DNA of 64,000 nt from Hemileia vastatrix (lineage: Eukaryota; Basidiomycota; Pucciniomycetes; Pucciniales; Zaghouaniaceae), in NCBI GenBank assembly GCA_030280995.1, contig JASXTE010000002.1:25455683-25519682 (forward strand). The letters are read 5' to 3'. The stretch's first letter is position 1, and each line of letters opens with the position of its first letter. Below the pieces are notes generated by a model, which saw only the letters and a list, made by a program, of their open reading frames with translations, was not told where the DNA came from and made no database searches. The translations under genes were made by a program, and so were the position numbers. Below are positions 1-64,000 of this stretch, piece after piece.

Positions 1-276
1 AATAATAATAATATATTTATACATTTATTTGAGTGTTAAATCTTAAAGATAAACTTCTATGTACCTTTATTTTGAAATCCTTGAGAATCCACCTCTCACC
101 ACCATTGGACCTCTGTTAAACTCTTCTAGACCATTAGATCCCACTTACACTTGAGGACTTTTCTAAATTGTTTTTGATTCACTATTACCTTCACGCCAGC
201 AAATATGGGACAATTGACTACAAGGACCAATAAGGACTAGTGGACAACTAAAAATGAAAATTGTCATCAGGCACGT
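1..276. other. Unassigned flank
   Basis: AT-rich sequence left of the family C LTR. I see no open frame of note, no terminal repeat and no RNA-like structure. It ends with CACGT directly before the LTR. If the LTR belongs to a complete element this pentamer would be one copy of the target duplication, but no partner copy was found at the expected far end. Confidence 0.4.
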
Positions 277-1618
277 TGTAGAGAGTTCTAAAGTACTAAG
301 CAGTTGACACAATGCAAGATGGGTTGGTTCTTCTTTTCAATTTCTAAAAAGAAGCGCCTTTCACTCTTATTTTAAAGACAGAGCAATAATTTGTGCACTA
401 ATACCTGACTAGATAGCTTATAAGTTGAGAGATGAGTTAAAAGATAAGGAAAAATAAATATTACTATCTGGATATTTCTATTCTTAATAAGTGCTTATAT
501 ACACAGCTACTTCCTCTTGATGCGCTCTATTTTAATATGCTTTATTATAGCAATAAAATAACTCTAATAATAGTTTATCCTACTGAATCTATATATTCCC
601 TCTTTGTTGCGCTTTTTCACTAAACTATATGAAATACACACACAGACACACAAACTCTAAAAGACTCAGAATATCTCAACTATACTCTTAATACTCAATT
701 GCAGAAAAATTCAATCTCTTACTGTTATCAGAGTAATCACAAAATAGACAACTTGCTATATATCACAATACATTTCTAAAGTATGTAATATGAAGCTCTA
801 ATGTTTGTAATCAAACGACTGACTTGAATAATAATTTCTCTACCTAACTACTCTCCTTTTCCTATTAGATAGCCTTTCCTTTTTATATTTTTTCGAGCTT
901 CATACACAGTTGCCTAGTGGATCTCCAGTGCTGTCTCTAGCGCCACATTAGTAAAACAATAACTAATACATCAGTAAACTAAATACACCTCTTGTAACAG
1001 CTAGAGTGCCTAATCATACCCTATGCTTACTAAAAATAGTATTAAATTTTTTCACTCATGCTCAACATGTGCGCTTATGACTGTACCTTGTATTATTTCA
1101 GCGCTACTTCCCATGTTGACACCTTTTAGCGCTAATCCTTGTGTCTTCCACTCTTGGGTGAGTTTTTGATCAAGTCTCCATTCTCCTTGCTTCTTTACTA
1201 AGTCCATAGTTCTGACAATTTACTTAACTAGTTAGACTCTGCAAATTATGTTACCTGTCTCATTAAATTATCACACTCGCCGTGGTGCAGTATACCATGT
1301 ACTTAAGGCCTTCCTTGAGCAACTACCCCTTCCTTAACGCATAACACACAATTATTGGAAAATATGAATCCATAATGTTTAGTGCTTGCACTCATAAGTT
1401 GATAATACACAATTTCTTTTGTGCAGCACTTCTTGCTTCAAAATTCAAGGGAACAGACCCTAAATCCTCCTCTGTGCATCTTTTTTCCTTTTTTTGTTGA
1501 GACACATTATTACACATTCATGATAATTCTATCTCTGTGCTATGATTCCCATTGTTCATTCTGGGCTACACGAGCTGATTGGTCTAAAAGATAGTTTACC
1601 TGCATTACGCTTACCACA
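277..1618 (-). repeat. LTR, family C, copy 1 (1342 bp)
   Basis: It matches 40500-41843 along its whole length with scattered substitutions and small indels. Both copies begin TGTAGAGAG and end ACCACA on the plus strand, fitting TG...CA ends. The minus orientation is inferred from the other copy, which has a primer-binding-like segment beside its low-coordinate end. The pentamers flanking this copy (CACGT and TCCTC) differ, so it is not a simple solo LTR with a target duplication; it is probably the 3' LTR of the B(-) element to its right. Confidence 0.65.
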
Positions 1619-1650
1619 TCCTCTATATACTTGTGACTATCCCAAAGAGC

Positions 1651-1660
1651 CTATAAATAC
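1651..1660 (+). promoter_or_regulatory. TATA box candidate for antisense Zn-cluster gene
   Basis: TATAAAT lies just inside the LTR boundary and is followed by about 90 bases rich in C and T (1675-1760), the usual appearance of a fungal core promoter and start region. The next coding signal downstream on this strand is the Zn-cluster pseudogene starting at 2254. An equivalent TATA box precedes the homologous ORF at 27837. Confidence 0.4.
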
Positions 1661-2253
1661 ACCAAGCCTCACAGAATATTCTTCCTCTATCTTCTATCTT
1701 CTTTTATATCATCATCTTCCTCTTTTTCTACTTTTTATACCTTTTTATATTATTGTATTCTTTATATATATATATAAATATATTTATTTATTTATCATGT
1801 ACATAGCCTGTAAAAGTAATAAAATTTTTTATATTCTCATTTAAATTGCTTGTGAGAGCCCTACATGATGAGTTTCCCCAAAAAAATTCTCTTTCATCCA
1901 AACTTGCAGCTCACCCTTTTACTAAGTGCCTCTTAAAGATGAAACAACAAAAAAAAGTAAAAAGAACTTAAGATCAGCACTACTCCCTATAGCAGCAAAC
2001 ACATCCTCTGCATCATATATGCATGAGTTCCTTTGAAATCTTTGGATCTATGCAATATATGACTTTCCCTTGACTGTGACAGATTCCAATTTTCCCTTGG
2101 GTTCCTTTTTCTATGACAAGAATCCTTCACATGTTCCTTAGAGACCATTCAGTCCTCAAGTCAGATATTGTGCATCTGACGCCTTTTCTATTTTGACATT
2201 CTTAGCTTATAAATAGCGCATCTAATAATTGGCATTTCCATCATCTTAGTATC

Positions 2254-2933
2254 ATGACTCAATACTGCAACATTCCCAGAGATCAAGTGTGCTCTTTATG
2301 TAAACATCACAATTTCCTTTGCACCTTTTCTAGACCTCGGGGGTATGCCTCCTTTAGGCCTGCCTGAAATAATTTTAGATATCATAAGACTTGTAACACC
2401 TCACTAAACCAAAATAGTCCTCAGCCTACTGTCTACATTTGTTTCCCACCTATTTCCACCAGTAGCACTCCTATAATAACCACTATTATTCCTACCAGCG
2501 CTAATTCTTCTCCCATTACTAATGTCCCTTATGAATCATCATCATTTCCCACTTATTCCAGGCACAAAATATCCATTCAGCCTAGAGCTGCACCTTCTTC
2601 TTCCCCTCGCTCCAATGCTTCTATACATTCAGGCTCCTCTACAGCCACTCTGGAGGCAGTTATTGTTTCATCACTGTCAGTTTGCCCCCATAACTTGATA
2701 GCAAGTAAGTTCCTTTCATCATACTTGCGCCTCCATTACATACTGACTCCTGTTTTATCTTGTAGGCTTCACCAAATCCACTACCTTTTGTAAATTTCAT
2801 GGAAATTTTTTCTGGAATTTGCCTTATATATGACACTATGCCTCTATCCTATAATCACAGACCAGCCTTTTCTGATGCTGAGCTGGAAGCTCGCTATACC
2901 CACATAGAAATGATAGGTCATCTAATGAATTAG
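2254..2933 (+). pseudogene. Zn-cluster protein pseudogene, antisense to family B
   Basis: The frame from ATG 2254 contains C-X2-C-X6-C (CSLCKHHNFLC), then about 14 residues, then a TGA and a TTT at the positions where the homologous ORF at 27343-27837 has its fourth and fifth cysteines, and a final cysteine. After this comes a long Ser/Pro/Thr-rich stretch, as in the homologue. A consensus intron (2705-2765) interrupts it, and after it a short frame at 2838-2933 (ELEARYTHIEM region) looks coding. The cysteine spacing resembles a fungal Zn2Cys6 binuclear cluster, which would suggest DNA binding, but function is unproven. At least one stop makes this copy a pseudogene. It lies antisense to the B element, between integrase and LTR. 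Confidence 0.5.
2705..2765 (+). other. Predicted spliceosomal intron (61 nt)
   Basis: It has a GTAAGT donor, a CTGAC branch-like motif about 20 nt before the end and a TTGTAG acceptor. Length and signals fit basidiomycete introns. It lies within the Zn-cluster pseudogene and only makes sense on the plus strand, opposite to the surrounding retroelement. Confidence 0.5.
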
Positions 2934-4037
2934 ATCAGTTCTTTGACTATTCTTGGATTCCCCTCCAATCCTTGTCTCTTTGCCATGCCCAAAGAATGGA
3001 AAGGATTTCCTAATAGCTTTAATAACAAATCTGAATAATCCACTAGCCCTTTTGCTAAAAACTTCTTTTTCCAATATCTCTGTACATAGTCTCCATCTTT
3101 GATATGCCTTTAAATAACCATCCTAGACACGGCGCTATTCTTTTACACCTGTCTTCAATAATAGTTGTCTTTTAAATTTTGGAGCGCCTAACTTGGCTCC
3201 CTCTACTTTCTTCAAAAGACTATAGACCTTGTAAAAAAAATAATAGAATAAACTTTAAACGTTAAAATTTTATTGCCTTCAGTGCAATACAAAAATACAT
3301 GATGTAAATAAGTTATTGAACTGTAGAGTGCCCCATCTATAAATTGTTTTTCAACTCCTGGTTGATTAACCCATTGGCTAAATTCCAAGTGTCATTTGCG
3401 TTTATATGGTACACATCTCCTTTAATCCATTTACCTTTTTTGTCATATCTCCTCAAAAAATTAAAATATAAGATTCCATTTTCTCTATGCCCTCATCTGA
3501 GCGCTTATGCCAGTTTCCTGTTCAGCCATAGTCCTACTAACTTCCATTTAACACCCTCTACCCATCACAACTACGTCAAAGCCTCCTTTGAGTCCTCTTA
3601 GAAAAATAAACCTTAAACATAACTTGTTATTTTATCCTCATCCTGGAGGAAACATAAAAAAATCTTAAAAAAATATTGATAGTTTTGCCTCTTCCAAGAG
3701 GTTATTCTGGTAGTTTTCCCACATTCCGGAGGTTATTCTGTACCACTAGAGCACCCCTTGGGTAGAATCTTTTGATCAGTTCTGCAGCTACACCTCCCTT
3801 CCATTCAGTACCATCTAATTCCTCCAGTAAATAAGACACTCTAGTTATTTTCTTGCTTATCCTTTAAGGACAATTCCATCTGTCAGCAAACATTTCACCC
3901 CATTGGCTTTCTAGACGTCTATTATAGACCAAAGCCAAATCTCCTAGGTTCAAAGGCTTCCACAATTTATGCGCTAAGTGCTCATCCCAATAGTTAACTG
4001 ATTTGTCCTGGATCTGCATCATTCTTTCATATGCCTT
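2934..4037. other. Noncoding 3' region of B(-)
   Basis: No credible coding sequence. Between about 3636 and 3735 there are degenerate copies of the stem-loop motif seen elsewhere (CCTC, six bases, GAGG, then TTATTCTGG; clearest at 3688-3710). The rest is AT-rich and unassigned, although it probably belongs to the 3' part of the B(-) element. Confidence 0.4.
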
Positions 4038-4328
4038 CTACATGAACTCATCTTTCCTTTCAAGTTTCACTACCCTCTCTAGAATTAAATATTTAGTCAA
4101 GTGCACTTGATTCGAATTGCATCCTAGAAAAGATCCAGCTTCTAGATAAATAGGTAGTACTGCCCTTTGACAAAACATAAGTTCATACAGTGAAAACCCA
4201 GTTGTCCTTTTAACTGAAATCCTATCTTCAAACAAAACTAATGGCAAATAGTTCTTCCACTTCGCACCATTATTTCCACATAACTTAACCAGTGCATCCT
4301 TTATAACTTGATGCCCTCTTTCTACCAT
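4038..4328 (-). pseudogene. Integrase C-terminal part, family B(-)
   Basis: The translation contains VKRTTGFSLYELMF and LPIYLEAGSFLG, collinear with VKRTTGYYPYELMF and LPVDLEAVFYLG in the B(+) copy at 12108-12356. This is the region after the integrase catalytic core that leads to the GPY/F domain. It would act on retroelement cDNA ends in the nucleus. The frame is isolated by stops on both sides. Confidence 0.7.
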
Positions 4329-5077
4329 TACTTCTTCTTCAGGATAATGTGGTGCTGAAACTTGTAGCTTAGCACCTATATCTCTGACTTCATCTTATCA
4401 TTCTCCAGAAAATTCAGTGCCTCCATCCACAGTCACCATTTTCATTACCCCATACCTATAAATCCTTTCTCTCTTTAAGAATTCAGCTACATTACTTTCC
4501 TTAAGATTTACCAATGGCACTGCTTTAACCTATCCTAATAGATCATCCCTGACTACTACCAAGTATTTAAAGCACCCTTCTTTTATATGAACTGCGTCTA
4601 AACTGATACTACCAAAAACAGTATCTTCACCCATTGCTCTACCTTTCTATTTTGGCTTTCTGTAACTCCTGCACTGACATTCCGGACAAGATATAACCCA
4701 ATCTCTTACCTCATTCTTCATATTGGTCCACCAAAATTTTTTCCTGACTCTGTGATATGTCTCATCTTGACCTCTTTGACCTAAATTCTCATGCAACTCC
4801 ATGAGTATTTTATTTTTCCTTTCCCTAGTTTGAATGACTAACTGAGGAAAGGAAGACTTATTCCTCCATAACTTTCCATCTTTAATCAAATAACTTTTAG
4901 CATGCTTCTCGATATTGCGCCTAAACTTTTAATCACAAAAATCTGGCCGACTGCTATCTTCCAGATATAACCTTTAAAATTCTGCTTCCTCATCAGCAGG
5001 CACATCATCTTCAGAATGCTCTCTATTCTCTGAATGCGTTTTACCATCTTAACTCCCCCTTGAGGTGTCTTTGTCAT
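4329..5077 (-). pseudogene. Integrase zinc-binding and core domain, family B(-)
   Basis: The frame at 4647-4889 contains HENLGQRG followed downstream by CPEC, the HHCC zinc-binding domain of Ty3 integrases. Further along the minus strand near 4420-4440 a degenerate frame reads MVTVDGG, matching VTVDGGPELE in the B(+) copy, the second acidic block of the DDE core. The frame at 4886-5077 is upstream spacer without recognisable domain. Stops and shifts separate the pieces. Confidence 0.6.
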
Positions 5078-5185
5078 CTGGCTCTTCTTCTGTCTTGTCT
5101 AGCACATTCCTTGTCACTAAATTAATTTCAGAGTTCTATAAATACAGTTGCAGACTACCTTATATACAAAAATCCTTTGTGTCAT

Positions 5186-5332
5186 AATTACCTAGTTTAT
5201 TGTCTTTGTGGACACCTTGTAAAGTTTCTAGTTTATTGTCTTTGTGGACGCCTCGTAATGTTACCAGTTTATTTTCTTTGCGGATGCCTTGTAACGTTAC
5301 TAGTTTATTGTCTTTGCAGACGCCTCTACCAA
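5186..5332. repeat. Minisatellite, four ~34-bp units
   Basis: Four tandem units start AGTTTATT and continue GTC, six bases, GAC, then CGTAAxGTTAC. The core contains a GTC/GAC inverted repeat. On the minus strand (element sense) each unit reads GTC, loop, GAC, then AATAAACTGG, so it is a version of the dispersed stem-loop plus AAACTG motif. The array sits between RNase H and integrase, where the B(+) copy has two related but coding copies (11022-11080). Confidence 0.75.
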
Positions 5333-5363
5333 ATCCTTCATAACAATAATCTATCCCATTTAA

Positions 5364-5933
5364 TCATCTTTTATCTTCTTCAAATTCCTTGGCTTCTGAG
5401 TCATCTTCACACAACAGCTTATTGAATAATGAATCTGGAATCGAGAAAGACTTCCCTGGCTTATTCACTAAGTCAAAAGAAAATAAGTCAATAAGAACCA
5501 CCCACCTACTCGTGGGCACATCTGGAAAACTCAGGCTACTAATCATTTGCACCAAAAATAGCCCATCAACCTGCAACTCAAAATTTTGCCCCCAAAGCAT
5601 CAACTGTAGCTTCTTAAGTATTTTTGCTACTCCGCATAACTCCAGCTTAGACTGAGAGTACCTAGAGTCCACTTTAGTAAAAGTCTTAGATTTGTAAATT
5701 TCAGTTCTGTCATTACCTTCCTCATCTTCCTGCATCAAAACTACTCCTACTGCAGACACACTAGAATCCACCTCTAGAGTAATTTTCCCAGTGCCTGGTC
5801 CATATTCCAACTTTTTCAGAAGTATATCTTTTCCTACAATACTTTTCACTAACTTGAATGACTCTTCGCATTCCTCCGTCCAATCCCATACAACATCTTT
5901 CCTCATTAAGCGCCTTAAAAGTGAAGACAGCAA
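5364..5933 (-). pseudogene. RNase H domain, family B(-)
   Basis: The translation shows ITLEVDSSVSAVGVVLMQ (first Asp), YSQSKLELCGVAKIL (Glu) and FELQVDGLFLVQMI (second Asp), the Ty3 RNase H catalytic blocks, which degrade the RNA of RNA/DNA hybrids during reverse transcription. It is collinear with B(+) 10243-11208. The N-terminal end carries the last part of the connection (LLRRLMRKDVVWDW). The frame is open for 189 codons but its partners are broken. Confidence 0.75.
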
Positions 5934-5939
5934 AGAACA

Positions 5940-6834
5940 ATCTCAAAAAAAAAATTCTTACATATGTACAAATGCCTAAAATCCCTCTAGCTTCCGTATT
6001 ATTTCTTGGTCTTGGCCATGTAAGTACCTTATTCTTTTGCTTTTCAGAAAAAATCCTCCCTTCCTTGCATACCACATGTCCCACTATATCTAGTGCTGGA
6101 AAACAACAAGAAAACTTGGATCCAGAGATTGTTAATTCCGCCTCCTCTATCCTAAAAAGCACTCTCTCCAAGGTAATTGCATATTCCAAAACAAACCTTC
6201 TAATATACAAATTCTCCTCTAACACTTTCCCATCATAATCACTGGCTGGTCCTTTTATAACTCCATCATTAATGAAAATTTCTACATGCTCTGGAATTTT
6301 TCCAGAAATATACACATCATCTATGCTTGGTATACCACCACAGAATTTGTTGTGCCTTGCAGTATCCTTGTCAACCTGAAACGTCCCAGTGGTGTTTCAA
6401 ACGTAGTCATGGGCCTGGATGATTTTTCCAACTCACGCTCATTGTATCCTCTAATGATATCACCTAATCCATAACATGCGCTTCCTGTGAAAGAATCCAC
6501 AAACTCTTCTGGAGTTGGTGGCATTCATGTGCTCTTTACTGTAACCTTGTTCATCTCCCTAAGATTGTAAACAAACCCCTAATTTACCACAGCTCTTAAA
6601 AACACAAAACACTGGACTTGAATAACTAGACATAGACTGTTCATGCAAGCCAGACCTTAGCCTTTCGCTAATTATTTCCATATACTCTTCTCTTATAGCC
6701 GCTAGTATTAGAAAAGCCTTCTTCTGCCACAGAGCATGAGTTATAACTGGAACAATATAAGGTTTACCCTTAGAGTTTTTTAATAAACCTCCTTCCTCTT
6801 CAGATAACACAATAGCCTTCTCCCTAAGAACCAT
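5940..6834 (-). pseudogene. Reverse transcriptase, family B(-), catalytic Asp mutated
   Basis: Three minus-strand frames (6834-6559, 6524-6321, 6315-5761) cover RT. Recognisable blocks are SSYSSPVFCVFK, PPTPEEFVDSFTGSACYGLGDI and IFINDGVIKGP. In the B(+) copy the last block reads IFIDDGGIKGP, so the first Asp of the catalytic pair is Asn here, which should abolish polymerase activity. Stops near 6540 and shifts near 6320 split the gene. Confidence 0.75.
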
Positions 6835-7334
6835 AACATGTTACAACAACTTCTTTTCTTCCTGAGATAACCAATCCCCTGGTCCAAAATTAAAAATCTT
6901 GAGCCTCTCCATTGTGATTCTACTGGTAGGCATGAACTCAGGCAGAAAATTTGTTAAAGGAGTATCATAAGGATTCCTAGACAGCACTGGCATCTAAAAA
7001 GAGGGATTCAAATCCGCCATTCGTACATTTACTGGTTTAACCTTGACAGCTACTGGGTTTTACTTTAACACAAAACAGCGCTTGCTGCTTCCCTCATTAC
7101 TTAAAATCAAACCTTTTCTGATATAAATTTGGGTTGTAGCTGAATCCTCTTTTTGTCTTTTCTTTTTAATATAAGTATAACAAAATTCATAATTAAAGAA
7201 ATTAAAAAGCCTAGGTATAATACATTCTAATGTAGTATTACCAAGGCACCTATGAAGAAAAACTTTACTTATTCCCTTTTGAAAGACTGACTGCTCACTA
7301 TCCTGGAAGATAGTAACACCAAAAAAGCCAGTTC

Positions 7335-8075
7335 CTAATGAAAATTTTGGAGCCCTCCTAGCGGTCGCCCCATCTCATCCTCTGAGATTTCCTCATAAAT
7401 CTCTCTTTCTTTCTCCAATCTTGCAGCTCCAGAGTACTTAGTTTCCCATACACCATCCTTAGGAGCTACTAAGACTTCAGCAACTGGAATTCCATCATCA
7501 CCTGTAATCCTTATTTCAATAGTCTTATTCAAACAATAATCAATAGTTGCAGAATAATCCATTAAAAATGGAATACCTAAAACTGGTTCAACTACACCCA
7601 TTGTAACATAAAAATGAAAATCTTTTGTTGCTCCCGCAACTCTTGTTTGTACATACTCTTCTACACCTAAAACAGGAAACCTTCCTCTTCCGATTCCTGC
7701 AGCAGTTCCCTCACCATCTTTTACAGGAAGAACTAGCTCCACAGCATCATCCACTGAAACTACATTGATTTTTGAACCTGTATCTACTAACACTCTAATC
7801 TTCTTACCATTTACAGTAATAATCAAATATTCTAAGGGACCTGCATAACATGGTGTCCTAGACAATCCAACAACTGGCTGAAATGACTGTTCTAATGTAT
7901 CAAATTCAGAACAATTAGCAACCCTTCTCTTTCTGCACTTATCCACAATACCATTTGCTACATCTAGCACTACTGCTTTCAGAATCTCCAATGGAACTGA
8001 AACCATAGTTTTTAGACATTGTGAAACTAAATCCTCAGCTGCCTTACGAAAATCAGAGTTAACTGGACGCTGCAT
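7335..8075 (-). pseudogene. Retropepsin-like aspartic protease, family B(-)
   Basis: A 246-codon frame contains VDTGSKINVVS (the DTG/S catalytic loop, about residue 97) followed by a second hydrophobic strand with VLGIPFLMDY. This is the single-domain retroelement protease that dimerises and processes Gag-Pol. The C-terminal region (KYSGAARLEKEREIYEEI) leads toward RT. The frame itself is open, but neighbouring domains are damaged, so I class it as part of a dead element. The B(+) copy lacks this domain. Confidence 0.7.
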
Positions 8076-8252
8076 TTTTCATTTAGGTTGCATTGCATTT
8101 GCACCAGCATTTGCTCTTCCAGGTGGGTTCTTTGGAGTATTATACCTTGCTCCTGGCATTCCTTCAGCAAGTACCACCCTTTGCTATAATACCTCTGGCT
8201 CCCTCATTTTCACAGGATTCTATTCCACCTGATCTTTGTAAACTACCCTCTC

Positions 8253-8690
8253 CTATTTATCATTTTGAAGTGCATTACACCTCATCCTAGTATGCCCTTC
8301 TTTATTACAATAGTAACATACCTTAGTATCAAAATGTGATGGTTGGGAAGGACCCTTGGGCCTAAACACCTCCTTTGCTTTCACTGCTTCAATTATTTTA
8401 TTCCCCAATTTTTCAATCCTAGCCATAACAGAATCTGGCTCTTTATTAAAAAGTTTAGCTTTAGGAGACAACACCTGAGGACAATCAAACATCAGACGCA
8501 TACTCGTCCATTTCCTCATTATCAAAAGTGACTTTAACTGCACAGAGCTCAACTCAACATAACTTCATTTCTTCTTCCACTTCTGTCTCTACATCCTCTA
8601 ATTCAGGGTACTTGTAATTACTGTCCCTCTTCTTGACTAACTTTCCTTTGTTATCCAGGCACCTTTTCACTAAAAGTATGTCCTCACAAT
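8253..8690 (-). pseudogene. Gag C-terminal region with zinc knuckle, family B(-)
   Basis: It contains VCYYCNKEGHTRMRC, a C-X2-C-X4-H-X4-C nucleocapsid knuckle that binds element RNA, preceded by a basic helix (IEKLGNKIIEAVKAKEVF). The same protein is encoded at 28476-29015. Upstream, 8553-8690 reads in another frame CLDNKGKLVKKRDSNYKYPELE, again matching the 28.9-kb copy, so a frameshift separates the two parts. The N-terminal capsid region is absent. Confidence 0.7.
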
Positions 8691-8790
8691 TGTGCACTTC
8701 TAGGGTTTCTTATATGCCTTTCAAAAAATTTCCTTGGCCACGTCTGTGAGAATCAGGGAAACCCATTGTTATTTTTGTAGGATAGAAGGA
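8686..8790. repeat. Direct repeat at B(-)/B(+) junction, copy 1
   Basis: About 100 bp matching 9130-9235 with scattered differences (both contain TGTGCACT, CTAGGG, TTTCAAAAAA, CCTTGGCCAC and GGGAAACCC in order). It marks the boundary between the two oppositely oriented B copies; the second copy lies inside the B(+) internal sequence. Confidence 0.6.
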
Positions 8791-8907
8791 AACTCAAAAA
8801 AAGAAAATAACAATTTCAAGATAACTGAATAAAATCAAGAAAAAAATTTGAAGATAATAAAGAAATAAGAAAAAAAAAATTTTTATAAAGATCATCAAGA
8901 TCAATTT

Positions 8908-9261
8908 TTGGGCCTCCAGCATGAGTTTAAACTGCACAATATTTTAAAGAAAGAAGATCAGCAAGATAAATTTTTGAGCCTCCAGCATGAGGATAAACTG
9001 TACAATTTCAGAAGATGTGATTCAGAAGATGAATCAAGATTTGAAGATTTAGAAGATGGAGGTGAGGATGAAGATGTGGGATTGCAGAAAAGTTTTAGAG
9101 TGGTGAGATTGGGGGCTAATAGTAAGTCCTCCCAACTGTGCACTGCTAGGGCTTCTTCTACATCTTTCAAAAAAATTACCTTGGCCACACATGTGAGGAA
9201 TGGGGAAACCCTTGGTTTTTCTTCCAGGTCTGGTGGTGAAGATTTCCTGAAGATCCCTTGA
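8908..9261 (+). pseudogene. Degenerate internal region of B(+) with repeated peptide
   Basis: An open stretch with two near repeats (LQHEFKLHNI and LQHEDKLYNF) and an acidic segment. The DNA of these repeats (8912-8936 and 8979-9000) is the stem-loop motif CCTC, six bases, GAG, then ATAAACTG. I do not recognise a domain. There is no ATG at the start of the stretch. Similar repeated peptides occur at 11022-11080 after RNase H, so this may be a rearranged piece of that spacer. Confidence 0.35.
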
Positions 9262-9324
9262 GTTGAATGTGGAGCAGCAAAGTAGAAGAAGGTTGCGCAG
9301 AAGATTAGGCCTATCAATGAGCCT

Positions 9325-10215
9325 ATGCCTGTAGGTTTGAATCATCCTTTGAAGAGACCTCGTTTTGCAAGAGATCTGTACTGTACTCCTCTGGTGAAGA
9401 GTCCTCCTGATTTTGTGGAAACTGCTCAGGTGAATGTGGAAAGGTTGAAAGTTGTTAATTTTTTTCCTGATAGGTGTTTGTATAATAAGGAAAATAAGTT
9501 GTTTTTAAAATTTATTTTGAGGTGGTAGAAAGCAGTGGAATTTGTTGAAGAGAAAACGGGTGTGTTGAAACACTCTTATGGGGAACCTTACTTTATTCCT
9601 GTGGTTTGTCAAGAACCTTGGAAAATCAGACCTATTCCAATTCCAGCTGCTATTAGGGATGATTTTGTAGAGATTGTTAGGGAAAGAGTCAGGACTGGTT
9701 TATACAAACAATCAACATCTAGTTATTCAAGTCCAGATTTCTGTGTAAAGAAGCAGAATGGGAAACTTAGGGTGGTGCATGATCTTAGAGCCTTGAATAG
9801 AGTCACCAACAAGGATTTGGAGATGCCGCCAAGTGCAAAGGATTTTGTGGAAGCTTTTTCTGGAAGGGTGTGTTATGGTTTGGGTGATATTATTAGTGGT
9901 TATGATGAAAGGGAACTTCACACGGATTCATGGCCACTTACAAAATTTGAGACTCAACTGGGAAGATTTCAGCCCACTAGGTTTCCTCAAGGAGAAACTA
10001 ATTCAGTAGCAGTATATCAAGAAAAAATGGCTTGGATTTTACAGGATGAGGTCCCTACTCATGCTGGTATATTTATTGATGATGGTGGAATCAAAGGGCC
10101 TTCCACTGATTATGGAAATGCGGTGTTGAAGGAGAACCCTGGTATAAGGAGATTTTTTTGGGAATATGCAATTACTCTAGAGAGAGTATTGTTTAGGATT
10201 GAAGAGGCTGGTTGA
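9325..10215 (+). pseudogene. Reverse transcriptase, family B(+)
   Basis: The linker 9325-9528 (RPRFARDLYCTPLVKSPPDF) precedes RT proper from 9535. RT blocks are KIRPIPIPAAIRDDFVEIV, SSYSSPDFCVKKQNGKLRVV, DLRALNRVT, CYGLGDIISGYDEREL, RFPQGETNSVAVYQ and the catalytic FIDDGGIKGP. The unusual FIDD box followed by GxxGP is a hallmark I associate with basidiomycete Ty3 elements. It copies element RNA into cDNA. A stop separates linker from RT and another ends the frame at 10215. Confidence 0.8.
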
Positions 10216-10242
10216 CCATTTCTGGGTCAAAGTTTTGTTGTT

Positions 10243-11208
10243 GTGTTACTGCTCTGGAAATTCTGGGGTCATGTTGTATGTAAGAAGGGAAAGATTATGG
10301 CAAAGAAAAAAGTCAATAAAATTCAGTCATGGCCAAGGCCTAATAATAATACTGAAGTTGGGGGATTTTTGGGGGTTTGTGTGTACATCAGGATTTTTTT
10401 TAAAGTTTTTTCTTTTTTGGATTCACCTTTAAGGAGGTGGACCAGGAAAGATGCAGAGTGGGAATGGTCTAAACAGTGTGAAGAGGCTTTTCAGAAGTTG
10501 AAGAAGGTAGTAGATGAAGATATTATTCTTCATAATTTGGATTATGGAGTGGGAGCTGGAAAAATTTATCTGGAAGTGGACTCAAGTTATATTGCTTCTG
10601 GCGCTGTTTTGTCTCAGCAATATAATACTGGGAGGGTCAGGCCATTAAGGTATAAGTCTGTGGTATATAATGAGGTTGAATATAGATATTCACAACCTAA
10701 GTTGGAATTGTGTGGTGTACCAAAAATTTTGAAGAATCTGAAAACTGTTTTGTGGGTTCAGCATTTTGAGCTGCAGGTGGATGCAAAATCTCTGGTTCAA
10801 ATTATCAATACAACTACTCTTCTAAATTATGCAATGACTAGGTTTGTGACATTTATTCTGCATTTATCTTTTGACCTGGTACACAAACCTGGAAAAACCT
10901 TTACGATGCCAGATGGATTGTCAAGGAGACCACCCATAGATGAAGATTCAGACTCTGAAGAATTTGATGAAGATTTCCCAGTGGTTAGGGCCAGCACAAA
11001 GGGTGCTGAATATTTTTTTCTCCTCCCCTATGAGGCTAAGCTGGATTATTTTTCTCTCCTCCACCAAGAGGTTAAACTGGATGGTTCTGATCTTGATTCT
11101 GGTGATCAGGATGTTTTTGTTGATGAAGATGAGGCTGTTGTTTTGGATGGCTCAAAATTAGATAATGGTTTTTTTGTTAGTGAAATAGATTCTCTTAAGA
11201 TTCAGTGA
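10243..11208 (+). pseudogene. RT connection, RNase H and spacer, family B(+)
   Basis: The 321-codon frame starts with the connection (SWPRPNNNTEVGGFLGVCVY), then RNase H: KIYLEVDSSYIASGAVL, YSQPKLELCGVPKIL and FELQVDAKSLVQII. It continues with KPGKTFTMPDGLSRRP, an acidic tract and two repeated peptides (LLPYEAKLDYF and LLHQEVKLDGS). These peptides are encoded by two stem-loop motif copies (11022-11044 and 11058-11080). The frame is shifted relative to RT near 10213-10243. Confidence 0.75.
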
Positions 11209-11474
11209 AAAGAAAAGGATGTACCAAATCTTAGGGATTGGTGTCCCGCTGGGCTGGTTGTGTTGCTCATGTGTACACTGGTGATTTTGATGACCGGGTT
11301 GCACCTTTGAATGTTGTTTTAATTAATTTTGAAGATGAGACCTGGGGTAAGACTGGGTTTTATTTTATTATGGTTGAATATCTGTTGACCTTGGAGGGGC
11401 CAGATATTTGTGATGATGATACTTGGGTGGCAATTTAGAAGAAGAGTCCTGGCATCTATGTGTAAGGAAGGAGG

Positions 11475-12047
11475 TTGATGAGGAGGAGGCATCCAAATTC
11501 TCAAGTAGTGGTGACTCAGAAGAAGGGTCAAGAGTTTGTATTGAAGTATTTGCATGAAGACCTTGGTCATAGAGCCTTTGAGGAGAATTATAGAAGAATA
11601 GAAGATAGATTTTGGTTGCCAGTTATGAAGTTGGCTGTGCAGGGTTGGATTCAGTCTTGTGAAGAATTTCAAAGAAGAAGTCACTTGAATCCTATAGAGG
11701 TTGGTGGTGCTACTGGTGAATCAACTTTTTTTTAAAGAGTTAGTTTGGATACTGTCCATATCAAAGAGGGCTGGTATAAGTATTTGAATTTTGCCAGGGA
11801 TGATTTTTCTGGTTAGGTTGAGGCAGTGCCTCTGGTTAATTTGACTTCCGAAAATGTGGCAGAATTTTTGAAGAAGGAATGGGTGTTTAGATATTGTTTG
11901 ATGAATTTGGTGACTGTTGATGGTGGGCCAGAGCTTGAAGCTGAATTTAAAGAAGCTGTGGCAAGTATTGGTTCTAAAGTCAGAGTGGCTACACCTTATT
12001 ATCCTGAAGTTGAAGGCATTGTTGAAAGAGAATATCTAATTATCTAG
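11475..12047 (+). pseudogene. Integrase zinc-binding and DDE core, family B(+)
   Basis: The zinc domain is at 11530-11690: HEDLGHRAF with a degraded CEEF where CxxC is expected. The core follows in broken frames: SLDTVHIKEGW (first Asp), VDGGPELEAEF (second Asp) and PYYPEVEGIVERE (Glu). Integrase would insert cDNA in the host genome. Stops at about 11733, 11815 and 12045 interrupt it. Confidence 0.7.
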
Positions 12048-12107
12048 AATGTTTTGGTTAAAATGTGTGGAGATAGTTCTGAAAATTGGAGGCATTAATT
12101 ACCCTCA

Positions 12108-12614
12108 GTGTTATTTGATGATTGGGTCACTGTGAAAAGGACGACTGGCTATTACCCTTATGAATTAATGTTTGAGCAGAAAACTGTTCTACCAGTTGAT
12201 TTGGAAGCTGTCTTTTATCTTGGAATTGATCAGGATGATGAGTACTCAACAGAATATTTGCTCTGTGCCAGGATGCAACAGTTGGAATGTAGAGAGGAAT
12301 GTCAAGAGAAGGCATACTCCAGAATGATGAAGATAAGAAATCAACCAGTCAGATAATGGGACAAGAAGTTGGCTTGTAGACTCAGGAATCGCTTGAAACC
12401 TAGTCGTTTGGTTTTGGTGTATAATAGAAGTTTGGAGATTCAGTGGGGAAAAATGTTTGCTAACAGATGGAATGGACCTTACAGAGTCAGATCTCAGGTG
12501 TCTGGAGGTTCTTATGTTTTGGAGGAGTTAGATGGTGCAGTCTTAAAGAAGAGAGTGGCTGATTATCAGATGAAAATATTATACCCAAGAGGCCCTAGAA
12601 CTGAAGAAGATTAA
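12108..12614 (+). pseudogene. Integrase C-terminus with GPY/F domain, family B(+)
   Basis: The first part (VKRTTGYYPYELMFEQK) matches B(-) 4038-4328. After a stop near 12355, the frame 12369-12614 contains ANRWNGPYRVRSQVSGGSYVL, the GPY/F module typical of Ty3 integrase tails. It ends RVADYQMKILYPRGP with no chromodomain, unlike families A and D. Directly after the stop codon (12614) there is another stem-loop motif copy (CTC, six bases, GAG). Confidence 0.7.
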
Positions 12615-12748
12615 CTCCGCAATGAGGATAAGCTATGGACCATTCTTTAAATTTTGGATTTTATTGATGCTGTGCATCTGTTTTGTTGGAAACATTTTTT
12701 TATTAGAAGGTACTCATGGGCGGGGCTTCTAGATTTTATTTTGGCCAG

Positions 12749-12795
12749 TGTGGGGGTAACTGATGAGCTGGCTTCTCTGTAGAACAGTTACCCCA
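12749..12795 (+). repeat. TGTGGGGG hairpin module, copy 1
   Basis: TGGGGGTAACTG (12751-12762) pairs with CAGTTACCCCA (12785-12795) over 11 bp with one bulged G and a 22-nt loop. Near-identical copies are at 13007-13053 and 26861-26906. It lies 3' of the B(+) coding region and begins TGTG, so it may be the start of the family B LTR. About 60-120 nt after each copy there is a stem-loop plus AACTG motif. Confidence 0.7.
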
Positions 12796-13006
12796 GATTT
12801 TCTGTTTCCAACCCCTTCTCTTAATTTGGTTGAATTATAGTATTGCTTTTTTTCACAGGTTTTAGTCCTCTATTACTTTCAACTGGAAATTCTTTTGGTC
12901 TTAAAGTGCTGGAATCTTCAAACTTATTTGTTTTGGTTTATTGTGTTGGATATTTTGTTTTTATTAGAAAGTACCCAGGGGGGCTTCTAGATTTGATTTT
13001 GGCAAG

Positions 13007-13053
13007 TGTGGGGGTAACTGATGAGCTGGTTGCTCTGTAGAACAGTTACCCCA
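13007..13053 (+). repeat. TGTGGGGG hairpin module, copy 2 (tandem)
   Basis: It repeats copy 1 with two loop changes. The sequence before it (GGGGCTTCTAGAT, TTTTGGC) also repeats the sequence before 12749, so about 256 bp are tandemly duplicated (roughly 12700-12955 and 12957-13213), with considerable divergence outside the hairpin. A motif copy with a 5-bp AAGTC/GACTT stem follows at 13121-13144. Confidence 0.65.
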
Positions 13054-13190
13054 TAGTGTCTGTTTCAAGTTTTTGTTTGTCCTAGTTGAATCCAGTTCTG
13101 GTTTTTGTTATTCAGGTTTCAAGTCTACTATGACTTTAAACTAGCTTACTGGTTTGGGAAGGGCTTCTTTGGTCTATTTGGATTGGTGGT

Positions 13191-13248
13191 TGATCACTGG
13201 TGGTTTCCCATTACTTTTACTTACTAGAGGGAGCCCAACCAGTGATCA
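13191..13248. repeat. Inverted repeat, 11 bp perfect arms
   Basis: TGATCACTGGT at 13191-13201 is the exact reverse complement of ACCAGTGATCA at 13238-13248, separated by 36 nt. It could form a hairpin. No related gene or element end was identified next to it. Confidence 0.6.
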
Positions 13249-13422
13249 TATCCTTGTACTGGACTTTCTATGGAGCCAGACTTTTTCTTTTTTTTCTTTC
13301 TGTGTTTGTTTTGTTAGATACAAGTTTTATATTACTTTGTTTTTTTTCTTTTTTTTTCTTTTAATTTTTTTGTGGGGGTTATTAGGATATAAAGAGAGAA
13401 AAATCACAAAATTATATTATAT

Positions 13423-13503
13423 GGTGTCACCACATCAGGGTCGCCTGGATGTGGTCAAGCATTGGTATGGAAAGGCTCATCAATTTGCTGTGCAATGCTA
13501 TTT
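13423..13503 (+). other. Structured 81-nt repeat, copy 1
   Basis: It is alignable without gaps to 13893-13973. Both have two helices: the first is CCACATC with AGG opposite CCT and GATGTGG; the second is GCATTG opposite CAATGC. The central GCTCATCAATT is conserved. Stem bases change on both sides between copies while the conserved block stays, suggesting RNA-level constraint. I could not match it to a known ribozyme. Confidence 0.45.
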
Positions 13504-13573
13504 TCTTTTTTATTTCTATCTCATTTTTTTTATTAGTTTCTCAATTTTTATTTATTTCATCTTTTTCTTTATT

Positions 13574-13834
13574 CACCACACAATATGGGGGGTGGACTTG
13601 CTAGCAAGTCCCCAACCTTGGACCCAAACTCACCACAGATTGAACACACATTGAGCTATTGATAGAGGAGCCATACAATCAGGGATGAACACCACTCAGC
13701 AGAACAGTTTTAGGTGAGTGTTCAAGTAGAGTCCATTATGGGTTCAGTATGAGTTCAGTCTGAGTTCCATCTGAGTTCCATCTGAGTTCAGGTTGAGGAC
13801 TTGCTAGCAAGTCCATCCCCTATATCGTGTAGTG
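13574..13834. mobile_element. CACTA-like MITE, 261 bp
   Basis: The ends are CACCACACAATAT and, reverse complemented, CACTACACGATAT. A perfect 18-bp palindrome GGACTTGCTAGCAAGTCC lies just inside the left end and a shortened version inside the right end. Flanks are duplicated as ATT (13571-13573 and 13835-13837). It has no transposase and would need one in trans. It is the same length as the copy at 62253-62513, in reverse orientation. It separates the two structured 81-nt repeats. Confidence 0.85.
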
Positions 13835-13892
13835 ATTGATATTATTTTTCTTAATTTATTTTTTATCTCAATTCATTTAAAAGTAATTTATA

Positions 13893-13973
13893 GGTGTATC
13901 CGCATCAAGGTGCACTTGGATGTGGGTAAGGTATAAGGGTATCAGCTCATCAATTGGCTGGGGGATACCATTT
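13893..13973 (+). other. Structured 81-nt repeat, copy 2
   Basis: It is the partner of 13423-13503. Helix 1 is CCGCATC with AAG opposite CTT and GATGTGG; helix 2 is GGTAT opposite ATACC. The internal AGC/GCT pair flanks the conserved TCATCAATT. Without the MITE the two copies would be about 206 bp apart. Confidence 0.45.
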
Positions 13974-14084
13974 GTAATTAATAATTAATTAATCTTATTA
14001 TTATTCATTTCATTTTAATATCTCAGCTCTCATATTTTTTGGGTAATTTTGTTTTATTATTTTCAAGTTTTTTTTTAGTATGTT

Positions 14085-14896
14085 TGTGGAAGGGTTCTTT
14101 TGGTCTAGAAAATTTTTAACACGGGTCTAATGGCAGTGATAGATGGTATTTTGGGGTTTCAAAGTCAAGAGTACGTGTTATTTACCTTTTTTTTGTTTTA
14201 CTATATAAAAAGAGGTAGAAAATTTGATAATTATTATAATGAATGATTTAGAATTTCTGTAAATAAATACTTAAAAAATTAAATAGTAATAAATATTTTT
14301 GTTGTAATAAATTGGTTTAATAAGTTAATAAGTAAGTAATGGATGATCAAAAAGAACCAGAAAGGGAGGCCTTATATAGGCAAAGGAGAGACAAAGCGTG
14401 GAGTTGAAATCCTAAATACAGTAGTATGAGAGAAGAAAAGAATATTCCAGAAAACAGATTCAAATAATAAGGTTGTTCCAAAAAGAAGGTGTCAGAAAAG
14501 TGTATTTACTGTATATGACAAAAGTAAATAAGTTTATTTAATTATTGCTGTAAATTTCAATTCTAAATAATTAATTTGAGTTTTTTGTGTATATTTAATT
14601 TTATTTGAATATTGAATTATATTTCAATTTAAAATTTTTTTTCTTTAATTTAATTTCTAATATTAATTTTTATTTCTCTTAACCTGTCATTGAGCACGGG
14701 GTTAGAAAATAAAAATATAAGGGACATTTTAATATTAATTTTAATTATTTACTAACTTTACTTTTGTGTAATTAATTAATTTAATATAAGTAAATTTAAT
14801 GTAATTATATTATAATTAATAAAAATAATAATGTGTGGCTTCATCAAAGAAAAATATTAATTATTTTACTGGGTAAGTCTAGAAGCCATGCTGACA
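14085..14896 (-). repeat. 3' LTR of A2
   Basis: On the minus strand it starts TGTCAGCATGG and ends CCCTTCCACA. The start is alignable to the A1 LTR start, including the ACTTACCCAGT block. A TATA-like CTATATAAGG lies within it (about 14372-14381 as reverse complement). The purine-rich tract AGAGTGAGGGAG lies directly before it on the minus strand (14897-14908), the expected polypurine tract. Confidence 0.9.
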
Positions 14897-14915
14897 CTCC
14901 CTCACTCTAAAAAAA

Positions 14916-17510
14916 CTATAAAAAAATGCAATGAGGTTTTTTTTTATACTTCTTTAGAAGAGTAGGAAGATTAGATATCTCCTTCCCAGGTATCCAAGAA
15001 TCATATTCAGAAGATTTATTCTTTAACCTCAATAAGTTTTCAGTACCTATTTCAGCAGTAACTTTTCTGTCATTTATAATCTTATCAATTTCTGCTGTCT
15101 GAGTGATTTCATTAGGGGTCTTTTTTGGTCTACCCCTCCTTTTGGGAAATAAATCACTATCTGATGTGTAATGTTTCAAAAGAGATATTGGAAAAACAAG
15201 CTATTTTCTGTCATATGGATAATACAATATAACTTCAAATGCATTATTACCAACCATTCTTCTGACACTAATTGGACCTACAAACAGGTCTTTCAATTTG
15301 TTATTACCTTGTAAATAGAAGTGGACTTTAGAAATTAGTACTTCATCACCCTTTTTAAAAGTGTATTCTTTATGGGATTTGTCCCATCTCTTCTTCTCAT
15401 ATTCAAAGTATTTTTCAATACATTTTTGAGCATGACTTCTGCAAAATTGTTGCATTTGAGTAAAAGATTTCACGCCAGGATGTAAATCCAATTTAGGTAT
15501 TTTATTATTGAGAATTTGGGCAAGAGTATTTGGAACCTATCCCAGCCAGAGTTCAAAAGGCATTTTCTGAGTAATAGAATGAACAGTGCTATTATAAGAA
15601 ACTTACATCCCAGGAAGTAGGGTAACCCAATCATGAGTGAATCTTTCATTGTCTTTGTACTCAAGGCCAAAGGCACAATACCTTCATATCATGTCCTTTA
15701 AAGTATGAATCATTCTTTCAGCTAATACATCAGTTTGGGGGTGATGGGCAGTAGAGAGTTTCAGATCACAACCACAAACATCCATCAGAGACATCCAAAA
15801 TTCAGAAGTAAATTTAGGGTCTCTGTCAGAGATTATGGCCTTAGGAAAACCAGTAGTATTAAACATATGAGACCTCCACAAGAAAGCTGTTTCTTTAGCA
15901 GAAAAATCCTTGTGGGTGGGGATAAATTTACACATTTTTGTGAATCTGTCCACAATAACTCAGAAAGAGTTATAACTGTCTTTCCAAGAAATGGGTAAAC
16001 CTGTTACAAAGTCCATGTTTATCATCTGCCATGGTGCTTCAGAAGGTTCATTATGTTGCATTAATCCAGCTCTTTTACCAGTCAAACTCTTTGATTTTTG
16101 GCAAGAAACACAGGATTCAACATATAGTTTGGTTTCTTCAGACATATTAAACCAAAAAGCAGTGGTTTTAACTCTGAGCATTGTTTTTTCAAAATCAAAA
16201 TTTCCAGCCAATATGTCATCATGACAAATTTTCAAGATGATCTCTTTCATAGAAGGAGGAAAAACAATAACATTAATAAAATTTCTTCTATAATATAGAT
16301 ATCCTTTAACAATTGAAAATAACCTTTTTCTAAAGCCTTCTGGTACTTTTGTGGAAGGGTTTTAATTAATGCTTGTATTGAAGCATTTTTTGGATCATTT
16401 AATTATGGTTGATTAAAGTCAGCTGAAGCAAGAATTGGTGCTGACATTAAACAATGTTTCATAGTGTCAAAAACACTTTGCCTTTCACTATTCTAGACAA
16501 AAGAAACATCTTTACTAGTAAATTGTGTAAGGGGTAATGCTATAACTTGTAAATTTTTAATATACTGTCTGAAGTATCCACACTTTCCCAAAATACTCTG
16601 GAGCTCTCTAGCTGTGCTAGGAGCCTTCACCTGTTGTATGGCTGCCACTTTGTTTTGGTCAACACATATCTGTAAACCTGAGACAACACAACCAAGCACT
16701 TTTAAGGAATGAAAACAAAATTTACATTTCTTCAAAGCAAGTGTCATATTTATCTCACCCATCTTATAGAACACTTTACACAGATGGTTAAGATGGTCCT
16801 CAAATGCTTTAGAGAATATGTTAATATCATCAATATAAACCATCAGCCATGTATAATCCATAATTCTTTGAAAAACTGAAGGGGCATATTTAGGGCCAAA
16901 TGGAATCCAAATATACTTATAAATACCCATATGAGTAGAAATCATCAGAAAATTCTGGGAATTTTTCTCAACAGGTACCTGATGATATCCCTTGTTACCA
17001 TCCAAACAGCTGATATATTTAGCACCTTGTAGGGTAGCATGTATAGAGCTAATTCTGGGTAAAGGATAGATATCATCAACAGTATAAGTTTTCAATGCTC
17101 TATAATCACCAAATAACCTAACTTTATCTTTCTCATAAGAAATTAGGACAGGTTAGATAACAAAATGTTTAGGAGTTTCAACTACCTTTTCAATAATATT
17201 CATTTTTAAAAGGGTAGAGATATTGTCTTCAATATCTTTTCTCTTTGTGGAAGAAGCTAGATAAGGCTTCTTCTTTAAACTAGGTGGTATTTCTGTCAAT
17301 GTGCAGGATAATGAAAGCTTCATTTCTTCTTTTACCAATCCTAATTCATGTGAACCATGAGAAAAGGCCATAGGAAAAGATTTTATCAATTTAATGATGG
17401 AATCTTTATCCTCACCAGAATTTTGTTCTTCAAAAGAAGCATTGTCAAAATGAGACACAAGGGCAGGCATTTCTTTTATAGATCTTCCTTTATATTGAGC
17501 TACAGAATGA
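14916..17510 (-). pseudogene. Pol of A2: RT, integrase, chromodomain; RNase H deleted
   Basis: Minus-strand fragments encode RT (17470-16493: NKGYHQVPVEKNSQ, MVYIDDINIFS), integrase (16250-15201: HDDILAGNF, CVSCQKSK, MDFVTGLP, SDRDPKFTSEFW, HHPQTDVLAERM) and a chromodomain (15179-14916: RRGRPKKTPNE, SSEYDSWIPGKEISNL). Relative to A1 about 532 bp are missing at about 16405, from just after the APILA...DF block to LNDPKNAS, eliminating RNase H; the junction shows ACCAT microhomology. Numerous stops and shifts occur elsewhere. Confidence 0.85.
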
Positions 17511-17879
17511 CATGTGCTAAATCCTGGTGTTAATAATTTCTTGGAGGAGGAAATATTATTAATTTTCTCTTCCCATTCATCCCCATTGTGAAGAATTGGT
17601 TTGAAGGATCTAATTTTATGTCATATTTGGTTAAAATTTCATATCCTACAATGAACCAACTACTCAAATTATCATTTTTCATGACAACAAAATCACATAT
17701 GGCTCTTACAAAACCATGGCTATATTTGTATAATACTGTGGCTTGTATTTACCAATGGGGACAAAACAGAGCCATAAACTCTCCAATTCTCTAAGATGAT
17801 TGGCATAAGTTTTGATTTATAATATTAGTCCACTTAAGCAAGTAATTTTTCAAATACTACATTTTCTCCTGATCCAGAG

Positions 17880-20800
17880 TCTTAGACAACCTCATTGTTG
17901 TTTCCATTGATCAATAATGGTGCCTTGAGAGGGGCAATAAAAATTGAGCTATCTTCAAGATTTTTTATGATCTCAGCATCTTCCACTGTAGATAAATCAC
18001 TATTCTCAATATCAATATTATTTAAATAAGGAATACCCTCTTCCAGAATTAGAATTTCTTGGTTAAATTCATATGAAATATTTCTGGCACAGTCACTTGA
18101 ATTATAATCTAGTGCTATTGTGTCATAAGCATGTTTCTCTGTTTGTTCAACAAGATTTATCTTCTTGTCACAAACATTGACTTTCTTCAGAGGCTTTCTG
18201 CACTTGAAGCAAGTGTTTGTTGCATACTTTTTAGGTGAAACAGGGGCAGAAGGTTTACTGACATTTTTCAGAGGTTTTTGTTGGTAATTGGAGGTTTTCT
18301 CCAATGTCTCACCGGACAAACTACGCACAAGGTCGAGGGTGTTTCTGGAAGTGAGATGAGGAGAGTAGTTTAGGAACTTCTTGGAAGCACAGAGGAAATG
18401 TTCAAGCAAGTGATTCTAAGATGACTCAAAGGATGAGCTACTGATTTGAGATATGTTTGATAAGAATTCTAATATAATTTAAAGGTAATATTAATATTCT
18501 TAAGATCTCACAAAGGGTTGGAAACTCAATAATCAAAGATTTAGGATTTAGAAATGATTACTCAGAAAATAAGGAAAGATACAATAATAATGATTTAACC
18601 TGAAGCTTTTACCACTATTAACTATATATACGTTTTATAATTTAATTCTAAAGAATATTGAACCAAAACCCAACCCCTTTTATACCCTTTACTCCTCCTC
18701 GCATTGACCTCATACCCATCCATTATTCCGCACACCACAGACCATTGAAAATACACCCGTTACACCTGGAACCTCCGCACTAACATCTGTCAACCCTTTA
18801 ATCCTCCACTAACTATTCCGTCCATGCTCACTACCCCTTTTAATAATCCACAAATGCTTAATAAACCTTTTAGCGGACTATTACATTGACTATTGCGCTG
18901 TGCATCACTTATTGAGGAAAAGACTAACACACACTATTGAAAGATTGACTAATTTAGATTTAGAGTTTAGACTAGCAAGTTTTAATAGTGACTACACAAA
19001 GGAAAGTCACAGTTTCTATGTAGAATTTCTTTCTGCGCTTTGAGTATGGATTTAGACCTCTGTATTATTGATTTAATGAGCTGCCTTTGCCTTGAGTGTC
19101 ACGTGGCGCATGACACAATGAGATTTTAGAAATTAATCTTCTAGAATAATCCTTGTTTTTTATAAGGATATCTTTACATGTGTTAATGAAAGAAGAGGGT
19201 TCCCTTGAGAAATCAGTCCTAGAAGCTATTAAGTCTTTCAGAGACATAGGTAATTTATAAAGGATCCTGTCCTTCCATAATTCAAAATTTATATCTGGGT
19301 CCTTTTCCCTCAAGATTTTTACAAGTTTCATCAGGAACTCAATAGGATTTTTCTGTAGAAGAGCTATATCTTGTTTCCTCATATTACTTTTGTTGAGCTA
19401 ACCTAAATTTGGAACCACCAAATTGTGCTTTAATTAATTTTTTCAATCTTCCCATGAGTAGTCATTTTTATCAAAGAGAAAAGATTCATACCACATTAGG
19501 GCTATATTGGTAAATAAAGAAATTGATTTTGACACAATTTCCTTATCTGGGAGTTTGTAAGAATTTTTTAGATTTTCAATCCTGCAAATGAACTGTTGCC
19601 AATCAGAGGGAGAGTCACCATCAAATGTTGGATACTGGTCAAGTTTTGGCCAATTCTTTTGATTTGCATTATTTTCCTTATTAAAAGCTTGATTCTGAGT
19701 GAGAAGTAACTGTAAATTCTCCAGTTGGGCAGAAATTTCATTGTTTGATCTTTCTGTGGATGATTCAGGTACATCATCAAATTTTGATAGAAACTAAGTG
19801 ATATCAACAGATATTTCTGGAACTAATTTTTCTTTGGATGAACTAGGAACAGGTAAAATTGAGGTATCCTGCACCACATTTTCTTTCACAGAAATGTCAG
19901 AAAACATTTGATTATGTAACAATGAATTCTATTTCTCCTCAAAGGTTGTTAACCTAGTTTTTACTCTTAGAATACTAGAAAAATTCTCATTGATGGTTGC
20001 AAAAGATAACTGATTCTTATTTTGTAAAGATGAATAATGGTTAATCAAACTTTCTAAGTTCCTCTTATGTACTTCTAGCTCCTGGCAACAAATGGACACA
20101 TCATCTTTTAATTTAGACAAATAATTCTTGATATTTTTCCATAAAGCAACTTTCTATTCATCAGTTACTTTATAATGAAACAAATCATCAGAGACTCTCT
20201 GTAACTCACTCCTCAATGCTTGATAAACCTGTTCAGTTAACAAACTATTTTATTTCTGAGTCACTTGCATGTTGTTCATTATATGATTTTGTTTAGCAAT
20301 AATATCTCTCAAATATTCTTCATTAATGTTAGCTACATCTGGAGTATTTCTCAATATTGAAACAGAATAACTTTCCATATTCTCATAAAACTCAGGATCA
20401 AGTATCTCATCAATAAAAGCCATATCAGGATTTATCATTGAAGTAGCAATCAAAACCAAAGAATAGATACATTAGAATATTGAGTAACTTTTCTACTATT
20501 CTCAGCCTCTACTGATCTCACAGATTCATCTCCTCTTCCAAAATTACCTGAAGGAACTGCATCATTTACAAGAAATGGTACTTGAGATTCAATAGAGGGG
20601 CTTACCATGGCTTGGGAAAGACCTGAATGTGATTGTTTTTTCTCTTTCTTCCTCCTTGGTAGGGGTGAGGAGGTGTGGGTCTGAACTGGTTGGTTCTTGA
20701 AGGACCTGCCTGAGGTACTTGTTGCTGTTGTTGTTGGGACAGATAATCTCACTGGGTGTTCAGCCAATCTACTGCCTCTTTGAGACTTCCAGCTTTTCTT

Positions 20801-21222
20801 GCTTCTGGGAGGCCAATTGTGGAAGGTCTTTTGGAGGAGGTGGTTTCCTTTTCTTTTGAAAGAAGGACTCTATTTTTCTTACCTTGTCTTCTAGAGACTC
20901 TGTTTTTGACCACAGCTTGAGGTTTTCCAACCTCAACTCCTTAATGTGAGTGGAGAGATTTTTGACTTGCTGATTCAAGGGTATTTTTTTTATTTTGAAG
21001 CCTTTTGGAAGATATTCTAGGGGGTTGATAGAAGGATTTTGATCATGAGAAGTTGTCTCCACTAATATTTCCATCTCCTGCATTTCTACATCTGGATTGG
21101 TCCAGTAATTGATTAATTTGAGCCACTTTTGTAGTCAAAGGAGAACTTACAGAATAAGATTCATCATAATTAATTAAATCAAGTCCCTCATCACGGCCAG
21201 CTAAATCACCTTGATCAGTCAT
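17880..21222 (-). pseudogene. Gag and protease of A2
   Basis: Reading from ATG 21222: a 24-codon exon-like start ending at a GTAAGT donor (21150), the overlapping coiled-coil frame at 21083-20769 (KIKKIPLNQQVKNLSTHIKELR), then Gag coiled-coil and capsid fragments (20767-19065), the solo LTR, and a zinc-knuckle/protease-linker part (18306-17882: NTCFKCRKP; the protease DSG region near 17880 is degraded). The order equals A1. All parts carry stops or shifts. Confidence 0.8.
18307..19115 (-). mobile_element. Solo LTR in A2 gag (809 bp)
   Basis: This block interrupts A2 gag between sequence matching A1 around 34180 and 34190. It is flanked by direct repeats CAATG (18302-18306 and 19116-19120). 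On the minus strand it starts TGTCATGCGCC and contains TATAAAAGGGG (about 18680), so it looks like a solo LTR of an otherwise unseen family. It has no coding capacity. The exact right boundary is ambiguous by two bases. Confidence 0.7.
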
Positions 21223-21327
21223 AGTTGTAATTAACCTGATCTGAGAGAAAGAAATATTAAAATTTAATAAGTTATTATTTTTACTTTATTTAAGAAAAAA
21301 TAAGGAAAAAAAATTTATATAAATAAT

Positions 21328-21760
21328 TATCAGGACTTTGTAACCAACTGGAATAATTAAAATATAATGTTTAAAAGGACAAAAAATCAACTGAAACAAT
21401 AATCACAATGTTTTTAATTTTAAGGTAATTTTATAAACAGGATTTAAAATAAATCAACTGAAGAAATAAAATAATGTAACAATTAGTAATATTTTGATAA
21501 TTATCAGGACTAGAAGTTAACTGAAGAATTTAATTACCAGGACTTAATGTCAACTGTTAATAATTTGAATTACCAGGACTTAATGTCAACTGAATTGATT
21601 TAATTATTGGGACTTATTGTCAACTGAAGTAATTTTAATATTATTAATTCAATTAATTTTAAATATTAATAATTTACTGTCAAGACAATTTGTCAACTGA
21701 AACAATAATAATTTATTAATTATCAGGGCAGAGGTCAACTGAAATAATTAAAAAAATATA
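21328..21760 (-). repeat. Leader stem-loop array of A2
   Basis: At least six copies of a unit reading, on the plus strand, CAGGAC, about four or five bases, GTCAACTGA, separated by variable AT-rich spacers. In element sense this is TCAGTTGAC...GTCCTG. It occupies the leader between the 5' LTR and gag, as in A1 and A3. Confidence 0.7.
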
Positions 21761-22008
21761 ATAATTAATTTAAATTTTAATATTACTTCTAGGACTAAGC
21801 ACAATATAGTTCTATCTCTTTCAACTAGGAAAGAAAAAATTATTTACCAGGCACGTCCCCCTGTAAAATGAGAATGTTAATTCCACTTACAGAGTGCTGA
21901 GTAAAAAGATATACATGGACAATGAAATGTGCAAAATGACCAACAACTAGTAATCAATATTATTACCACAATTAAATATGAAATTTGTCAATATATGAAC
22001 CTAAATTT

Positions 22009-22038
22009 TGGAGCATGGTTCAATTCCTGGTTGCAGCA
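22009..22038 (+). other. tRNA 3'-half-like segment in A2 leader
   Basis: The plus strand contains GGTTCAATTCC followed by GGTTGCAGCA and an A-run. It corresponds to 31176-31205 in A1 (where the minus strand reads GGTTCGATTCCCG) and 41864-41892 in A3. It resembles a tRNA T-arm (box B) and 3' end, antisense to the element. No full cloverleaf could be folded. Confidence 0.4.
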
Positions 22039-22182
22039 AAAAAAAAATTCAAAGTCACGTGGTCAATGACGTTCGTCGTTTATGTCATCAATTCATCCTA
22101 CTGGTACCTCTTCGTTGATGGTCCCTTGGTCGCCTGCTTCAAGATATCGATGCGCCATTGACAATTTGGAAAGGGCCTCAGG

Positions 22183-22965
22183 TGTAGAAGGGTTCTTTTA
22201 TTCTAGAAGATTTTTAACGCAGGTCCAACGGTGGTGATAGATGGTATTTTGGGGTTTCAGAGTTAAGATTATGTATTATTTATCTTATATTTGTTTTAAT
22301 CAATAAAAAGAGGTAAAAAATTTGATTATTATTACAATTAATGATTTATAATTTATGTAAATAAATAATAAAAACAATAAATAGTTATAAATATTTTGGT
22401 TTTAATAAATTGGTTCAATAAAATAATAAGTAAGTAATGGATGATCAAAAAAACCAGAAAGGGAGGCCTTATATAGGCAAAGGAGAGACAAAGCACGTAG
22501 TTGAAATCCTAAATACAGTAGTATGAGAAAAGAAAAGAATATTCCAGAAACAGTTTCATAAAATAAGTTTGTTCAAAAAAGAAGGTGTCAGAAAAGTGTA
22601 TTTACTGTATATAACAAAAGTAAATTAGTTTATTAAAGAATTACTGTAAATTTCAATTCTAAATAAGTAATTTGAATTTTTGTGTATATTTAATTTTATT
22701 TCAATTTAATTTTTTTGTCTTTATTTTAATATTAATTTTTATTTCTCTTAACCTGTCATTGAGCATGGGGTTATAAAATAAAAATACAAGGGACATTATA
22801 ATATTAATTTTAATTATTTACTAACTTTACCATTTTGTAATTAGTTAATTTATTATAAGTAATTTTAATGTAAATATATTATAATTAATAAAAATAATAA
22901 GGTGTGGCTTCATCCCAGTAAAATATTAATTATTTTACTGGGTAGGTTTAGCTGCCTGGATGACA
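22183..22965 (-). repeat. 5' LTR of A2
   Basis: It is the partner of 14085-14896, starting TGTAGAAGGG and ending GGATGACA on the plus strand. A TATA-like block lies near 22470. Directly inside (22182 downward, minus strand) the sequence CCTGAGGCCCTTTCC matches the conserved primer-binding-site position of A1 and D. Confidence 0.9.
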
Positions 22966-22978
22966 ATGTTAGTAGTTT

Positions 22979-24890
22979 AAATAAAAAATAAAAATAAAAA
23001 TAAAAATAAAAATAAAAATAAAAATAAAAATAAAAATAAAAATAAAAATAAAAATAAAAAAAAAAATAAAAATAAAAATAAAAATAAAAATAAAAATAAA
23101 AATAAAAATAAAAATTAAAAATAAAAATAAAAATAAAAATAAAAATAAAAATAAAAATAAAAATAAAAATAAAAATAAAAATAAAAATTAAAATTAAAAT
23201 TAAAATTAAAATTAAAATTAAAATTAAAATTAAAATTAAAATTAAAATTAAAATTAAAATTAAAATTAAAATTAAAATTAAAACTAAAATTAAAATTAAA
23301 ATTAAAATTAAAATTAAAATTAAAATTAAAATTAAAATTAAAATTAAAATTAAAATTAAAATTAAAATTAAAATTAAAATTAAAATTAAAATTAAAATTA
23401 AAATTAAAATTAAAATTAAAATTAAAATTAAAATTAAAATTAAAATTAAAATTAAAATTAAAATTAAAATTAAAATTAAAATTAAAATTAAAATTAAAAT
23501 TAAAATTAAAATTAAAATTAAAATTAAAATTAAAATTAAAATTAAAATTAAAATTAAAATTAAAATTAAAATTAAAATTAAAATTAAAATTAAAATTAAA
23601 ATTAAAATTAAAATTAAAATTAAAATTAAAATTAAAATTAAAATTAAAATTAAAATTAAAATTAAAATTAAAATTAAAATTAAAATTAAAATTAAAATTA
23701 AAATTAAAATTAAAATTAAAATTAAAATTAAAATTAAAATTAAAATTAAAATTAAAATTAAAATTAAAATTAAAATTAAAATTAAAATTAAAATTAAAAT
23801 TAAAATTAAAATTAAAATTAAAATTAAAATTAAAATTAAAATTAAAATTAAAATTAAAATTAAAATTAAAATTAAAATTAAAATTAAAATTAAAATTAAA
23901 ATTAAAATTAAAATTAAAATTAAAATTAAAATTAAAATTAAAATTAAAATTAAAATTAAAATTAAAATTAAAATTAAAATTAAAATTAAAATTAAAATTA
24001 AAATTAAAATTAAAATTAAAATTAAAATTAAAATTAAAATTAAAATTAAAATTAAAATTAAAATTAAAATTAAAATTAAAATTAAAATTAAAATTAAAAT
24101 TAAAATTAAAATTAAAATTAAAATTAAAATTAAAATTAAAATTAAAATTAAAATTAAAATTAAAATTAAAATTAAAATTAAAATTAAAATTAAAATTAAA
24201 ATTAAAATTAAAATTAAAATTAAAATTAAAATTAAAATTAAAATTAAAATTAAAATTAAAATTAAAATTAAAATTAAAATTAAAATTAAAATTAAAATTA
24301 AAATTAAAATTAAAATTAAAATTAAAATTAAAATTAAAATTAAAATTAAAATTAAAATTAAAATTAAAATTAAAATTAAAATTAAAATTAAAATTAAAAT
24401 TAAAATTAAAATTAAAATTAAAATTAAAATTAAAATTAAAATTAAAATTAAAATTAAAATTAAAATTAAAATTAAAATTAAAATTAAAATTAAAATTAAA
24501 ATTAAAATTAAAATTAAAATTAAAATTAAAATTAAAATTAAAATTAAAATTAAAATTAAAATTAAAATTAAAATTAAAATTAAAATTAAAATTAAAATTA
24601 AAATTAAAATTAAAATTAAAATTAAAATTAAAATTAAAATTAAAATTAAAATTAAAATTAAAATTAAAATTAAAATTAAAATTAAAATTAAAATTAAAAT
24701 TAAAATTAAAATTAAAATTAAAATTAAAATTAAAATTAAAATTAAAATTAAAATTAAAATTAAAATTAAAATTAAAATTAAAATTAAAATTAAAATTAAA
24801 ATTAAAATTAAAATTAAAATTAAAATTAAAATTAAAATTAAAATTAAAATTAAAATTAAAATTAAAATTAAAATTAAAATTAAAATTAAA
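22979..24890. repeat. 1.9-kb hexanucleotide microsatellite
   Basis: The first about 205 bp are (AAAAAT)n with two small interruptions (near 23058 and 23113). From about 23188 to 24890 it is (AAAATT)n, about 284 units, with a single C variant near 23284. It begins 14 bp after the A2 target duplication. It has no coding content, and the near-perfect length could be partly an assembly product. Confidence 0.95.
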
Positions 24891-24930
24891 AAATTTTTTT
24901 ATATATATCTGCTAATTATTATTGGTCTTT

Positions 24931-26520
24931 CTAGTTAGTGAATTTCTTTATTTCTTTTTTTATTTTAATTTCTGGAAGGAGAAGCCTCTGGAAGTTGTTC
25001 TGGATTATGGTGGCGTTTTTGCTTTTTTTAGGACGGGAGGAAGAACTGTGTTCTTTGTTGTGTAGGCAGCTGCAAAGAGTATATGAATTGTAATGGTCAG
25101 AAACCGGGTTAGAAGTTAATTTTTGGGATGAAGTGGAAGAAGCGGGGATAGAGTGTTGGAAGGTCTGCTTTATTATTCTAGACATCTTCCAGTGGTCATC
25201 AAGGAGCTGTTTCCTCATATTCTTTTCTTATTCATTCAACAGACCATTAAAAGCAAAGGCCTTAAGCATGTTTGAACACATCATGCTTAGGTGTTGTTTC
25301 ATGTTGGCTTAATCCAGCATTAATGTGTTTTCTAGAGGTTGGCCAATCCCAATAGCAGTTTCAGGAGGCAGGGTGTCAACTAATAGAAGAATTGTATCAG
25401 TAATTGTCTCTGTTAAAGAAATTGGATTTATTAATTTGGTACTTACAGATTGGGAGCTCATCAAATTTGTATGTGGCCGGAAACTGGACTGTTGAAGAAT
25501 GTTGAAGGTATGTTGAAGGAGGATCAACCAGATGGAGGTATGAATTTTCATGATTATCCTCTAAATGGTGTTGAGAATATGAAGTATAAGAAGGGTAATA
25601 CTGTGGCCTGGTTGGAGCAGTGGGGATGCTGTTGTATTTTTTAATATTATTTCTTGGCGCAGGTTGGTTGGATACTGGTGGAGGAGTACCAGGTTGGTTG
25701 TACGAAGGACCAGGAGAAGGTGACCTGGAAGCTGATTGGGACCTTCTAGATGAAGATCAGGAAAAAATTAAACTATCCAACAAGTAATTGGCTGCCAGAT
25801 GAGAGGTTTAGTTGGTTCTTCTTGTTTGAGAAGGAGATTTTGGTTTGGCAGTAGTGTTTGGCGCTTTGGTGTTTTTCTTGAGGACCTCTGGCAGACCTTC
25901 TAGCAGTTTTGGTATTTTTGGCTTTTTCTGATGAACAAATTGTTGTGCGCATGGCTCTTGGAGCAATAGGAGGTTTTTGCGTGGTGTTGTTGTTGTTTAC
26001 TGGTAGATTTTGGTTGTTTTTTGGCTGAATTTGAAGGTTTTGAGCCTGATTTCCACTTCCTAGCAAGGAAGGCGGGTTGCCTGGACGCAGTCTAGCAGCC
26101 TGGGAGCTGATTTTGGAGCTTTCTTAGCTGGATTTTCTAAGAAAAATGCTGTTTCTTGGGAGGATAAAGCATGTCTTTTGGAGAGAGATCTGGGGACAGA
26201 GAGGTGTGATCTTCTTAATGGAGCTGGAGATAGAAAAGAGGAAGCGGGACCTAGTTCTGGGGATCTGGTAGGAAATATAGAGATGTATTTGTGTGAATGT
26301 GAAGGTGGTGGTATAAGATAATTGGGGTTTCCGTCACATTTTTCCTTTTTGGAGTTGCAAGAATCACAGGCCCTTTTGTAGAGTTTGGCTTCAGGAGTTG
26401 GAAGAGTGAATGTGAAAAGTCTGCATATGTGGATAAACTGTTTGCAAGAATAGTCCTTGGGAGTAGTGAAACAAGGAAGGTCTTATGGGTCAAAATCTGG
26501 GGATCTGGCCATTATCTGTG
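24931..26520 (-). pseudogene. Unrecognised low-complexity ORF fragments
   Basis: Minus-strand frames at 26493-26251, 26066-25773, 25551-25309 and 25218-24931 are rich in Ser, Thr, Asn, Gln and Pro. A basic stretch (SEKAKNTKTARRSARGP) occurs at about 25900. They follow, with gaps, the Zn-cluster ORF at 27837-27343, so they may be later parts of one degraded gene. I recognise no domain; function unknown. Confidence 0.3.
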
Positions 26521-26660
26521 ATGGGACAACAATGAAGAGAAAAGAGATAAAAAAAATTATCAGTGATGTGTAGATAATGAAGATAAAGTGGAAGTTCAGT
26601 AGGGCAGTTGGGGAGTATTGTGCATGGAATTGGCTCCGTCTTTTTATGCAAAATGTGGAA

Positions 26661-27095
26661 AGTCTGTCAAGACTTTAAACTGAACACTGTGGCCAGTCCA
26701 TCAAGACTCTAAAGTGAAAAATGTTATAGTCCCCCAAGACTATAAACTGACGATGGTTTGATGGTTGAGTACTTCAGGACTATAAACTGATAATGTGATG
26801 TTGATGTGATTCTGGCAGAGGGAATCCAAAGGGGAAGTTTCTGAATTTAGTTAAGGCAAGTGTGGGGGTAACTGATGAGCTGGCTTCTCTGTAGAACAGT
26901 TACCCCAGAATGTTAGTTTGAATTCTTTGGTCTTTAATGGTTTGATCTCTTGTTCTGTCTTTATGATTTAGGTTTTAAGTCCCCCAAGACTATAAACTGA
27001 GGATTTTTGAGTCACCCAAGACTATAAAATGAGAGCTTTTAGTCCCCCAAGACTTAAAACTGAGGATGAGTCCTGCAAGACTTTAAACTGAGGAA
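26661..27095. repeat. Stem-loop plus AAACTGA array (8 copies)
   Basis: Copies start at 26661, 26695, 26728, 26768, 26978, 27010, 27041 and 27069. The consensus is AGTC, NNNCAA, GACT, then WTAAACTGA. The AGTC/GACT arms are kept in seven copies; the 26768 copy is imperfect. Two clusters of four flank the hairpin module at 26861. On the minus strand each reads TCAGTTTAW then GTC, loop, GACT. Confidence 0.85.
26861..26906 (+). repeat. TGTGGGGG hairpin module, copy 3
   Basis: It is nearly identical to 12749-12795, including the loop GATGAGCTGGCTTCTCTGTA. It is preceded by a purine-rich stretch (GAGGGAATCCAAAGGGGAAG), compatible with a polypurine tract before an LTR. The presence of this module links the 26-27 kb region to the B(+) 3' end. 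Confidence 0.65.
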
Positions 27096-27342
27096 ATTTT
27101 TTTTAATTTTTATTTCTAAATCAAGAATTTCAGGCAAGAATCAATTACAGAAGAGAATCAAGAGATGAAAAAAAGTGTTCAGCATTAGTCTTGAACTGGT
27201 GGATGAGGTGTCATATTTTTTCAATTTTCTGTGGATATTTGGCAGCAGTGGATTAGAAGTAATTAAGAATGAGATGTTTTTGTTGAGAAGAGTGTTGTTG
27301 GAATTTGTACTTGATGGTGGGCAATTGATTGGGTGGTGGTGT

Positions 27343-27837
27343 TTAAATTTTCCCCACATTGCCATCATCACTGTCTGGATGGGAAAGAACTGGAAATTCA
27401 TCAGCTAAAATTTCAGTATGGAGAAGCATTGGTTTTACCATCAGAGGACCAGGTATGGTAGTGCTTGTGGCTTTAGTGGTGTTTGAACTCTTTTTGGAAG
27501 GGTGTAACTTGTTGATTAATCTGTGCATCAAGATGGAAGGCCTAGATCTTTTGGTTTTGCTGGAAGAAGGACCAGGTTGAGGGGGAGGTGAATCTGTTGC
27601 AGATGATAATGGACCAGGTCTGGAGCAATATTTCTTAATGAAATAGCAGGCATCACAAGCAGATCTGTATGAATGAATTGTGGGTGTTATGGTACAGATG
27701 AGGTTATGGTCAATACAGTATTGACAGGGACCCATTTCAGAGATGGATTTTGAAAATTTGTGAACATGATGGTTTTGATGAAGAAGAATGTGGACAGTCT
27801 CAATTGGAGGGATGATGTGGTCTTCCAACATTGACAA
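27343..27837 (-). CDS. Zn2Cys6-like Zn-cluster protein ORF
   Basis: From ATG 27837 the 164-codon frame contains GPCQYCIDHNLIC, twelve residues, then CDACYFIKKYCSRPGP: C-X2-C-X6-C-X12-C-X2-C-X6-C. This spacing falls inside the fungal Zn2Cys6 consensus, a DNA-binding module, although the usual basic residues between cysteines are few. A Ser/Pro-rich and then basic tail follows (SSSKTKRSRPS). A TATA box lies about 80 bp upstream. From memory, similar C-X2-C-X6-C blocks ending in RPGP occur in predicted proteins of rust fungi linked to retroelements. Whether the gene continues past 27343 by splicing is unknown. A decayed homologue is at 2254-2933. Confidence 0.5.
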   Translation of the reverse strand: MSMLEDHIIPPIETVHILLHQNHHVHKFSKSISEMGPCQYCIDHNLICTITPTIHSYRSACDACYFIKKYCSRPGPLSSATDSPPPQPGPSSSKTKRSRPSILMHRLINKLHPSKKSSNTTKATSTTIPGPLMVKPMLLHTEILADEFPVLSHPDSDDGNVGKI

Positions 27838-28033
27838 GGCCTTTGTTAAGCTGCTTGGCGCTGTTTGGGTATGTCTTAATTGACATTTGTTGAATAATTG
27901 GGTGTTTTTCTGGTTTTATATAGTGACTATTGTGACTTTGGGTATGTGGGTACTATAATTGGATAGTTCCGGTTTTTCTCTATATCTTATGTCTTGTTGA
28001 AATTTTTCATATTTTAAGTTTTAAGGCGTCATT
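27838..28033 (-). repeat. Zn-cluster 5' region, copy R1
   Basis: It is repeated at 29180-29325 continuing at 38979-39058 (interrupted by the A1 insertion). Shared blocks are CTTCCAACATTG, GTATGTCTTAATTGACATT, TTGAATAATTGGGTGTTTTT and TTTTAAGTTTTAAGG or close variants. It ends at 28033 where B gag sequence begins. R2 also keeps the first codons of the Zn-cluster ORF. Confidence 0.7.
27914..27922 (-). promoter_or_regulatory. TATA box of Zn-cluster ORF
   Basis: The minus strand reads TATATAAAA about 80 bp upstream of ATG 27837. In the second copy of this 5' region the block is degraded to GAAAAAAACT (about 29282-29292). Confidence 0.45.
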
Positions 28034-29178
28034 TCTGGTATTCCTTCAGCAGGTATCGCCCTTTGCTGTACTACCTCTGGCTCCTCCATTGTCACAGGCT
28101 GCTCTTCCACCTGATGAACCCCACCATACCCACCAGATTAAAAACTGTCCATTTCAACATCTTTAATGGGTGCACGTGTATTCTCTCTAGTAGTATACCT
28201 TACTTCCTCCATATCCTCTGCATTTTCATACCTAGCATCAGCTCTTCTTCACCTACTAATTGTTGGTGTGGAAATTTTCTTGTGCTTTGATGAAAAAATC
28301 TCCAGAAGCGCTGAAGTAAGTGGCACTGAAACCACTCCTTCTTTTACTTTAAAATCAAAAACTGCACAAGTAACTGCAAAATTAACTGATTTCAAATCTT
28401 TGCCTTTCTCTTTAGCTTCAGGCTCTTTTCCCTTTCTCAAATTTCCCTCCATAGACTTCTTCTTAATATGATCAATTACCATGGCTCGCATCCCTCAATC
28501 CTTGTCTTTAACAAGCTTTTTTCCATTTTCCAACATAAGCTTACTCCATCTTTGTAAACTATCCTCTCCTCTTTATCCTTTTTAAGAGCATTACACCTCA
28601 TCCAAGTATTCCTTTCTTTATTACAATAGTAACATACAATATTAGCAAAATGTGATGGTTGGGAAGGACTCTTGGGCCTAAACACCTCCTTTGCTTTCAC
28701 TGCTTCAATTATTTTCTTCTCCAATTTTTCAATCCTAGCCATAATATAATCTGGTTCTTTAGTTAAAACTTTAGCTTTAGGAGACAACACCTGAGGAGAC
28801 AATCAAACATCAGACACATCGTTGTCCATTCCCTCATTATCCAAAGTGACTTTAACTGCATGGCGCTCAACTTGACACAACTTCATTTCCACTTCCACTA
28901 CTGTCTCTACTTCCTCTAATCCAGGGTACTTATAATTGCTGTCCCTTTTCTTGACTATCTTTCCTTTGTTATCCAGGCACCTCTTTTCCCAGTCATCCAC
29001 TTCTGGCACTAACACTTCACAAAAACAAGGTAAAGATGCATTATTATCACTAAAATCTTCATTTCTACCAAATACGCAACCATTTGATCAAATATTTCCC
29101 TGAAACTTTTAAATTCCTTAGGGTGTCAAACACCCCCTCCAGCTTTGGCTTTTTTCACCAGGACATCTATATCCTAAA
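28034..29178 (-). pseudogene. Gag fragment, family B, third copy
   Basis: The minus-strand frames 29015-28803 and 28802-28476 read KRCLDNKGKIVKKRDSNYKY and IEKLEKKIIEAVKAKEVFRP, then a knuckle CYYCNKERNTWMRC in which the conserved His is changed (Asn), plus a downstream part at 28491-28249. It is collinear with B(-) 8253-8690. It is bordered on both sides by copies of the Zn-cluster 5' region, so it was captured or inserted there. Frameshifts make it nonfunctional. Confidence 0.7.
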
Positions 29179-29179
29179 T

Positions 29180-29325
29180 TGTCGTGATCTTCCAACATTG
29201 GCAGAGGCCTTTTTTGGGCTGTTTGGCCTTGATTTAGTATGTCTTAATTGACATTGGTTGAATAATTGGGTGTTTTTCTAGTTTTTTTCAGTGAATATTA
29301 GGACTATGGGTATTTGGATACTACC
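29180..29325 (-). repeat. Zn-cluster 5' region, copy R2 (left part)
   Basis: It matches 27811-27950 and continues after A1 at 38979. The A1 target duplication CTACC (29321-29325 and 38974-38978) lies in it. Copy R1 provides the uninterrupted version of the site (about 27950-27960). Confidence 0.7.
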
Positions 29326-29854
29326 TGTCAGCCAGGCTACTAGACTTACCCAGTGAAATAAGTAATTATTTACTGGATGAAGCCGCACCTTATCATCTTT
29401 AATTATTATTTAATTATCATTTAGTTACATTAACATTAGTTATAAATTAACTAGTTACAGAATGTTAAAATTAAATTAATTAATTAAATAAATAAGTAAC
29501 ATTATAATTATAATTTTGTCCCTTATATTTTCTCTAACACCGTGCTAAACTGACAGGTTGGGAAAAATAAAACTTTATATTTAAAAAATAAAATACAAAG
29601 ATAAAATAAGATTTAAATATTCAAATAATATTAAATATATACAAATAAATCAAATTTCTTATTTGGAATTGACATTTACAGTAAATATTAAAAATATTGA
29701 TGTATTTCTGACACACTCTGTAAATACATCTTTTTTGACACCTTCTTTTTGGAATAACTTTATTATTTGAAATACTCTTTCTGGAATGTTCTTTTTCTCT
29801 CTTTTTCCCTACTGTTTTTAGAATTTGATTTCCCTGCTTTGTCTCTCCTTTGCC

Positions 29855-29861
29855 TATAAAA
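29855..29861 (+). promoter_or_regulatory. TATA box of A1 LTR promoter
   Basis: TATAAAA within TGCCTATAAAAGGCC. The same box is in the 3' LTR (38683 region), in A2 and in the A4 LTR. The MITE inserted about 60 bp downstream, close to the expected RNA start region, so in this copy the transcript would include or be altered by MITE sequence. Confidence 0.6.
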
Positions 29862-29921
29862 GGCCTCTCTTTTGTTGTCTTTTGATCATTCTATCTTACC
29901 AAACCATTTTATTACAACAAT

Positions 29922-30808
29922 CACCACGCAATATGGGGGGCGGACTTGCTAGCAAGTCCGCAACCTTGAACCCTAATTCATATCTTTTTGAGCACACATT
30001 GAGGAAGTGATGAAACCATCATGAAGAAGTATTGAATTTACTTTGAACACACCTTGAAGCTCATGTGAACACAAATGGGGCTACAAGGGCTGGAAAGGCT
30101 GGAGAGAGGGGTGAGGAAGGGTGTATGGGGTAGCAAAAAGGTTGGGAAAGAGTTGGAAGGGAAGATTAAGGGTTCCGAGGCATTTTAAATGAAGAAAAGG
30201 GTCTGGGAGAGGTTGAGAGGGGTGAAATGGGGATCAAAAGAGGATGGCATACAATGGGGCTGGGAGGATAGCGAAAGGCATGGGAAGGGAAGACAAGCAT
30301 GTGTTGATAGAATTGAAAGGGATGGAGATTGGTGCAAACAGAGTGTGAAAATAGGAGGATGAACTCTGTTCTTTGGGCGAAGAACAGAGTTCACTTCCAT
30401 AAAATATTAGCTGAAACATAGTTTTCAATTCTGTAAAAACAGTTGTAAGTAATAGAAAAAGTCACTGATTTTTTTTATATGTAATCTGAAATTTTTTAAT
30501 AAAATTATTGTATTTAAGAATTGCAATATTGTCAATCAATTTTTATTGATCAAATTAATTTAATAAAGTATTATTTTAATAAGCTGTTTCAAAAAATACT
30601 TTGCATTGAGTAGACTCATGGAATGATTTTTTCTGGCTTCCATTCAGTTATCCTCACACTTTCACTATGTTTTCAATATAGATCCATTGTTATTTGTGTG
30701 ATACTTCAAGTGAAAGTTCAGTATTACTTCAGTCTGAGTTCCATCTGATTTCCATCTGACTTCAAGTTGCGGACTTGCTAGCAAGTCCTCCCCCTATATT
30801 GCATGGTG
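29922..30808. mobile_element. CACTA-like MITE, 887 bp, in A1 5' LTR
   Basis: The ends are CACCACGCAATAT and, reverse complemented, CACCATGCAATAT. The 18-bp palindrome GGACTTGCTAGCAAGTCC occurs near both ends. The target duplication is AAT (29919-29921 and 30809-30811). The 3' LTR of the same element lacks it and shows the empty site (38746-38756 area). The interior (about 30050-30720) is unrelated to the 261-bp relatives and has no transposase; it is G-rich on the plus strand with no convincing ORF. Confidence 0.9.
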
Positions 30809-31035
30809 AATAACCAAATAAACACTTATTCTTATACTCTATATCATTAGTACTTACAATAGCATAATTCTAATTTATAAATTATATTAATATTTTAATC
30901 CTACCTCTGTTTTTGAGTAAAACATTCACCTTTGAATTAAGAAATACGTACAAGGTTGTTGAAAATCCATTTAAGCCTTATAAATCCTCGTAGAACTACG
31001 TACCAAATCTTCTAGACTAAAAGTGACCCTTGAAA

Positions 31036-31054
31036 ATTGGGGGCCTTTCCGGGA
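31036..31054 (+). other. Primer-binding-site position of A1
   Basis: ATTGGGGGCCTTTCCGG follows the LTR directly. D has ATTGGGGACCTTTTC at the same place and A2 has GAGGCCCTTTCC. The conservation supports a role in first-strand priming. I could not match it to the 3' end of a known tRNA, so self-priming or an unusual primer is possible. Confidence 0.5.
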
Positions 31055-31175
31055 ATATTGACGGCGCAACGTTACTTGAGGCGTAATCCAGAGGACCATC
31101 GGCGTAGAAGCACCTGTAAAGGACGAGTGGAGGCAAGAAAACGACGAACGTCATACGTCACGTGATAAAAGTTTT

Positions 31176-31205
31176 TGCTGCGAACGGGAATCGAACCGCG
31201 CTCCA
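31176..31205 (-). other. tRNA 3'-half-like segment in A1 leader
   Basis: The minus strand reads GCGCGGTTCGATTCCCGTTCGCAGC. The core GGTTCGATTCC is a perfect box B consensus of RNA polymerase III genes. It is conserved in A2 and A3 leaders (22009-22038 and 41864-41892). Acceptor and D-arm partners are not visible, so it is not a tRNA gene. Confidence 0.45.
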
Positions 31206-31497
31206 AAACTTAAGTTCATATACTGACTAAAGATTGTATATATCGTGGTAATTATTGTGATTACTATTTGTGGGTTACTCTTCACTCTTCATTTGCTACG
31301 TATTTCCTTTTACTCAGCACTCTGTAAGTGGCATTAATTTGCTCATTTTGCAGGGGGAGGTGTCTGGTAATTGGAATTTAATTTTATTATTATATTTTTT
31401 TTTTATTTTTCCTGGTTGACCATAATAGAGCAATAACTGTTCTTAGTCCCAGAGGTAATAAAATAATTATATATTAATATTAATTATTATCATTTTT

Positions 31498-31990
31498 CAG
31501 TTGACAATTGTCCTGATTAATTTGAATTTTAATTGTTCCAGTTGACAAACTGTCCTGACAATAATATATTTTATTAAATAAAATAATTATTATAATTTTT
31601 CAGTTGACATTTGTCCTGATTAATTAATTGTTCCAGTTGACAAATTGTCCTGACAATTATATTTTTTTTAATAAATAATTAACATTTCATTACTTCAGTT
31701 GACTTTGAGTCCTGGTAATGCAAAAAATCTTTTTAAGTAATAAAATTCATATTTAAATTAATTCAGTTGACATTAAGTCCTGGTAGTCAATTAATCAGTT
31801 AAAATAATTTTTATTAATAAAGATTCATATTTGATTATTTCAGTTGACAATAAATCCTGGTAATAAATTAGCTGATTTAAATCCTGAAAATAAAAATTAA
31901 TAGAAATTCTAATTTATTTCTACAGTTGATTGCATTATCCTGGTTTTAAATTTGTTTTATTAATTTTATTTAAGTTGATTTTTATCCTAA
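31498..31990 (+). repeat. Leader stem-loop array of A1 (about 9 copies)
   Basis: Copies begin CAGTTGAC at about 31498, 31539, 31599, 31633, 31692, 31765 and 31842, with weaker ones near 31923 and 31974. Each reads CAGTTGAC, a few bases, GTCCTGRTAAT. The GAC/GTC arms form a short stem. Spacers are AT-rich and vary from 20 to 60 nt. The array ends about 100 nt before the gag ATG. Confidence 0.8.
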
Positions 31991-32097
31991 AAAGATTTTT
32001 TATTTATTTATTTTTATTTTATTTCTGTTAAAAAAAAATTAAAAATAAAAGACTAATTAATTTTGTCTCTTTTCCTTCATTTCAGTAGAATCTTAAA

Positions 32098-32797
32098 ATG
32101 ACTGATCAAAGTGGTTTTACTGCACGTGAAGAAGAACTAGACTTAATTGATTATGATAAGCCTACTTCTGTAAGTTCTCCTTTAACAAGAAGAATTTCTC
32201 AAACTAATAAATCCTTGCCCCAAACAGGATGTGGAAATGGAAGAAGTAGAAATCCTAGTGGACAATACTCAGGATCAGAAACCCAGGACAAACCCACCAG
32301 AAGAGCTTCCAAGAGGCTTCAAGATAAAAAAGATGCTGTTGTCCCAGCAGATAAAGAATCTGTCAACCCACATAAAGGAGTTAAAGACAGACAGCTTAAA
32401 ACTAAAGGTAAGGGTAGATGCCTTGGAAGAATGGGAGAAAAGAAAAAATACTTCTCTCCAAGAGAAAAGGAAACCTCTTCCTCCCAGGGATCAACAACAA
32501 TTGGCTCCCCAATCCCAAGAGATGGTAGAAGTGTTCAAGTGGCAGTGGGACTGGCTCAACACACAGTGGGACTACTTAGCTCAAAATCAGCATCAATTAC
32601 CTCAGGTAGGTCCATCAAGGCCCACCCAGGCAAACCCCACTCCTCCCCACCCTTATCAAGGAGGCAAAAGAAGAAGGAAGCCCAATATGGTGATACCCAG
32701 AAAACCCTGGTACGTCCCTCTATTGATTCTCAAGTGCCTTTTCTTGTGGCTGACTCTGTTCCTTCAGGTAAATCTGGAAGACAAGATGAAACCTTGA
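32098..32797 (+). CDS. Predicted spliced accessory ORF overlapping gag (A1)
   Basis: Exon 1 is 32098-32169 (24 codons, shared with Gag). Removing a 58-nt intron (32170-32227) joins it in phase to a second frame, 32228 onward. That frame encodes DVEMEEVEILV, PPEELPRGFKIKKMLLSQQ, a heptad-like segment (LSTHIKELKTDSLKLKVRV), FKWQWDWLNTQWDYL and PPHPYQGGKRRRK, then KPW. In A2, A3 and D the codon after the KPW/KTW/RPW tryptophan is TAA; here it is TAC, so the frame runs 29 codons further. The coiled-coil and WxWDW features are shared with D, whose frame is otherwise divergent, which argues for protein-level selection. Function unknown; an RNA-binding, assembly or regulatory accessory role is possible. 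Confidence 0.6.
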
Positions 32798-34848
32798 GAC
32801 CTATAGAGGCTGGGAATAGTAGACAGTTATCTCATGTATCCAATCCATTACGTTTAATTGCTACCTCAATAATTAATCCTGATATGGCTGTGATTGATGA
32901 AACTCTTGACCCTGAGTTCTATGAGAGTCTGGAAAGTTACTCAGTTTCCTTATTGAGAAACACTCCGGATGTAGCAAGAATTAATGATGAGCACTTGAGA
33001 GATATTATTGCCAAGCAAAATCATATAATGAACAATATGCAATTGACTCAGAGATATAATAGTTTGTTAACTGATCAGGGTTATCAGGCATTAAAAAGTG
33101 AAGCACAGAGAGTCTCTGATGAATTGTCTCATTACAAAGCAACCCATGAAAAGAAAATTGCTTTATGGCAAAATATAAAAAATGATTTGTCTAAACTAAA
33201 AGATACTGTATCTGCCTGTTGCCAGGAGGTAGAGATAGATAAGATAAATCTGAAAAGATTGAGTGACCAGTTGTCATCTTTTCAACATAAAAATCAATTA
33301 TCTTTTGCAACTGTCAATGAAAGTTTATCTAGTCTTCCAAGAATGAAAACAAGACTAACAACCATTGAAGAAACATTGAACTCATTGTTAAATGACCAAA
33401 AATATTCTGACAATTCTGTGAAGGAACATATAGTGCAGGATTCTCAACCAGTACCTGTGGCTAGTTCATCTAAAATAAAAATTGATCCAGAAATACCTGT
33501 TGATAACACTGAGTTTCCATCAAAAACTGATGATGCACCAGGATCTGCAACAGAAGGATTAAACAATGAGATTTCAGCACAATTAGAGAAATTACAGCTT
33601 CTTCTTACTCAGAAACAAGCTAGTACTAAGGAGACTCCTTCAAATCAAAAGAATTGGCCAAAACTTGACCAGTACCCAACATTTGATGGTGATTCTTCCT
33701 CTGATTGGCAGCAATTTATTTGCAGAATTGATAATTTAAAAAATTCTTACAAACTCCCAGATGAGGAAATTGTGTCCAAATTAATTTCTTTGTTCACTAA
33801 TGTTGCCCTGATGTGGTATGAATCTGTTCTCCTGGATGGGAATGACTATTCATGGGAGGATTGGAAGAAATTAATTAAAGCACAATTTGGTGGCTCCAAG
33901 TTCAGAATGGCTCAACAAAGGCAGTATGAGGAAACTAGATATAGCTCTTCTACTGATAAACCTATTGAGTTTTTAATGAAACTTGTAAAAATCTTAAGGG
34001 CAATGGACCCAAATATGGAGTTTGATTTATGGAAGGACAGGATCCTCTATAAATTACCAATGTCTCTGAGAGACTTGATTGTGGCTAGGACTGAGTTCTC
34101 CAAAGAACCCTCTTCTTTCATTAATACTTGCAATGAGATACTTCTAAACAATAAGTATGATGCAAGAAGATTCATTCCTAGGACCCCTTTGGAGAAACCC
34201 TCCACTTACCAACAAAAACCTCTGGAAAAGGTTGGTAAACCTTCTGCCCCTATTGCACCAAAGAAGTATACAACAAACACTTGCTTCAAGTGCAACAAGC
34301 CTTGGCAGAAAGGCCATGTTTGTGACAAGAAGATAAATCTTGTGGAACAAACAGAGGAGCATGCTGATGACACAGTGGCACTGGATGATACATCAAGTGA
34401 TTGTGCCAGCAATATTTCATATGAATCTCAACAAGAAATCTTGATGCTGGAAGAAGATATTCATTATTTAAATACTATTGACATTGATAATAATGATTTA
34501 TCTACAGTTGAGGATGCTGATATCATAAAGAACATTGAGGATAACTCAATTGTTATTGCCCCTCTTAAGGCACCAGTTTTGATTAATGGAACCAGCATTG
34601 AAGTTGTTCTGGATTCTGGAGCTGGTGGAAGTGTAGTATCTGAAAGAGCACTTGCCTCAGTAGATCAAGACTATAAATCTAAACTGTTGCCTATCATTTC
34701 TGAAAATTGGAGAGGGTATGGCTCTGTTTTGTCCCCCATTGGTAAATACAAAGCCACAGTGTTTTTTAAATATAACCATGGTTTTGTAAGAGCTATTTGT
34801 GATTTTGTTGTCATGAAAAATGATAACTTAGGAATTGGTTTATTGTAG
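32098..34848 (+). CDS. gag: Gag-protease of chromovirus A1 (916 codons)
   Basis: Starts at ATG 32098, shared with the spliced ORF. The N-terminal 240 residues are basic, Ser/Gly-rich and overlap another coding frame. Residues about 280-440 form a coiled coil. Capsid-like Gag begins near 517 (NWPKLDQYPTFDGDSSSDW). A zinc knuckle variant CFKCNKPWQKGHVC is near 728. The aspartic protease has VVLDSGAGGSVVS near 836. Gag packages element RNA in cytoplasmic particles and the protease cleaves the polyprotein. The frame ends because of a 1-nt deletion close to 34830; A3 and A4 show that it should continue into RT. Confidence 0.85.
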   Translation: MTDQSGFTAREEELDLIDYDKPTSVSSPLTRRISQTNKSLPQTGCGNGRSRNPSGQYSGSETQDKPTRRASKRLQDKKDAVVPADKESVNPHKGVKDRQLKTKGKGRCLGRMGEKKKYFSPREKETSSSQGSTTIGSPIPRDGRSVQVAVGLAQHTVGLLSSKSASITSGRSIKAHPGKPHSSPPLSRRQKKKEAQYGDTQKTLVRPSIDSQVPFLVADSVPSGKSGRQDETLRPIEAGNSRQLSHVSNPLRLIATSIINPDMAVIDETLDPEFYESLESYSVSLLRNTPDVARINDEHLRDIIAKQNHIMNNMQLTQRYNSLLTDQGYQALKSEAQRVSDELSHYKATHEKKIALWQNIKNDLSKLKDTVSACCQEVEIDKINLKRLSDQLSSFQHKNQLSFATVNESLSSLPRMKTRLTTIEETLNSLLNDQKYSDNSVKEHIVQDSQPVPVASSSKIKIDPEIPVDNTEFPSKTDDAPGSATEGLNNEISAQLEKLQLLLTQKQASTKETPSNQKNWPKLDQYPTFDGDSSSDWQQFICRIDNLKNSYKLPDEEIVSKLISLFTNVALMWYESVLLDGNDYSWEDWKKLIKAQFGGSKFRMAQQRQYEETRYSSSTDKPIEFLMKLVKILRAMDPNMEFDLWKDRILYKLPMSLRDLIVARTEFSKEPSSFINTCNEILLNNKYDARRFIPRTPLEKPSTYQQKPLEKVGKPSAPIAPKKYTTNTCFKCNKPWQKGHVCDKKINLVEQTEEHADDTVALDDTSSDCASNISYESQQEILMLEEDIHYLNTIDIDNNDLSTVEDADIIKNIEDNSIVIAPLKAPVLINGTSIEVVLDSGAGGSVVSERALASVDQDYKSKLLPIISENWRGYGSVLSPIGKYKATVFFKYNHGFVRAICDFVVMKNDNLGIGLL
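32170..32227 (+). other. Predicted 58-nt intron in A1 gag
   Basis: Donor GTAAGT, branch-like ACTAAT about 22 nt before the end, acceptor AAACAG followed by G. Equivalent 58-nt intervals are at 42758-42815 (A3) and 51085-51142 (D, minus). In A2 it is 21092-21150 with a one-base shift at the acceptor. 58 is not a multiple of three, so splicing switches frame, and the intron itself is open in the Gag frame. Confidence 0.6.
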
Positions 34849-34880
34849 GGAATGATATTTTAACCAAGTATGGCATAAAA

Positions 34881-37800
34881 TTGGATCCTTCAAACCAATG
34901 TTTCACAATGGGGTTGAATGGGAAGAGAAAATTTAAAATTTCATCCCCTAAAAAATTATTAAAACCAGAATTGAACACATGTAATTCTGTGGTTCAATAT
35001 AAAGGAAGATCTACAAAGGAAATGCATGCCCTTATGTCTGAAATTGACAATGCCTCTTTTGGAGAACAACTTTCTGGTGAGGATAAAGATTCCATCATTA
35101 ACTTGATAAAATCTTTTCCTATGGCCTTTGCTCATGGGTCACATGAACTGGGATTAGTTAAGGAGGAAATGAAACTTTCATTGTCTTGCCCATTAACTGA
35201 TATACCACCTAGTTTAAAGAAGAAGCCTTATCCTGCTTCTCCCACAAAGAGAAAAGATATTGAAGACAATATCTCTACCCTTTTAAAAATGAATATTATT
35301 GAAAAGGTAGTTGAAACACCTAAATATTGTGTTATCTCACCTGTCCTAATTTCTTATGAGAAAGATAAAGCCAGGTTATGTGGTGATTATAGAGCACTAA
35401 ATACTTATACTGTTGATGATATCTATCCTTTACCTAGAATGAGCTCTATACATGCTACTTTACAGGGTGCTAAATATATCAGCTGTTTGGATGGTAATAA
35501 GGGATATCACCAGGTACCTGTTGAGAAAAATTCTCAGAAATTTCTGATGATTGCCACTCATATGGGTATTTATAAGTATATTAGGATGCCATTTGGCCCT
35601 AAAAATGCCCCTTCTGTTTTCCAAAAAGTAATGGATAACACATTCCATCAAGAGATAATTGAAGGTTGGCTGATGGTTTATATTGATGATATCATTATAT
35701 TCTCAAAAACATTTGAGGACCATCTTAAACACCTGTGTAAAGTATTCCAGAAAATGGACAAAATAAATATGACACTTGCTTTGAAGAAATGTAAATTTGG
35801 TTTCCATTCTTTAAAAGTTCTTGGTCATGTTGCTTCAGGCTTACAGATATGTGTTGACCAGAACAAAGTGGCAGCCATACAACAGGTGAAAGCTCCTACA
35901 ACAGTAAGAGAGCTCCAAAGTTTTTTGGGAATGTGTGGATACTATAGACAGTATATTAAAAATTACCAAGTCATAGCTTTACCCCTTACCCAATTAACTA
36001 GAAATGATGTTGCTTTTGTCTGGAATAGTGAAATACAAAGAGCCTTTGACACTATGAAACACTGTTTGATGTCAGCACCAATTCTTGCTTTACCTGACTT
36101 TGATCAACCATTTGTTTTGTACACTGATGCCAGTTTCATTGGTCTTGGTGCTGCCCTCCATCAAAAACAAGTGATAAATGATAAAGTTTCAGAAGTAGTA
36201 ATTTGTTATATTTCAAGAACCTTGAGAAATAGTGAATTGAAATATTGTGCTACTCAATTAGAGTGTTTAGCTGTAGTATGGGCTCTAGAAAAGCTTCATT
36301 ATTACCTAGATGACCAGAAATTTGAACTTGTCACTGACTGCAGTGCAGTTAAATCCCTTTTGAACTTGAAAACACCTAATAGACATATGTTTAGATGGCA
36401 GCTGGCTGTTCAAGAGTACAGAGGGAGAATGACAATTATTCACAGAGCTGGTATTGGTCACTCAAATGTGGATATGTTATCAAGGTTACCCTTACCAAAT
36501 GATGACTCAAATCCTGCATATGATCCTGAGGATGAAATTATCCATATCCATGGGATATATGTGGTTGATATGGAGGAAGAGCTATTACAGCTTATTCTGG
36601 AATCATATGATAAGGACACTGACTTGAAAAAGTTATGCACCATATTAAATGATCCAAAGAATGCTTCAATACAAGCATTAATTAAAACCCTTCCACCAAA
36701 GTACCAAAAAGGTTTGGAAAAAGGAAAATTTTCAATTGATGAAGGATATCTATATTATAGAAGAAAGTTGAGTAATGTTATTGTTATTTCTCCTTCTATG
36801 AAAGAAATCATCTTGAAAATTTGTCATGATGACATATTAGCTGGACATTTTGATCTTGACAAAACAATGATCAGAATTAAGAACACTGCTTGGTGGGCTA
36901 ATATGTCTGAAGACACAAAATTATATGTTGAATCCTGTGATTCATGCCAAAAATCAAAAAGATTAACTGGTAAAAGAGCAGGATTAATGCAACATATTGA
37001 ACCTCCTGATGCCCCATGGCAAATAATAAATAGAGATTTTGTAACAGGATTACCTATTGCTTGTAAAGACAGTTATAACTCTTGTTGGGTTATTGTGGAC
37101 AGATTCACAAAAATGTGTAAATTTATCCCTACCCACAAGGATGTTTCCACTAAAGAATTAGCTTTCTTATGGTGGTCTCATATGTTTAATACTGCTGGTT
37201 TTCCTAAAGCCATAATCTCTGACAGAGACCCTAAATTTACTTCTGAATTTTGGATGTCTCTGTTGGATGTTTGTGGTTGTGATCTGAAACTTTCTACTGC
37301 CCATCACCCTCAGACTGATGGTTTAGCTGAAAGAATGATTCAGACTTTAGAGGACATGATAAGAAGATATTGTGCCTTTGGCCTTGAGTATAAAGATAAT
37401 GACAGATTCACTCATGATTGGGTTACCTTACTTCCTGGGTTAGAATTTGCTTATAATAGCACTGTTCATTCTGTTACTCAAAGGAAGCCTTTTGAGCTCT
37501 GGCTTGGATATGTTCCTAATACTCCTGCCCAAATTCTCAATAACAAAATACCTAAATTGGATATACATCCTGGTGTAAAATCTTTTCTTCAAATGCAACA
37601 ACTATGCAGAAATCATGCTCAAAAATGTATTGAAAAATCATTTGAATATGAGAAGAAAAGATGGGACAAATCCCATAAAGAATACACTTTTAAAAAGGGT
37701 GATGAAGTGTTGATTTCTACAGTCCACTTCAACTTACAAGGTAATAATAAATTAAAAGATCCATTTGTTGGTCCTTTTGTTGTCAGAAGAATGATTGGAG

Positions 37801-38120
37801 ATAATGCAGTTGAAGTTATTCTGTATTCCCCATATGACAGAAAACATCCTGTTTTTCCAATATCTCTTTTGAAACCTTACACATCCAATAGTGATTTATT
37901 TCCAAGAAGGAGGGGTAGACCAAAGAAAACCCCAAATGAAATCACTGAGACAGCAGAAATTGAAAAAATATTAAATGACAGAATAGTCACTGCTGAGAAA
38001 GGTACAGAATACTTATTGAGATTCAAGAATAAATCATCTGAATATGATTCTTGGATACCTGGGAAGGAGATATCTAATCTTCCTACTCTACTAAAAAAGT
38101 ATAAGAAGAAAAAATCATAG
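34881..38120 (+). CDS. pol: Pol of chromovirus A1: RT, RNase H, integrase, chromodomain
   Basis: A 1079-codon frame in -1 register to the gag frame. RT: YTVDDIYPLPRM, NKGYHQVPVEKNSQ and the catalytic VYIDDIIIFS at about 265. RNase H: LYTDASFIGLGAAL at about 413, TQLECLAVVWALEKL and ELVTDCSAVKSLL. Integrase: CHDDILAGHF and CDSCQKSK (HHCC, about 645-690), RDFVTGLP, SDRDPKFTSEFW and HHPQTDGLAERMIQTLEDM (DDE). The C-terminus has RRGRPKKTPNE and a chromodomain (EYLLRFKNKSSEYDSWIP, about 1035-1077), which directs integration to particular chromatin. All catalytic residues are present. The first ATG is internal to the protease tail; the natural product would be part of Gag-Pol. Confidence 0.9.
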   Translation: MDPSNQCFTMGLNGKRKFKISSPKKLLKPELNTCNSVVQYKGRSTKEMHALMSEIDNASFGEQLSGEDKDSIINLIKSFPMAFAHGSHELGLVKEEMKLSLSCPLTDIPPSLKKKPYPASPTKRKDIEDNISTLLKMNIIEKVVETPKYCVISPVLISYEKDKARLCGDYRALNTYTVDDIYPLPRMSSIHATLQGAKYISCLDGNKGYHQVPVEKNSQKFLMIATHMGIYKYIRMPFGPKNAPSVFQKVMDNTFHQEIIEGWLMVYIDDIIIFSKTFEDHLKHLCKVFQKMDKINMTLALKKCKFGFHSLKVLGHVASGLQICVDQNKVAAIQQVKAPTTVRELQSFLGMCGYYRQYIKNYQVIALPLTQLTRNDVAFVWNSEIQRAFDTMKHCLMSAPILALPDFDQPFVLYTDASFIGLGAALHQKQVINDKVSEVVICYISRTLRNSELKYCATQLECLAVVWALEKLHYYLDDQKFELVTDCSAVKSLLNLKTPNRHMFRWQLAVQEYRGRMTIIHRAGIGHSNVDMLSRLPLPNDDSNPAYDPEDEIIHIHGIYVVDMEEELLQLILESYDKDTDLKKLCTILNDPKNASIQALIKTLPPKYQKGLEKGKFSIDEGYLYYRRKLSNVIVISPSMKEIILKICHDDILAGHFDLDKTMIRIKNTAWWANMSEDTKLYVESCDSCQKSKRLTGKRAGLMQHIEPPDAPWQIINRDFVTGLPIACKDSYNSCWVIVDRFTKMCKFIPTHKDVSTKELAFLWWSHMFNTAGFPKAIISDRDPKFTSEFWMSLLDVCGCDLKLSTAHHPQTDGLAERMIQTLEDMIRRYCAFGLEYKDNDRFTHDWVTLLPGLEFAYNSTVHSVTQRKPFELWLGYVPNTPAQILNNKIPKLDIHPGVKSFLQMQQLCRNHAQKCIEKSFEYEKKRWDKSHKEYTFKKGDEVLISTVHFNLQGNNKLKDPFVGPFVVRRMIGDNAVEVILYSPYDRKHPVFPISLLKPYTSNSDLFPRRRGRPKKTPNEITETAEIEKILNDRIVTAEKGTEYLLRFKNKSSEYDSWIPGKEISNLPTLLKKYKKKKS

Positions 38121-38143
38121 CATTTTTTTTTATTATTTTTTTT

Positions 38144-38155
38144 AGAGTAAGGGAG
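38144..38155 (+). other. Polypurine tract of A1
   Basis: AGAGTAAGGGAG directly precedes the 3' LTR and follows a T-rich run. The same tract is seen in A2, A3 and A4. It primes plus-strand DNA synthesis. Confidence 0.75.
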
Positions 38156-38973
38156 TGTCAGCCAGGCTACTAGACTTACCCAGTGAAATAAGTAATTATT
38201 TACTGGATGAAGCCGCACCTTATCATCTTTAATTATTATTTAATTATCATTTAGTTACATTAACATTAGTTATAAATTAACTAGTTACAGAATGTTAAAA
38301 TTAAATTAATTAATTAAATAAATAAGTAAAATTATAATTATAATTTTGTCCCTTATATTTTCTCTAACACCGTGCTAAACTGACAGGTTGGGAAAAATAA
38401 AACTTTATATTTAAAAAATAAAATACAAAGATAAAATAAGATTTAAATATTCAAATAATATTAAATATATACAAATAAATCAAATTTCTTATTTGGAATT
38501 GACATTTACAGTAAATATTAAAAATATTGATGTATTTCTGACACACTCTGTAAATACATCTTTTTTGACACCTTCTTTTTGGAATAACTTTATTATTTGA
38601 AATACTCTTTCTGGAATGTTCTTTTTCTCTCTTTTTCCCTACTGTTTTTAGAATTTGATTTCCGTGCTTTGTCTCTCCTTTGCCTATAAAAGGCCTTTTT
38701 TGTTGTCTTTTGATCATTCTATCTTACCAAACCATTTTATTACAACAATAACCAAATAAACACTTATTCTTATACTCTATATCATTAGTACTTACAATAG
38801 CGTAATTCTAATTTATAAATTATATTAATATTTTAATCCTACCTCTGTTTTTGAGTAAAACATTCACCTTTGAATTAAGAAATACGTACAAGGTTGTTGA
38901 AAATCCATTTAAGCCTTATAAATCCTCGTAGAACTACGTACCAAATCTTCTAGACTAAAAGTGACCCTTGACA
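38156..38973 (+). repeat. 3' LTR of A1 (818 bp)
   Basis: TGTCAGCC...TTGACA, the uninterrupted version of the 5' LTR, containing the MITE empty site. It is followed by the target duplication CTACC (38974-38978). Confidence 0.95.
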
Positions 38974-38978
38974 CTACC

Positions 38979-39912
38979 ATTAGATAGCCCCAGTGTTTCT
39001 CTATAATTTATGTGTTGTTGATATTTTGCATATTCTAAGTTTTAAGGGGTCATTTCCTCATTTTTCATTTCTAAAAGATAGTTGTTTAATTTTGTATTTT
39101 GTGCTTTATAGGCTAACCTTTAGTCTTGGGGTTAAGTGCTTAGTACCATTAAGTAGAGCAAATTTGGCTCTATATTTTATGTCTTAATGTTGTCATAGCT
39201 TAATTTTGTGTTTTAAGGGTTTTAGTAGTTGTGGTGGATTTTTCTAAGTATTTTGGGCTTTTTTGGAGGTTTTTGGTGGTTTTCTGACTTCAGGGAGGTC
39301 TGGACGCTTCTAGGTGGGCTGCCCGCCTTGGTTATAGAAGGCTGAGGAGCTCTTCTAGCGGGCTCTTATTCAATTTTGCCGCCAAAAGCGCCAAATTTGT
39401 TGATGTGCATGGATTTTTTAGATGTTGGGCTGTGTGTTTATACTGAATAAGACAGTTTGGGGCAACTTTAATTATCATACAACCATTCAGAGGTGATATC
39501 ATTGTTATCACTCATTTTTCACTGTTTTTTGGCCACAATTGGCTGTGTTTGTTGCAAGGTTAGTTCTTCATTTAACTCACCTTTGTCAAATGGTTTCTCT
39601 GGTGTAGCTTTGCAACCTGCATCAAGAATTATTGCTGTTTTCTGTGCAACAAGTGCACACTGTTTTATTTTTCTGGTGTGAATCTTTCTGTGTTTCTGGT
39701 TTCTGGTTCTTTGGTTCTCAGTGGTCTGATATTGGCTACTGTCTTGACTTGTTAAGCAGTCAAGAAGTGTGTTGGAAGGGGTATATTTTCAGTCTCTAAT
39801 TTTCTGTAGCAAATAAGTCTCACCTGGTATTTCTCAAAGGGACAGGGGTTTCTCTCTCCAGTTTTACTCCAACTCCCTTGGTCAAGGCCTATAGCTAGTA
39901 CTATAGGATTGT
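38979..39912. other. R2 remainder and unassigned sequence with gag-like relics
   Basis: 38979-39058 completes the Zn-cluster 5' region R2. 39060-39500 is unassigned, with a GC-richer patch around 39300-39390 that contains GGTGGGCTGCCCGCC, a near palindrome. From about 39700 to 39912 short minus-strand stretches appear to continue the family B gag of 39913-40155, but are full of stops. No intact gene is seen. Confidence 0.4.
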
Positions 39913-40155
39913 CTACATCATGTACCTAGTTTCCTCAGTGATCTTTGGCCATCTCTTAAGCATCTGTTCCTTTAGCTCTGACCAATTACACTCTTTATGA
40001 CCCTTTATATCCTCTAGATTTTCTTGCACTCGCTTTCTACAAAAAAAATATTTGGTGAATGATATCATATTTGATTGCTCCATGAACTTCAGCTTCTTCT
40101 TCAAACCTATGTAAGAACTTCTTGGTATTAATTCCTGCAAAATGCAAGCTTTCAT
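39913..40155 (-). pseudogene. Gag N-terminal fragment, family B lineage
   Basis: The 80-codon minus-strand frame ends CNWSELKEQMLKRWPKITEE. A tryptophan followed by LK, ML and RW is the pattern I recall from capsid regions of rust Ty3 elements with this type of Gag. It lies downstream of the LTR-C primer-binding-like site (minus strand), as a gag N-terminus should. It probably forms one broken gene with 28034-29178, from which it is now separated by R2 and A1. Confidence 0.45.
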
Positions 40156-40485
40156 CTTGACACCTAATAATTGTAGTTAACTTCTGTGGCAACCACGCTG
40201 ACAAATTGGGCTAGTTAACCCCCTCCTGACATCCATAGATGTAGTCACAGTAGGTTCTATCTTCTAAATAAAAGTTGAAACAGAAGAAAACAAAAACAAA
40301 AACTTGATAATTCAATCCGACTATATCCAAAATACACCCCTTTGTTATCCTCTGATAAGGGCTATTGATCCACTTGTTGTAGACCCTACGACTCTTCCAC
40401 TGAAGCGCCAGCTTGATTAGGCCTTCTTGACAAAACCCTGAAAACGACACAATCAAATCAAAGGACTAGTTACAATTATTCCACT
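40156..40485 (-). other. Leader of the LTR-C element
   Basis: This is the stretch between the primer-binding-like segment and the gag relic. On the minus strand GGCGCTTCAGTGGAAGAG (about 40398-40415) fits an RNA polymerase III box A, and a weak box-B-like GGATTGAATTA lies about 85 nt further with a T-run behind it. No cloverleaf folds, so I do not call a tRNA. Confidence 0.3.
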
Positions 40486-40497
40486 TTTGGGACACCA
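40486..40497 (-). other. Primer-binding-like site of LTR-C element
   Basis: On the minus strand TGGTGTCCCAAA starts two bases after the LTR end. TGG at this position pairs with tRNA CCA ends in typical LTR elements. This fixes the orientation of the family C LTR as minus. The tRNA was not identified. Confidence 0.55.
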
Positions 40498-40499
40498 AT

Positions 40500-41843
40500 T
40501 GTAGAGAGTTCTAAAGTACTAAGCAGTAGACACAATACAAGATGGGTTGGTTCTTCTTTTAAATTTCCAAAGAAAAAAGTGCCTGCCACTCTTATTTTAA
40601 AGACAGCACAATAATTTGTACACTAATACCTGACTAGATAGCTTATAAGTTGAGAGATGAGTTAAAAGATAAGGAAAAAAATATTACTATCTGGATATTT
40701 CTATTCTTAATAAGGGCTAATATCCACAGCTACTCCCTCTTGAAGTGCTCTCTTTGAATATGCTTTATTATAGCAATAAAATAACTCTAATAATAGTTAA
40801 TCCTACTGAATCTATATATTCCCTCTGTGTTGTGCTTTTTCACTAAACTATATGTAATACACACACAGATTCACAAACTCTAAAAGACTGAGAATATCTC
40901 CACTATAATCTTAAATACTTAATTGCGAAAAAATCCAATCTCAAACTGTTATCATAGTAATCACAAAATAGACAAATCGCTATATATCACAATATATTTC
41001 TAAAGTATATAATATGAAGCTCTAATTTTTGTAATAAAACGACTGATTTGAATAACAATTTCTCTACCTAACTATTCTCCTTTTCCTATTATGTAGCCTT
41101 TTCTTTTTTTATTTTTCAATTCTCTAGACACAGTTCCTTAGTGGATCTCCAGTGCTTTCTCTAGCGCCACATTAGTAAAACATTAACTAATCAATCAGTA
41201 AACTAAATACACCGCTTGTAACAACTACAGTTCCTTTTCATACCATATGCTTACTAAAACTAGTATTAACTTTTTTCACTCATCTTCCACATGTGTGCTT
41301 ATGACTGTACCTTGCATTTTTATAGTGCTACTTCCCATTCTGACACCTTTTAGCCCTAATCCTTGTGTCTTCAACTCTTGTGTGATTTTGTGATCTAGTC
41401 CCCATTCTCCTTGCTTCATTACTAGGTCCATAGTTCTGAAAATTTAATTAACTAGTTAGAATCTGAAACTTATGTTACCTGTTTCAGTAAATTATCACAT
41501 TTGCCGCGGTGCAATATATTATGTACTTGAGCCCTTCCTTGAGCCATAATTCCTTCCTTAACGCATAACACACAACTGTTGGAAAATCAAAATCCATAAT
41601 TTTTAGTGTTTGCACCCCTAAATTGATAATACAAAATTTCCTTTGGGCGGCACATCTTGCTTCAAAATCCAAGGACATGGACCCTAAACCCTCCTCAGGG
41701 CATCTCTTTTCATTTGTTCTTTGAAACACATTATTACACATTCATGATAATTCTATCTAATGCGCTATGATTCCCATTGTTCTTCCTGGTCTACACGAGC
41801 TGATTGGTCCAAAAGATAGGTTACCTGCTTGGCATATACCACA
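40500..41843 (-). repeat. LTR, family C, copy 2 (1344 bp; 5' LTR)
   Basis: Homologous to 277-1618 along its length. Ends TGTAGAGAG and ACCACA. With the primer-binding-like site on its low side it is the 5' LTR of a minus-strand element. On the high side it abuts the A3 leader directly (ACATG follows), so the element inserted in A3. Confidence 0.7.
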
Positions 41844-43608
41844 ACATGACTTCCTTTTTTTTTCCGTGACGGAGAATCAAACCTTGCTCCAAATATAAGG
41901 TTTATATATTGGAAATTGTCATATATATTTGTGGTGACTGTAATAGATACTATCTGTGGGTCTCACTTTGCATATTTCATAGTTTATGTATATCTTTTTT
42001 ACTCAGCACTCTGTAGTGACATTTATTTGCACTTATTAAAGGGGGAGGTGCCTGGTAAATAATAAACTTTTTTTCCTAGTTGATCAATATAGAACTATCT
42101 TGTATTTAGTCCTAGATGTAATATAAATTAAATAAATTATAATATATATATTTTTATTATTACTTCAGTTGACCTTTTTTCCTGATAATTAAAATATTAT
42201 ATTATTGTTTCAGTTGAAAAATTGTCCCGGAAGTAAAGTAATAGATATATAAAATTAATTGAATTAATTATATTAAATTATTTAAGTTGAAATTGAGTCC
42301 TGGTAATTAAATTTCTCAGTTGACTCTTAGTCCTGATAATTATCAACGTAAATATTAGTAATTAATTGAGAGTTGTGTTAATTATTCCAGTTGACTCTTT
42401 TTCATGATAATTAATAAATTATTTTATTATTTCAGTTGATTTATTTTAAATACTGGTAATAAAATATAAATATCTTAATTTAATAAATAAAAATTGGGAT
42501 TATTATTTCAGTTGATTTTTTGTCCTGATAAAAATTATATTTTCATTATTCCAGCTGATTAGAAAATCCAGATAATTGATTATTAACTTAAAATATTTTT
42601 TATTTTTTCTCTTATTTTTTTAACAAAGTAAAATAATAACTGATTAAATTTTAATATTTCTTTCTCTCAGTTCAGGTTATCCACAACAATTACTGATCAA
42701 ATTGCTTCTGCTGCCTGTGATAAGGAGCTAGAATTGATTGATTATGATGAGATTTCTGTAAATTCTCCTTTGACTACAAAACTTGCTCAAGTTAATCAAT
42801 TATTGGACCAATCAGGATGTGGAAATTCAAGAAATAGAAATTTAAGGGAAAAAACTGCTCTGGATCAAAAGCCTTCAGTGAACCCCCCAGAAGAGCTTCC
42901 ATGAGGATTCAAAATAAAAAAGATGCCCTTACAGCAGAAAGTCAGCAACCTCTCCACTTCCATCAAGGAGTTGAGGACAGAGAACCTCAAACTAAGATCA
43001 AAAAAAGAAATTCTAGAACAAAAGGTAAGAAACAAACAATCATTTCTTAAAGAGAAGAGGAAAACTCCCCCAGAAACAAATGTCCTTCCACAATTGGCTC
43101 CTCAACAGCAGGAAAAGGTGAAATTTTCAAAATGGCAATGAGACTGGTTAAAAAACCAGTGGGACTATCTCCTGGCCCAACAACAACAGCAAGCACCTCA
43201 GGCAGGTCCTTCCAGGCAACATCAGCTCAACCCAACACCTCCTCACCCCTACCAAGGAGGAAAAAAGAGGAAGAACAATCAAATTCAATTTTTTCCAAAA
43301 ACATGGTAAGAACTTCTATTGAATCCCAAGTACCCTTTCTTGTTACTGATTCAGGTTCTTCAGGTAAGTCTGGATGAGGAGATGATACCTTGAGACCAGT
43401 AGAGGCTGGCTGTAGTAGGCAGATTGCTCAATATTTTAATGTAACTAATTCTTTGGTATTGATTTCTACCTCAATGATAAATCCTGATATGGCTATTATA
43501 GATGAAACACTTGATCCTTAATTTTATGAGAATCTGGAAAATTATTATGTTTTCCTATTAAGAAAGACTCCAGATGAAGCTAACATTAATGATGAATATT
43601 TGAGAGAT
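41844..43608 (+). pseudogene. Chromovirus A3, leader and gag N-terminal part
   Basis: It starts inside the A leader (tRNA-like segment at 41864-41892), continues with the stem-loop array and then a degenerate gag start. The gag ATG region lies near 42690-42757, the 58-nt intron is at 42758-42815, and the accessory frame continues at 42816-43309 (NLSTSIKELRTENLKL, KTW then TAA) with stops at 42903 and 43141. Element D interrupts it at 43609; it continues at 53248. The A3 5' LTR is missing, replaced by LTR-C. Confidence 0.8.
42163..42560 (+). repeat. Leader stem-loop array of A3
   Basis: About nine degenerate copies (CAGTTGACC...TCCTGATAAT, CAGTTGACTC...GTCCTGATAA, CAGTTGATTT...GTCCTGATAA and others) with AT-rich spacers, collinear with the arrays in A1 and A2. 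Confidence 0.7.
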
Positions 43609-45108
43609 TGTCAGGCTAAGGTCAAGTACAAGGACGTGAACTAGCTTGAATAGTCAGTTGTCTAGAAGATTTTAATGGGCCTATATGAATACTGTAGTTT
43701 TAATCCACTAAGTTATAAAATATAATCAAATATAAAGGTCTCAGTAATATAATTCTCACTACTCTGATATATGGCTTACAATCTTTGTAGTTGGTAGAAA
43801 AATAGATTATTTAATTCAGATACTATTCAAAAGTCTTATAAAAGTACTAATTGATATGTATTGTAATTTATTTGGTTATATTGGTTAAATTGTAATGATA
43901 AAGAATGAAGAAACACAACCCAAAAACCTCCTCCTTTTATACACACTGAGTCCCCCAATGATTCCCTTGATGTACCACCCAATACACAGTTAATGACGCC
44001 TCTAAACAACTAATAGACATGCCCATCAACATTCCCAGTAACCCATGACATAATTAGAAGAGTAACAACCGCCAAAATCCTGTAATAATAAGGGAAATCC
44101 ATCAAAATTAAAGAAAAAGACAAAAAGAGAGTATATGCGTATAAAACAATAATATTAAAGACTAAAGGAGACTTTTTAAGGTTAATAATAGCTTAATAAT
44201 AAGGGGGATTTACTGTAGAAATAATGGGGCTAATCCTGACATTATACTACGTGAAATTCCCATTCAAAAATAACCAAAATTGACTGAGAAACCACCCAAA
44301 AACTTAAAAAAGAGCGTGAGAGGTGGGGTAACTACATGCAGTTCTTGGAAGGCGCTTGCACGGGTAAATCCTTGACTAAAATTAGGCGAATTTAAGCGTG
44401 GTGATGAAATAAAGTGCCAAGAGTGAGGTTATTAATGAAATTAGTGCATATAAACAAGGTCAATGCATTATTAATTAAGCTAGGACACTAAATAAGCGCC
44501 TGTCGCCTATTTTAGTGTGTTTCCCCACAGTGGGCGTAGAATGTGGGGTAATTATAGTGTGAAAAAGCTAACTTTGCTAAAAATGAAGCTATTCACATGG
44601 GAAAAAAGCAGGCAGTATGTGGCCAGTACACAGAAGCCATTTCTGGCATAAAAAACACCAAATTTGAAAATTGTTATTTTTATGCATTTAAATAGCAAAA
44701 TAAATAGTTCTAAATGAGCCCAATTGATCTGTCAAAGCTCAATTTTGATATTCTCAATTTTATAGCGCATATAGTCAACTTTTAAGTGAAATAAAGTGCA
44801 TTTCTTGTTTTTTGCATAAAACAATGAATATAACAGCTTTAAGTGTACTTAAAAATTATGTAGCCTTATACTTAAGGTTCTTAAGATTACCCTAACATAT
44901 TCCAACTTAATATTAAGTACATAAGACCTATAAAAGTTGGATATATGCGTGTATATATGGTGTTATAATGGCATTTTTTGTGTATTATCATAATTTTACT
45001 TATGTATACTATTTGTGTACTCTTATTTATTATTCCCATGTATAGTTCATGTGTTTAACATAACTTATAATTACTTTTTACTCAGTCCTGGAGATATACA
45101 GGCTGACA
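43609..45108 (-). repeat. 3' LTR of D (1500 bp)
   Basis: Plus-strand ends TGTCAGGCTAAGG and ATACAGGCTGACA. The pyrimidine-rich CTCGCCCACCC directly to the right is the complement of the polypurine tract. Confidence 0.95.
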
Positions 45109-45289
45109 CTCGCCCACCCAAAAAAAACAATAAAAAAAATGATAAGTTATACATTTTATTTTATTAATTTGTAATTTTCAGGTATTCAGAATAAATCTGT
45201 AGCATTAAAGATTAAACTTTAAAGAAATAAAACATAATAAAATATTATGAGTACTGGTTTTTTAACCCCTCAGCTGGTTGAACAGAAAT

Positions 45290-48200
45290 TTATTTCTGTT
45301 TAAATTTTTTAAGAAGGGTGGATAAATTAGAAATTTCTTTTTCAGGTATCCATTTATCAAATTCATTTGATTTCCCTTTAAATCTTAGTAAATACTCAGT
45401 TCCTTTTTCTTTAGTAAGGATTCTTTTCTTGAGTATTTTTTCAATCTCTGCTTTTTCCACAATTTCATCAGGTTGCTTCTTAGGCCTTCCCCTTCTTTTT
45501 GGAAATAAGTCAGGATCATTTGCATGGTAAGGTTTCAATAATGAGATAGGGAAAACTGGATGTTTCCTATCATATGGAGCATATAATATGACTTCCACTG
45601 CATTATTCCCAACCATTTTATTTACTACAAAAGGTCCTACAAAGGGATCCTTTAATTTAACATTACCTTGTAAGCTAAAATGTAGTGTTGATATGAGGAC
45701 TTCATCTCCCTTTTTAAATTCAAATTCTTTATGAGATTTGTCCCACCTTTTCTTTTCATATTCAAATGCTTTTTTGATGCATTCTTCTGCATGCTTTCTA
45801 CACATTTGTTGCATATGAACAAAGGATTTAGTGCCAGGGTGTATATCCAACCTTGGTAGTTTATTTAAATGATTTACTGGGGTATTTGGTATGTATCCCA
45901 GCCAGAGTTCAAATGGTTTCTTCTCTGTTACAGAATGAGTTGTGCTGTTATAAGCAAATTCAAGGCCAGGAATTAATGTTACCCAGTCATGTGTGAATTT
46001 CTCATTGTCTTTGTATTCTAATCCAAAGGCACAATATCTTCTTATCATGTCTTCTAGAGTTTGTATCATCCTCTCAGCCAGCCCATCAGTTTGTGGATGG
46101 TGTGCTGTAGACAATTTTAATTGACAACCTGATACTTCCATCAAAGATGTCCAGAACTCTGAAGTAAATTTAGGATCTCTGTCAGAGATTATGGCTTTGG
46201 GGAACCCAGAAGTATTCATCATCTGAGTCCACCATAGTAGTGCCAAGTATTTTGCAGATACCTCCTTATGGGTAGGGATAAACTTACACATTTTTGTTAA
46301 TCTATCCACTATTACCCAGCAAGAATTGAAACTTTCTTTTCCTGCTAATCTCAAGCCAGTTACAAAATCCATGTTAATAATTTCCCATGGAGCTTTTGGC
46401 TGCTCTATTTGTTGTAACAACCCAGCTCTCTTCCCAGTCAATCTCTTATATTTCTGACAAGAGTCACATGTTTCAATGTATTTCTGTACATCCTCTTTCA
46501 TGTTTATCCACCAGGCTGTATTTTTAACTCTGGTTAATGTTTTGTTAAAGTCAAAATGACCAGCTAAGATGTCATCATGACAAGTACTCAACATTAACTC
46601 TTTCATAGAAGGTGGTATTACTATTACATTGCTTAACTTTTTCCTGTAATATATATATCCATCTTCAATCGATAGTTTACCTTTTTCCAACGCATTTTTA
46701 TACTTTGGAGGCAAGGTTTTAATTAATGCACTCATGGAGGCATTTGTTGGATCATTAAGAATGGTAGATAGTTTAGACAAATCTTTATCAGATGAATAAT
46801 TTTCCAATATAGTTTGCATAAACTCTTCTTCTAAATCCACTATATAAATCCCAAATATATGTATAACCTCATTTTCAGGTACATAAGCTGGGTTGTCAGC
46901 ATCATTTGGCAAAGGACTTCTGGATAATAAATCCACATTTGAATGCAATGTTCCTGCTCTGTGAGTGATTGTCATTCTTCCTCTGTACTCTTGTACAGCT
47001 AGTTGCCATCTAAACATGTGCCTATTAGGTGTTTTCATGTTTAGTAATGATTTTACTGCACTGAAATCTGTTATAAGTTCAAACTTCTGGTCTTCCAGAT
47101 AGTAATGAAGTTTCTCCAAAGCCCACACCACGGCCAAACATTCTAGCTGTGTGGCACCATACCTTAATTCTGTTTTTCTTAAGGTTCTGGATATATAACA
47201 GATAACTACTTCAGATAATTTTCCATTTATTATCTTTTTCTGCTGTAAAGCAGCACCCAGACCTATGAAACTTGCATCAGTGTACAAGATAAAAGGTAGG
47301 GTGAAATCTGGCAGTCCCAATATTGGAGCTGACATTAAACATTCCTTTAATTTATTAAAGGCGTGTTGTCTTTCATTATTCCAAATGAAAGCTTCATTCT
47401 TCCTGATTAATGTTGTTAAAGGGGCTGCAATGGATTGGTAATTTTTAATATATTGTCTATAATATCCACACATACCCAAAAAACTTTGAGCCTCTTTTAC
47501 ATTTTTAGTTATCCCAATGTTTTTAATTGCTGCCACCTTATTCTGGTCAACACAAATTTGTAATCCAGATACAACATGTCCAAGTACTTTCAAGGATTGA
47601 AATCCAAACTTACATTTCTTTAATGCAATAGTCATATTAATTTCATCCATTTTTTGAAAGACTCTTTTCAGGTGATTTAAATGTTCATCATATGTTTTTG
47701 AAAACACTATGATGTCATCAATATAGACCAATAGCCATCCTTCAACCATTTCCTGATGAAAGACACTATCCATCAATTTTTGGAAGACTGAAGGGGCATT
47801 CTTTGGGCCAAATGGCATTCTCACATACTTATATATACCCATATGTGTGGTTATCAATAAGTAATTTTGAGAATTTCTTTCCACAGGAATCTGGTGGTAA
47901 CCCTTGTTCCCATCCAGACAGGAAATATATTTTGCTCCTTGTAAGGTAGCATGGATAGAAGCTATCCTTGGTAGAGGGTAAATATCATCCACTGTGTATG
48001 TATTCAGAGCTCTATAATCACCGCATAATCTTGCCTTATCTTTTTCATAAGAGATTAATACTGGTGAAATGACACAATACTTAGGTGTTGTGTCCACTTT
48101 TTCAACAATACCCATTTCTAACAACAATTTTATATTGTCTTCAATATCTTTCCTTTTTGCAGGAGATGCTGGGTATGGTTTCTTTTTTAAGCTGCCAGGA

Positions 48201-49165
48201 ATATTATCCAGATCACAGCTTAGAGAGATTTTCATCTCATGGTCTTTGACCAATCCTAGTTCATTTGAACCATAAGCAAATGCCATAGGATATGATTTAA
48301 TCAATCTCAAAATATCTTCTTCTTCAATTTTTGAGAGTTGAGGACTTAAAGAGGCCTTTTGGATTTCATTTTCCAATTCACCTAATTCATTGGTGGTTCT
48401 TCCACCTTGCAGTTGTTCTTCTTTAGGAGAAATGGCATATACTGAATTTTCAGAACATATTTTGAATTTTCTTTTACCATTCACGCCTATGGTGAAACAA
48501 CTGTTTGCAGGATCTAGTTTAATTCCAAATTTTGTCAATAAATCATTGCCAATAATAAACCAATCACTACAATTATTATTATCCATTACTAAAAATTCAC
48601 AAACTGCTCTAACATATCCATTATTATATTTAAAGAATACAGCAGTTTTGTATTTTCCAATTGGATTTAATACTGAACCAAAACCCCTCCAGTTCCTTGT
48701 CTGAACAGGTTCTAGTTTTTCCTGGTACTTACTATCAAGTTTCATTAATGTATTAATTGAAACAACACTACCTGAAGCCCCAGTGTCAAGAATGGCATTC
48801 ATTTCTCTTCCACATATAATAAAAGGTGCTCTGATAGATGTTATTTTGTAAGTATCATGAGTTACATCTTTAATTATTTCAGCTTCCTCAATGGAAGTTA
48901 AAGATGTGTCTGTATGAGGTATAGCATCATTCAGGAACATAATATCCTGTTCTAATACAAATATCTCATTTTCATCATCACTGTAAGATATGTTACTTTT
49001 GCAATCCTCACTAGATTCCACGTTCTCATCTTCATGATTACTAGGTTCAGAATTCTGTGAGGTTTCAATAACATTTATTCTCTTCTTACACGTGTGACCC
49101 TTAACCCAAGGTTCATTACATTTGTAACAAGTGTTATTTTCTTGTCTCTTAGGGACAAGGGGAGC
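45290..49165 (-). CDS. pol: Pol of chromovirus D: zinc knuckle, protease, RT, RNase H, integrase, chromodomain
   Basis: The frame after the gag TAA is open for 1291 codons; an in-frame GTG at 49021 is not a likely natural start. In order: zinc knuckle CYKCNEPWVKGHTC (49110), protease AILDTGASGSVVS (48790), RT with VYIDDIIVFS (47720), RNase H LYTDASFIGLGAAL (47280), integrase HHCC (CHDDILAGHF, CDSCQKYK), DDE (MDFVTGLRL, SDRDPKFTSEFW, HHPQTDGLAERM) and a C-terminal RRGRPKKQPDE plus chromodomain (EYLLRFKGKSNEFDKWIP). All catalytic motifs are intact. The product would be made as a Gag-Pol fusion. Confidence 0.9.
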   Translation of the reverse strand, partial: APLVPKRQENNTCYKCNEPWVKGHTCKKRINVIETSQNSEPSNHEDENVESSEDCKSNISYSDDENEIFVLEQDIMFLNDAIPHTDTSLTSIEEAEIIKDVTHDTYKITSIRAPFIICGREMNAILDTGASGSVVSINTLMKLDSKYQEKLEPVQTRNWRGFGSVLNPIGKYKTAVFFKYNNGYVRAVCEFLVMDNNNCSDWFIIGNDLLTKFGIKLDPANSCFTIGVNGKRKFKICSENSVYAISPKEEQLQGGRTTNELGELENEIQKASLSPQLSKIEEEDILRLIKSYPMAFAYGSNELGLVKDHEMKISLSCDLDNIPGSLKKKPYPASPAKRKDIEDNIKLLLEMGIVEKVDTTPKYCVISPVLISYEKDKARLCGDYRALNTYTVDDIYPLPRIASIHATLQGAKYISCLDGNKGYHQIPVERNSQNYLLITTHMGIYKYVRMPFGPKNAPSVFQKLMDSVFHQEMVEGWLLVYIDDIIVFSKTYDEHLNHLKRVFQKMDEINMTIALKKCKFGFQSLKVLGHVVSGLQICVDQNKVAAIKNIGITKNVKEAQSFLGMCGYYRQYIKNYQSIAAPLTTLIRKNEAFIWNNERQHAFNKLKECLMSAPILGLPDFTLPFILYTDASFIGLGAALQQKKIINGKLSEVVICYISRTLRKTELRYGATQLECLAVVWALEKLHYYLEDQKFELITDFSAVKSLLNMKTPNRHMFRWQLAVQEYRGRMTITHRAGTLHSNVDLLSRSPLPNDADNPAYVPENEVIHIFGIYIVDLEEEFMQTILENYSSDKDLSKLSTILNDPTNASMSALIKTLPPKYKNALEKGKLSIEDGYIYYRKKLSNVIVIPPSMKELMLSTCHDDILAGHFDFNKTLTRVKNTAWWINMKEDVQKYIETCDSCQKYKRLTGKRAGLLQQIEQPKAPWEIINMDFVTGLRLAGKESFNSCWVIVDRLTKMCKFIPTHKEVSAKYLALLWWTQMMNTSGFPKAIISDRDPKFTSEFWTSLMEVSGCQLKLSTAHHPQTDGLAERMIQTLEDMIRRYCAFGLEYKDNEKFTHDWVTLIPGLEFAYNSTTHSVTEKKPFELWLGYIPNTPVNHLNKLPRLDIHPGTKSFVHMQQMCRKHAEECIKKAFEYEKKRWDKSHKEFEFKKGDEVLISTLHFSLQGNVKLKDPFVGPFVVNKMVGNNAVEVILYAPYDRKHPVFPISLLKPYHANDPDLFPKRRGRPKKQPDEIVEKAEIEKILKKRILTKEKGTEYLLRFKGKSNEFDKWIPEKEISNLSTLLKKFKQK

Positions 49166-51163
49166 TTAAGGTTTTTTCTTTTCCATTGGTAACTTACTTG
49201 TAGTAGGTTTTACCACATCAACACTTTGTCTGTAATTACTATACTTGGTTTCATACTTGTGGTTTAATAATATCTCATTGCATATATTAATGAATCCAGA
49301 GGTGTCTCTGATAGTTTCAGTTCTAGCTACAATAATGTCTCTAACTGATATAGGCAACTTGTATATTATTTTTTCTTTCCACTCTTCATAATCCATTTTT
49401 GGATCCATAGCTCTCATGATTTTTATTAAATTCATTAAGAAGACCATGGGTTTATCTCCAGCATTTGGATTATATCTGGCCCTTTCATACAATCTTTGTT
49501 GAGTGATTCTAAATTTTGGGCCACCGAGTTGCCTTTCAATTAGTGCCTTCCATTCATTCCAGGAGTAATTAATTCCCTCACTCAATACAGATTCAAACCA
49601 TAATAAGGCCACATCTGTAAATAAAGATATTAACTTGGAAGTAATTTCTTCATCAGGTAATTTGTATGAAAATTTTAAGTTATCAATTCTTTGTATGAAT
49701 TGTTGCCAATCAGATTTTGAATCCCCGTCAAAAGAAGGGTACTGATCTAACTTAGGCCAGTTCTTTTGGCTAGTTTTAGCTTCTCTAACCTGAGGAATAT
49801 TGAGTAATTCACTCACTTTAGAAAGATGATCATTGATTTCATCTTTTACTGATTTTATATTCTCAGAGCCCATGACACTATGTTCATGTTCCATCATTGG
49901 TTTATCATCAGAGTGTTTCATAAAAACTGGTACTCTTCCTACATAAGAGGTATTATTCTTTATTGTTTCAGTATTTTTCAAAATGTTAGCTACTTCAATT
50001 TCTACTCTTTTTAACCTATCTTTTATTACAGGTACATGAGTTAAGGTATCATTTACATTTGAAAAAGACAATTTTACACGTCCCTCTATGGTGGTCATAA
50101 TATTCTGAGAATGTTCTAATTTAATTTCTAAATTTTTAATCTCAGAATTTAATCTTTTGTTTTCCTTGATCAATTCATTATTTGAATTCTCAATAACTTT
50201 TAACTTATTGGCTGTTGTACTCAATGATTGTGTGATGTTTAATAATACACTTTCTGTATTATTGTTGGACTCTCTAGAGAATTCTTCCAATTTTTCAATT
50301 CTTAATAATAATTTAATAATTATTTTTGATTCCATTGGATTTTCTTTCAGAAAATATTCAATTTTGTCTGTTTCCAATTCAGAAGATTCATCATCAGGGT
50401 CAATTTTTAATTTATTTGATTCCATTTTTATATTAATAGTATTTTCCTGGTGATCAATAAAACTATGTACATTGTCCTCATGTAATGACAAGTCTAACAT
50501 GTTATTTTCAAATGAATAATTTTTTAAATCCTTATCAATTATATCCAATAACTCTCTATCAATTTCATTACCTATAAGTAATTCATTGTTAGGATTATAT
50601 AATTGATCTTGAGAAGATGGATGACTTACCACGGTCTTATTCCATTTCCCCTGCCTCTCCTTGGCTTTCCCCTGTAAGGGTGACTGCTGGATCCCTGTTG
50701 AGGAGGACTGTTGTAGTTTTGGGCATACCAATCCCACTTCCATTTTCTTACAGTTATCTTTTGGTCCTCTTCTGGGACTGGAGGTGTTGCTGTGGTATTT
50801 GGTGCCACTGGTTGTTGATGAGACCTTATATCCACTAGAGCCTGGTTGACTTCTATAAAGCCCTGTGCCGCCCTTTTCTCCAGATTGTTGATCAGGTCTA
50901 ACATATTGTTTACTCTTATTGTTAGTGTATTCAGTAGGGTTGAGAGAAAGTGAATTTGCTCTTGTAAGGTGTTTTTGGACTTCCTTATTGACATTTGTTT
51001 TAAGAGCTTTTCCTTTTCCTCCATGGACATTGGTGGGGTGTTGTTTATTGTTACTGGTGATTCTTGACCCTCCATTTGGATGTCCTGTAACAGGTCTTTC
51101 AGCTCTAGCTCTTAAGTTATAAGGTTTTGCCTTATTACTTACAATGTCATTGTTGTCACACAT
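49166..51163 (-). CDS. gag: Gag of chromovirus D (665 codons)
   Basis: Starts MCDNNDI and reads through a 58-nt intron-like segment. The N-terminal 200 residues are basic and Ser/Gly/Asn-rich; 330-400 is coiled coil (KLKVIENSNNELIKENKRL); the capsid part begins near 466 (NWPKLDQYPSFDGDSKSDW). It ends KKKP then TAA; the next codons encode the zinc knuckle in the same frame. In A1, A2 and A4 this codon is serine (KPSAP). The frame is intact apart from this stop. Confidence 0.9.
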   Translation of the reverse strand: MCDNNDIVSNKAKPYNLRARAERPVTGHPNGGSRITSNNKQHPTNVHGGKGKALKTNVNKEVQKHLTRANSLSLNPTEYTNNKSKQYVRPDQQSGEKGGTGLYRSQPGSSGYKVSSTTSGTKYHSNTSSPRRGPKDNCKKMEVGLVCPKLQQSSSTGIQQSPLQGKAKERQGKWNKTVVSHPSSQDQLYNPNNELLIGNEIDRELLDIIDKDLKNYSFENNMLDLSLHEDNVHSFIDHQENTINIKMESNKLKIDPDDESSELETDKIEYFLKENPMESKIIIKLLLRIEKLEEFSRESNNNTESVLLNITQSLSTTANKLKVIENSNNELIKENKRLNSEIKNLEIKLEHSQNIMTTIEGRVKLSFSNVNDTLTHVPVIKDRLKRVEIEVANILKNTETIKNNTSYVGRVPVFMKHSDDKPMMEHEHSVMGSENIKSVKDEINDHLSKVSELLNIPQVREAKTSQKNWPKLDQYPSFDGDSKSDWQQFIQRIDNLKFSYKLPDEEITSKLISLFTDVALLWFESVLSEGINYSWNEWKALIERQLGGPKFRITQQRLYERARYNPNAGDKPMVFLMNLIKIMRAMDPKMDYEEWKEKIIYKLPISVRDIIVARTETIRDTSGFINICNEILLNHKYETKYSNYRQSVDVVKPTTSKLPMEKKKP
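50626..51163 (-). CDS. Predicted spliced accessory ORF overlapping gag (D)
   Basis: Exon 1 is 51163-51143 (MCDNNDI), intron 51142-51085 (58 nt), exon 2 51084-50626. Exon 2 starts DIQMEGQESPVT and encodes a leucine-rich coiled coil (LQEQIHFLSTLLNTLTIRV and following), RKWKWDWYAQNY, SSSHPYRGKPRRGRG, and ends RPW then TAA. This mirrors the A1 accessory frame in order and endpoints although family D is clearly diverged from A. The predicted product is about 160 residues. Confidence 0.6.
51085..51142 (-). other. Predicted 58-nt intron in D gag
   Basis: Minus strand: donor GTAAGT after codon 7, ACTTAAG as a branch-like element, acceptor GTTACAG followed by G. Same length and position as in A1 and A3. 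Confidence 0.6.
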
Positions 51164-51732
51164 TTTTACGTGGAATTTTAGAGAATTGAAAGTTTAGATT
51201 TGAAAAACTTCAAAAAGGAGTTTAATAAGTATTTATTAATACCACTGAAGACAATTATATTGCTTACTTATTGGTATTAAGTGGATCTTTAAGTGCCAAA
51301 AGTCAAATATGCTTTTATGTGGTCACTTGATTTAACTGGTCTACAATATGTAGCCGTGTATTTATATTTAAAAAAGAAAATTTGTTAGTAAGATTCTTTC
51401 CAAATATTAAATGAATTTTACAAACCAATAAAAAGGGATTAAGAGTCCTTTAAAAAGAAAACAATTAATCAGTTTAATTGGTTATTATCTGAAAAGATCA
51501 CAAATTTAATTGGTCTATTGACAGACTCCCACTAAGAACAATTATATGTTAAATTAGTGGTAAAATTGATGATTCAATATCACAATTTTATTATATAACA
51601 GGGCTTCTTTTTCTGAAATCACTATATAAGTGACCCCAACCTGTTGTAATTATCCAAATATTTCTATAGGGATATTATTTACGTGTACCTTCTTTGAAAA
51701 TTTCACTTACTGGATTATAACAGAATTCTTGA
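51164..51732. other. Leader of D
   Basis: AT-rich leader between primer-binding site and gag. No stem-loop array of the A type was seen. No tRNA-like box B was seen. Short inverted repeats are present but none stands out. Confidence 0.5.
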
Positions 51733-51747
51733 GAAAAGGTCCCCAAT
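51733..51747 (-). other. Primer-binding-site position of D
   Basis: On the minus strand ATTGGGGACCTTTTC follows the LTR, matching A1 (ATTGGGGGCCTTTCC). Confidence 0.55.
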
Positions 51748-53247
51748 TGTCAGGCTAAGGTCAAGTACAAGGACGTGAACTAGCTTGAATAGTCAGTTGT
51801 CTAGAAGATTTTAATGGTCCTATATGAATACTGTAGTTTTAATCCACTAAGTTATAAAATATAATCAAATATAAAGGTCTCAGTAATATAATTCTCACTA
51901 CTCTTATATATGGCTTACAATCTTTGTAGTTGGTAGAAAAATAGATTATTTAATTCAGATACTATTCAAAAGTCTTATAAAAGTACTAATTGATATGTAT
52001 TGTAATTTATTTGGTTATATTGGTTAAATTGTAATGATAAAGAATGAAGAAACACAACCCAAAAACCTCCTCCTTTTATACACACTGAGTCCCCCAATGA
52101 TTCCCTTGATGTACCACCCAATACACAGTTAATGACGCCTCTAAACAACTAATAGACATGCCCATCAACATTCCCAGTAACCCATGACATAATTAGAAGA
52201 GTAACAACCGCCAAAATCCTGTAATAATAAGGGAAATCCATCAAAATTAAAGAAAAAGACAAAAAGAGAGTATATGCGTATAAAACAATAATATTAAAGA
52301 CTATAGGAGACTTTTTAAGGTTAATAATAGCTTAATAATAAGGGGGATTTACTGTAGAAATAATGGGGCTAATCCTGACATTATACTACGTGAAATTCCC
52401 ATTCAAAAATAACCAATATTGACTGAGAAACCACCCAAAAACTTAAAAAAGAGCGTGAGAGGTGGGGTAACTACATGCAGTTCTTGGCAGGCGCTTGCAC
52501 GGGTAAATCCTTGACTAAAATTAGGCGAATTTAAGCGTGGTGATGAAATAAAGTGCCAAGAGTGAGGTTATTAATGAAATTAGTGCATATGAACAAGGTC
52601 AATGCATTATTAATTAGGCTAGGACACTAAATAAGCGCCTGTCGCCTATTTTAGTGTGTTTTCCCACAGTGGGCGTAGAATGTGGGGTAATTACAGTGTG
52701 AAAAAGCTAACTTTGCTAAAAATGAAGCTATTCACACGGGAAAAAAGCAGGCAGTATGTGGCCAGTACACAGAAGCCATTTCTGGCATAAAAAACACCAA
52801 ATTTGAAAATTGTTATTTTTATGCATTTAAATAGCCAAATAAATAGTTCTAAATGAGCCCAATTGATCTGTCAAAGCTCAATTTTGATATTCTCAATTTT
52901 ATAGCGCATATAGTCAACTTTTAAGTGAAATAAAGTGCATTTCTTGTTTTTTGCATAAAACAATGAATATAACAGCTTTAAGTGTACTTAAAAATTATGT
53001 AGCCTTATACTTAAGGTTCTTAAGATTACCCTAACATATTCCAACTTAATATTAAGTACATAAGACCTATAAAAGGTGGATATATGCGTGTATATAAGGT
53101 GTTATAATGGCATTTTTTGTGTATTATCATAATTTTACTTATGTATACTATTTGTGTACTCTTATTTATTATTCCCATGTATAGTTCATGTGTTTAACAT
53201 AACTTATAATTACTTTTTACTCAGTCCTGGAGATATACAGGCTGACA
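51748..53247 (-). repeat. 5' LTR of D (1500 bp)
   Basis: Partner of 43609-45108. A TATAAAAGG box lies at 52072-52080 on the minus strand. It drives transcription toward lower coordinates. Confidence 0.95.
52072..52080 (-). promoter_or_regulatory. TATA box of D LTR
   Basis: TATAAAAGG on the minus strand, followed by GAGGAGG. The solo LTR in A2 and the A-family LTRs have the same TATAAAAGG core. Confidence 0.6.
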
Positions 53248-56200
53248 GAGATATTATTACCAAAAAAAATTATATAATGAACAACATGAAATCGACTCAA
53301 ACATTTAATAGTTTGTCAACTGAACAAGGTTATCAATCAGTGAGAAGTGAATAATGGAGAGTCTCTGATGATGTGTATAAGTACAAAGTAGCTCATGAGA
53401 AGAAATTCGCTTTGTGGCAAAATATCAAGAATGATTTGTCTAAATTACAAGACACTGTCTATCTGTTTCCAGGAACTAGAGGGACATAAGCTGAACTTAA
53501 AGAGATTTAGTGATCATTATTCATCTTTGAAAAATAAGAACCAATTATCTTTTGAAACCATCAATAAGACTTTAAATATTATTCCAAGAGTTAAGAATAG
53601 GCTAACAAACATGGAAGAGGAATTAATTTCATTGTCACATGACAAAAGTTTTTCTGACATTTCTTTGAAAGAACCTGTTGCACAGGATACTTCAATTTTA
53701 CCTGTCCCTGGTTCATCTAAAGAAAAATTAGTTCCAGAAATTCATGTAGATATTACTGAGCTTCCATCAAAAATTGATGATGTACCTTTTTCATCAAGAG
53801 AAGGGTTAAAAAATAAGATTACTGCCCAATTGGAGAAGTTACAGCTTCTTCTCACTCAGAGACAAGCTTGTAATAAGGAGACTGCTTCTAATTAAAATAA
53901 TTATTCAAAACCTGACCAATTCCCAAAATTTTATGGTGATTCTTCCTCTGATTGGAAACAATTTATTTGCATAATTGATAATCTGAAAAATTCTTACAAA
54001 CTTACAGATGAAGAAATTGTGTCAAAATCTATTTCTTTATTTACCAATGTAGCCCTAATGTGGTATTAATCTATCTTTTAGATAATAATGACTACTCATG
54101 GGAAGATTGGAATCAATTAAGTAAAGGCCCATTTGGTGGTTCCAAGTTTGGGTTAGCTCAACAAAGGCAGTATGAGGAAGCTAGATATAGCTCTTCTTCT
54201 ACTGAGAAATCTATTTAGTTCCTGATGAAGCTTGGGAAGATCCTGAGGTAAATGGACACAGTTATGGAGTTTGAATTATGGAAGAACAGGATCCTCTATA
54301 AATTTCTTTTGTCTCTTAGAGACTTAATAGTTTCTAGGACTGAGTTATAAAAAATATTCTTCTTTTATTAATACTTGTAATGAGATCCTTTTAAATAACA
54401 AATATTATTCTAGAAGTTTTCCTTCCTAGAAATTCATTAAAGAGAACCTCCAATTACCAAAAGAAACCTCCTGAAAAAGTTGTTAAACCTTCTGTCCCTT
54501 TTGCACCTAAAAAGTATGCAACAAACACTTGCTTTAAATGAAGAAGGCCTTGACAGAAAGGCCATGTTTGTGACAAGAAGATAAATCTTGTTAAAAAAAC
54601 AGAGGAGAATGATGATGACACACTTTCACTGGATTATATTTCAAGTGATTGTGCCAGCAATATTTCATATGAATCTCACCACAAAATTTTAATTCTGGAA
54701 GAAGATAGTCATTATTTGAATAATATTGACATTGGGAATAATGATTTATCCACAGTAGAAGATGCTGAGATCATAAGAAATCTTGAGGACAGCTCAATTA
54801 TTATTGCCACTTTCAAGGCACCAATCTTGATTAATGGAAATAACATTGAGGATGTTTTGGATTCTGGAGCAGGAGAAGGTGTAGTATCTAAAAAAGTACT
54901 TTCTTTAGTATACCAGGATTATAAATAAATACTTATTCCTATTATTTCTGAGAACTGGAGAGGTTATGGCTCTGTTTTATCCTCCATTGGTAAATACAAA
55001 GCCACAATATTTTTCAAATAAAACCATGGTTTTGTAAGAGCTATGTGTGATTTTTTAGTTATGTAAAATAATAACTTAAGTAGTTGGTTCAATGTGGGAA
55101 ATGACATTTTAACCAAATATGACATTAAATTGGATCCCTCAAACCAATGCTTTGAAATGGGGATGAATGGGAAGAGAAAATTTAAAATTTCCTCCCCCAA
55201 ACATTTTTAACACCAGGATTGAACACATGTCATTATGTAGTTCATTATGAAAGAAGATCTACAAAAGAAATGCCTGTCCTTCTCTCTCAAATTGACACTG
55301 CCTCTTTTGGAGAACAAATTTCTGGTGAGGAAAAAGATTCCATCATTCAATTGATAAAATCTTTTCCTATGGCCTTTGCTCATGGGTCACATGAACTAGG
55401 ATTGGTAAAAGAAGAAATGAAGCTCTCATTATCTTTCCCATCAACTGAAATACCACCTAGTTTAAAGAAGAAGCCTTATCCTGATTATCCCAGAAAGAGA
55501 AAAGATACTGAAGACAATATCTCTATCCATTTAAAAATGAATATTATTGAAAAGGTATTTGAAACACTTAAATATTATGTTATCTCACCTGTCCTTATTT
55601 CTTATGAGAAATATAAAGCCAGGTTATGTGTTGATTAAAGAGAATTAAAACACTTATACTGTAGATGATATCTCTCTTTTAACCAGAAATAGCTCTATAA
55701 ATCCTACCTTACAAGGTGCTTAATATATCAGCTGTTTAGATGGTAATAAAACATATCACCAGGTACCTGTTGAGAAGAATTTCCAGAATTTTCTGAATAT
55801 TGCTACTCATATGGGTATTTATAAGTATGTTAGGATGCCATTTGTCCCCGAAAATTCCCCTTCAGTTTTTCAAAAAGTTATGGATAACACATTCCATAAA
55901 TAAATAATTGAAGGATGGCTAATAGTCTACAGGGATGATATAATCATAATCTCTAAAGCATTTGAGGACCATCTTAACAACCTGTGTAAAGTGTTTAATA
56001 AGATGGATGAGATAAATATGACACTTTCCTTAAAAATATTCCGATTTGGTTTTCATTCCTTGAAAGCGCTTGGTCATGTTGTCTCAGGTTTTCAGATATG
56101 TGTTGACCAGAAAAAAGTTGCAGCCATACAACAGTTGAAAGCTCCTACCAACATTAGAGACCTCCAGAGTTTTTTGGGAATGTGTGGATACTATAGACAG

Positions 56201-58404
56201 TATATTAAAAAGTATAAGGTCATAGAATTACACCTTACCCAATTAACTAGGAAAGATGTTTCTTTTGTCTGGAACAGTGAAGGAAAAAGAGCTTTTGACA
56301 CTATGAAAAACTGTTTGATGTCAGCACCAATTATTGCTTTGCCTGACTTCAATCAACCAATTGTTTTATACACTGATGACAGTTTTATTGGTCTTGGTGC
56401 TTCTCTACATCAAAAATAAGTTATGAATGATATAGGATCAGAAGTAGTAATTCTTTGTATTTTAAGAACTTTGAGCAATAGTGAATTGAAATATGGTGCC
56501 ACTCAACTGGAGTGTTTAGCAGTAGTATGGGCTCTTGAGAAGCTACATTATTATCTGGATGACCAGAAAGTTGAACTTGTCACTGACTTCAGTGTGGTTA
56601 AATACCTCTTAAACTTGAAAACACCTAACAGACATATGTTCAGTTGGCAGATAGCTATTCAAAAATAAAGAGTGAAGATGAAAATAATTCATAGGGCAGG
56701 TATTGTTCACTCAAATGTGGATATGTTATTAAGGTTACCTTAGCCAAATGATGATTCAAATTGTACATATGTTCATGAAGATGAAATATTTCACATTCAT
56801 GAGATATATGTGGTTGGTAGGAAGGAAGAGCTACTACAGCTTATTCTGGATTCATATAATAAATACACTAACTTAAAAAAGTTATGTACTATATTAAATG
56901 ATCCAACGAATTCTTCAATACAAGCATTAATTAAAACACTTTTACCAAAGTACCAGACTGCTTTGGAAAAAGGTAAATTTTGAATTGATGAAGGCTACCT
57001 CTATTATAGAAGAAATTTGAGTAATGTTAATGTTTTTCCTCCTTCTATGAAAGAGATCATCTTGAATATTTGTCATGATGACATATTGGATGGACATTTT
57101 GATCTTGAGAAAACAATGTTCAGAATTAAGAACACTACTTGGTGGGTTAATATGTCTGAAGAAACAAAATTATATGTTGAATCCTGTGACTCTTGTAAGA
57201 AATCAAAAAGATTGACTGGAAAAATAGCTGGATTATTGCAACATATTGAAACTCCTGATGCACCATGGCAAAAAATAAACATGGACTTTGTAACAGGATT
57301 GCCCATTGCTGGGAAAGACAGTTATAACTCTTGTTGGGTTATTGTGGACAGATTCAAAAAAAATGTGTAAATTTATCCCTACTCATAAGGATTTTAACAC
57401 AAAAGAATTAGCCTTCTTGTGGTGGTCTCATATGCTTAATAATTCTGGTTCTCCAAAGGCCATGATATCTGATAGACACTGTAAATTTACTTCTGAGTTT
57501 TGGATGTCTCTGATAGATGTTTGTGGTTGTGATCTGAAGCTTCCTACTGCCCATCACTCCCAGACTGATGTAATAGCTGAGAGAATGATTCAGACTTTAA
57601 AAGGCATGATAAGAAGGTATTGTGCTTTTGACCTTGAGTACAAAGAAAATGACTGATTCACTCATGATTGGGTCACCTTACTTCCTGGGTTGGAATTTTC
57701 TTATAATAGCACTATTAATAATGTTACTCAGAGAAAGCCTTTTGAGCTCTGGCTTGGATATGTTTCAAATACCCCTGCCCAAAATCTCAATAATATGATG
57801 CATAAATTGGATTTACATCCTGGTGTAAAATCCTTCTTCAAAAGCAACAACTTTTCAGAAGCCATGCTCAAAAATGTATTGAAAAATCATTTGAATATGA
57901 GAAGAAAAGTTGGGACAAATTCCATAAAGAATACACTTTTAAAAAGGGTGATGAAATGCTTATTTCTAAAGTCTACTTCAATTTACAGGGTGATAACAAA
58001 TTAAAGGACCCATTTGTAGGTCCATTTGTTGTCAGAAGAATGGTTGGTGATAATGCACTTGAGGTTATCCTGTACTCTCCATATGACAGGAAACATCCTG
58101 TTTTTCCAATATCTCTTCTGAAACCTTACACATCCAATAGTGATTTATTTCCCAAAAGGAGGGGAAGACCAAAGAAGACCCCTAATGAAACCACTGAGAC
58201 AGCAGAAATTTATAAGATCCTAAATGACAGAATAATTGCTTCTGCAAAAAGGTACTGAATACTTATTGAGATTCAAGAATAAATCTTCTGAATATGATTC
58301 TTGTATACCTAGGAAAGTGGTATCTAACCTTCCTGCTCTACTAAAAAAAAATAAAAAGAAAAAATCATAGCATTTTTTTTACTGTTTTTTTTAGAGTGAG
58401 TGAG
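53248..58404 (+). pseudogene. Chromovirus A3, rest of gag-pol
   Basis: Continues gag after element D. Recognisable parts are coiled coil (53395-53895), capsid with stops (53900-54500), degraded knuckle and linker (54500-54700), protease (54716-54928, VLDSGAGEGVVS), RT (55219-55990, with the catalytic block changed to VYRDDIIII), RNase H (56340-56668), integrase (57017-57656) and C-terminus/chromodomain (57956-58370). About 15 or more stops and shifts occur. It ends in the polypurine tract AGAGTGAGTGAG (58393-58404), directly followed by the A4 LTR rather than by its own. Confidence 0.85.
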
Positions 58405-58406
58405 TG

Positions 58407-59545
58407 TGTTGGTCAGTTGTCTAGAAGAAGGTAAGAAAAATAGGAGAAAAGGTGGAGAGAAGGAGGAGGACAAGGGAAAATAAAAGGAATAATTTGTAAT
58501 AGTATTTTTAATTTTATTTAAGAGGGAAAACAACGGCGAGCAACTTTGAGAGATGACAAAAGCTTAGTATTTATTAATAATAATATTATTCAATGTAAGG
58601 GTTCTGCGCGGCAAACACTTTTAATTACTATCAGACTTAAAGCAACCTTTAATTTGTTTTATAGACTTTTAATTAGATTTGTATTACTAATAAAAAAAAT
58701 ATAAACGTAATAAAATAGTTATTTAATTTGTTGAGTGTTTAATAAGTGATGAGGCTACAGGGGATTATCCAAGGCCCTTTTATAGGCAATGGGTCCTCTG
58801 AAGCGCTACTATATTTGTAAATACAATGATTAGAATAGAATAAAACAAATATATCAAAGAGTAAATGAAACATAACAATGTAGAGAAAAACATGAAACAA
58901 ATAATTAAAACCTCAATTAAGAATCCAATTTTCCCGCCATTAATTCCCAAATCAGTAAGTGAAAATAGTGAATAACTAAACAAGATTGGAACATAGGAAC
59001 TATGAGAAAAATAATTCCAAACAGATGGTACAGTCTGATTAAAGGATATTTTAAGTGAAACAAAAAATACTTTGACGCAACAAAACATGTAATTAATCTC
59101 AATTTAGTATAAATTAATTTATTTGTTTTTTCTAACACAATTAAGGGTCAAAAGAAGCGTCATTAATTATTGTTTAGTATTATATGAGAGGTGTTATTTA
59201 ATATATAAATTTAAATAATTAATTTAAATATATTATAAGTCAATTTTACACTTATAATTATAATATATATTTTTTCAATTAATTAAATATAAATTTATAA
59301 TTATTAAATACATAAAAATGCGCCCTTATTTGTAGAATATATTATATTATATACAATTTAACTGTATATAAAAATTTATATAACCAATAAATTTAATGTA
59401 ACACTTGTATATAATAAAATACTTATATAATTTTATTATGCAATAAAATATTAAGTTATATTCATTAAATACAATTCTTACCCACTCTTTCAGGTTTTAT
59501 AAGTTATATATCATTTACTGGACTCCTGGAATAACCTGGCTGACA
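58407..59545 (-). repeat. LTR of A4 (about 1139 bp), shared junction with A3
   Basis: On the minus strand it starts TGTCAGCCAGG next to the A4 polypurine tract. A TATAAAAGGGCC box lies at about 58774-58785, minus strand, proving orientation. It ends at about 58407 (CAACTGACCAACA). The LTR is longer than in A1 (818 bp) and AT-rich in the middle. Its other end abuts the A3 polypurine tract. Confidence 0.75.
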
Positions 59546-59555
59546 CTCCCTCACT

Positions 59556-62252
59556 CTAAAAAAAACAATAAAAAAAATGCCTAGATTTTTTCTTTTTGTA
59601 TTTTTTCAACAGAGTAGGCAGATTTGAAATTTCCTTGACAGGTATCCATGCATCATGTTCAGATGATTTGTTCTTATATCTCAATAAATATTCAGTACCT
59701 CTCTCAGAAGTGATAATTCTATCATTGAGAATTTTATCAATTTCTGCTGTTTCTGTGACTTCCTGAGGGTTCTTCTTAGGTCTTCCTCTTCTTTTTGGAA
59801 ATAAGTCACTGTTGGAAGTATAAGGCTTAAGCAAAGAAATGGGAAAGACAGGATGTTTCCTATCATATGGAGAATACAATACAACTTCTACTGCATTATC
59901 ACCAACCATTCTTTTAACAACAAATGGTCCTACAAAAGGATCTTTTAATTTGTGGTTACCTTGTAAATTGAAATGGACAGTAGAGATCAACACTTCATCA
60001 CCCTTGTTAAATGTGTATTCTTTATGGGATTTATCCCATCTTTTCTTTTCATATTCAAATGCTTTATCAATACAACTCTGAGCATGTTTTCTGCATAGCT
60101 GTTGCATTTGGATAAAAGATTTTACACCAGGGTGTAGTTCCAACTTAGGTAATTTATTATTGAGAATCTGAGCAGGAGTATTTGGGACATAACCCAACCA
60201 AAGCTCAAAAGGCTTTTTCTCAGTGACAGAATGAACAGTGCTATTATATGCAAATTCAAGACCAGGCAAAAGAGTGACCCAATCATGAGTAAATCTGTCA
60301 TTGTCTTTATATTCTAAACCAAAGGCACAATACCTTCTAATCATATCTTCTAGAGTTTGAATCATTCTTTCAGCTAGACCATCAGTCTGAGGATGGTGAG
60401 CTGTAGACAATTTTAACTCACAGCCACAAATATCCATCAAAGAGGTCCAAAGCTCAGAAGTGAATTTTGGATCCCTATCAGAGATAATGGCTTTTGGAAA
60501 ACCAATAATATTAAACATGTAAGACCACCATAAGAAAGCTAATTCTTTGGTGGATACATCTTTGTGGGTTGGAATAAATTTGCACATTTTTGTGAATCTT
60601 TCAACTATTAACCAACAAGAGTTAAAGCTGTCTTTACCTGCAACAGGAAGACCAGTGACAAAATCCATATAAATGATTTGCCAGGGAGCACTAGGTGCTT
60701 CAATATGTTGTAATAACCCTGCTCTCTTACCTGTTAACCTTTTAGATTTTTGGCAGGAATCACAAGATTCAACATATAATTTTGTGTCCTCAGACATATT
60801 AGCCCACCATGCAGTGTTTTTGATTCTAATCAATGTTTTTTCTGGATCAAAATGACCAGCTAATATGTCATCATGACAAAGTTTGAGGATAGTTTCTTTC
60901 ATTGAAGGAGGAATTACAATTACATTGGTAAGCTTCCTTCTATAATATATATAACCATCTTCAATAGAGAACTTTCCTTTATTTAAAGCATTTTGGTACT
61001 TTGCAGGAAGAGTTTTTATTAATGCTTGAATTGAAGCATTCTTAGGATCATTCAAAATAGTAACCAATTTATTTAAATCAGAATCTTTATCATATGAATC
61101 CAGTATTAACTGTAATAACTCCTCTTCCATATCAACTATAAATATACCATGGATATGAACAGTATCATCTTCAGGTACATAAGCAGGATTGGAGTCATTA
61201 TTTGGCAGAGGCAAACTGGAGAGCATATCAACATTAGAGTGAACATTTCCAGCTCTATGGATAATAGTCATCCTTCCTCTGTATTCTTGAACAGCAAGTT
61301 GCAACCTGAACATATGTCTGTTAGGTGTCTTGAGGTTTAAGAGAGACTTCACAGCACTACAGTCAGTTACCAACTCAAATTTTTGGTCATCCAAATAGTA
61401 ATGAAGTTTCTCAAGAGCCCAAACAACTGCTAAGCACTCCAATTGAGTGGCACCATATTTCAATTCACTATTTCTTAAGGTTCTTGAAATATAACAAATT
61501 ACAACCTCTGAGGATTTATCATTAATAATTTGCTTTTGGTGAAGGGCAGCACCCAGACCAATAAAGCTAGCATCTGTATAAAGGACAAATGGCTTTTTGA
61601 AATCTGGAAGAGCCAATATAGGGGCTTTCATTAAGCAACTTTTTAATGAATCAAAGGCTTTCTGACATTCATTATTCCAGAGAAAAGCAACATCTTTTCT
61701 GGTCAGTTTTGTAAGAGGCAAGGCTATGACCTGATAATTTTTAATATATTGTCTATAATAGCCACACATACCCAGAAAACTTTGGATTTCTCTTACAGAA
61801 GTTGGTGCTTTCACATTTTGAATGGCAGCAACTTTATTATGGTCTACACAAATTTGTAAGCCTGACACAACATGGCCAAGGACTTTCAAAGATTGAAAAC
61901 CAAATTTACACTTTTTTAAAGATAAGGTCATATTGATTTCATCCATTTTTTGGAAAACTCTATTCAAGTGAATCATATGTTCATCAAAAGTTTTAGAAAA
62001 AACAATAATATCATCAATATAAACCATGAGCCAACCTTCAATAATTTCTTGATGGAAAGTGTTATCCATGACTTTCTGGAAAACTGAAGGACCATTTTTA
62101 GGGCCAAATGGCATCCTAACATACTTATATATTCCCATATGAGTAGCAATAAGCAAAAAATTTTGAGAATTTTTCTCAACTGGAACTTGATGATAACCTT
62201 TATTACCATCCAGACAACTAATAAATTTTGCACCTTGCAAGGTAGCATGTAT
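59556..62252 (-). CDS. pol: Pol of chromovirus A4, part after MITE
   Basis: 899 codons open from the MITE edge to the stop. RT catalytic VYIDDIIVFS, RNase H LYTDASFIGLGAAL, integrase (CHDDILAGHF, CDSCQKSK, MDFVTGLPV, SDRDPKFTSEL, HHPQTDGLAERM) and chromodomain (EYLLRYKNKSSEHDAWIP) are present with all catalytic residues. It is in the same frame as 62514-64000 when the MITE and one 3-bp duplication are ignored. No internal stop is seen. Confidence 0.9.
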   Translation of the reverse strand: MHATLQGAKFISCLDGNKGYHQVPVEKNSQNFLLIATHMGIYKYVRMPFGPKNGPSVFQKVMDNTFHQEIIEGWLMVYIDDIIVFSKTFDEHMIHLNRVFQKMDEINMTLSLKKCKFGFQSLKVLGHVVSGLQICVDHNKVAAIQNVKAPTSVREIQSFLGMCGYYRQYIKNYQVIALPLTKLTRKDVAFLWNNECQKAFDSLKSCLMKAPILALPDFKKPFVLYTDASFIGLGAALHQKQIINDKSSEVVICYISRTLRNSELKYGATQLECLAVVWALEKLHYYLDDQKFELVTDCSAVKSLLNLKTPNRHMFRLQLAVQEYRGRMTIIHRAGNVHSNVDMLSSLPLPNNDSNPAYVPEDDTVHIHGIFIVDMEEELLQLILDSYDKDSDLNKLVTILNDPKNASIQALIKTLPAKYQNALNKGKFSIEDGYIYYRRKLTNVIVIPPSMKETILKLCHDDILAGHFDPEKTLIRIKNTAWWANMSEDTKLYVESCDSCQKSKRLTGKRAGLLQHIEAPSAPWQIIYMDFVTGLPVAGKDSFNSCWLIVERFTKMCKFIPTHKDVSTKELAFLWWSYMFNIIGFPKAIISDRDPKFTSELWTSLMDICGCELKLSTAHHPQTDGLAERMIQTLEDMIRRYCAFGLEYKDNDRFTHDWVTLLPGLEFAYNSTVHSVTEKKPFELWLGYVPNTPAQILNNKLPKLELHPGVKSFIQMQQLCRKHAQSCIDKAFEYEKKRWDKSHKEYTFNKGDEVLISTVHFNLQGNHKLKDPFVGPFVVKRMVGDNAVEVVLYSPYDRKHPVFPISLLKPYTSNSDLFPKRRGRPKKNPQEVTETAEIDKILNDRIITSERGTEYLLRYKNKSSEHDAWIPVKEISNLPTLLKKYKKKKSRHFFYCFF

Positions 62253-62513
62253 CACTACGCAATATAGGGGGTGGACTTGCTAGCAAGTCCCCAACCTGAA
62301 CTCAGGCACAACTCAGATGGAACTCAGACTGAACTCATACTGAACTCATATTGAACTCTACTTGAAGACCCACCTAAAACTGTTCTGCTGAGTGGTGTTT
62401 ATCCCTGATTGTATGGTTCCTTTGTCAATAGCTCAATGTGTGTTCAATCTGTGGTGAACTTGAGTCCAAGGTTGCGGACTTGCTAACAAGTCCGCCCCCC
62501 ATATTGCGTGGTG
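62253..62513. mobile_element. CACTA-like MITE, 261 bp, in A4 RT
   Basis: The ends are CACTACGCAATAT and, reverse complemented, CACCACGCAATAT, with the GGACTTGCTAGCAAGTCC palindrome near the left end and a one-base variant near the right. The duplication is TAT (62250-62252 and 62514-62516). It is homologous in reverse orientation to 13574-13834. The insertion is in the INSIHATLQ segment of RT; family members without insertion are at 17030-17060, 35440-35470 and 47950-47975. Confidence 0.9.
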
Positions 62514-64000
62514 TATTGAATTAATTCTGGGTAAAGGATAAATATCATCAACAGTATAAGTATTTAAAGCTCTGTAATCTCCACATAATCTAGCTTTATC
62601 TTTTTCATAAGAAATCAAGACTGGGGAGATGACACAATATTTGGGGGTGACATCCACTTTTACAATGATATTCATTTTCAATAATGTTTCAATATTATCT
62701 TCAATATCTTTTCTTTTTGATGGAGAAGCAGGATATGGTTTTTTCTTAAGGGAAGGAGGAATATCACTCAAATTACAGGATAAGGTAATTTTCATCTCTT
62801 CCTGAACAATTCCCAAGACATGAGAATCATGAGCAAAAGCCATAGGGAAAGAGGTAATAGAGGCAACAATAGAATCCTTTTGTTCACTAGTCAACTGATC
62901 ACCAAAAGAAGAGGTATTTATTTCATGTAATAAATCATCCATTTCAGTTGTTGTTCTACCTTTACATTGAGTCAGTGAGTTACAAGATTTCAACAAATGC
63001 CCAGAAGGTCTAGGAGAAGAAATTTTGAATTTTCTTTTCCCATTCATTCCTAAGGTAAAGCAATTATTTGCTGGGTCCAGTTTCACACCAAACATGGTTA
63101 AAATATCATTTCCCATAATAAACCAATTGCTCAAATTATCATTTTTCATGACAACAAACTCACAAATAGCTCTGACAAAACCACCATTATATTTGAAGAA
63201 TACAGAGGTTTTGTATTTGCCAATAGGAAATAAGGTAGAACCATACCCTCTCCATTTTTCAGAAGTTATAGGCAATAATTTACGCAAATATTCCTTATCC
63301 ACTGAAGCCAAAGCTTTTTCAGATACTACACTTCCTCCAGCACCAGAATCAAGAACTACATCAACATTTTTACCATTAATGATAACAGGTGCCTTTAAAG
63401 GGGATATAGGAATAGAATTGTTAGTAATATCTTTAATTATTTCAGCATTTTCTACTGAAGATAAATTCAATACACAATCTTCAGATATATTATTTAAATA
63501 ATGAACATCATGTTCCAACATTAAAACATCTTTAACAGATTCATTGTCATAGGAGATATTACTTTCACAGTCACTGGAAGAATTATTGGCATCAAGTTCA
63601 ACTTCATCAGTGTCTTCATTTTGTTCAACAAGATGAATTTTCTTGTCACAAACATGACCCTTCTGCCACGGTTTGTTACATTTATAACAAGTATTTGTTG
63701 CATATTTTTTAGGTGCAACTGGGGCAGAGGGTTTACCAGATTTTTCTGGGAGATTTATAGAAGGTTTATTCTGATCATTATAAGATTTACTAAGGTAATT
63801 CTTTGGTTCATATTTATGGTTGAGTAGTACTTCATTACAGATATTAATGAAAGAAGAATTTTCCTTTACATGCTCAGTTCTAGCAACAATCAAATCCCTA
63901 AGAGAATTTGGTAATTTATACAAGATTTTATCTCTCCAAATATCATAATCCATCTTTGGATCAACTGCTCTAAGGATTTTAGTTATTTTCATCAGAAAAA
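62514..64000 (-). CDS. gag-pol: Gag-protease-RT N-terminus of A4 (partial, runs off window)
   Basis: A single minus-strand frame without stops from the window edge to the MITE: capsid C-terminus (DPKMDYDIWRDKILYKLP), zinc knuckle CYKCNKPWQKGHVC, protease VVLDSGAGGSVVS, GNDILTMFGVKLDPANN and RT start YTVDDIYPLPRINSI. It shows that family A encodes Gag and Pol in one frame, since here the gag knuckle, protease and RT are continuous, unlike A1. The 5' part and LTR lie beyond 64000. Confidence 0.9.

What the first reader, a model, noticed from the sequence alone, without database searches (positions are those of the whole stretch)
32098..32797. Alternatively spliced, overlapping accessory gene in chromoviruses A and D
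Seen: in A1, A3 and D a 58-nt interval with GTAAGT-type donor and AG acceptor starts 7 or 24 codons after the gag ATG. Unspliced RNA reads straight through in the Gag frame (916 and 665 codons). Removing 58 nt joins the same ATG in phase to a second frame of about 155 codons that encodes a coiled coil, a WxWDW block, HPYxG(K/R) and a terminal PW/TW followed by TAA (A2, A3, D). This second frame is recognisably similar between A and the diverged family D, whereas the overlapping Gag N-terminus is only compositionally similar. Inference: one promoter gives two products by splicing, like accessory genes of retroviruses. I know of no such arrangement described for Ty3 chromoviruses of fungi.
Basis: partly seen in the sequence, partly recalled or inferred. 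Interest (0 to 1): 0.88.

Follow-up and report, generated by a model that had tools for sequence, protein, structure and literature searches.

The report
Spliced hidden gene inside retrotransposon gag
Several very abundant jumping genes in this genome carry a second protein hidden inside their coat-protein gene; it is reached only when a tiny intron is cut out of the RNA, and intron-free copies left in the genome indicate that this cut happens.

Summary
In A1 and D a 58-nt GT-AG intron starts 24 or 7 codons after the gag ATG; removing it joins the ATG to a second frame, ORF2, inside gag. ORF2 is the constrained frame (dN/dS 0.12-0.23; Gag frame in the overlap 1.15-2.81), yet the Gag frame is kept free of stops in three families (permutation P 0.0015, 0.0012, 0 of 20,000). 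Family E has the same plan with a 64-nt intron. A second intron, 58 nt in A, D and E, lies across the ORF2 stop. Splicing is supported from DNA: 52 A-type and 17 E-type genomic places match the exact exon-exon junction; an off-by-three control gave 0, and so did D. Six A-type places were read: six of six lack exactly 58 nt and sit beside intron-bearing copies on a tree. No protein relative was found. Closest known: CERV of nematode Cer1, a spliced RNA-export factor. Function here is inferred, about 0.35. No RNA was examined.

The parts
29326..38973 (+). Element A1: LTRs starting at 29326 and 38156, 5-bp target duplication CTACC
   Evidence: Direct repeats 29326-29926/38156-38754 99.0% and 30809-31033/38747-38971 99.6%; ends and duplication read
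32098..34848 (+). A1 Gag(-protease) frame, unspliced product, 916 codons
   Evidence: protease-like motif seen directly; no Pfam hit at E 0.001
32098..32169 (+). A1 exon 1, shared by Gag and ORF2, 24 codons
32170..32227 (+). A1 intron 1, 58 nt, GTAAGT...CTAAT...ACAG
   Evidence: exact loss in six of six junction copies read
32228..32709 (+). A1 exon 2, ORF2 coding: predicted long helix, WxWDW block, HPYxG, basic run, PW
32710..32767 (+). A1 intron 2, 58 nt, TG|GTACGT...CTGAC...CAG|GTAA; splicing makes TGG-TAA
32768..32771 (+). G plus TAA that closes ORF2 when intron 2 is removed
34881..38120 (+). A1 pol: RT, RNase H, integrase, chromodomain
   Evidence: Pfam
49166..51163 (-). D Gag frame, 665 codons
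51143..51163 (-). D exon 1, 7 codons
51085..51142 (-). D intron 1, 58 nt
50630..51084 (-). D exon 2, ORF2 coding
50572..50629 (-). D intron 2, 58 nt, TG|GTAAGT...CTAAC...TAG|GTAA
43607..53247 (-). Element D inserted in A3; LTRs 43607-45108 and 51746-53247, 99.1% alike
20548..21222 (-). A2, old copy: same region with intron 1 (acceptor shifted by 1), ORF2 pieces, 58-nt intron 2
42689..43363 (+). A3, old copy: intron 1 (58 nt), ORF2 with a 1-nt gap and stops, intron 2 (58 nt)
59556..63992 (-). Element E, part inside the window; its gag start, intron 1 (64 nt), ORF2 and intron 2 (58 nt) lie just beyond the window in L039 (ATG at L039:4012, minus)

Best explanation
These chromodomain Ty3 elements make two proteins from one start codon. 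(1) Unspliced RNA is the genome and the mRNA of Gag(-Pol): shown only as a frame that is kept open. (2) A short intron (58 nt in A and D, 64 nt in E, each leaving a remainder of 1 when divided by 3) that begins soon after the ATG is removed from part of the RNA; this shifts the same ATG into ORF2, a protein of 159 (D) to 205 (E) residues. Exact removal is shown by intron-less genomic junctions in A and E, and inferred for D. (3) A second 58-nt intron lies across the ORF2 stop: in A2, A3, D and E the frame reads W-stop with or without it, in the A1 subfamily only when it is removed. This is shown as structure; removal is only suggested, by two copies. (4) ORF2 is the constrained protein; the Gag residues that overlap it are nearly free to change but must contain no stop. 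(5) Inferred, not shown: ORF2 is a nuclear, multimerising, basic RNA-binding regulator that favours export or use of unspliced RNA, as CERV does for Cer1 and Rev for lentiviruses, so that the spliced RNA acts first and then promotes Gag. The confidence given is for steps 1, 2 and 4 and the structure in 3; for step 5 it is about 0.35.
For: Junction-1 matches: 52 A-type places (12 without mismatch) and 17 E-type places (11 without mismatch), backward-read controls 0; a control for a deletion 3 nt shorter, A-type, 0. Six of the 52 were read: six lack exactly A1 intron 1 and all six keep intron 2; each lies nearest to an intron-bearing copy, e.g. L106 0.3% from L046 and L049. ORF2 selection: three window pairs dN/dS 0.12, 0.19, 0.23 against 1.17, 1.15, 2.81 in the Gag frame; ten A-type copies, 45 pairs, median 0.19 (0.08-0.66) against 1.37 in the Gag frame and 1.25 in the third. 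Gag frame kept open: 0 stops against 4.7, 4.5 and 7.3 expected in A, D and E. ORF2 similarity A-D, A-E, D-E: 0 of 1000 shuffles each. Intron 2: of 110 GTA[AC]G donors in the window, YAG|GTAA follows at 58 nt in 4 (by: A1, A2, A3, D) and at none of the 19 other lengths from 50 to 69; E makes a fifth. Predicted helix at residues 38-80 of the exon-2 part, pLDDT about 90 over its core.
Against: No RNA data. D gave no intron-less junction. None of the 17 E places and 46 of the 52 A places were not read beyond the junction. Intron-2 loss in L104 and L105 is ambiguous, since GGTAA stands at both ends and slippage would give the same product. All six junction-1 copies read keep intron 2, so no doubly spliced RNA has been seen. 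D intron 1 has no CTRAY branch motif. With Gag held fixed, openness of ORF2 is weakly supported (P 0.066, 0.020, 0.43 for A, D, E). Loci were chosen as best ORF2 matches, which favours intact ORF2; many older A2-type matches carry stops. The overall model of ORF2 is weak (pLDDT 62.7, pTM 0.26). Nothing tests step 5.
Confidence: 0.85

Rival explanations
1. ORF2 is the only real product of the overlap; Gag starts further down, and the open Gag frame across ORF2 is a by-product of ORF2's codons.
For: Gag residues in the overlap show no constraint and no A-D similarity.
Against: With ORF2 held fixed, permuted codons give 4.7, 4.5 and 7.3 stops in the Gag frame of A, D and E, against 0, 0 and 0 seen; the third frame, as control, has 14, 16 and 10 stops. 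Just after the ORF2 end (32713-32797) changes lean to Gag third positions, 9 of 18, 11 of 19 and 8 of 17, few sites and only one pair with p below 0.05.
Confidence: 0.1
2. The intron-less places are plain deletions or an old intron-less lineage, not copies of spliced RNA.
For: Some junction strings recur (27 different among 52 by my hand count), so some places share descent.
Against: Exact GT-AG boundaries in two families with introns of different length; off-by-three control 0; one base of repeat at junction 1; scattered positions of the six on the tree, no support values used.
Confidence: 0.05
3. ORF2 is not an RNA-export regulator but a structural, assembly or anti-silencing protein of the element.
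For: A coiled coil and a tryptophan block would suit a scaffold; no RNA-binding or export domain is recognised (for A1; PDB profile matches start at E 0.013 and are mostly proteins I know as coiled coils).
Against: Only the analogy with CERV and the basic run near the C-terminus speak for export; neither excludes this.
Confidence: 0.5
4. Two separate transcripts, not splicing, make the two proteins.
For: Promoters were not mapped.
Against: Intron-less copies carry exon 1 joined to ORF2; in four of the six read the upstream ATG is present, two have ATT or ATA there.
Confidence: 0.03

Closest known systems
Cer1 CERV (C. elegans Ty3/gypsy element), PMC10309623: outline and abstract, passages, and section 15 read
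   Same: Made from a spliced RNA; first exons in the gag frame, then a different frame; a potential leucine zipper and a basic run; no obvious homology outside nematodes; element RNA must leave the nucleus unspliced.
   Different: [quoted passage not shown] here there are two tiny introns, 159-205 residues, and the whole second frame lies inside gag. Export function is shown for CERV, inferred here. The CERV sequence was not compared.
BARE of barley (Ty1/copia by recall), PMC3735527: outline and abstract read
   Same: Spliced subgenomic RNA beside unspliced RNA.
   Different: There splicing favours a Gag-only RNA; here it takes the ATG out of the Gag frame and yields another protein.
Lentiviral Rev and HTLV Rex (recalled; Rev is discussed in section 15 of PMC10309623)
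   Same: Regulator made from spliced RNA in frames that overlap other genes.
   Different: Arginine-rich motif and export signal not shown here; different virus family; position in gag.
Additional ORFs of plant LTR elements, PMC7264820: passages read
   Same: Extra genes in LTR elements, some with spliced RNA.
   Different: The passages seen speak of env-like and antisense additional ORFs, not of one inside gag.

Membership tests
Ty3/gypsy chromovirus | RT, RNase H, integrase and a C-terminal chromodomain in that order | tested here: met
   A1 pol: RVT_1, RT_RNaseH, Integrase_H2C2, rve (below its cut-off), Chromo 1026-1077. D and E pol were not scanned; they are 70-82% alike to A1 pol in DNA
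Ty3/gypsy chromovirus | LTRs with TG...CA ends and a 5-bp target duplication | tested here: met
   A1, 3' LTR TGTCAG...TGACA, duplication CTACC
CERV-like spliced regulator | Product of a spliced element RNA that shares the gag start and then changes frame | tested here: met
   Exact junctions in genomic DNA for A and E; D 0; RNA itself not examined
CERV-like spliced regulator | Needed for nuclear export of unspliced RNA | not testable with these tools
   Would need RNA and protein localisation
CERV-like spliced regulator | Sequence relationship with CERV | not tested
   CERV sequence was not fetched; protein searches with ORF2 found no relative at all
Rev/Rex type protein | Arginine-rich RNA-binding run and leucine-rich export signal | tested here: inconclusive
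   Basic run seen directly (KRRRK, KPRRGRG, GRRKK); no export signal sought
Gag-only splicing (BARE, copia) | Spliced RNA encodes Gag | tested here: not met
   Splicing moves the ATG out of the Gag frame

The most novel reading that the evidence does not exclude
Chromoviruses of this genome run a Rev/CERV-like switch: tiny introns set inside gag make the spliced RNA by default, its product then licenses the unspliced genome, and a second intron across the stop codon sets the C-terminus (in the A1 subfamily, PW when removed, a 28-residue hydrophobic tail when kept). It would be a separately evolved export system, with the unconstrained Gag N-terminus as the price of housing it.
Probability: 0.3. 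Interest if true: 0.9.

Novelty: new variant of a known kind. Interest (0 to 1): 0.77.

Why it matters
Ty3 chromoviruses are usually taken to have gag and pol only (recalled). Here a constrained third gene, reached by splicing, is shared by families that are very numerous (12,084-19,949 first-look candidates per query, of which 150 were scored; not copy counts). It gives a clear overlapping-gene case in which one frame is constrained in sequence and the other only in being open, and it makes the question of how cellular LTR elements export unspliced RNA testable outside animals. The intron-less copies are a record, in DNA, of splicing and of reverse transcription of spliced RNA.

Tried and rejected
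Protein searches with ORF2 (3 rows; 6 rows) and with A1 Gag scored nothing; pol and ORF2 in viral contigs gave nothing; Pfam had no hit for A1 Gag or ORF2 at E 0.001. Considered and rejected: ORF2 spliced back into Gag through a further intron (the in-phase acceptors look poor); intron 2 alone removed from the Gag frame (the frame then ends at 213 codons in A1 and 188 in D). The 'element usage' set mixed frames and was replaced. The first E tally did not turn minus-strand loci and was replaced. One search stopped with an error at L111, which one search then read. Within-family polymorphism is sparse and biased by how copies were chosen; not used as proof. A whole-genome count of intron-2 junctions did not complete.

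Full report
WHAT WAS CHECKED. The window holds Ty3-like elements, A1 with a chromodomain: A1 (plus; LTRs at 29326 and 38156, 99% alike, target duplication CTACC), A2 (minus, LTRs 86.7% alike), A3 (plus, cut by D), D (minus, LTRs 99.1% alike) and part of E (minus). The window is G000:C338:25455683-25519682 of a 747.6-Mb genome in 791 contigs; window G+C is 32.9%.

THE OBSERVATION. It is as described. A1 has GTAAGT at 32170 and ACAG ending at 32227, 58 nt, 24 codons after the ATG; D has the same at 51142-51085 after 7 codons. Removal joins the ATG to a second frame. A2 and A3 are old and damaged: A3 has the interval but ATT for ATG, A2 has the acceptor shifted by one base.

WHICH FRAME IS SELECTED. 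In the overlap, differences between A1, A2 and A3 pile up at ORF2 third positions: 36/39/85, 40/41/81 and 31/17/63 for positions 1/2/3. dN/dS for ORF2 is 0.12, 0.19 and 0.23, for the Gag frame 1.17, 1.15 and 2.81. A wider set used ten copies: A1 and nine of the 16 A2-type copies fetched (L090, L092, L096-L102; I left out L091, L093-L095 and L103-L105 before the count, for frame shifts or because they were not cleanly cut; the last ten or so residues of L102 are out of frame). Their 45 pairs give a median of 0.19 for ORF2, 1.37 for Gag and 1.25 for the third frame. Old copies drift, so the constraint on ORF2 is probably stronger than this. The Gag residues in the overlap are not conserved: A1 and D share no similarity there (582 of 1000 shuffles score as high) while ORF2 does (0 of 1000) and the Gag core does (0 of 1000). 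The A-E Gag overlap is similar (0 of 1000), as expected when ORF2 holds the DNA.

IS THE GAG FRAME REAL THERE? Yes, in the sense that it is kept open. Holding ORF2's protein and codon set fixed and permuting synonymous codons gives 4.7, 4.5 and 7.3 stops in the Gag frame of A, D and E; none is seen (P 0.0015, 0.0012 and 0 of 20,000). The third frame has 14, 16 and 10 stops. The reverse test, Gag fixed, is weaker: P 0.066 for A, 0.020 for D and 0.43 for E, whose copy has one stop in ORF2. Of 570 pieces of single-coded gag/pol none has another forward frame open.

A THIRD FAMILY. E's gag start lies just outside the window (L039). The donor comes after 25 codons, the intron is 64 nt, the acceptor CTGCAG|GATGTG, then follows an ORF2 with the same blocks (LPKGFKIKK, HPYQQG, PLPW) and a 58-nt intron 2; the Gag frame is open for 1192 codons. 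This E copy has one stop in ORF2; 25 of 30 E loci, fetched as best matches and including this copy, run to PW.

THE SECOND INTRON. At the W of PW (TW in A3) each copy has TG|GTANG, and exactly 58 nt later YAG|GTAA: A1, A2, A3, D and E. In A2, A3, D and E, W-TAA is read spliced or not. A1 lacks the unspliced stop (TAC) but keeps GTACGT and the spliced one; the open frame of 203 residues in most of the 150 A1-type matches shows that this is the state of the subfamily. By a search for the exact form, intron 2 is found in 26 of 27 A1-type, 27 of 30 D-type and 27 of 30 E-type loci, and in 6 of the 10 older A2-type copies that the script could parse (of 16; one of the six with GTAG for GTAA). Five of the six introns of A1, D and E have a CTRAY motif before the acceptor (A1 both and D intron 2, E both by eye); D intron 1 has none.

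COPY NUMBERS. Own-genome searches with ORF2 of A1, D, E and A2 gave 19,949, 16,980, 12,084 and 12,470 first-look candidates, of which 150 each were scored. No stop in the matched part: 146 of 150 (A1), 149 of 150 (D), 150 of 150 (E query, 119 residues); many of the 150 A2-type matches carry stops (not counted). These are best matches and not a fair sample. Gag frame open to the end of the stretch looked at: 24 of 27 A1-type, 24 of 30 D-type and 23 of 30 E-type loci.

SPLICING, SEEN IN DNA. If spliced RNA is sometimes reverse transcribed, intron-less copies should exist. A 33-letter A-type junction probe with up to 3 mismatches finds 52 places (27 different strings by my hand count), backward control 0. 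An E-type probe, for the 64-nt intron, finds 17, backward control 0. A probe for an A-type in-frame deletion 3 nt shorter finds 0. The D probe finds 0: a result against generality, or a sign that D RNA is spliced or copied less. Six of the 52 were read, and none of the 17: all six lack exactly the 58 nt and all six keep intron 2. L106 is 99.0% identical to A1 and 0.3% from intron-bearing L046 and L049; on a FastTree tree, read without support values, each of the six sits among intron-bearing copies, which by parsimony means at least six separate losses. L104 and L105, fetched for their long open frames, lack intron 2 by exactly 58 nt and keep intron 1; because GGTAA stands at both ends, slippage would look the same. 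LTRs of these copies could not be read.

WHAT ORF2 LOOKS LIKE. A confident helix at residues 38-80 of the exon-2 part and a second helix at 95-120 over the WxWDW block, the rest without structure in the model (AlphaFold2 on three rows, mean pLDDT 62.7). Positions invariant in six sequences include W105, W107, D108, P142, Y143 and the last W. A basic run lies near the end. Profile search of the PDB gives 25 matches from E 0.013 up, mostly proteins I know as coiled coils. No relative was found in the protein collection, which seems to hold few such genomes, since Gag found none either.

MECHANISM. An element with introns inside gag must get unspliced RNA out of the nucleus. Cer1 solves this with CERV, made from spliced RNA that starts in gag (PMC10309623). 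The shared logic, coiled coil and basic run make an export or RNA-use regulator the single most likely function, at about 0.35; scaffold, assembly or anti-silencing roles together are as likely or more. What intron 2 does is open: it does not alter ORF2 in A2, A3, D and E, and an RNA that lost it cannot be read into the Gag body from the same ATG.

NOVELTY. New variant of a known kind.

Noticed in passing
22985-24891: Array of the hexamer AAAATT, about 318 copies at 99% match, beside the A2 LTR.
   Followed up: no
31499-31988: A1 leader holds nine AGTTGA...TCCT units, roughly palindromic (CAGTTGACA/TGTCCTG); A2 and A3 have four each and D none by the same search, E none by a stricter one.
   Followed up: partly
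31324-32085: Candidate leader intron of A1: GTAAGT in a block conserved in A1 and A2 (one base lost in A3), and a strong TTCATTTCAG acceptor 12 nt before the gag ATG; it would remove the repeats. GTAAGTG also stands in the D and E leaders. Not tested with intron-less copies.
   Followed up: partly
31180-31205: A tRNA-like T-arm stretch (GGGAATCGAACC, reverse sense) in the A1 leader, similar in A2; ARAGORN finds no tRNA in the window.
   Followed up: no
32710-32797: If intron 1 alone is removed, A1-type ORF2 continues into a hydrophobic tail of 28 residues encoded by intron 2 and the next bases; the three A1-like junction copies read (L106, L108, L109) keep it.
   Followed up: partly
49021-49168: D Gag ends in a stop but pol goes on in the same frame; A1 changes frame between protease and RT, while the E copy reads Gag, protease and the start of RT in one frame.
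   Followed up: no
29927-30808: Insertion of about 880 nt inside the 5' LTR of A1.
   Followed up: no
L104, L105: Copies with intron 2 missing by exactly 58 nt and intron 1 kept; their intron-1 donors read GCGAGT and GTGAGT.
   Followed up: partly
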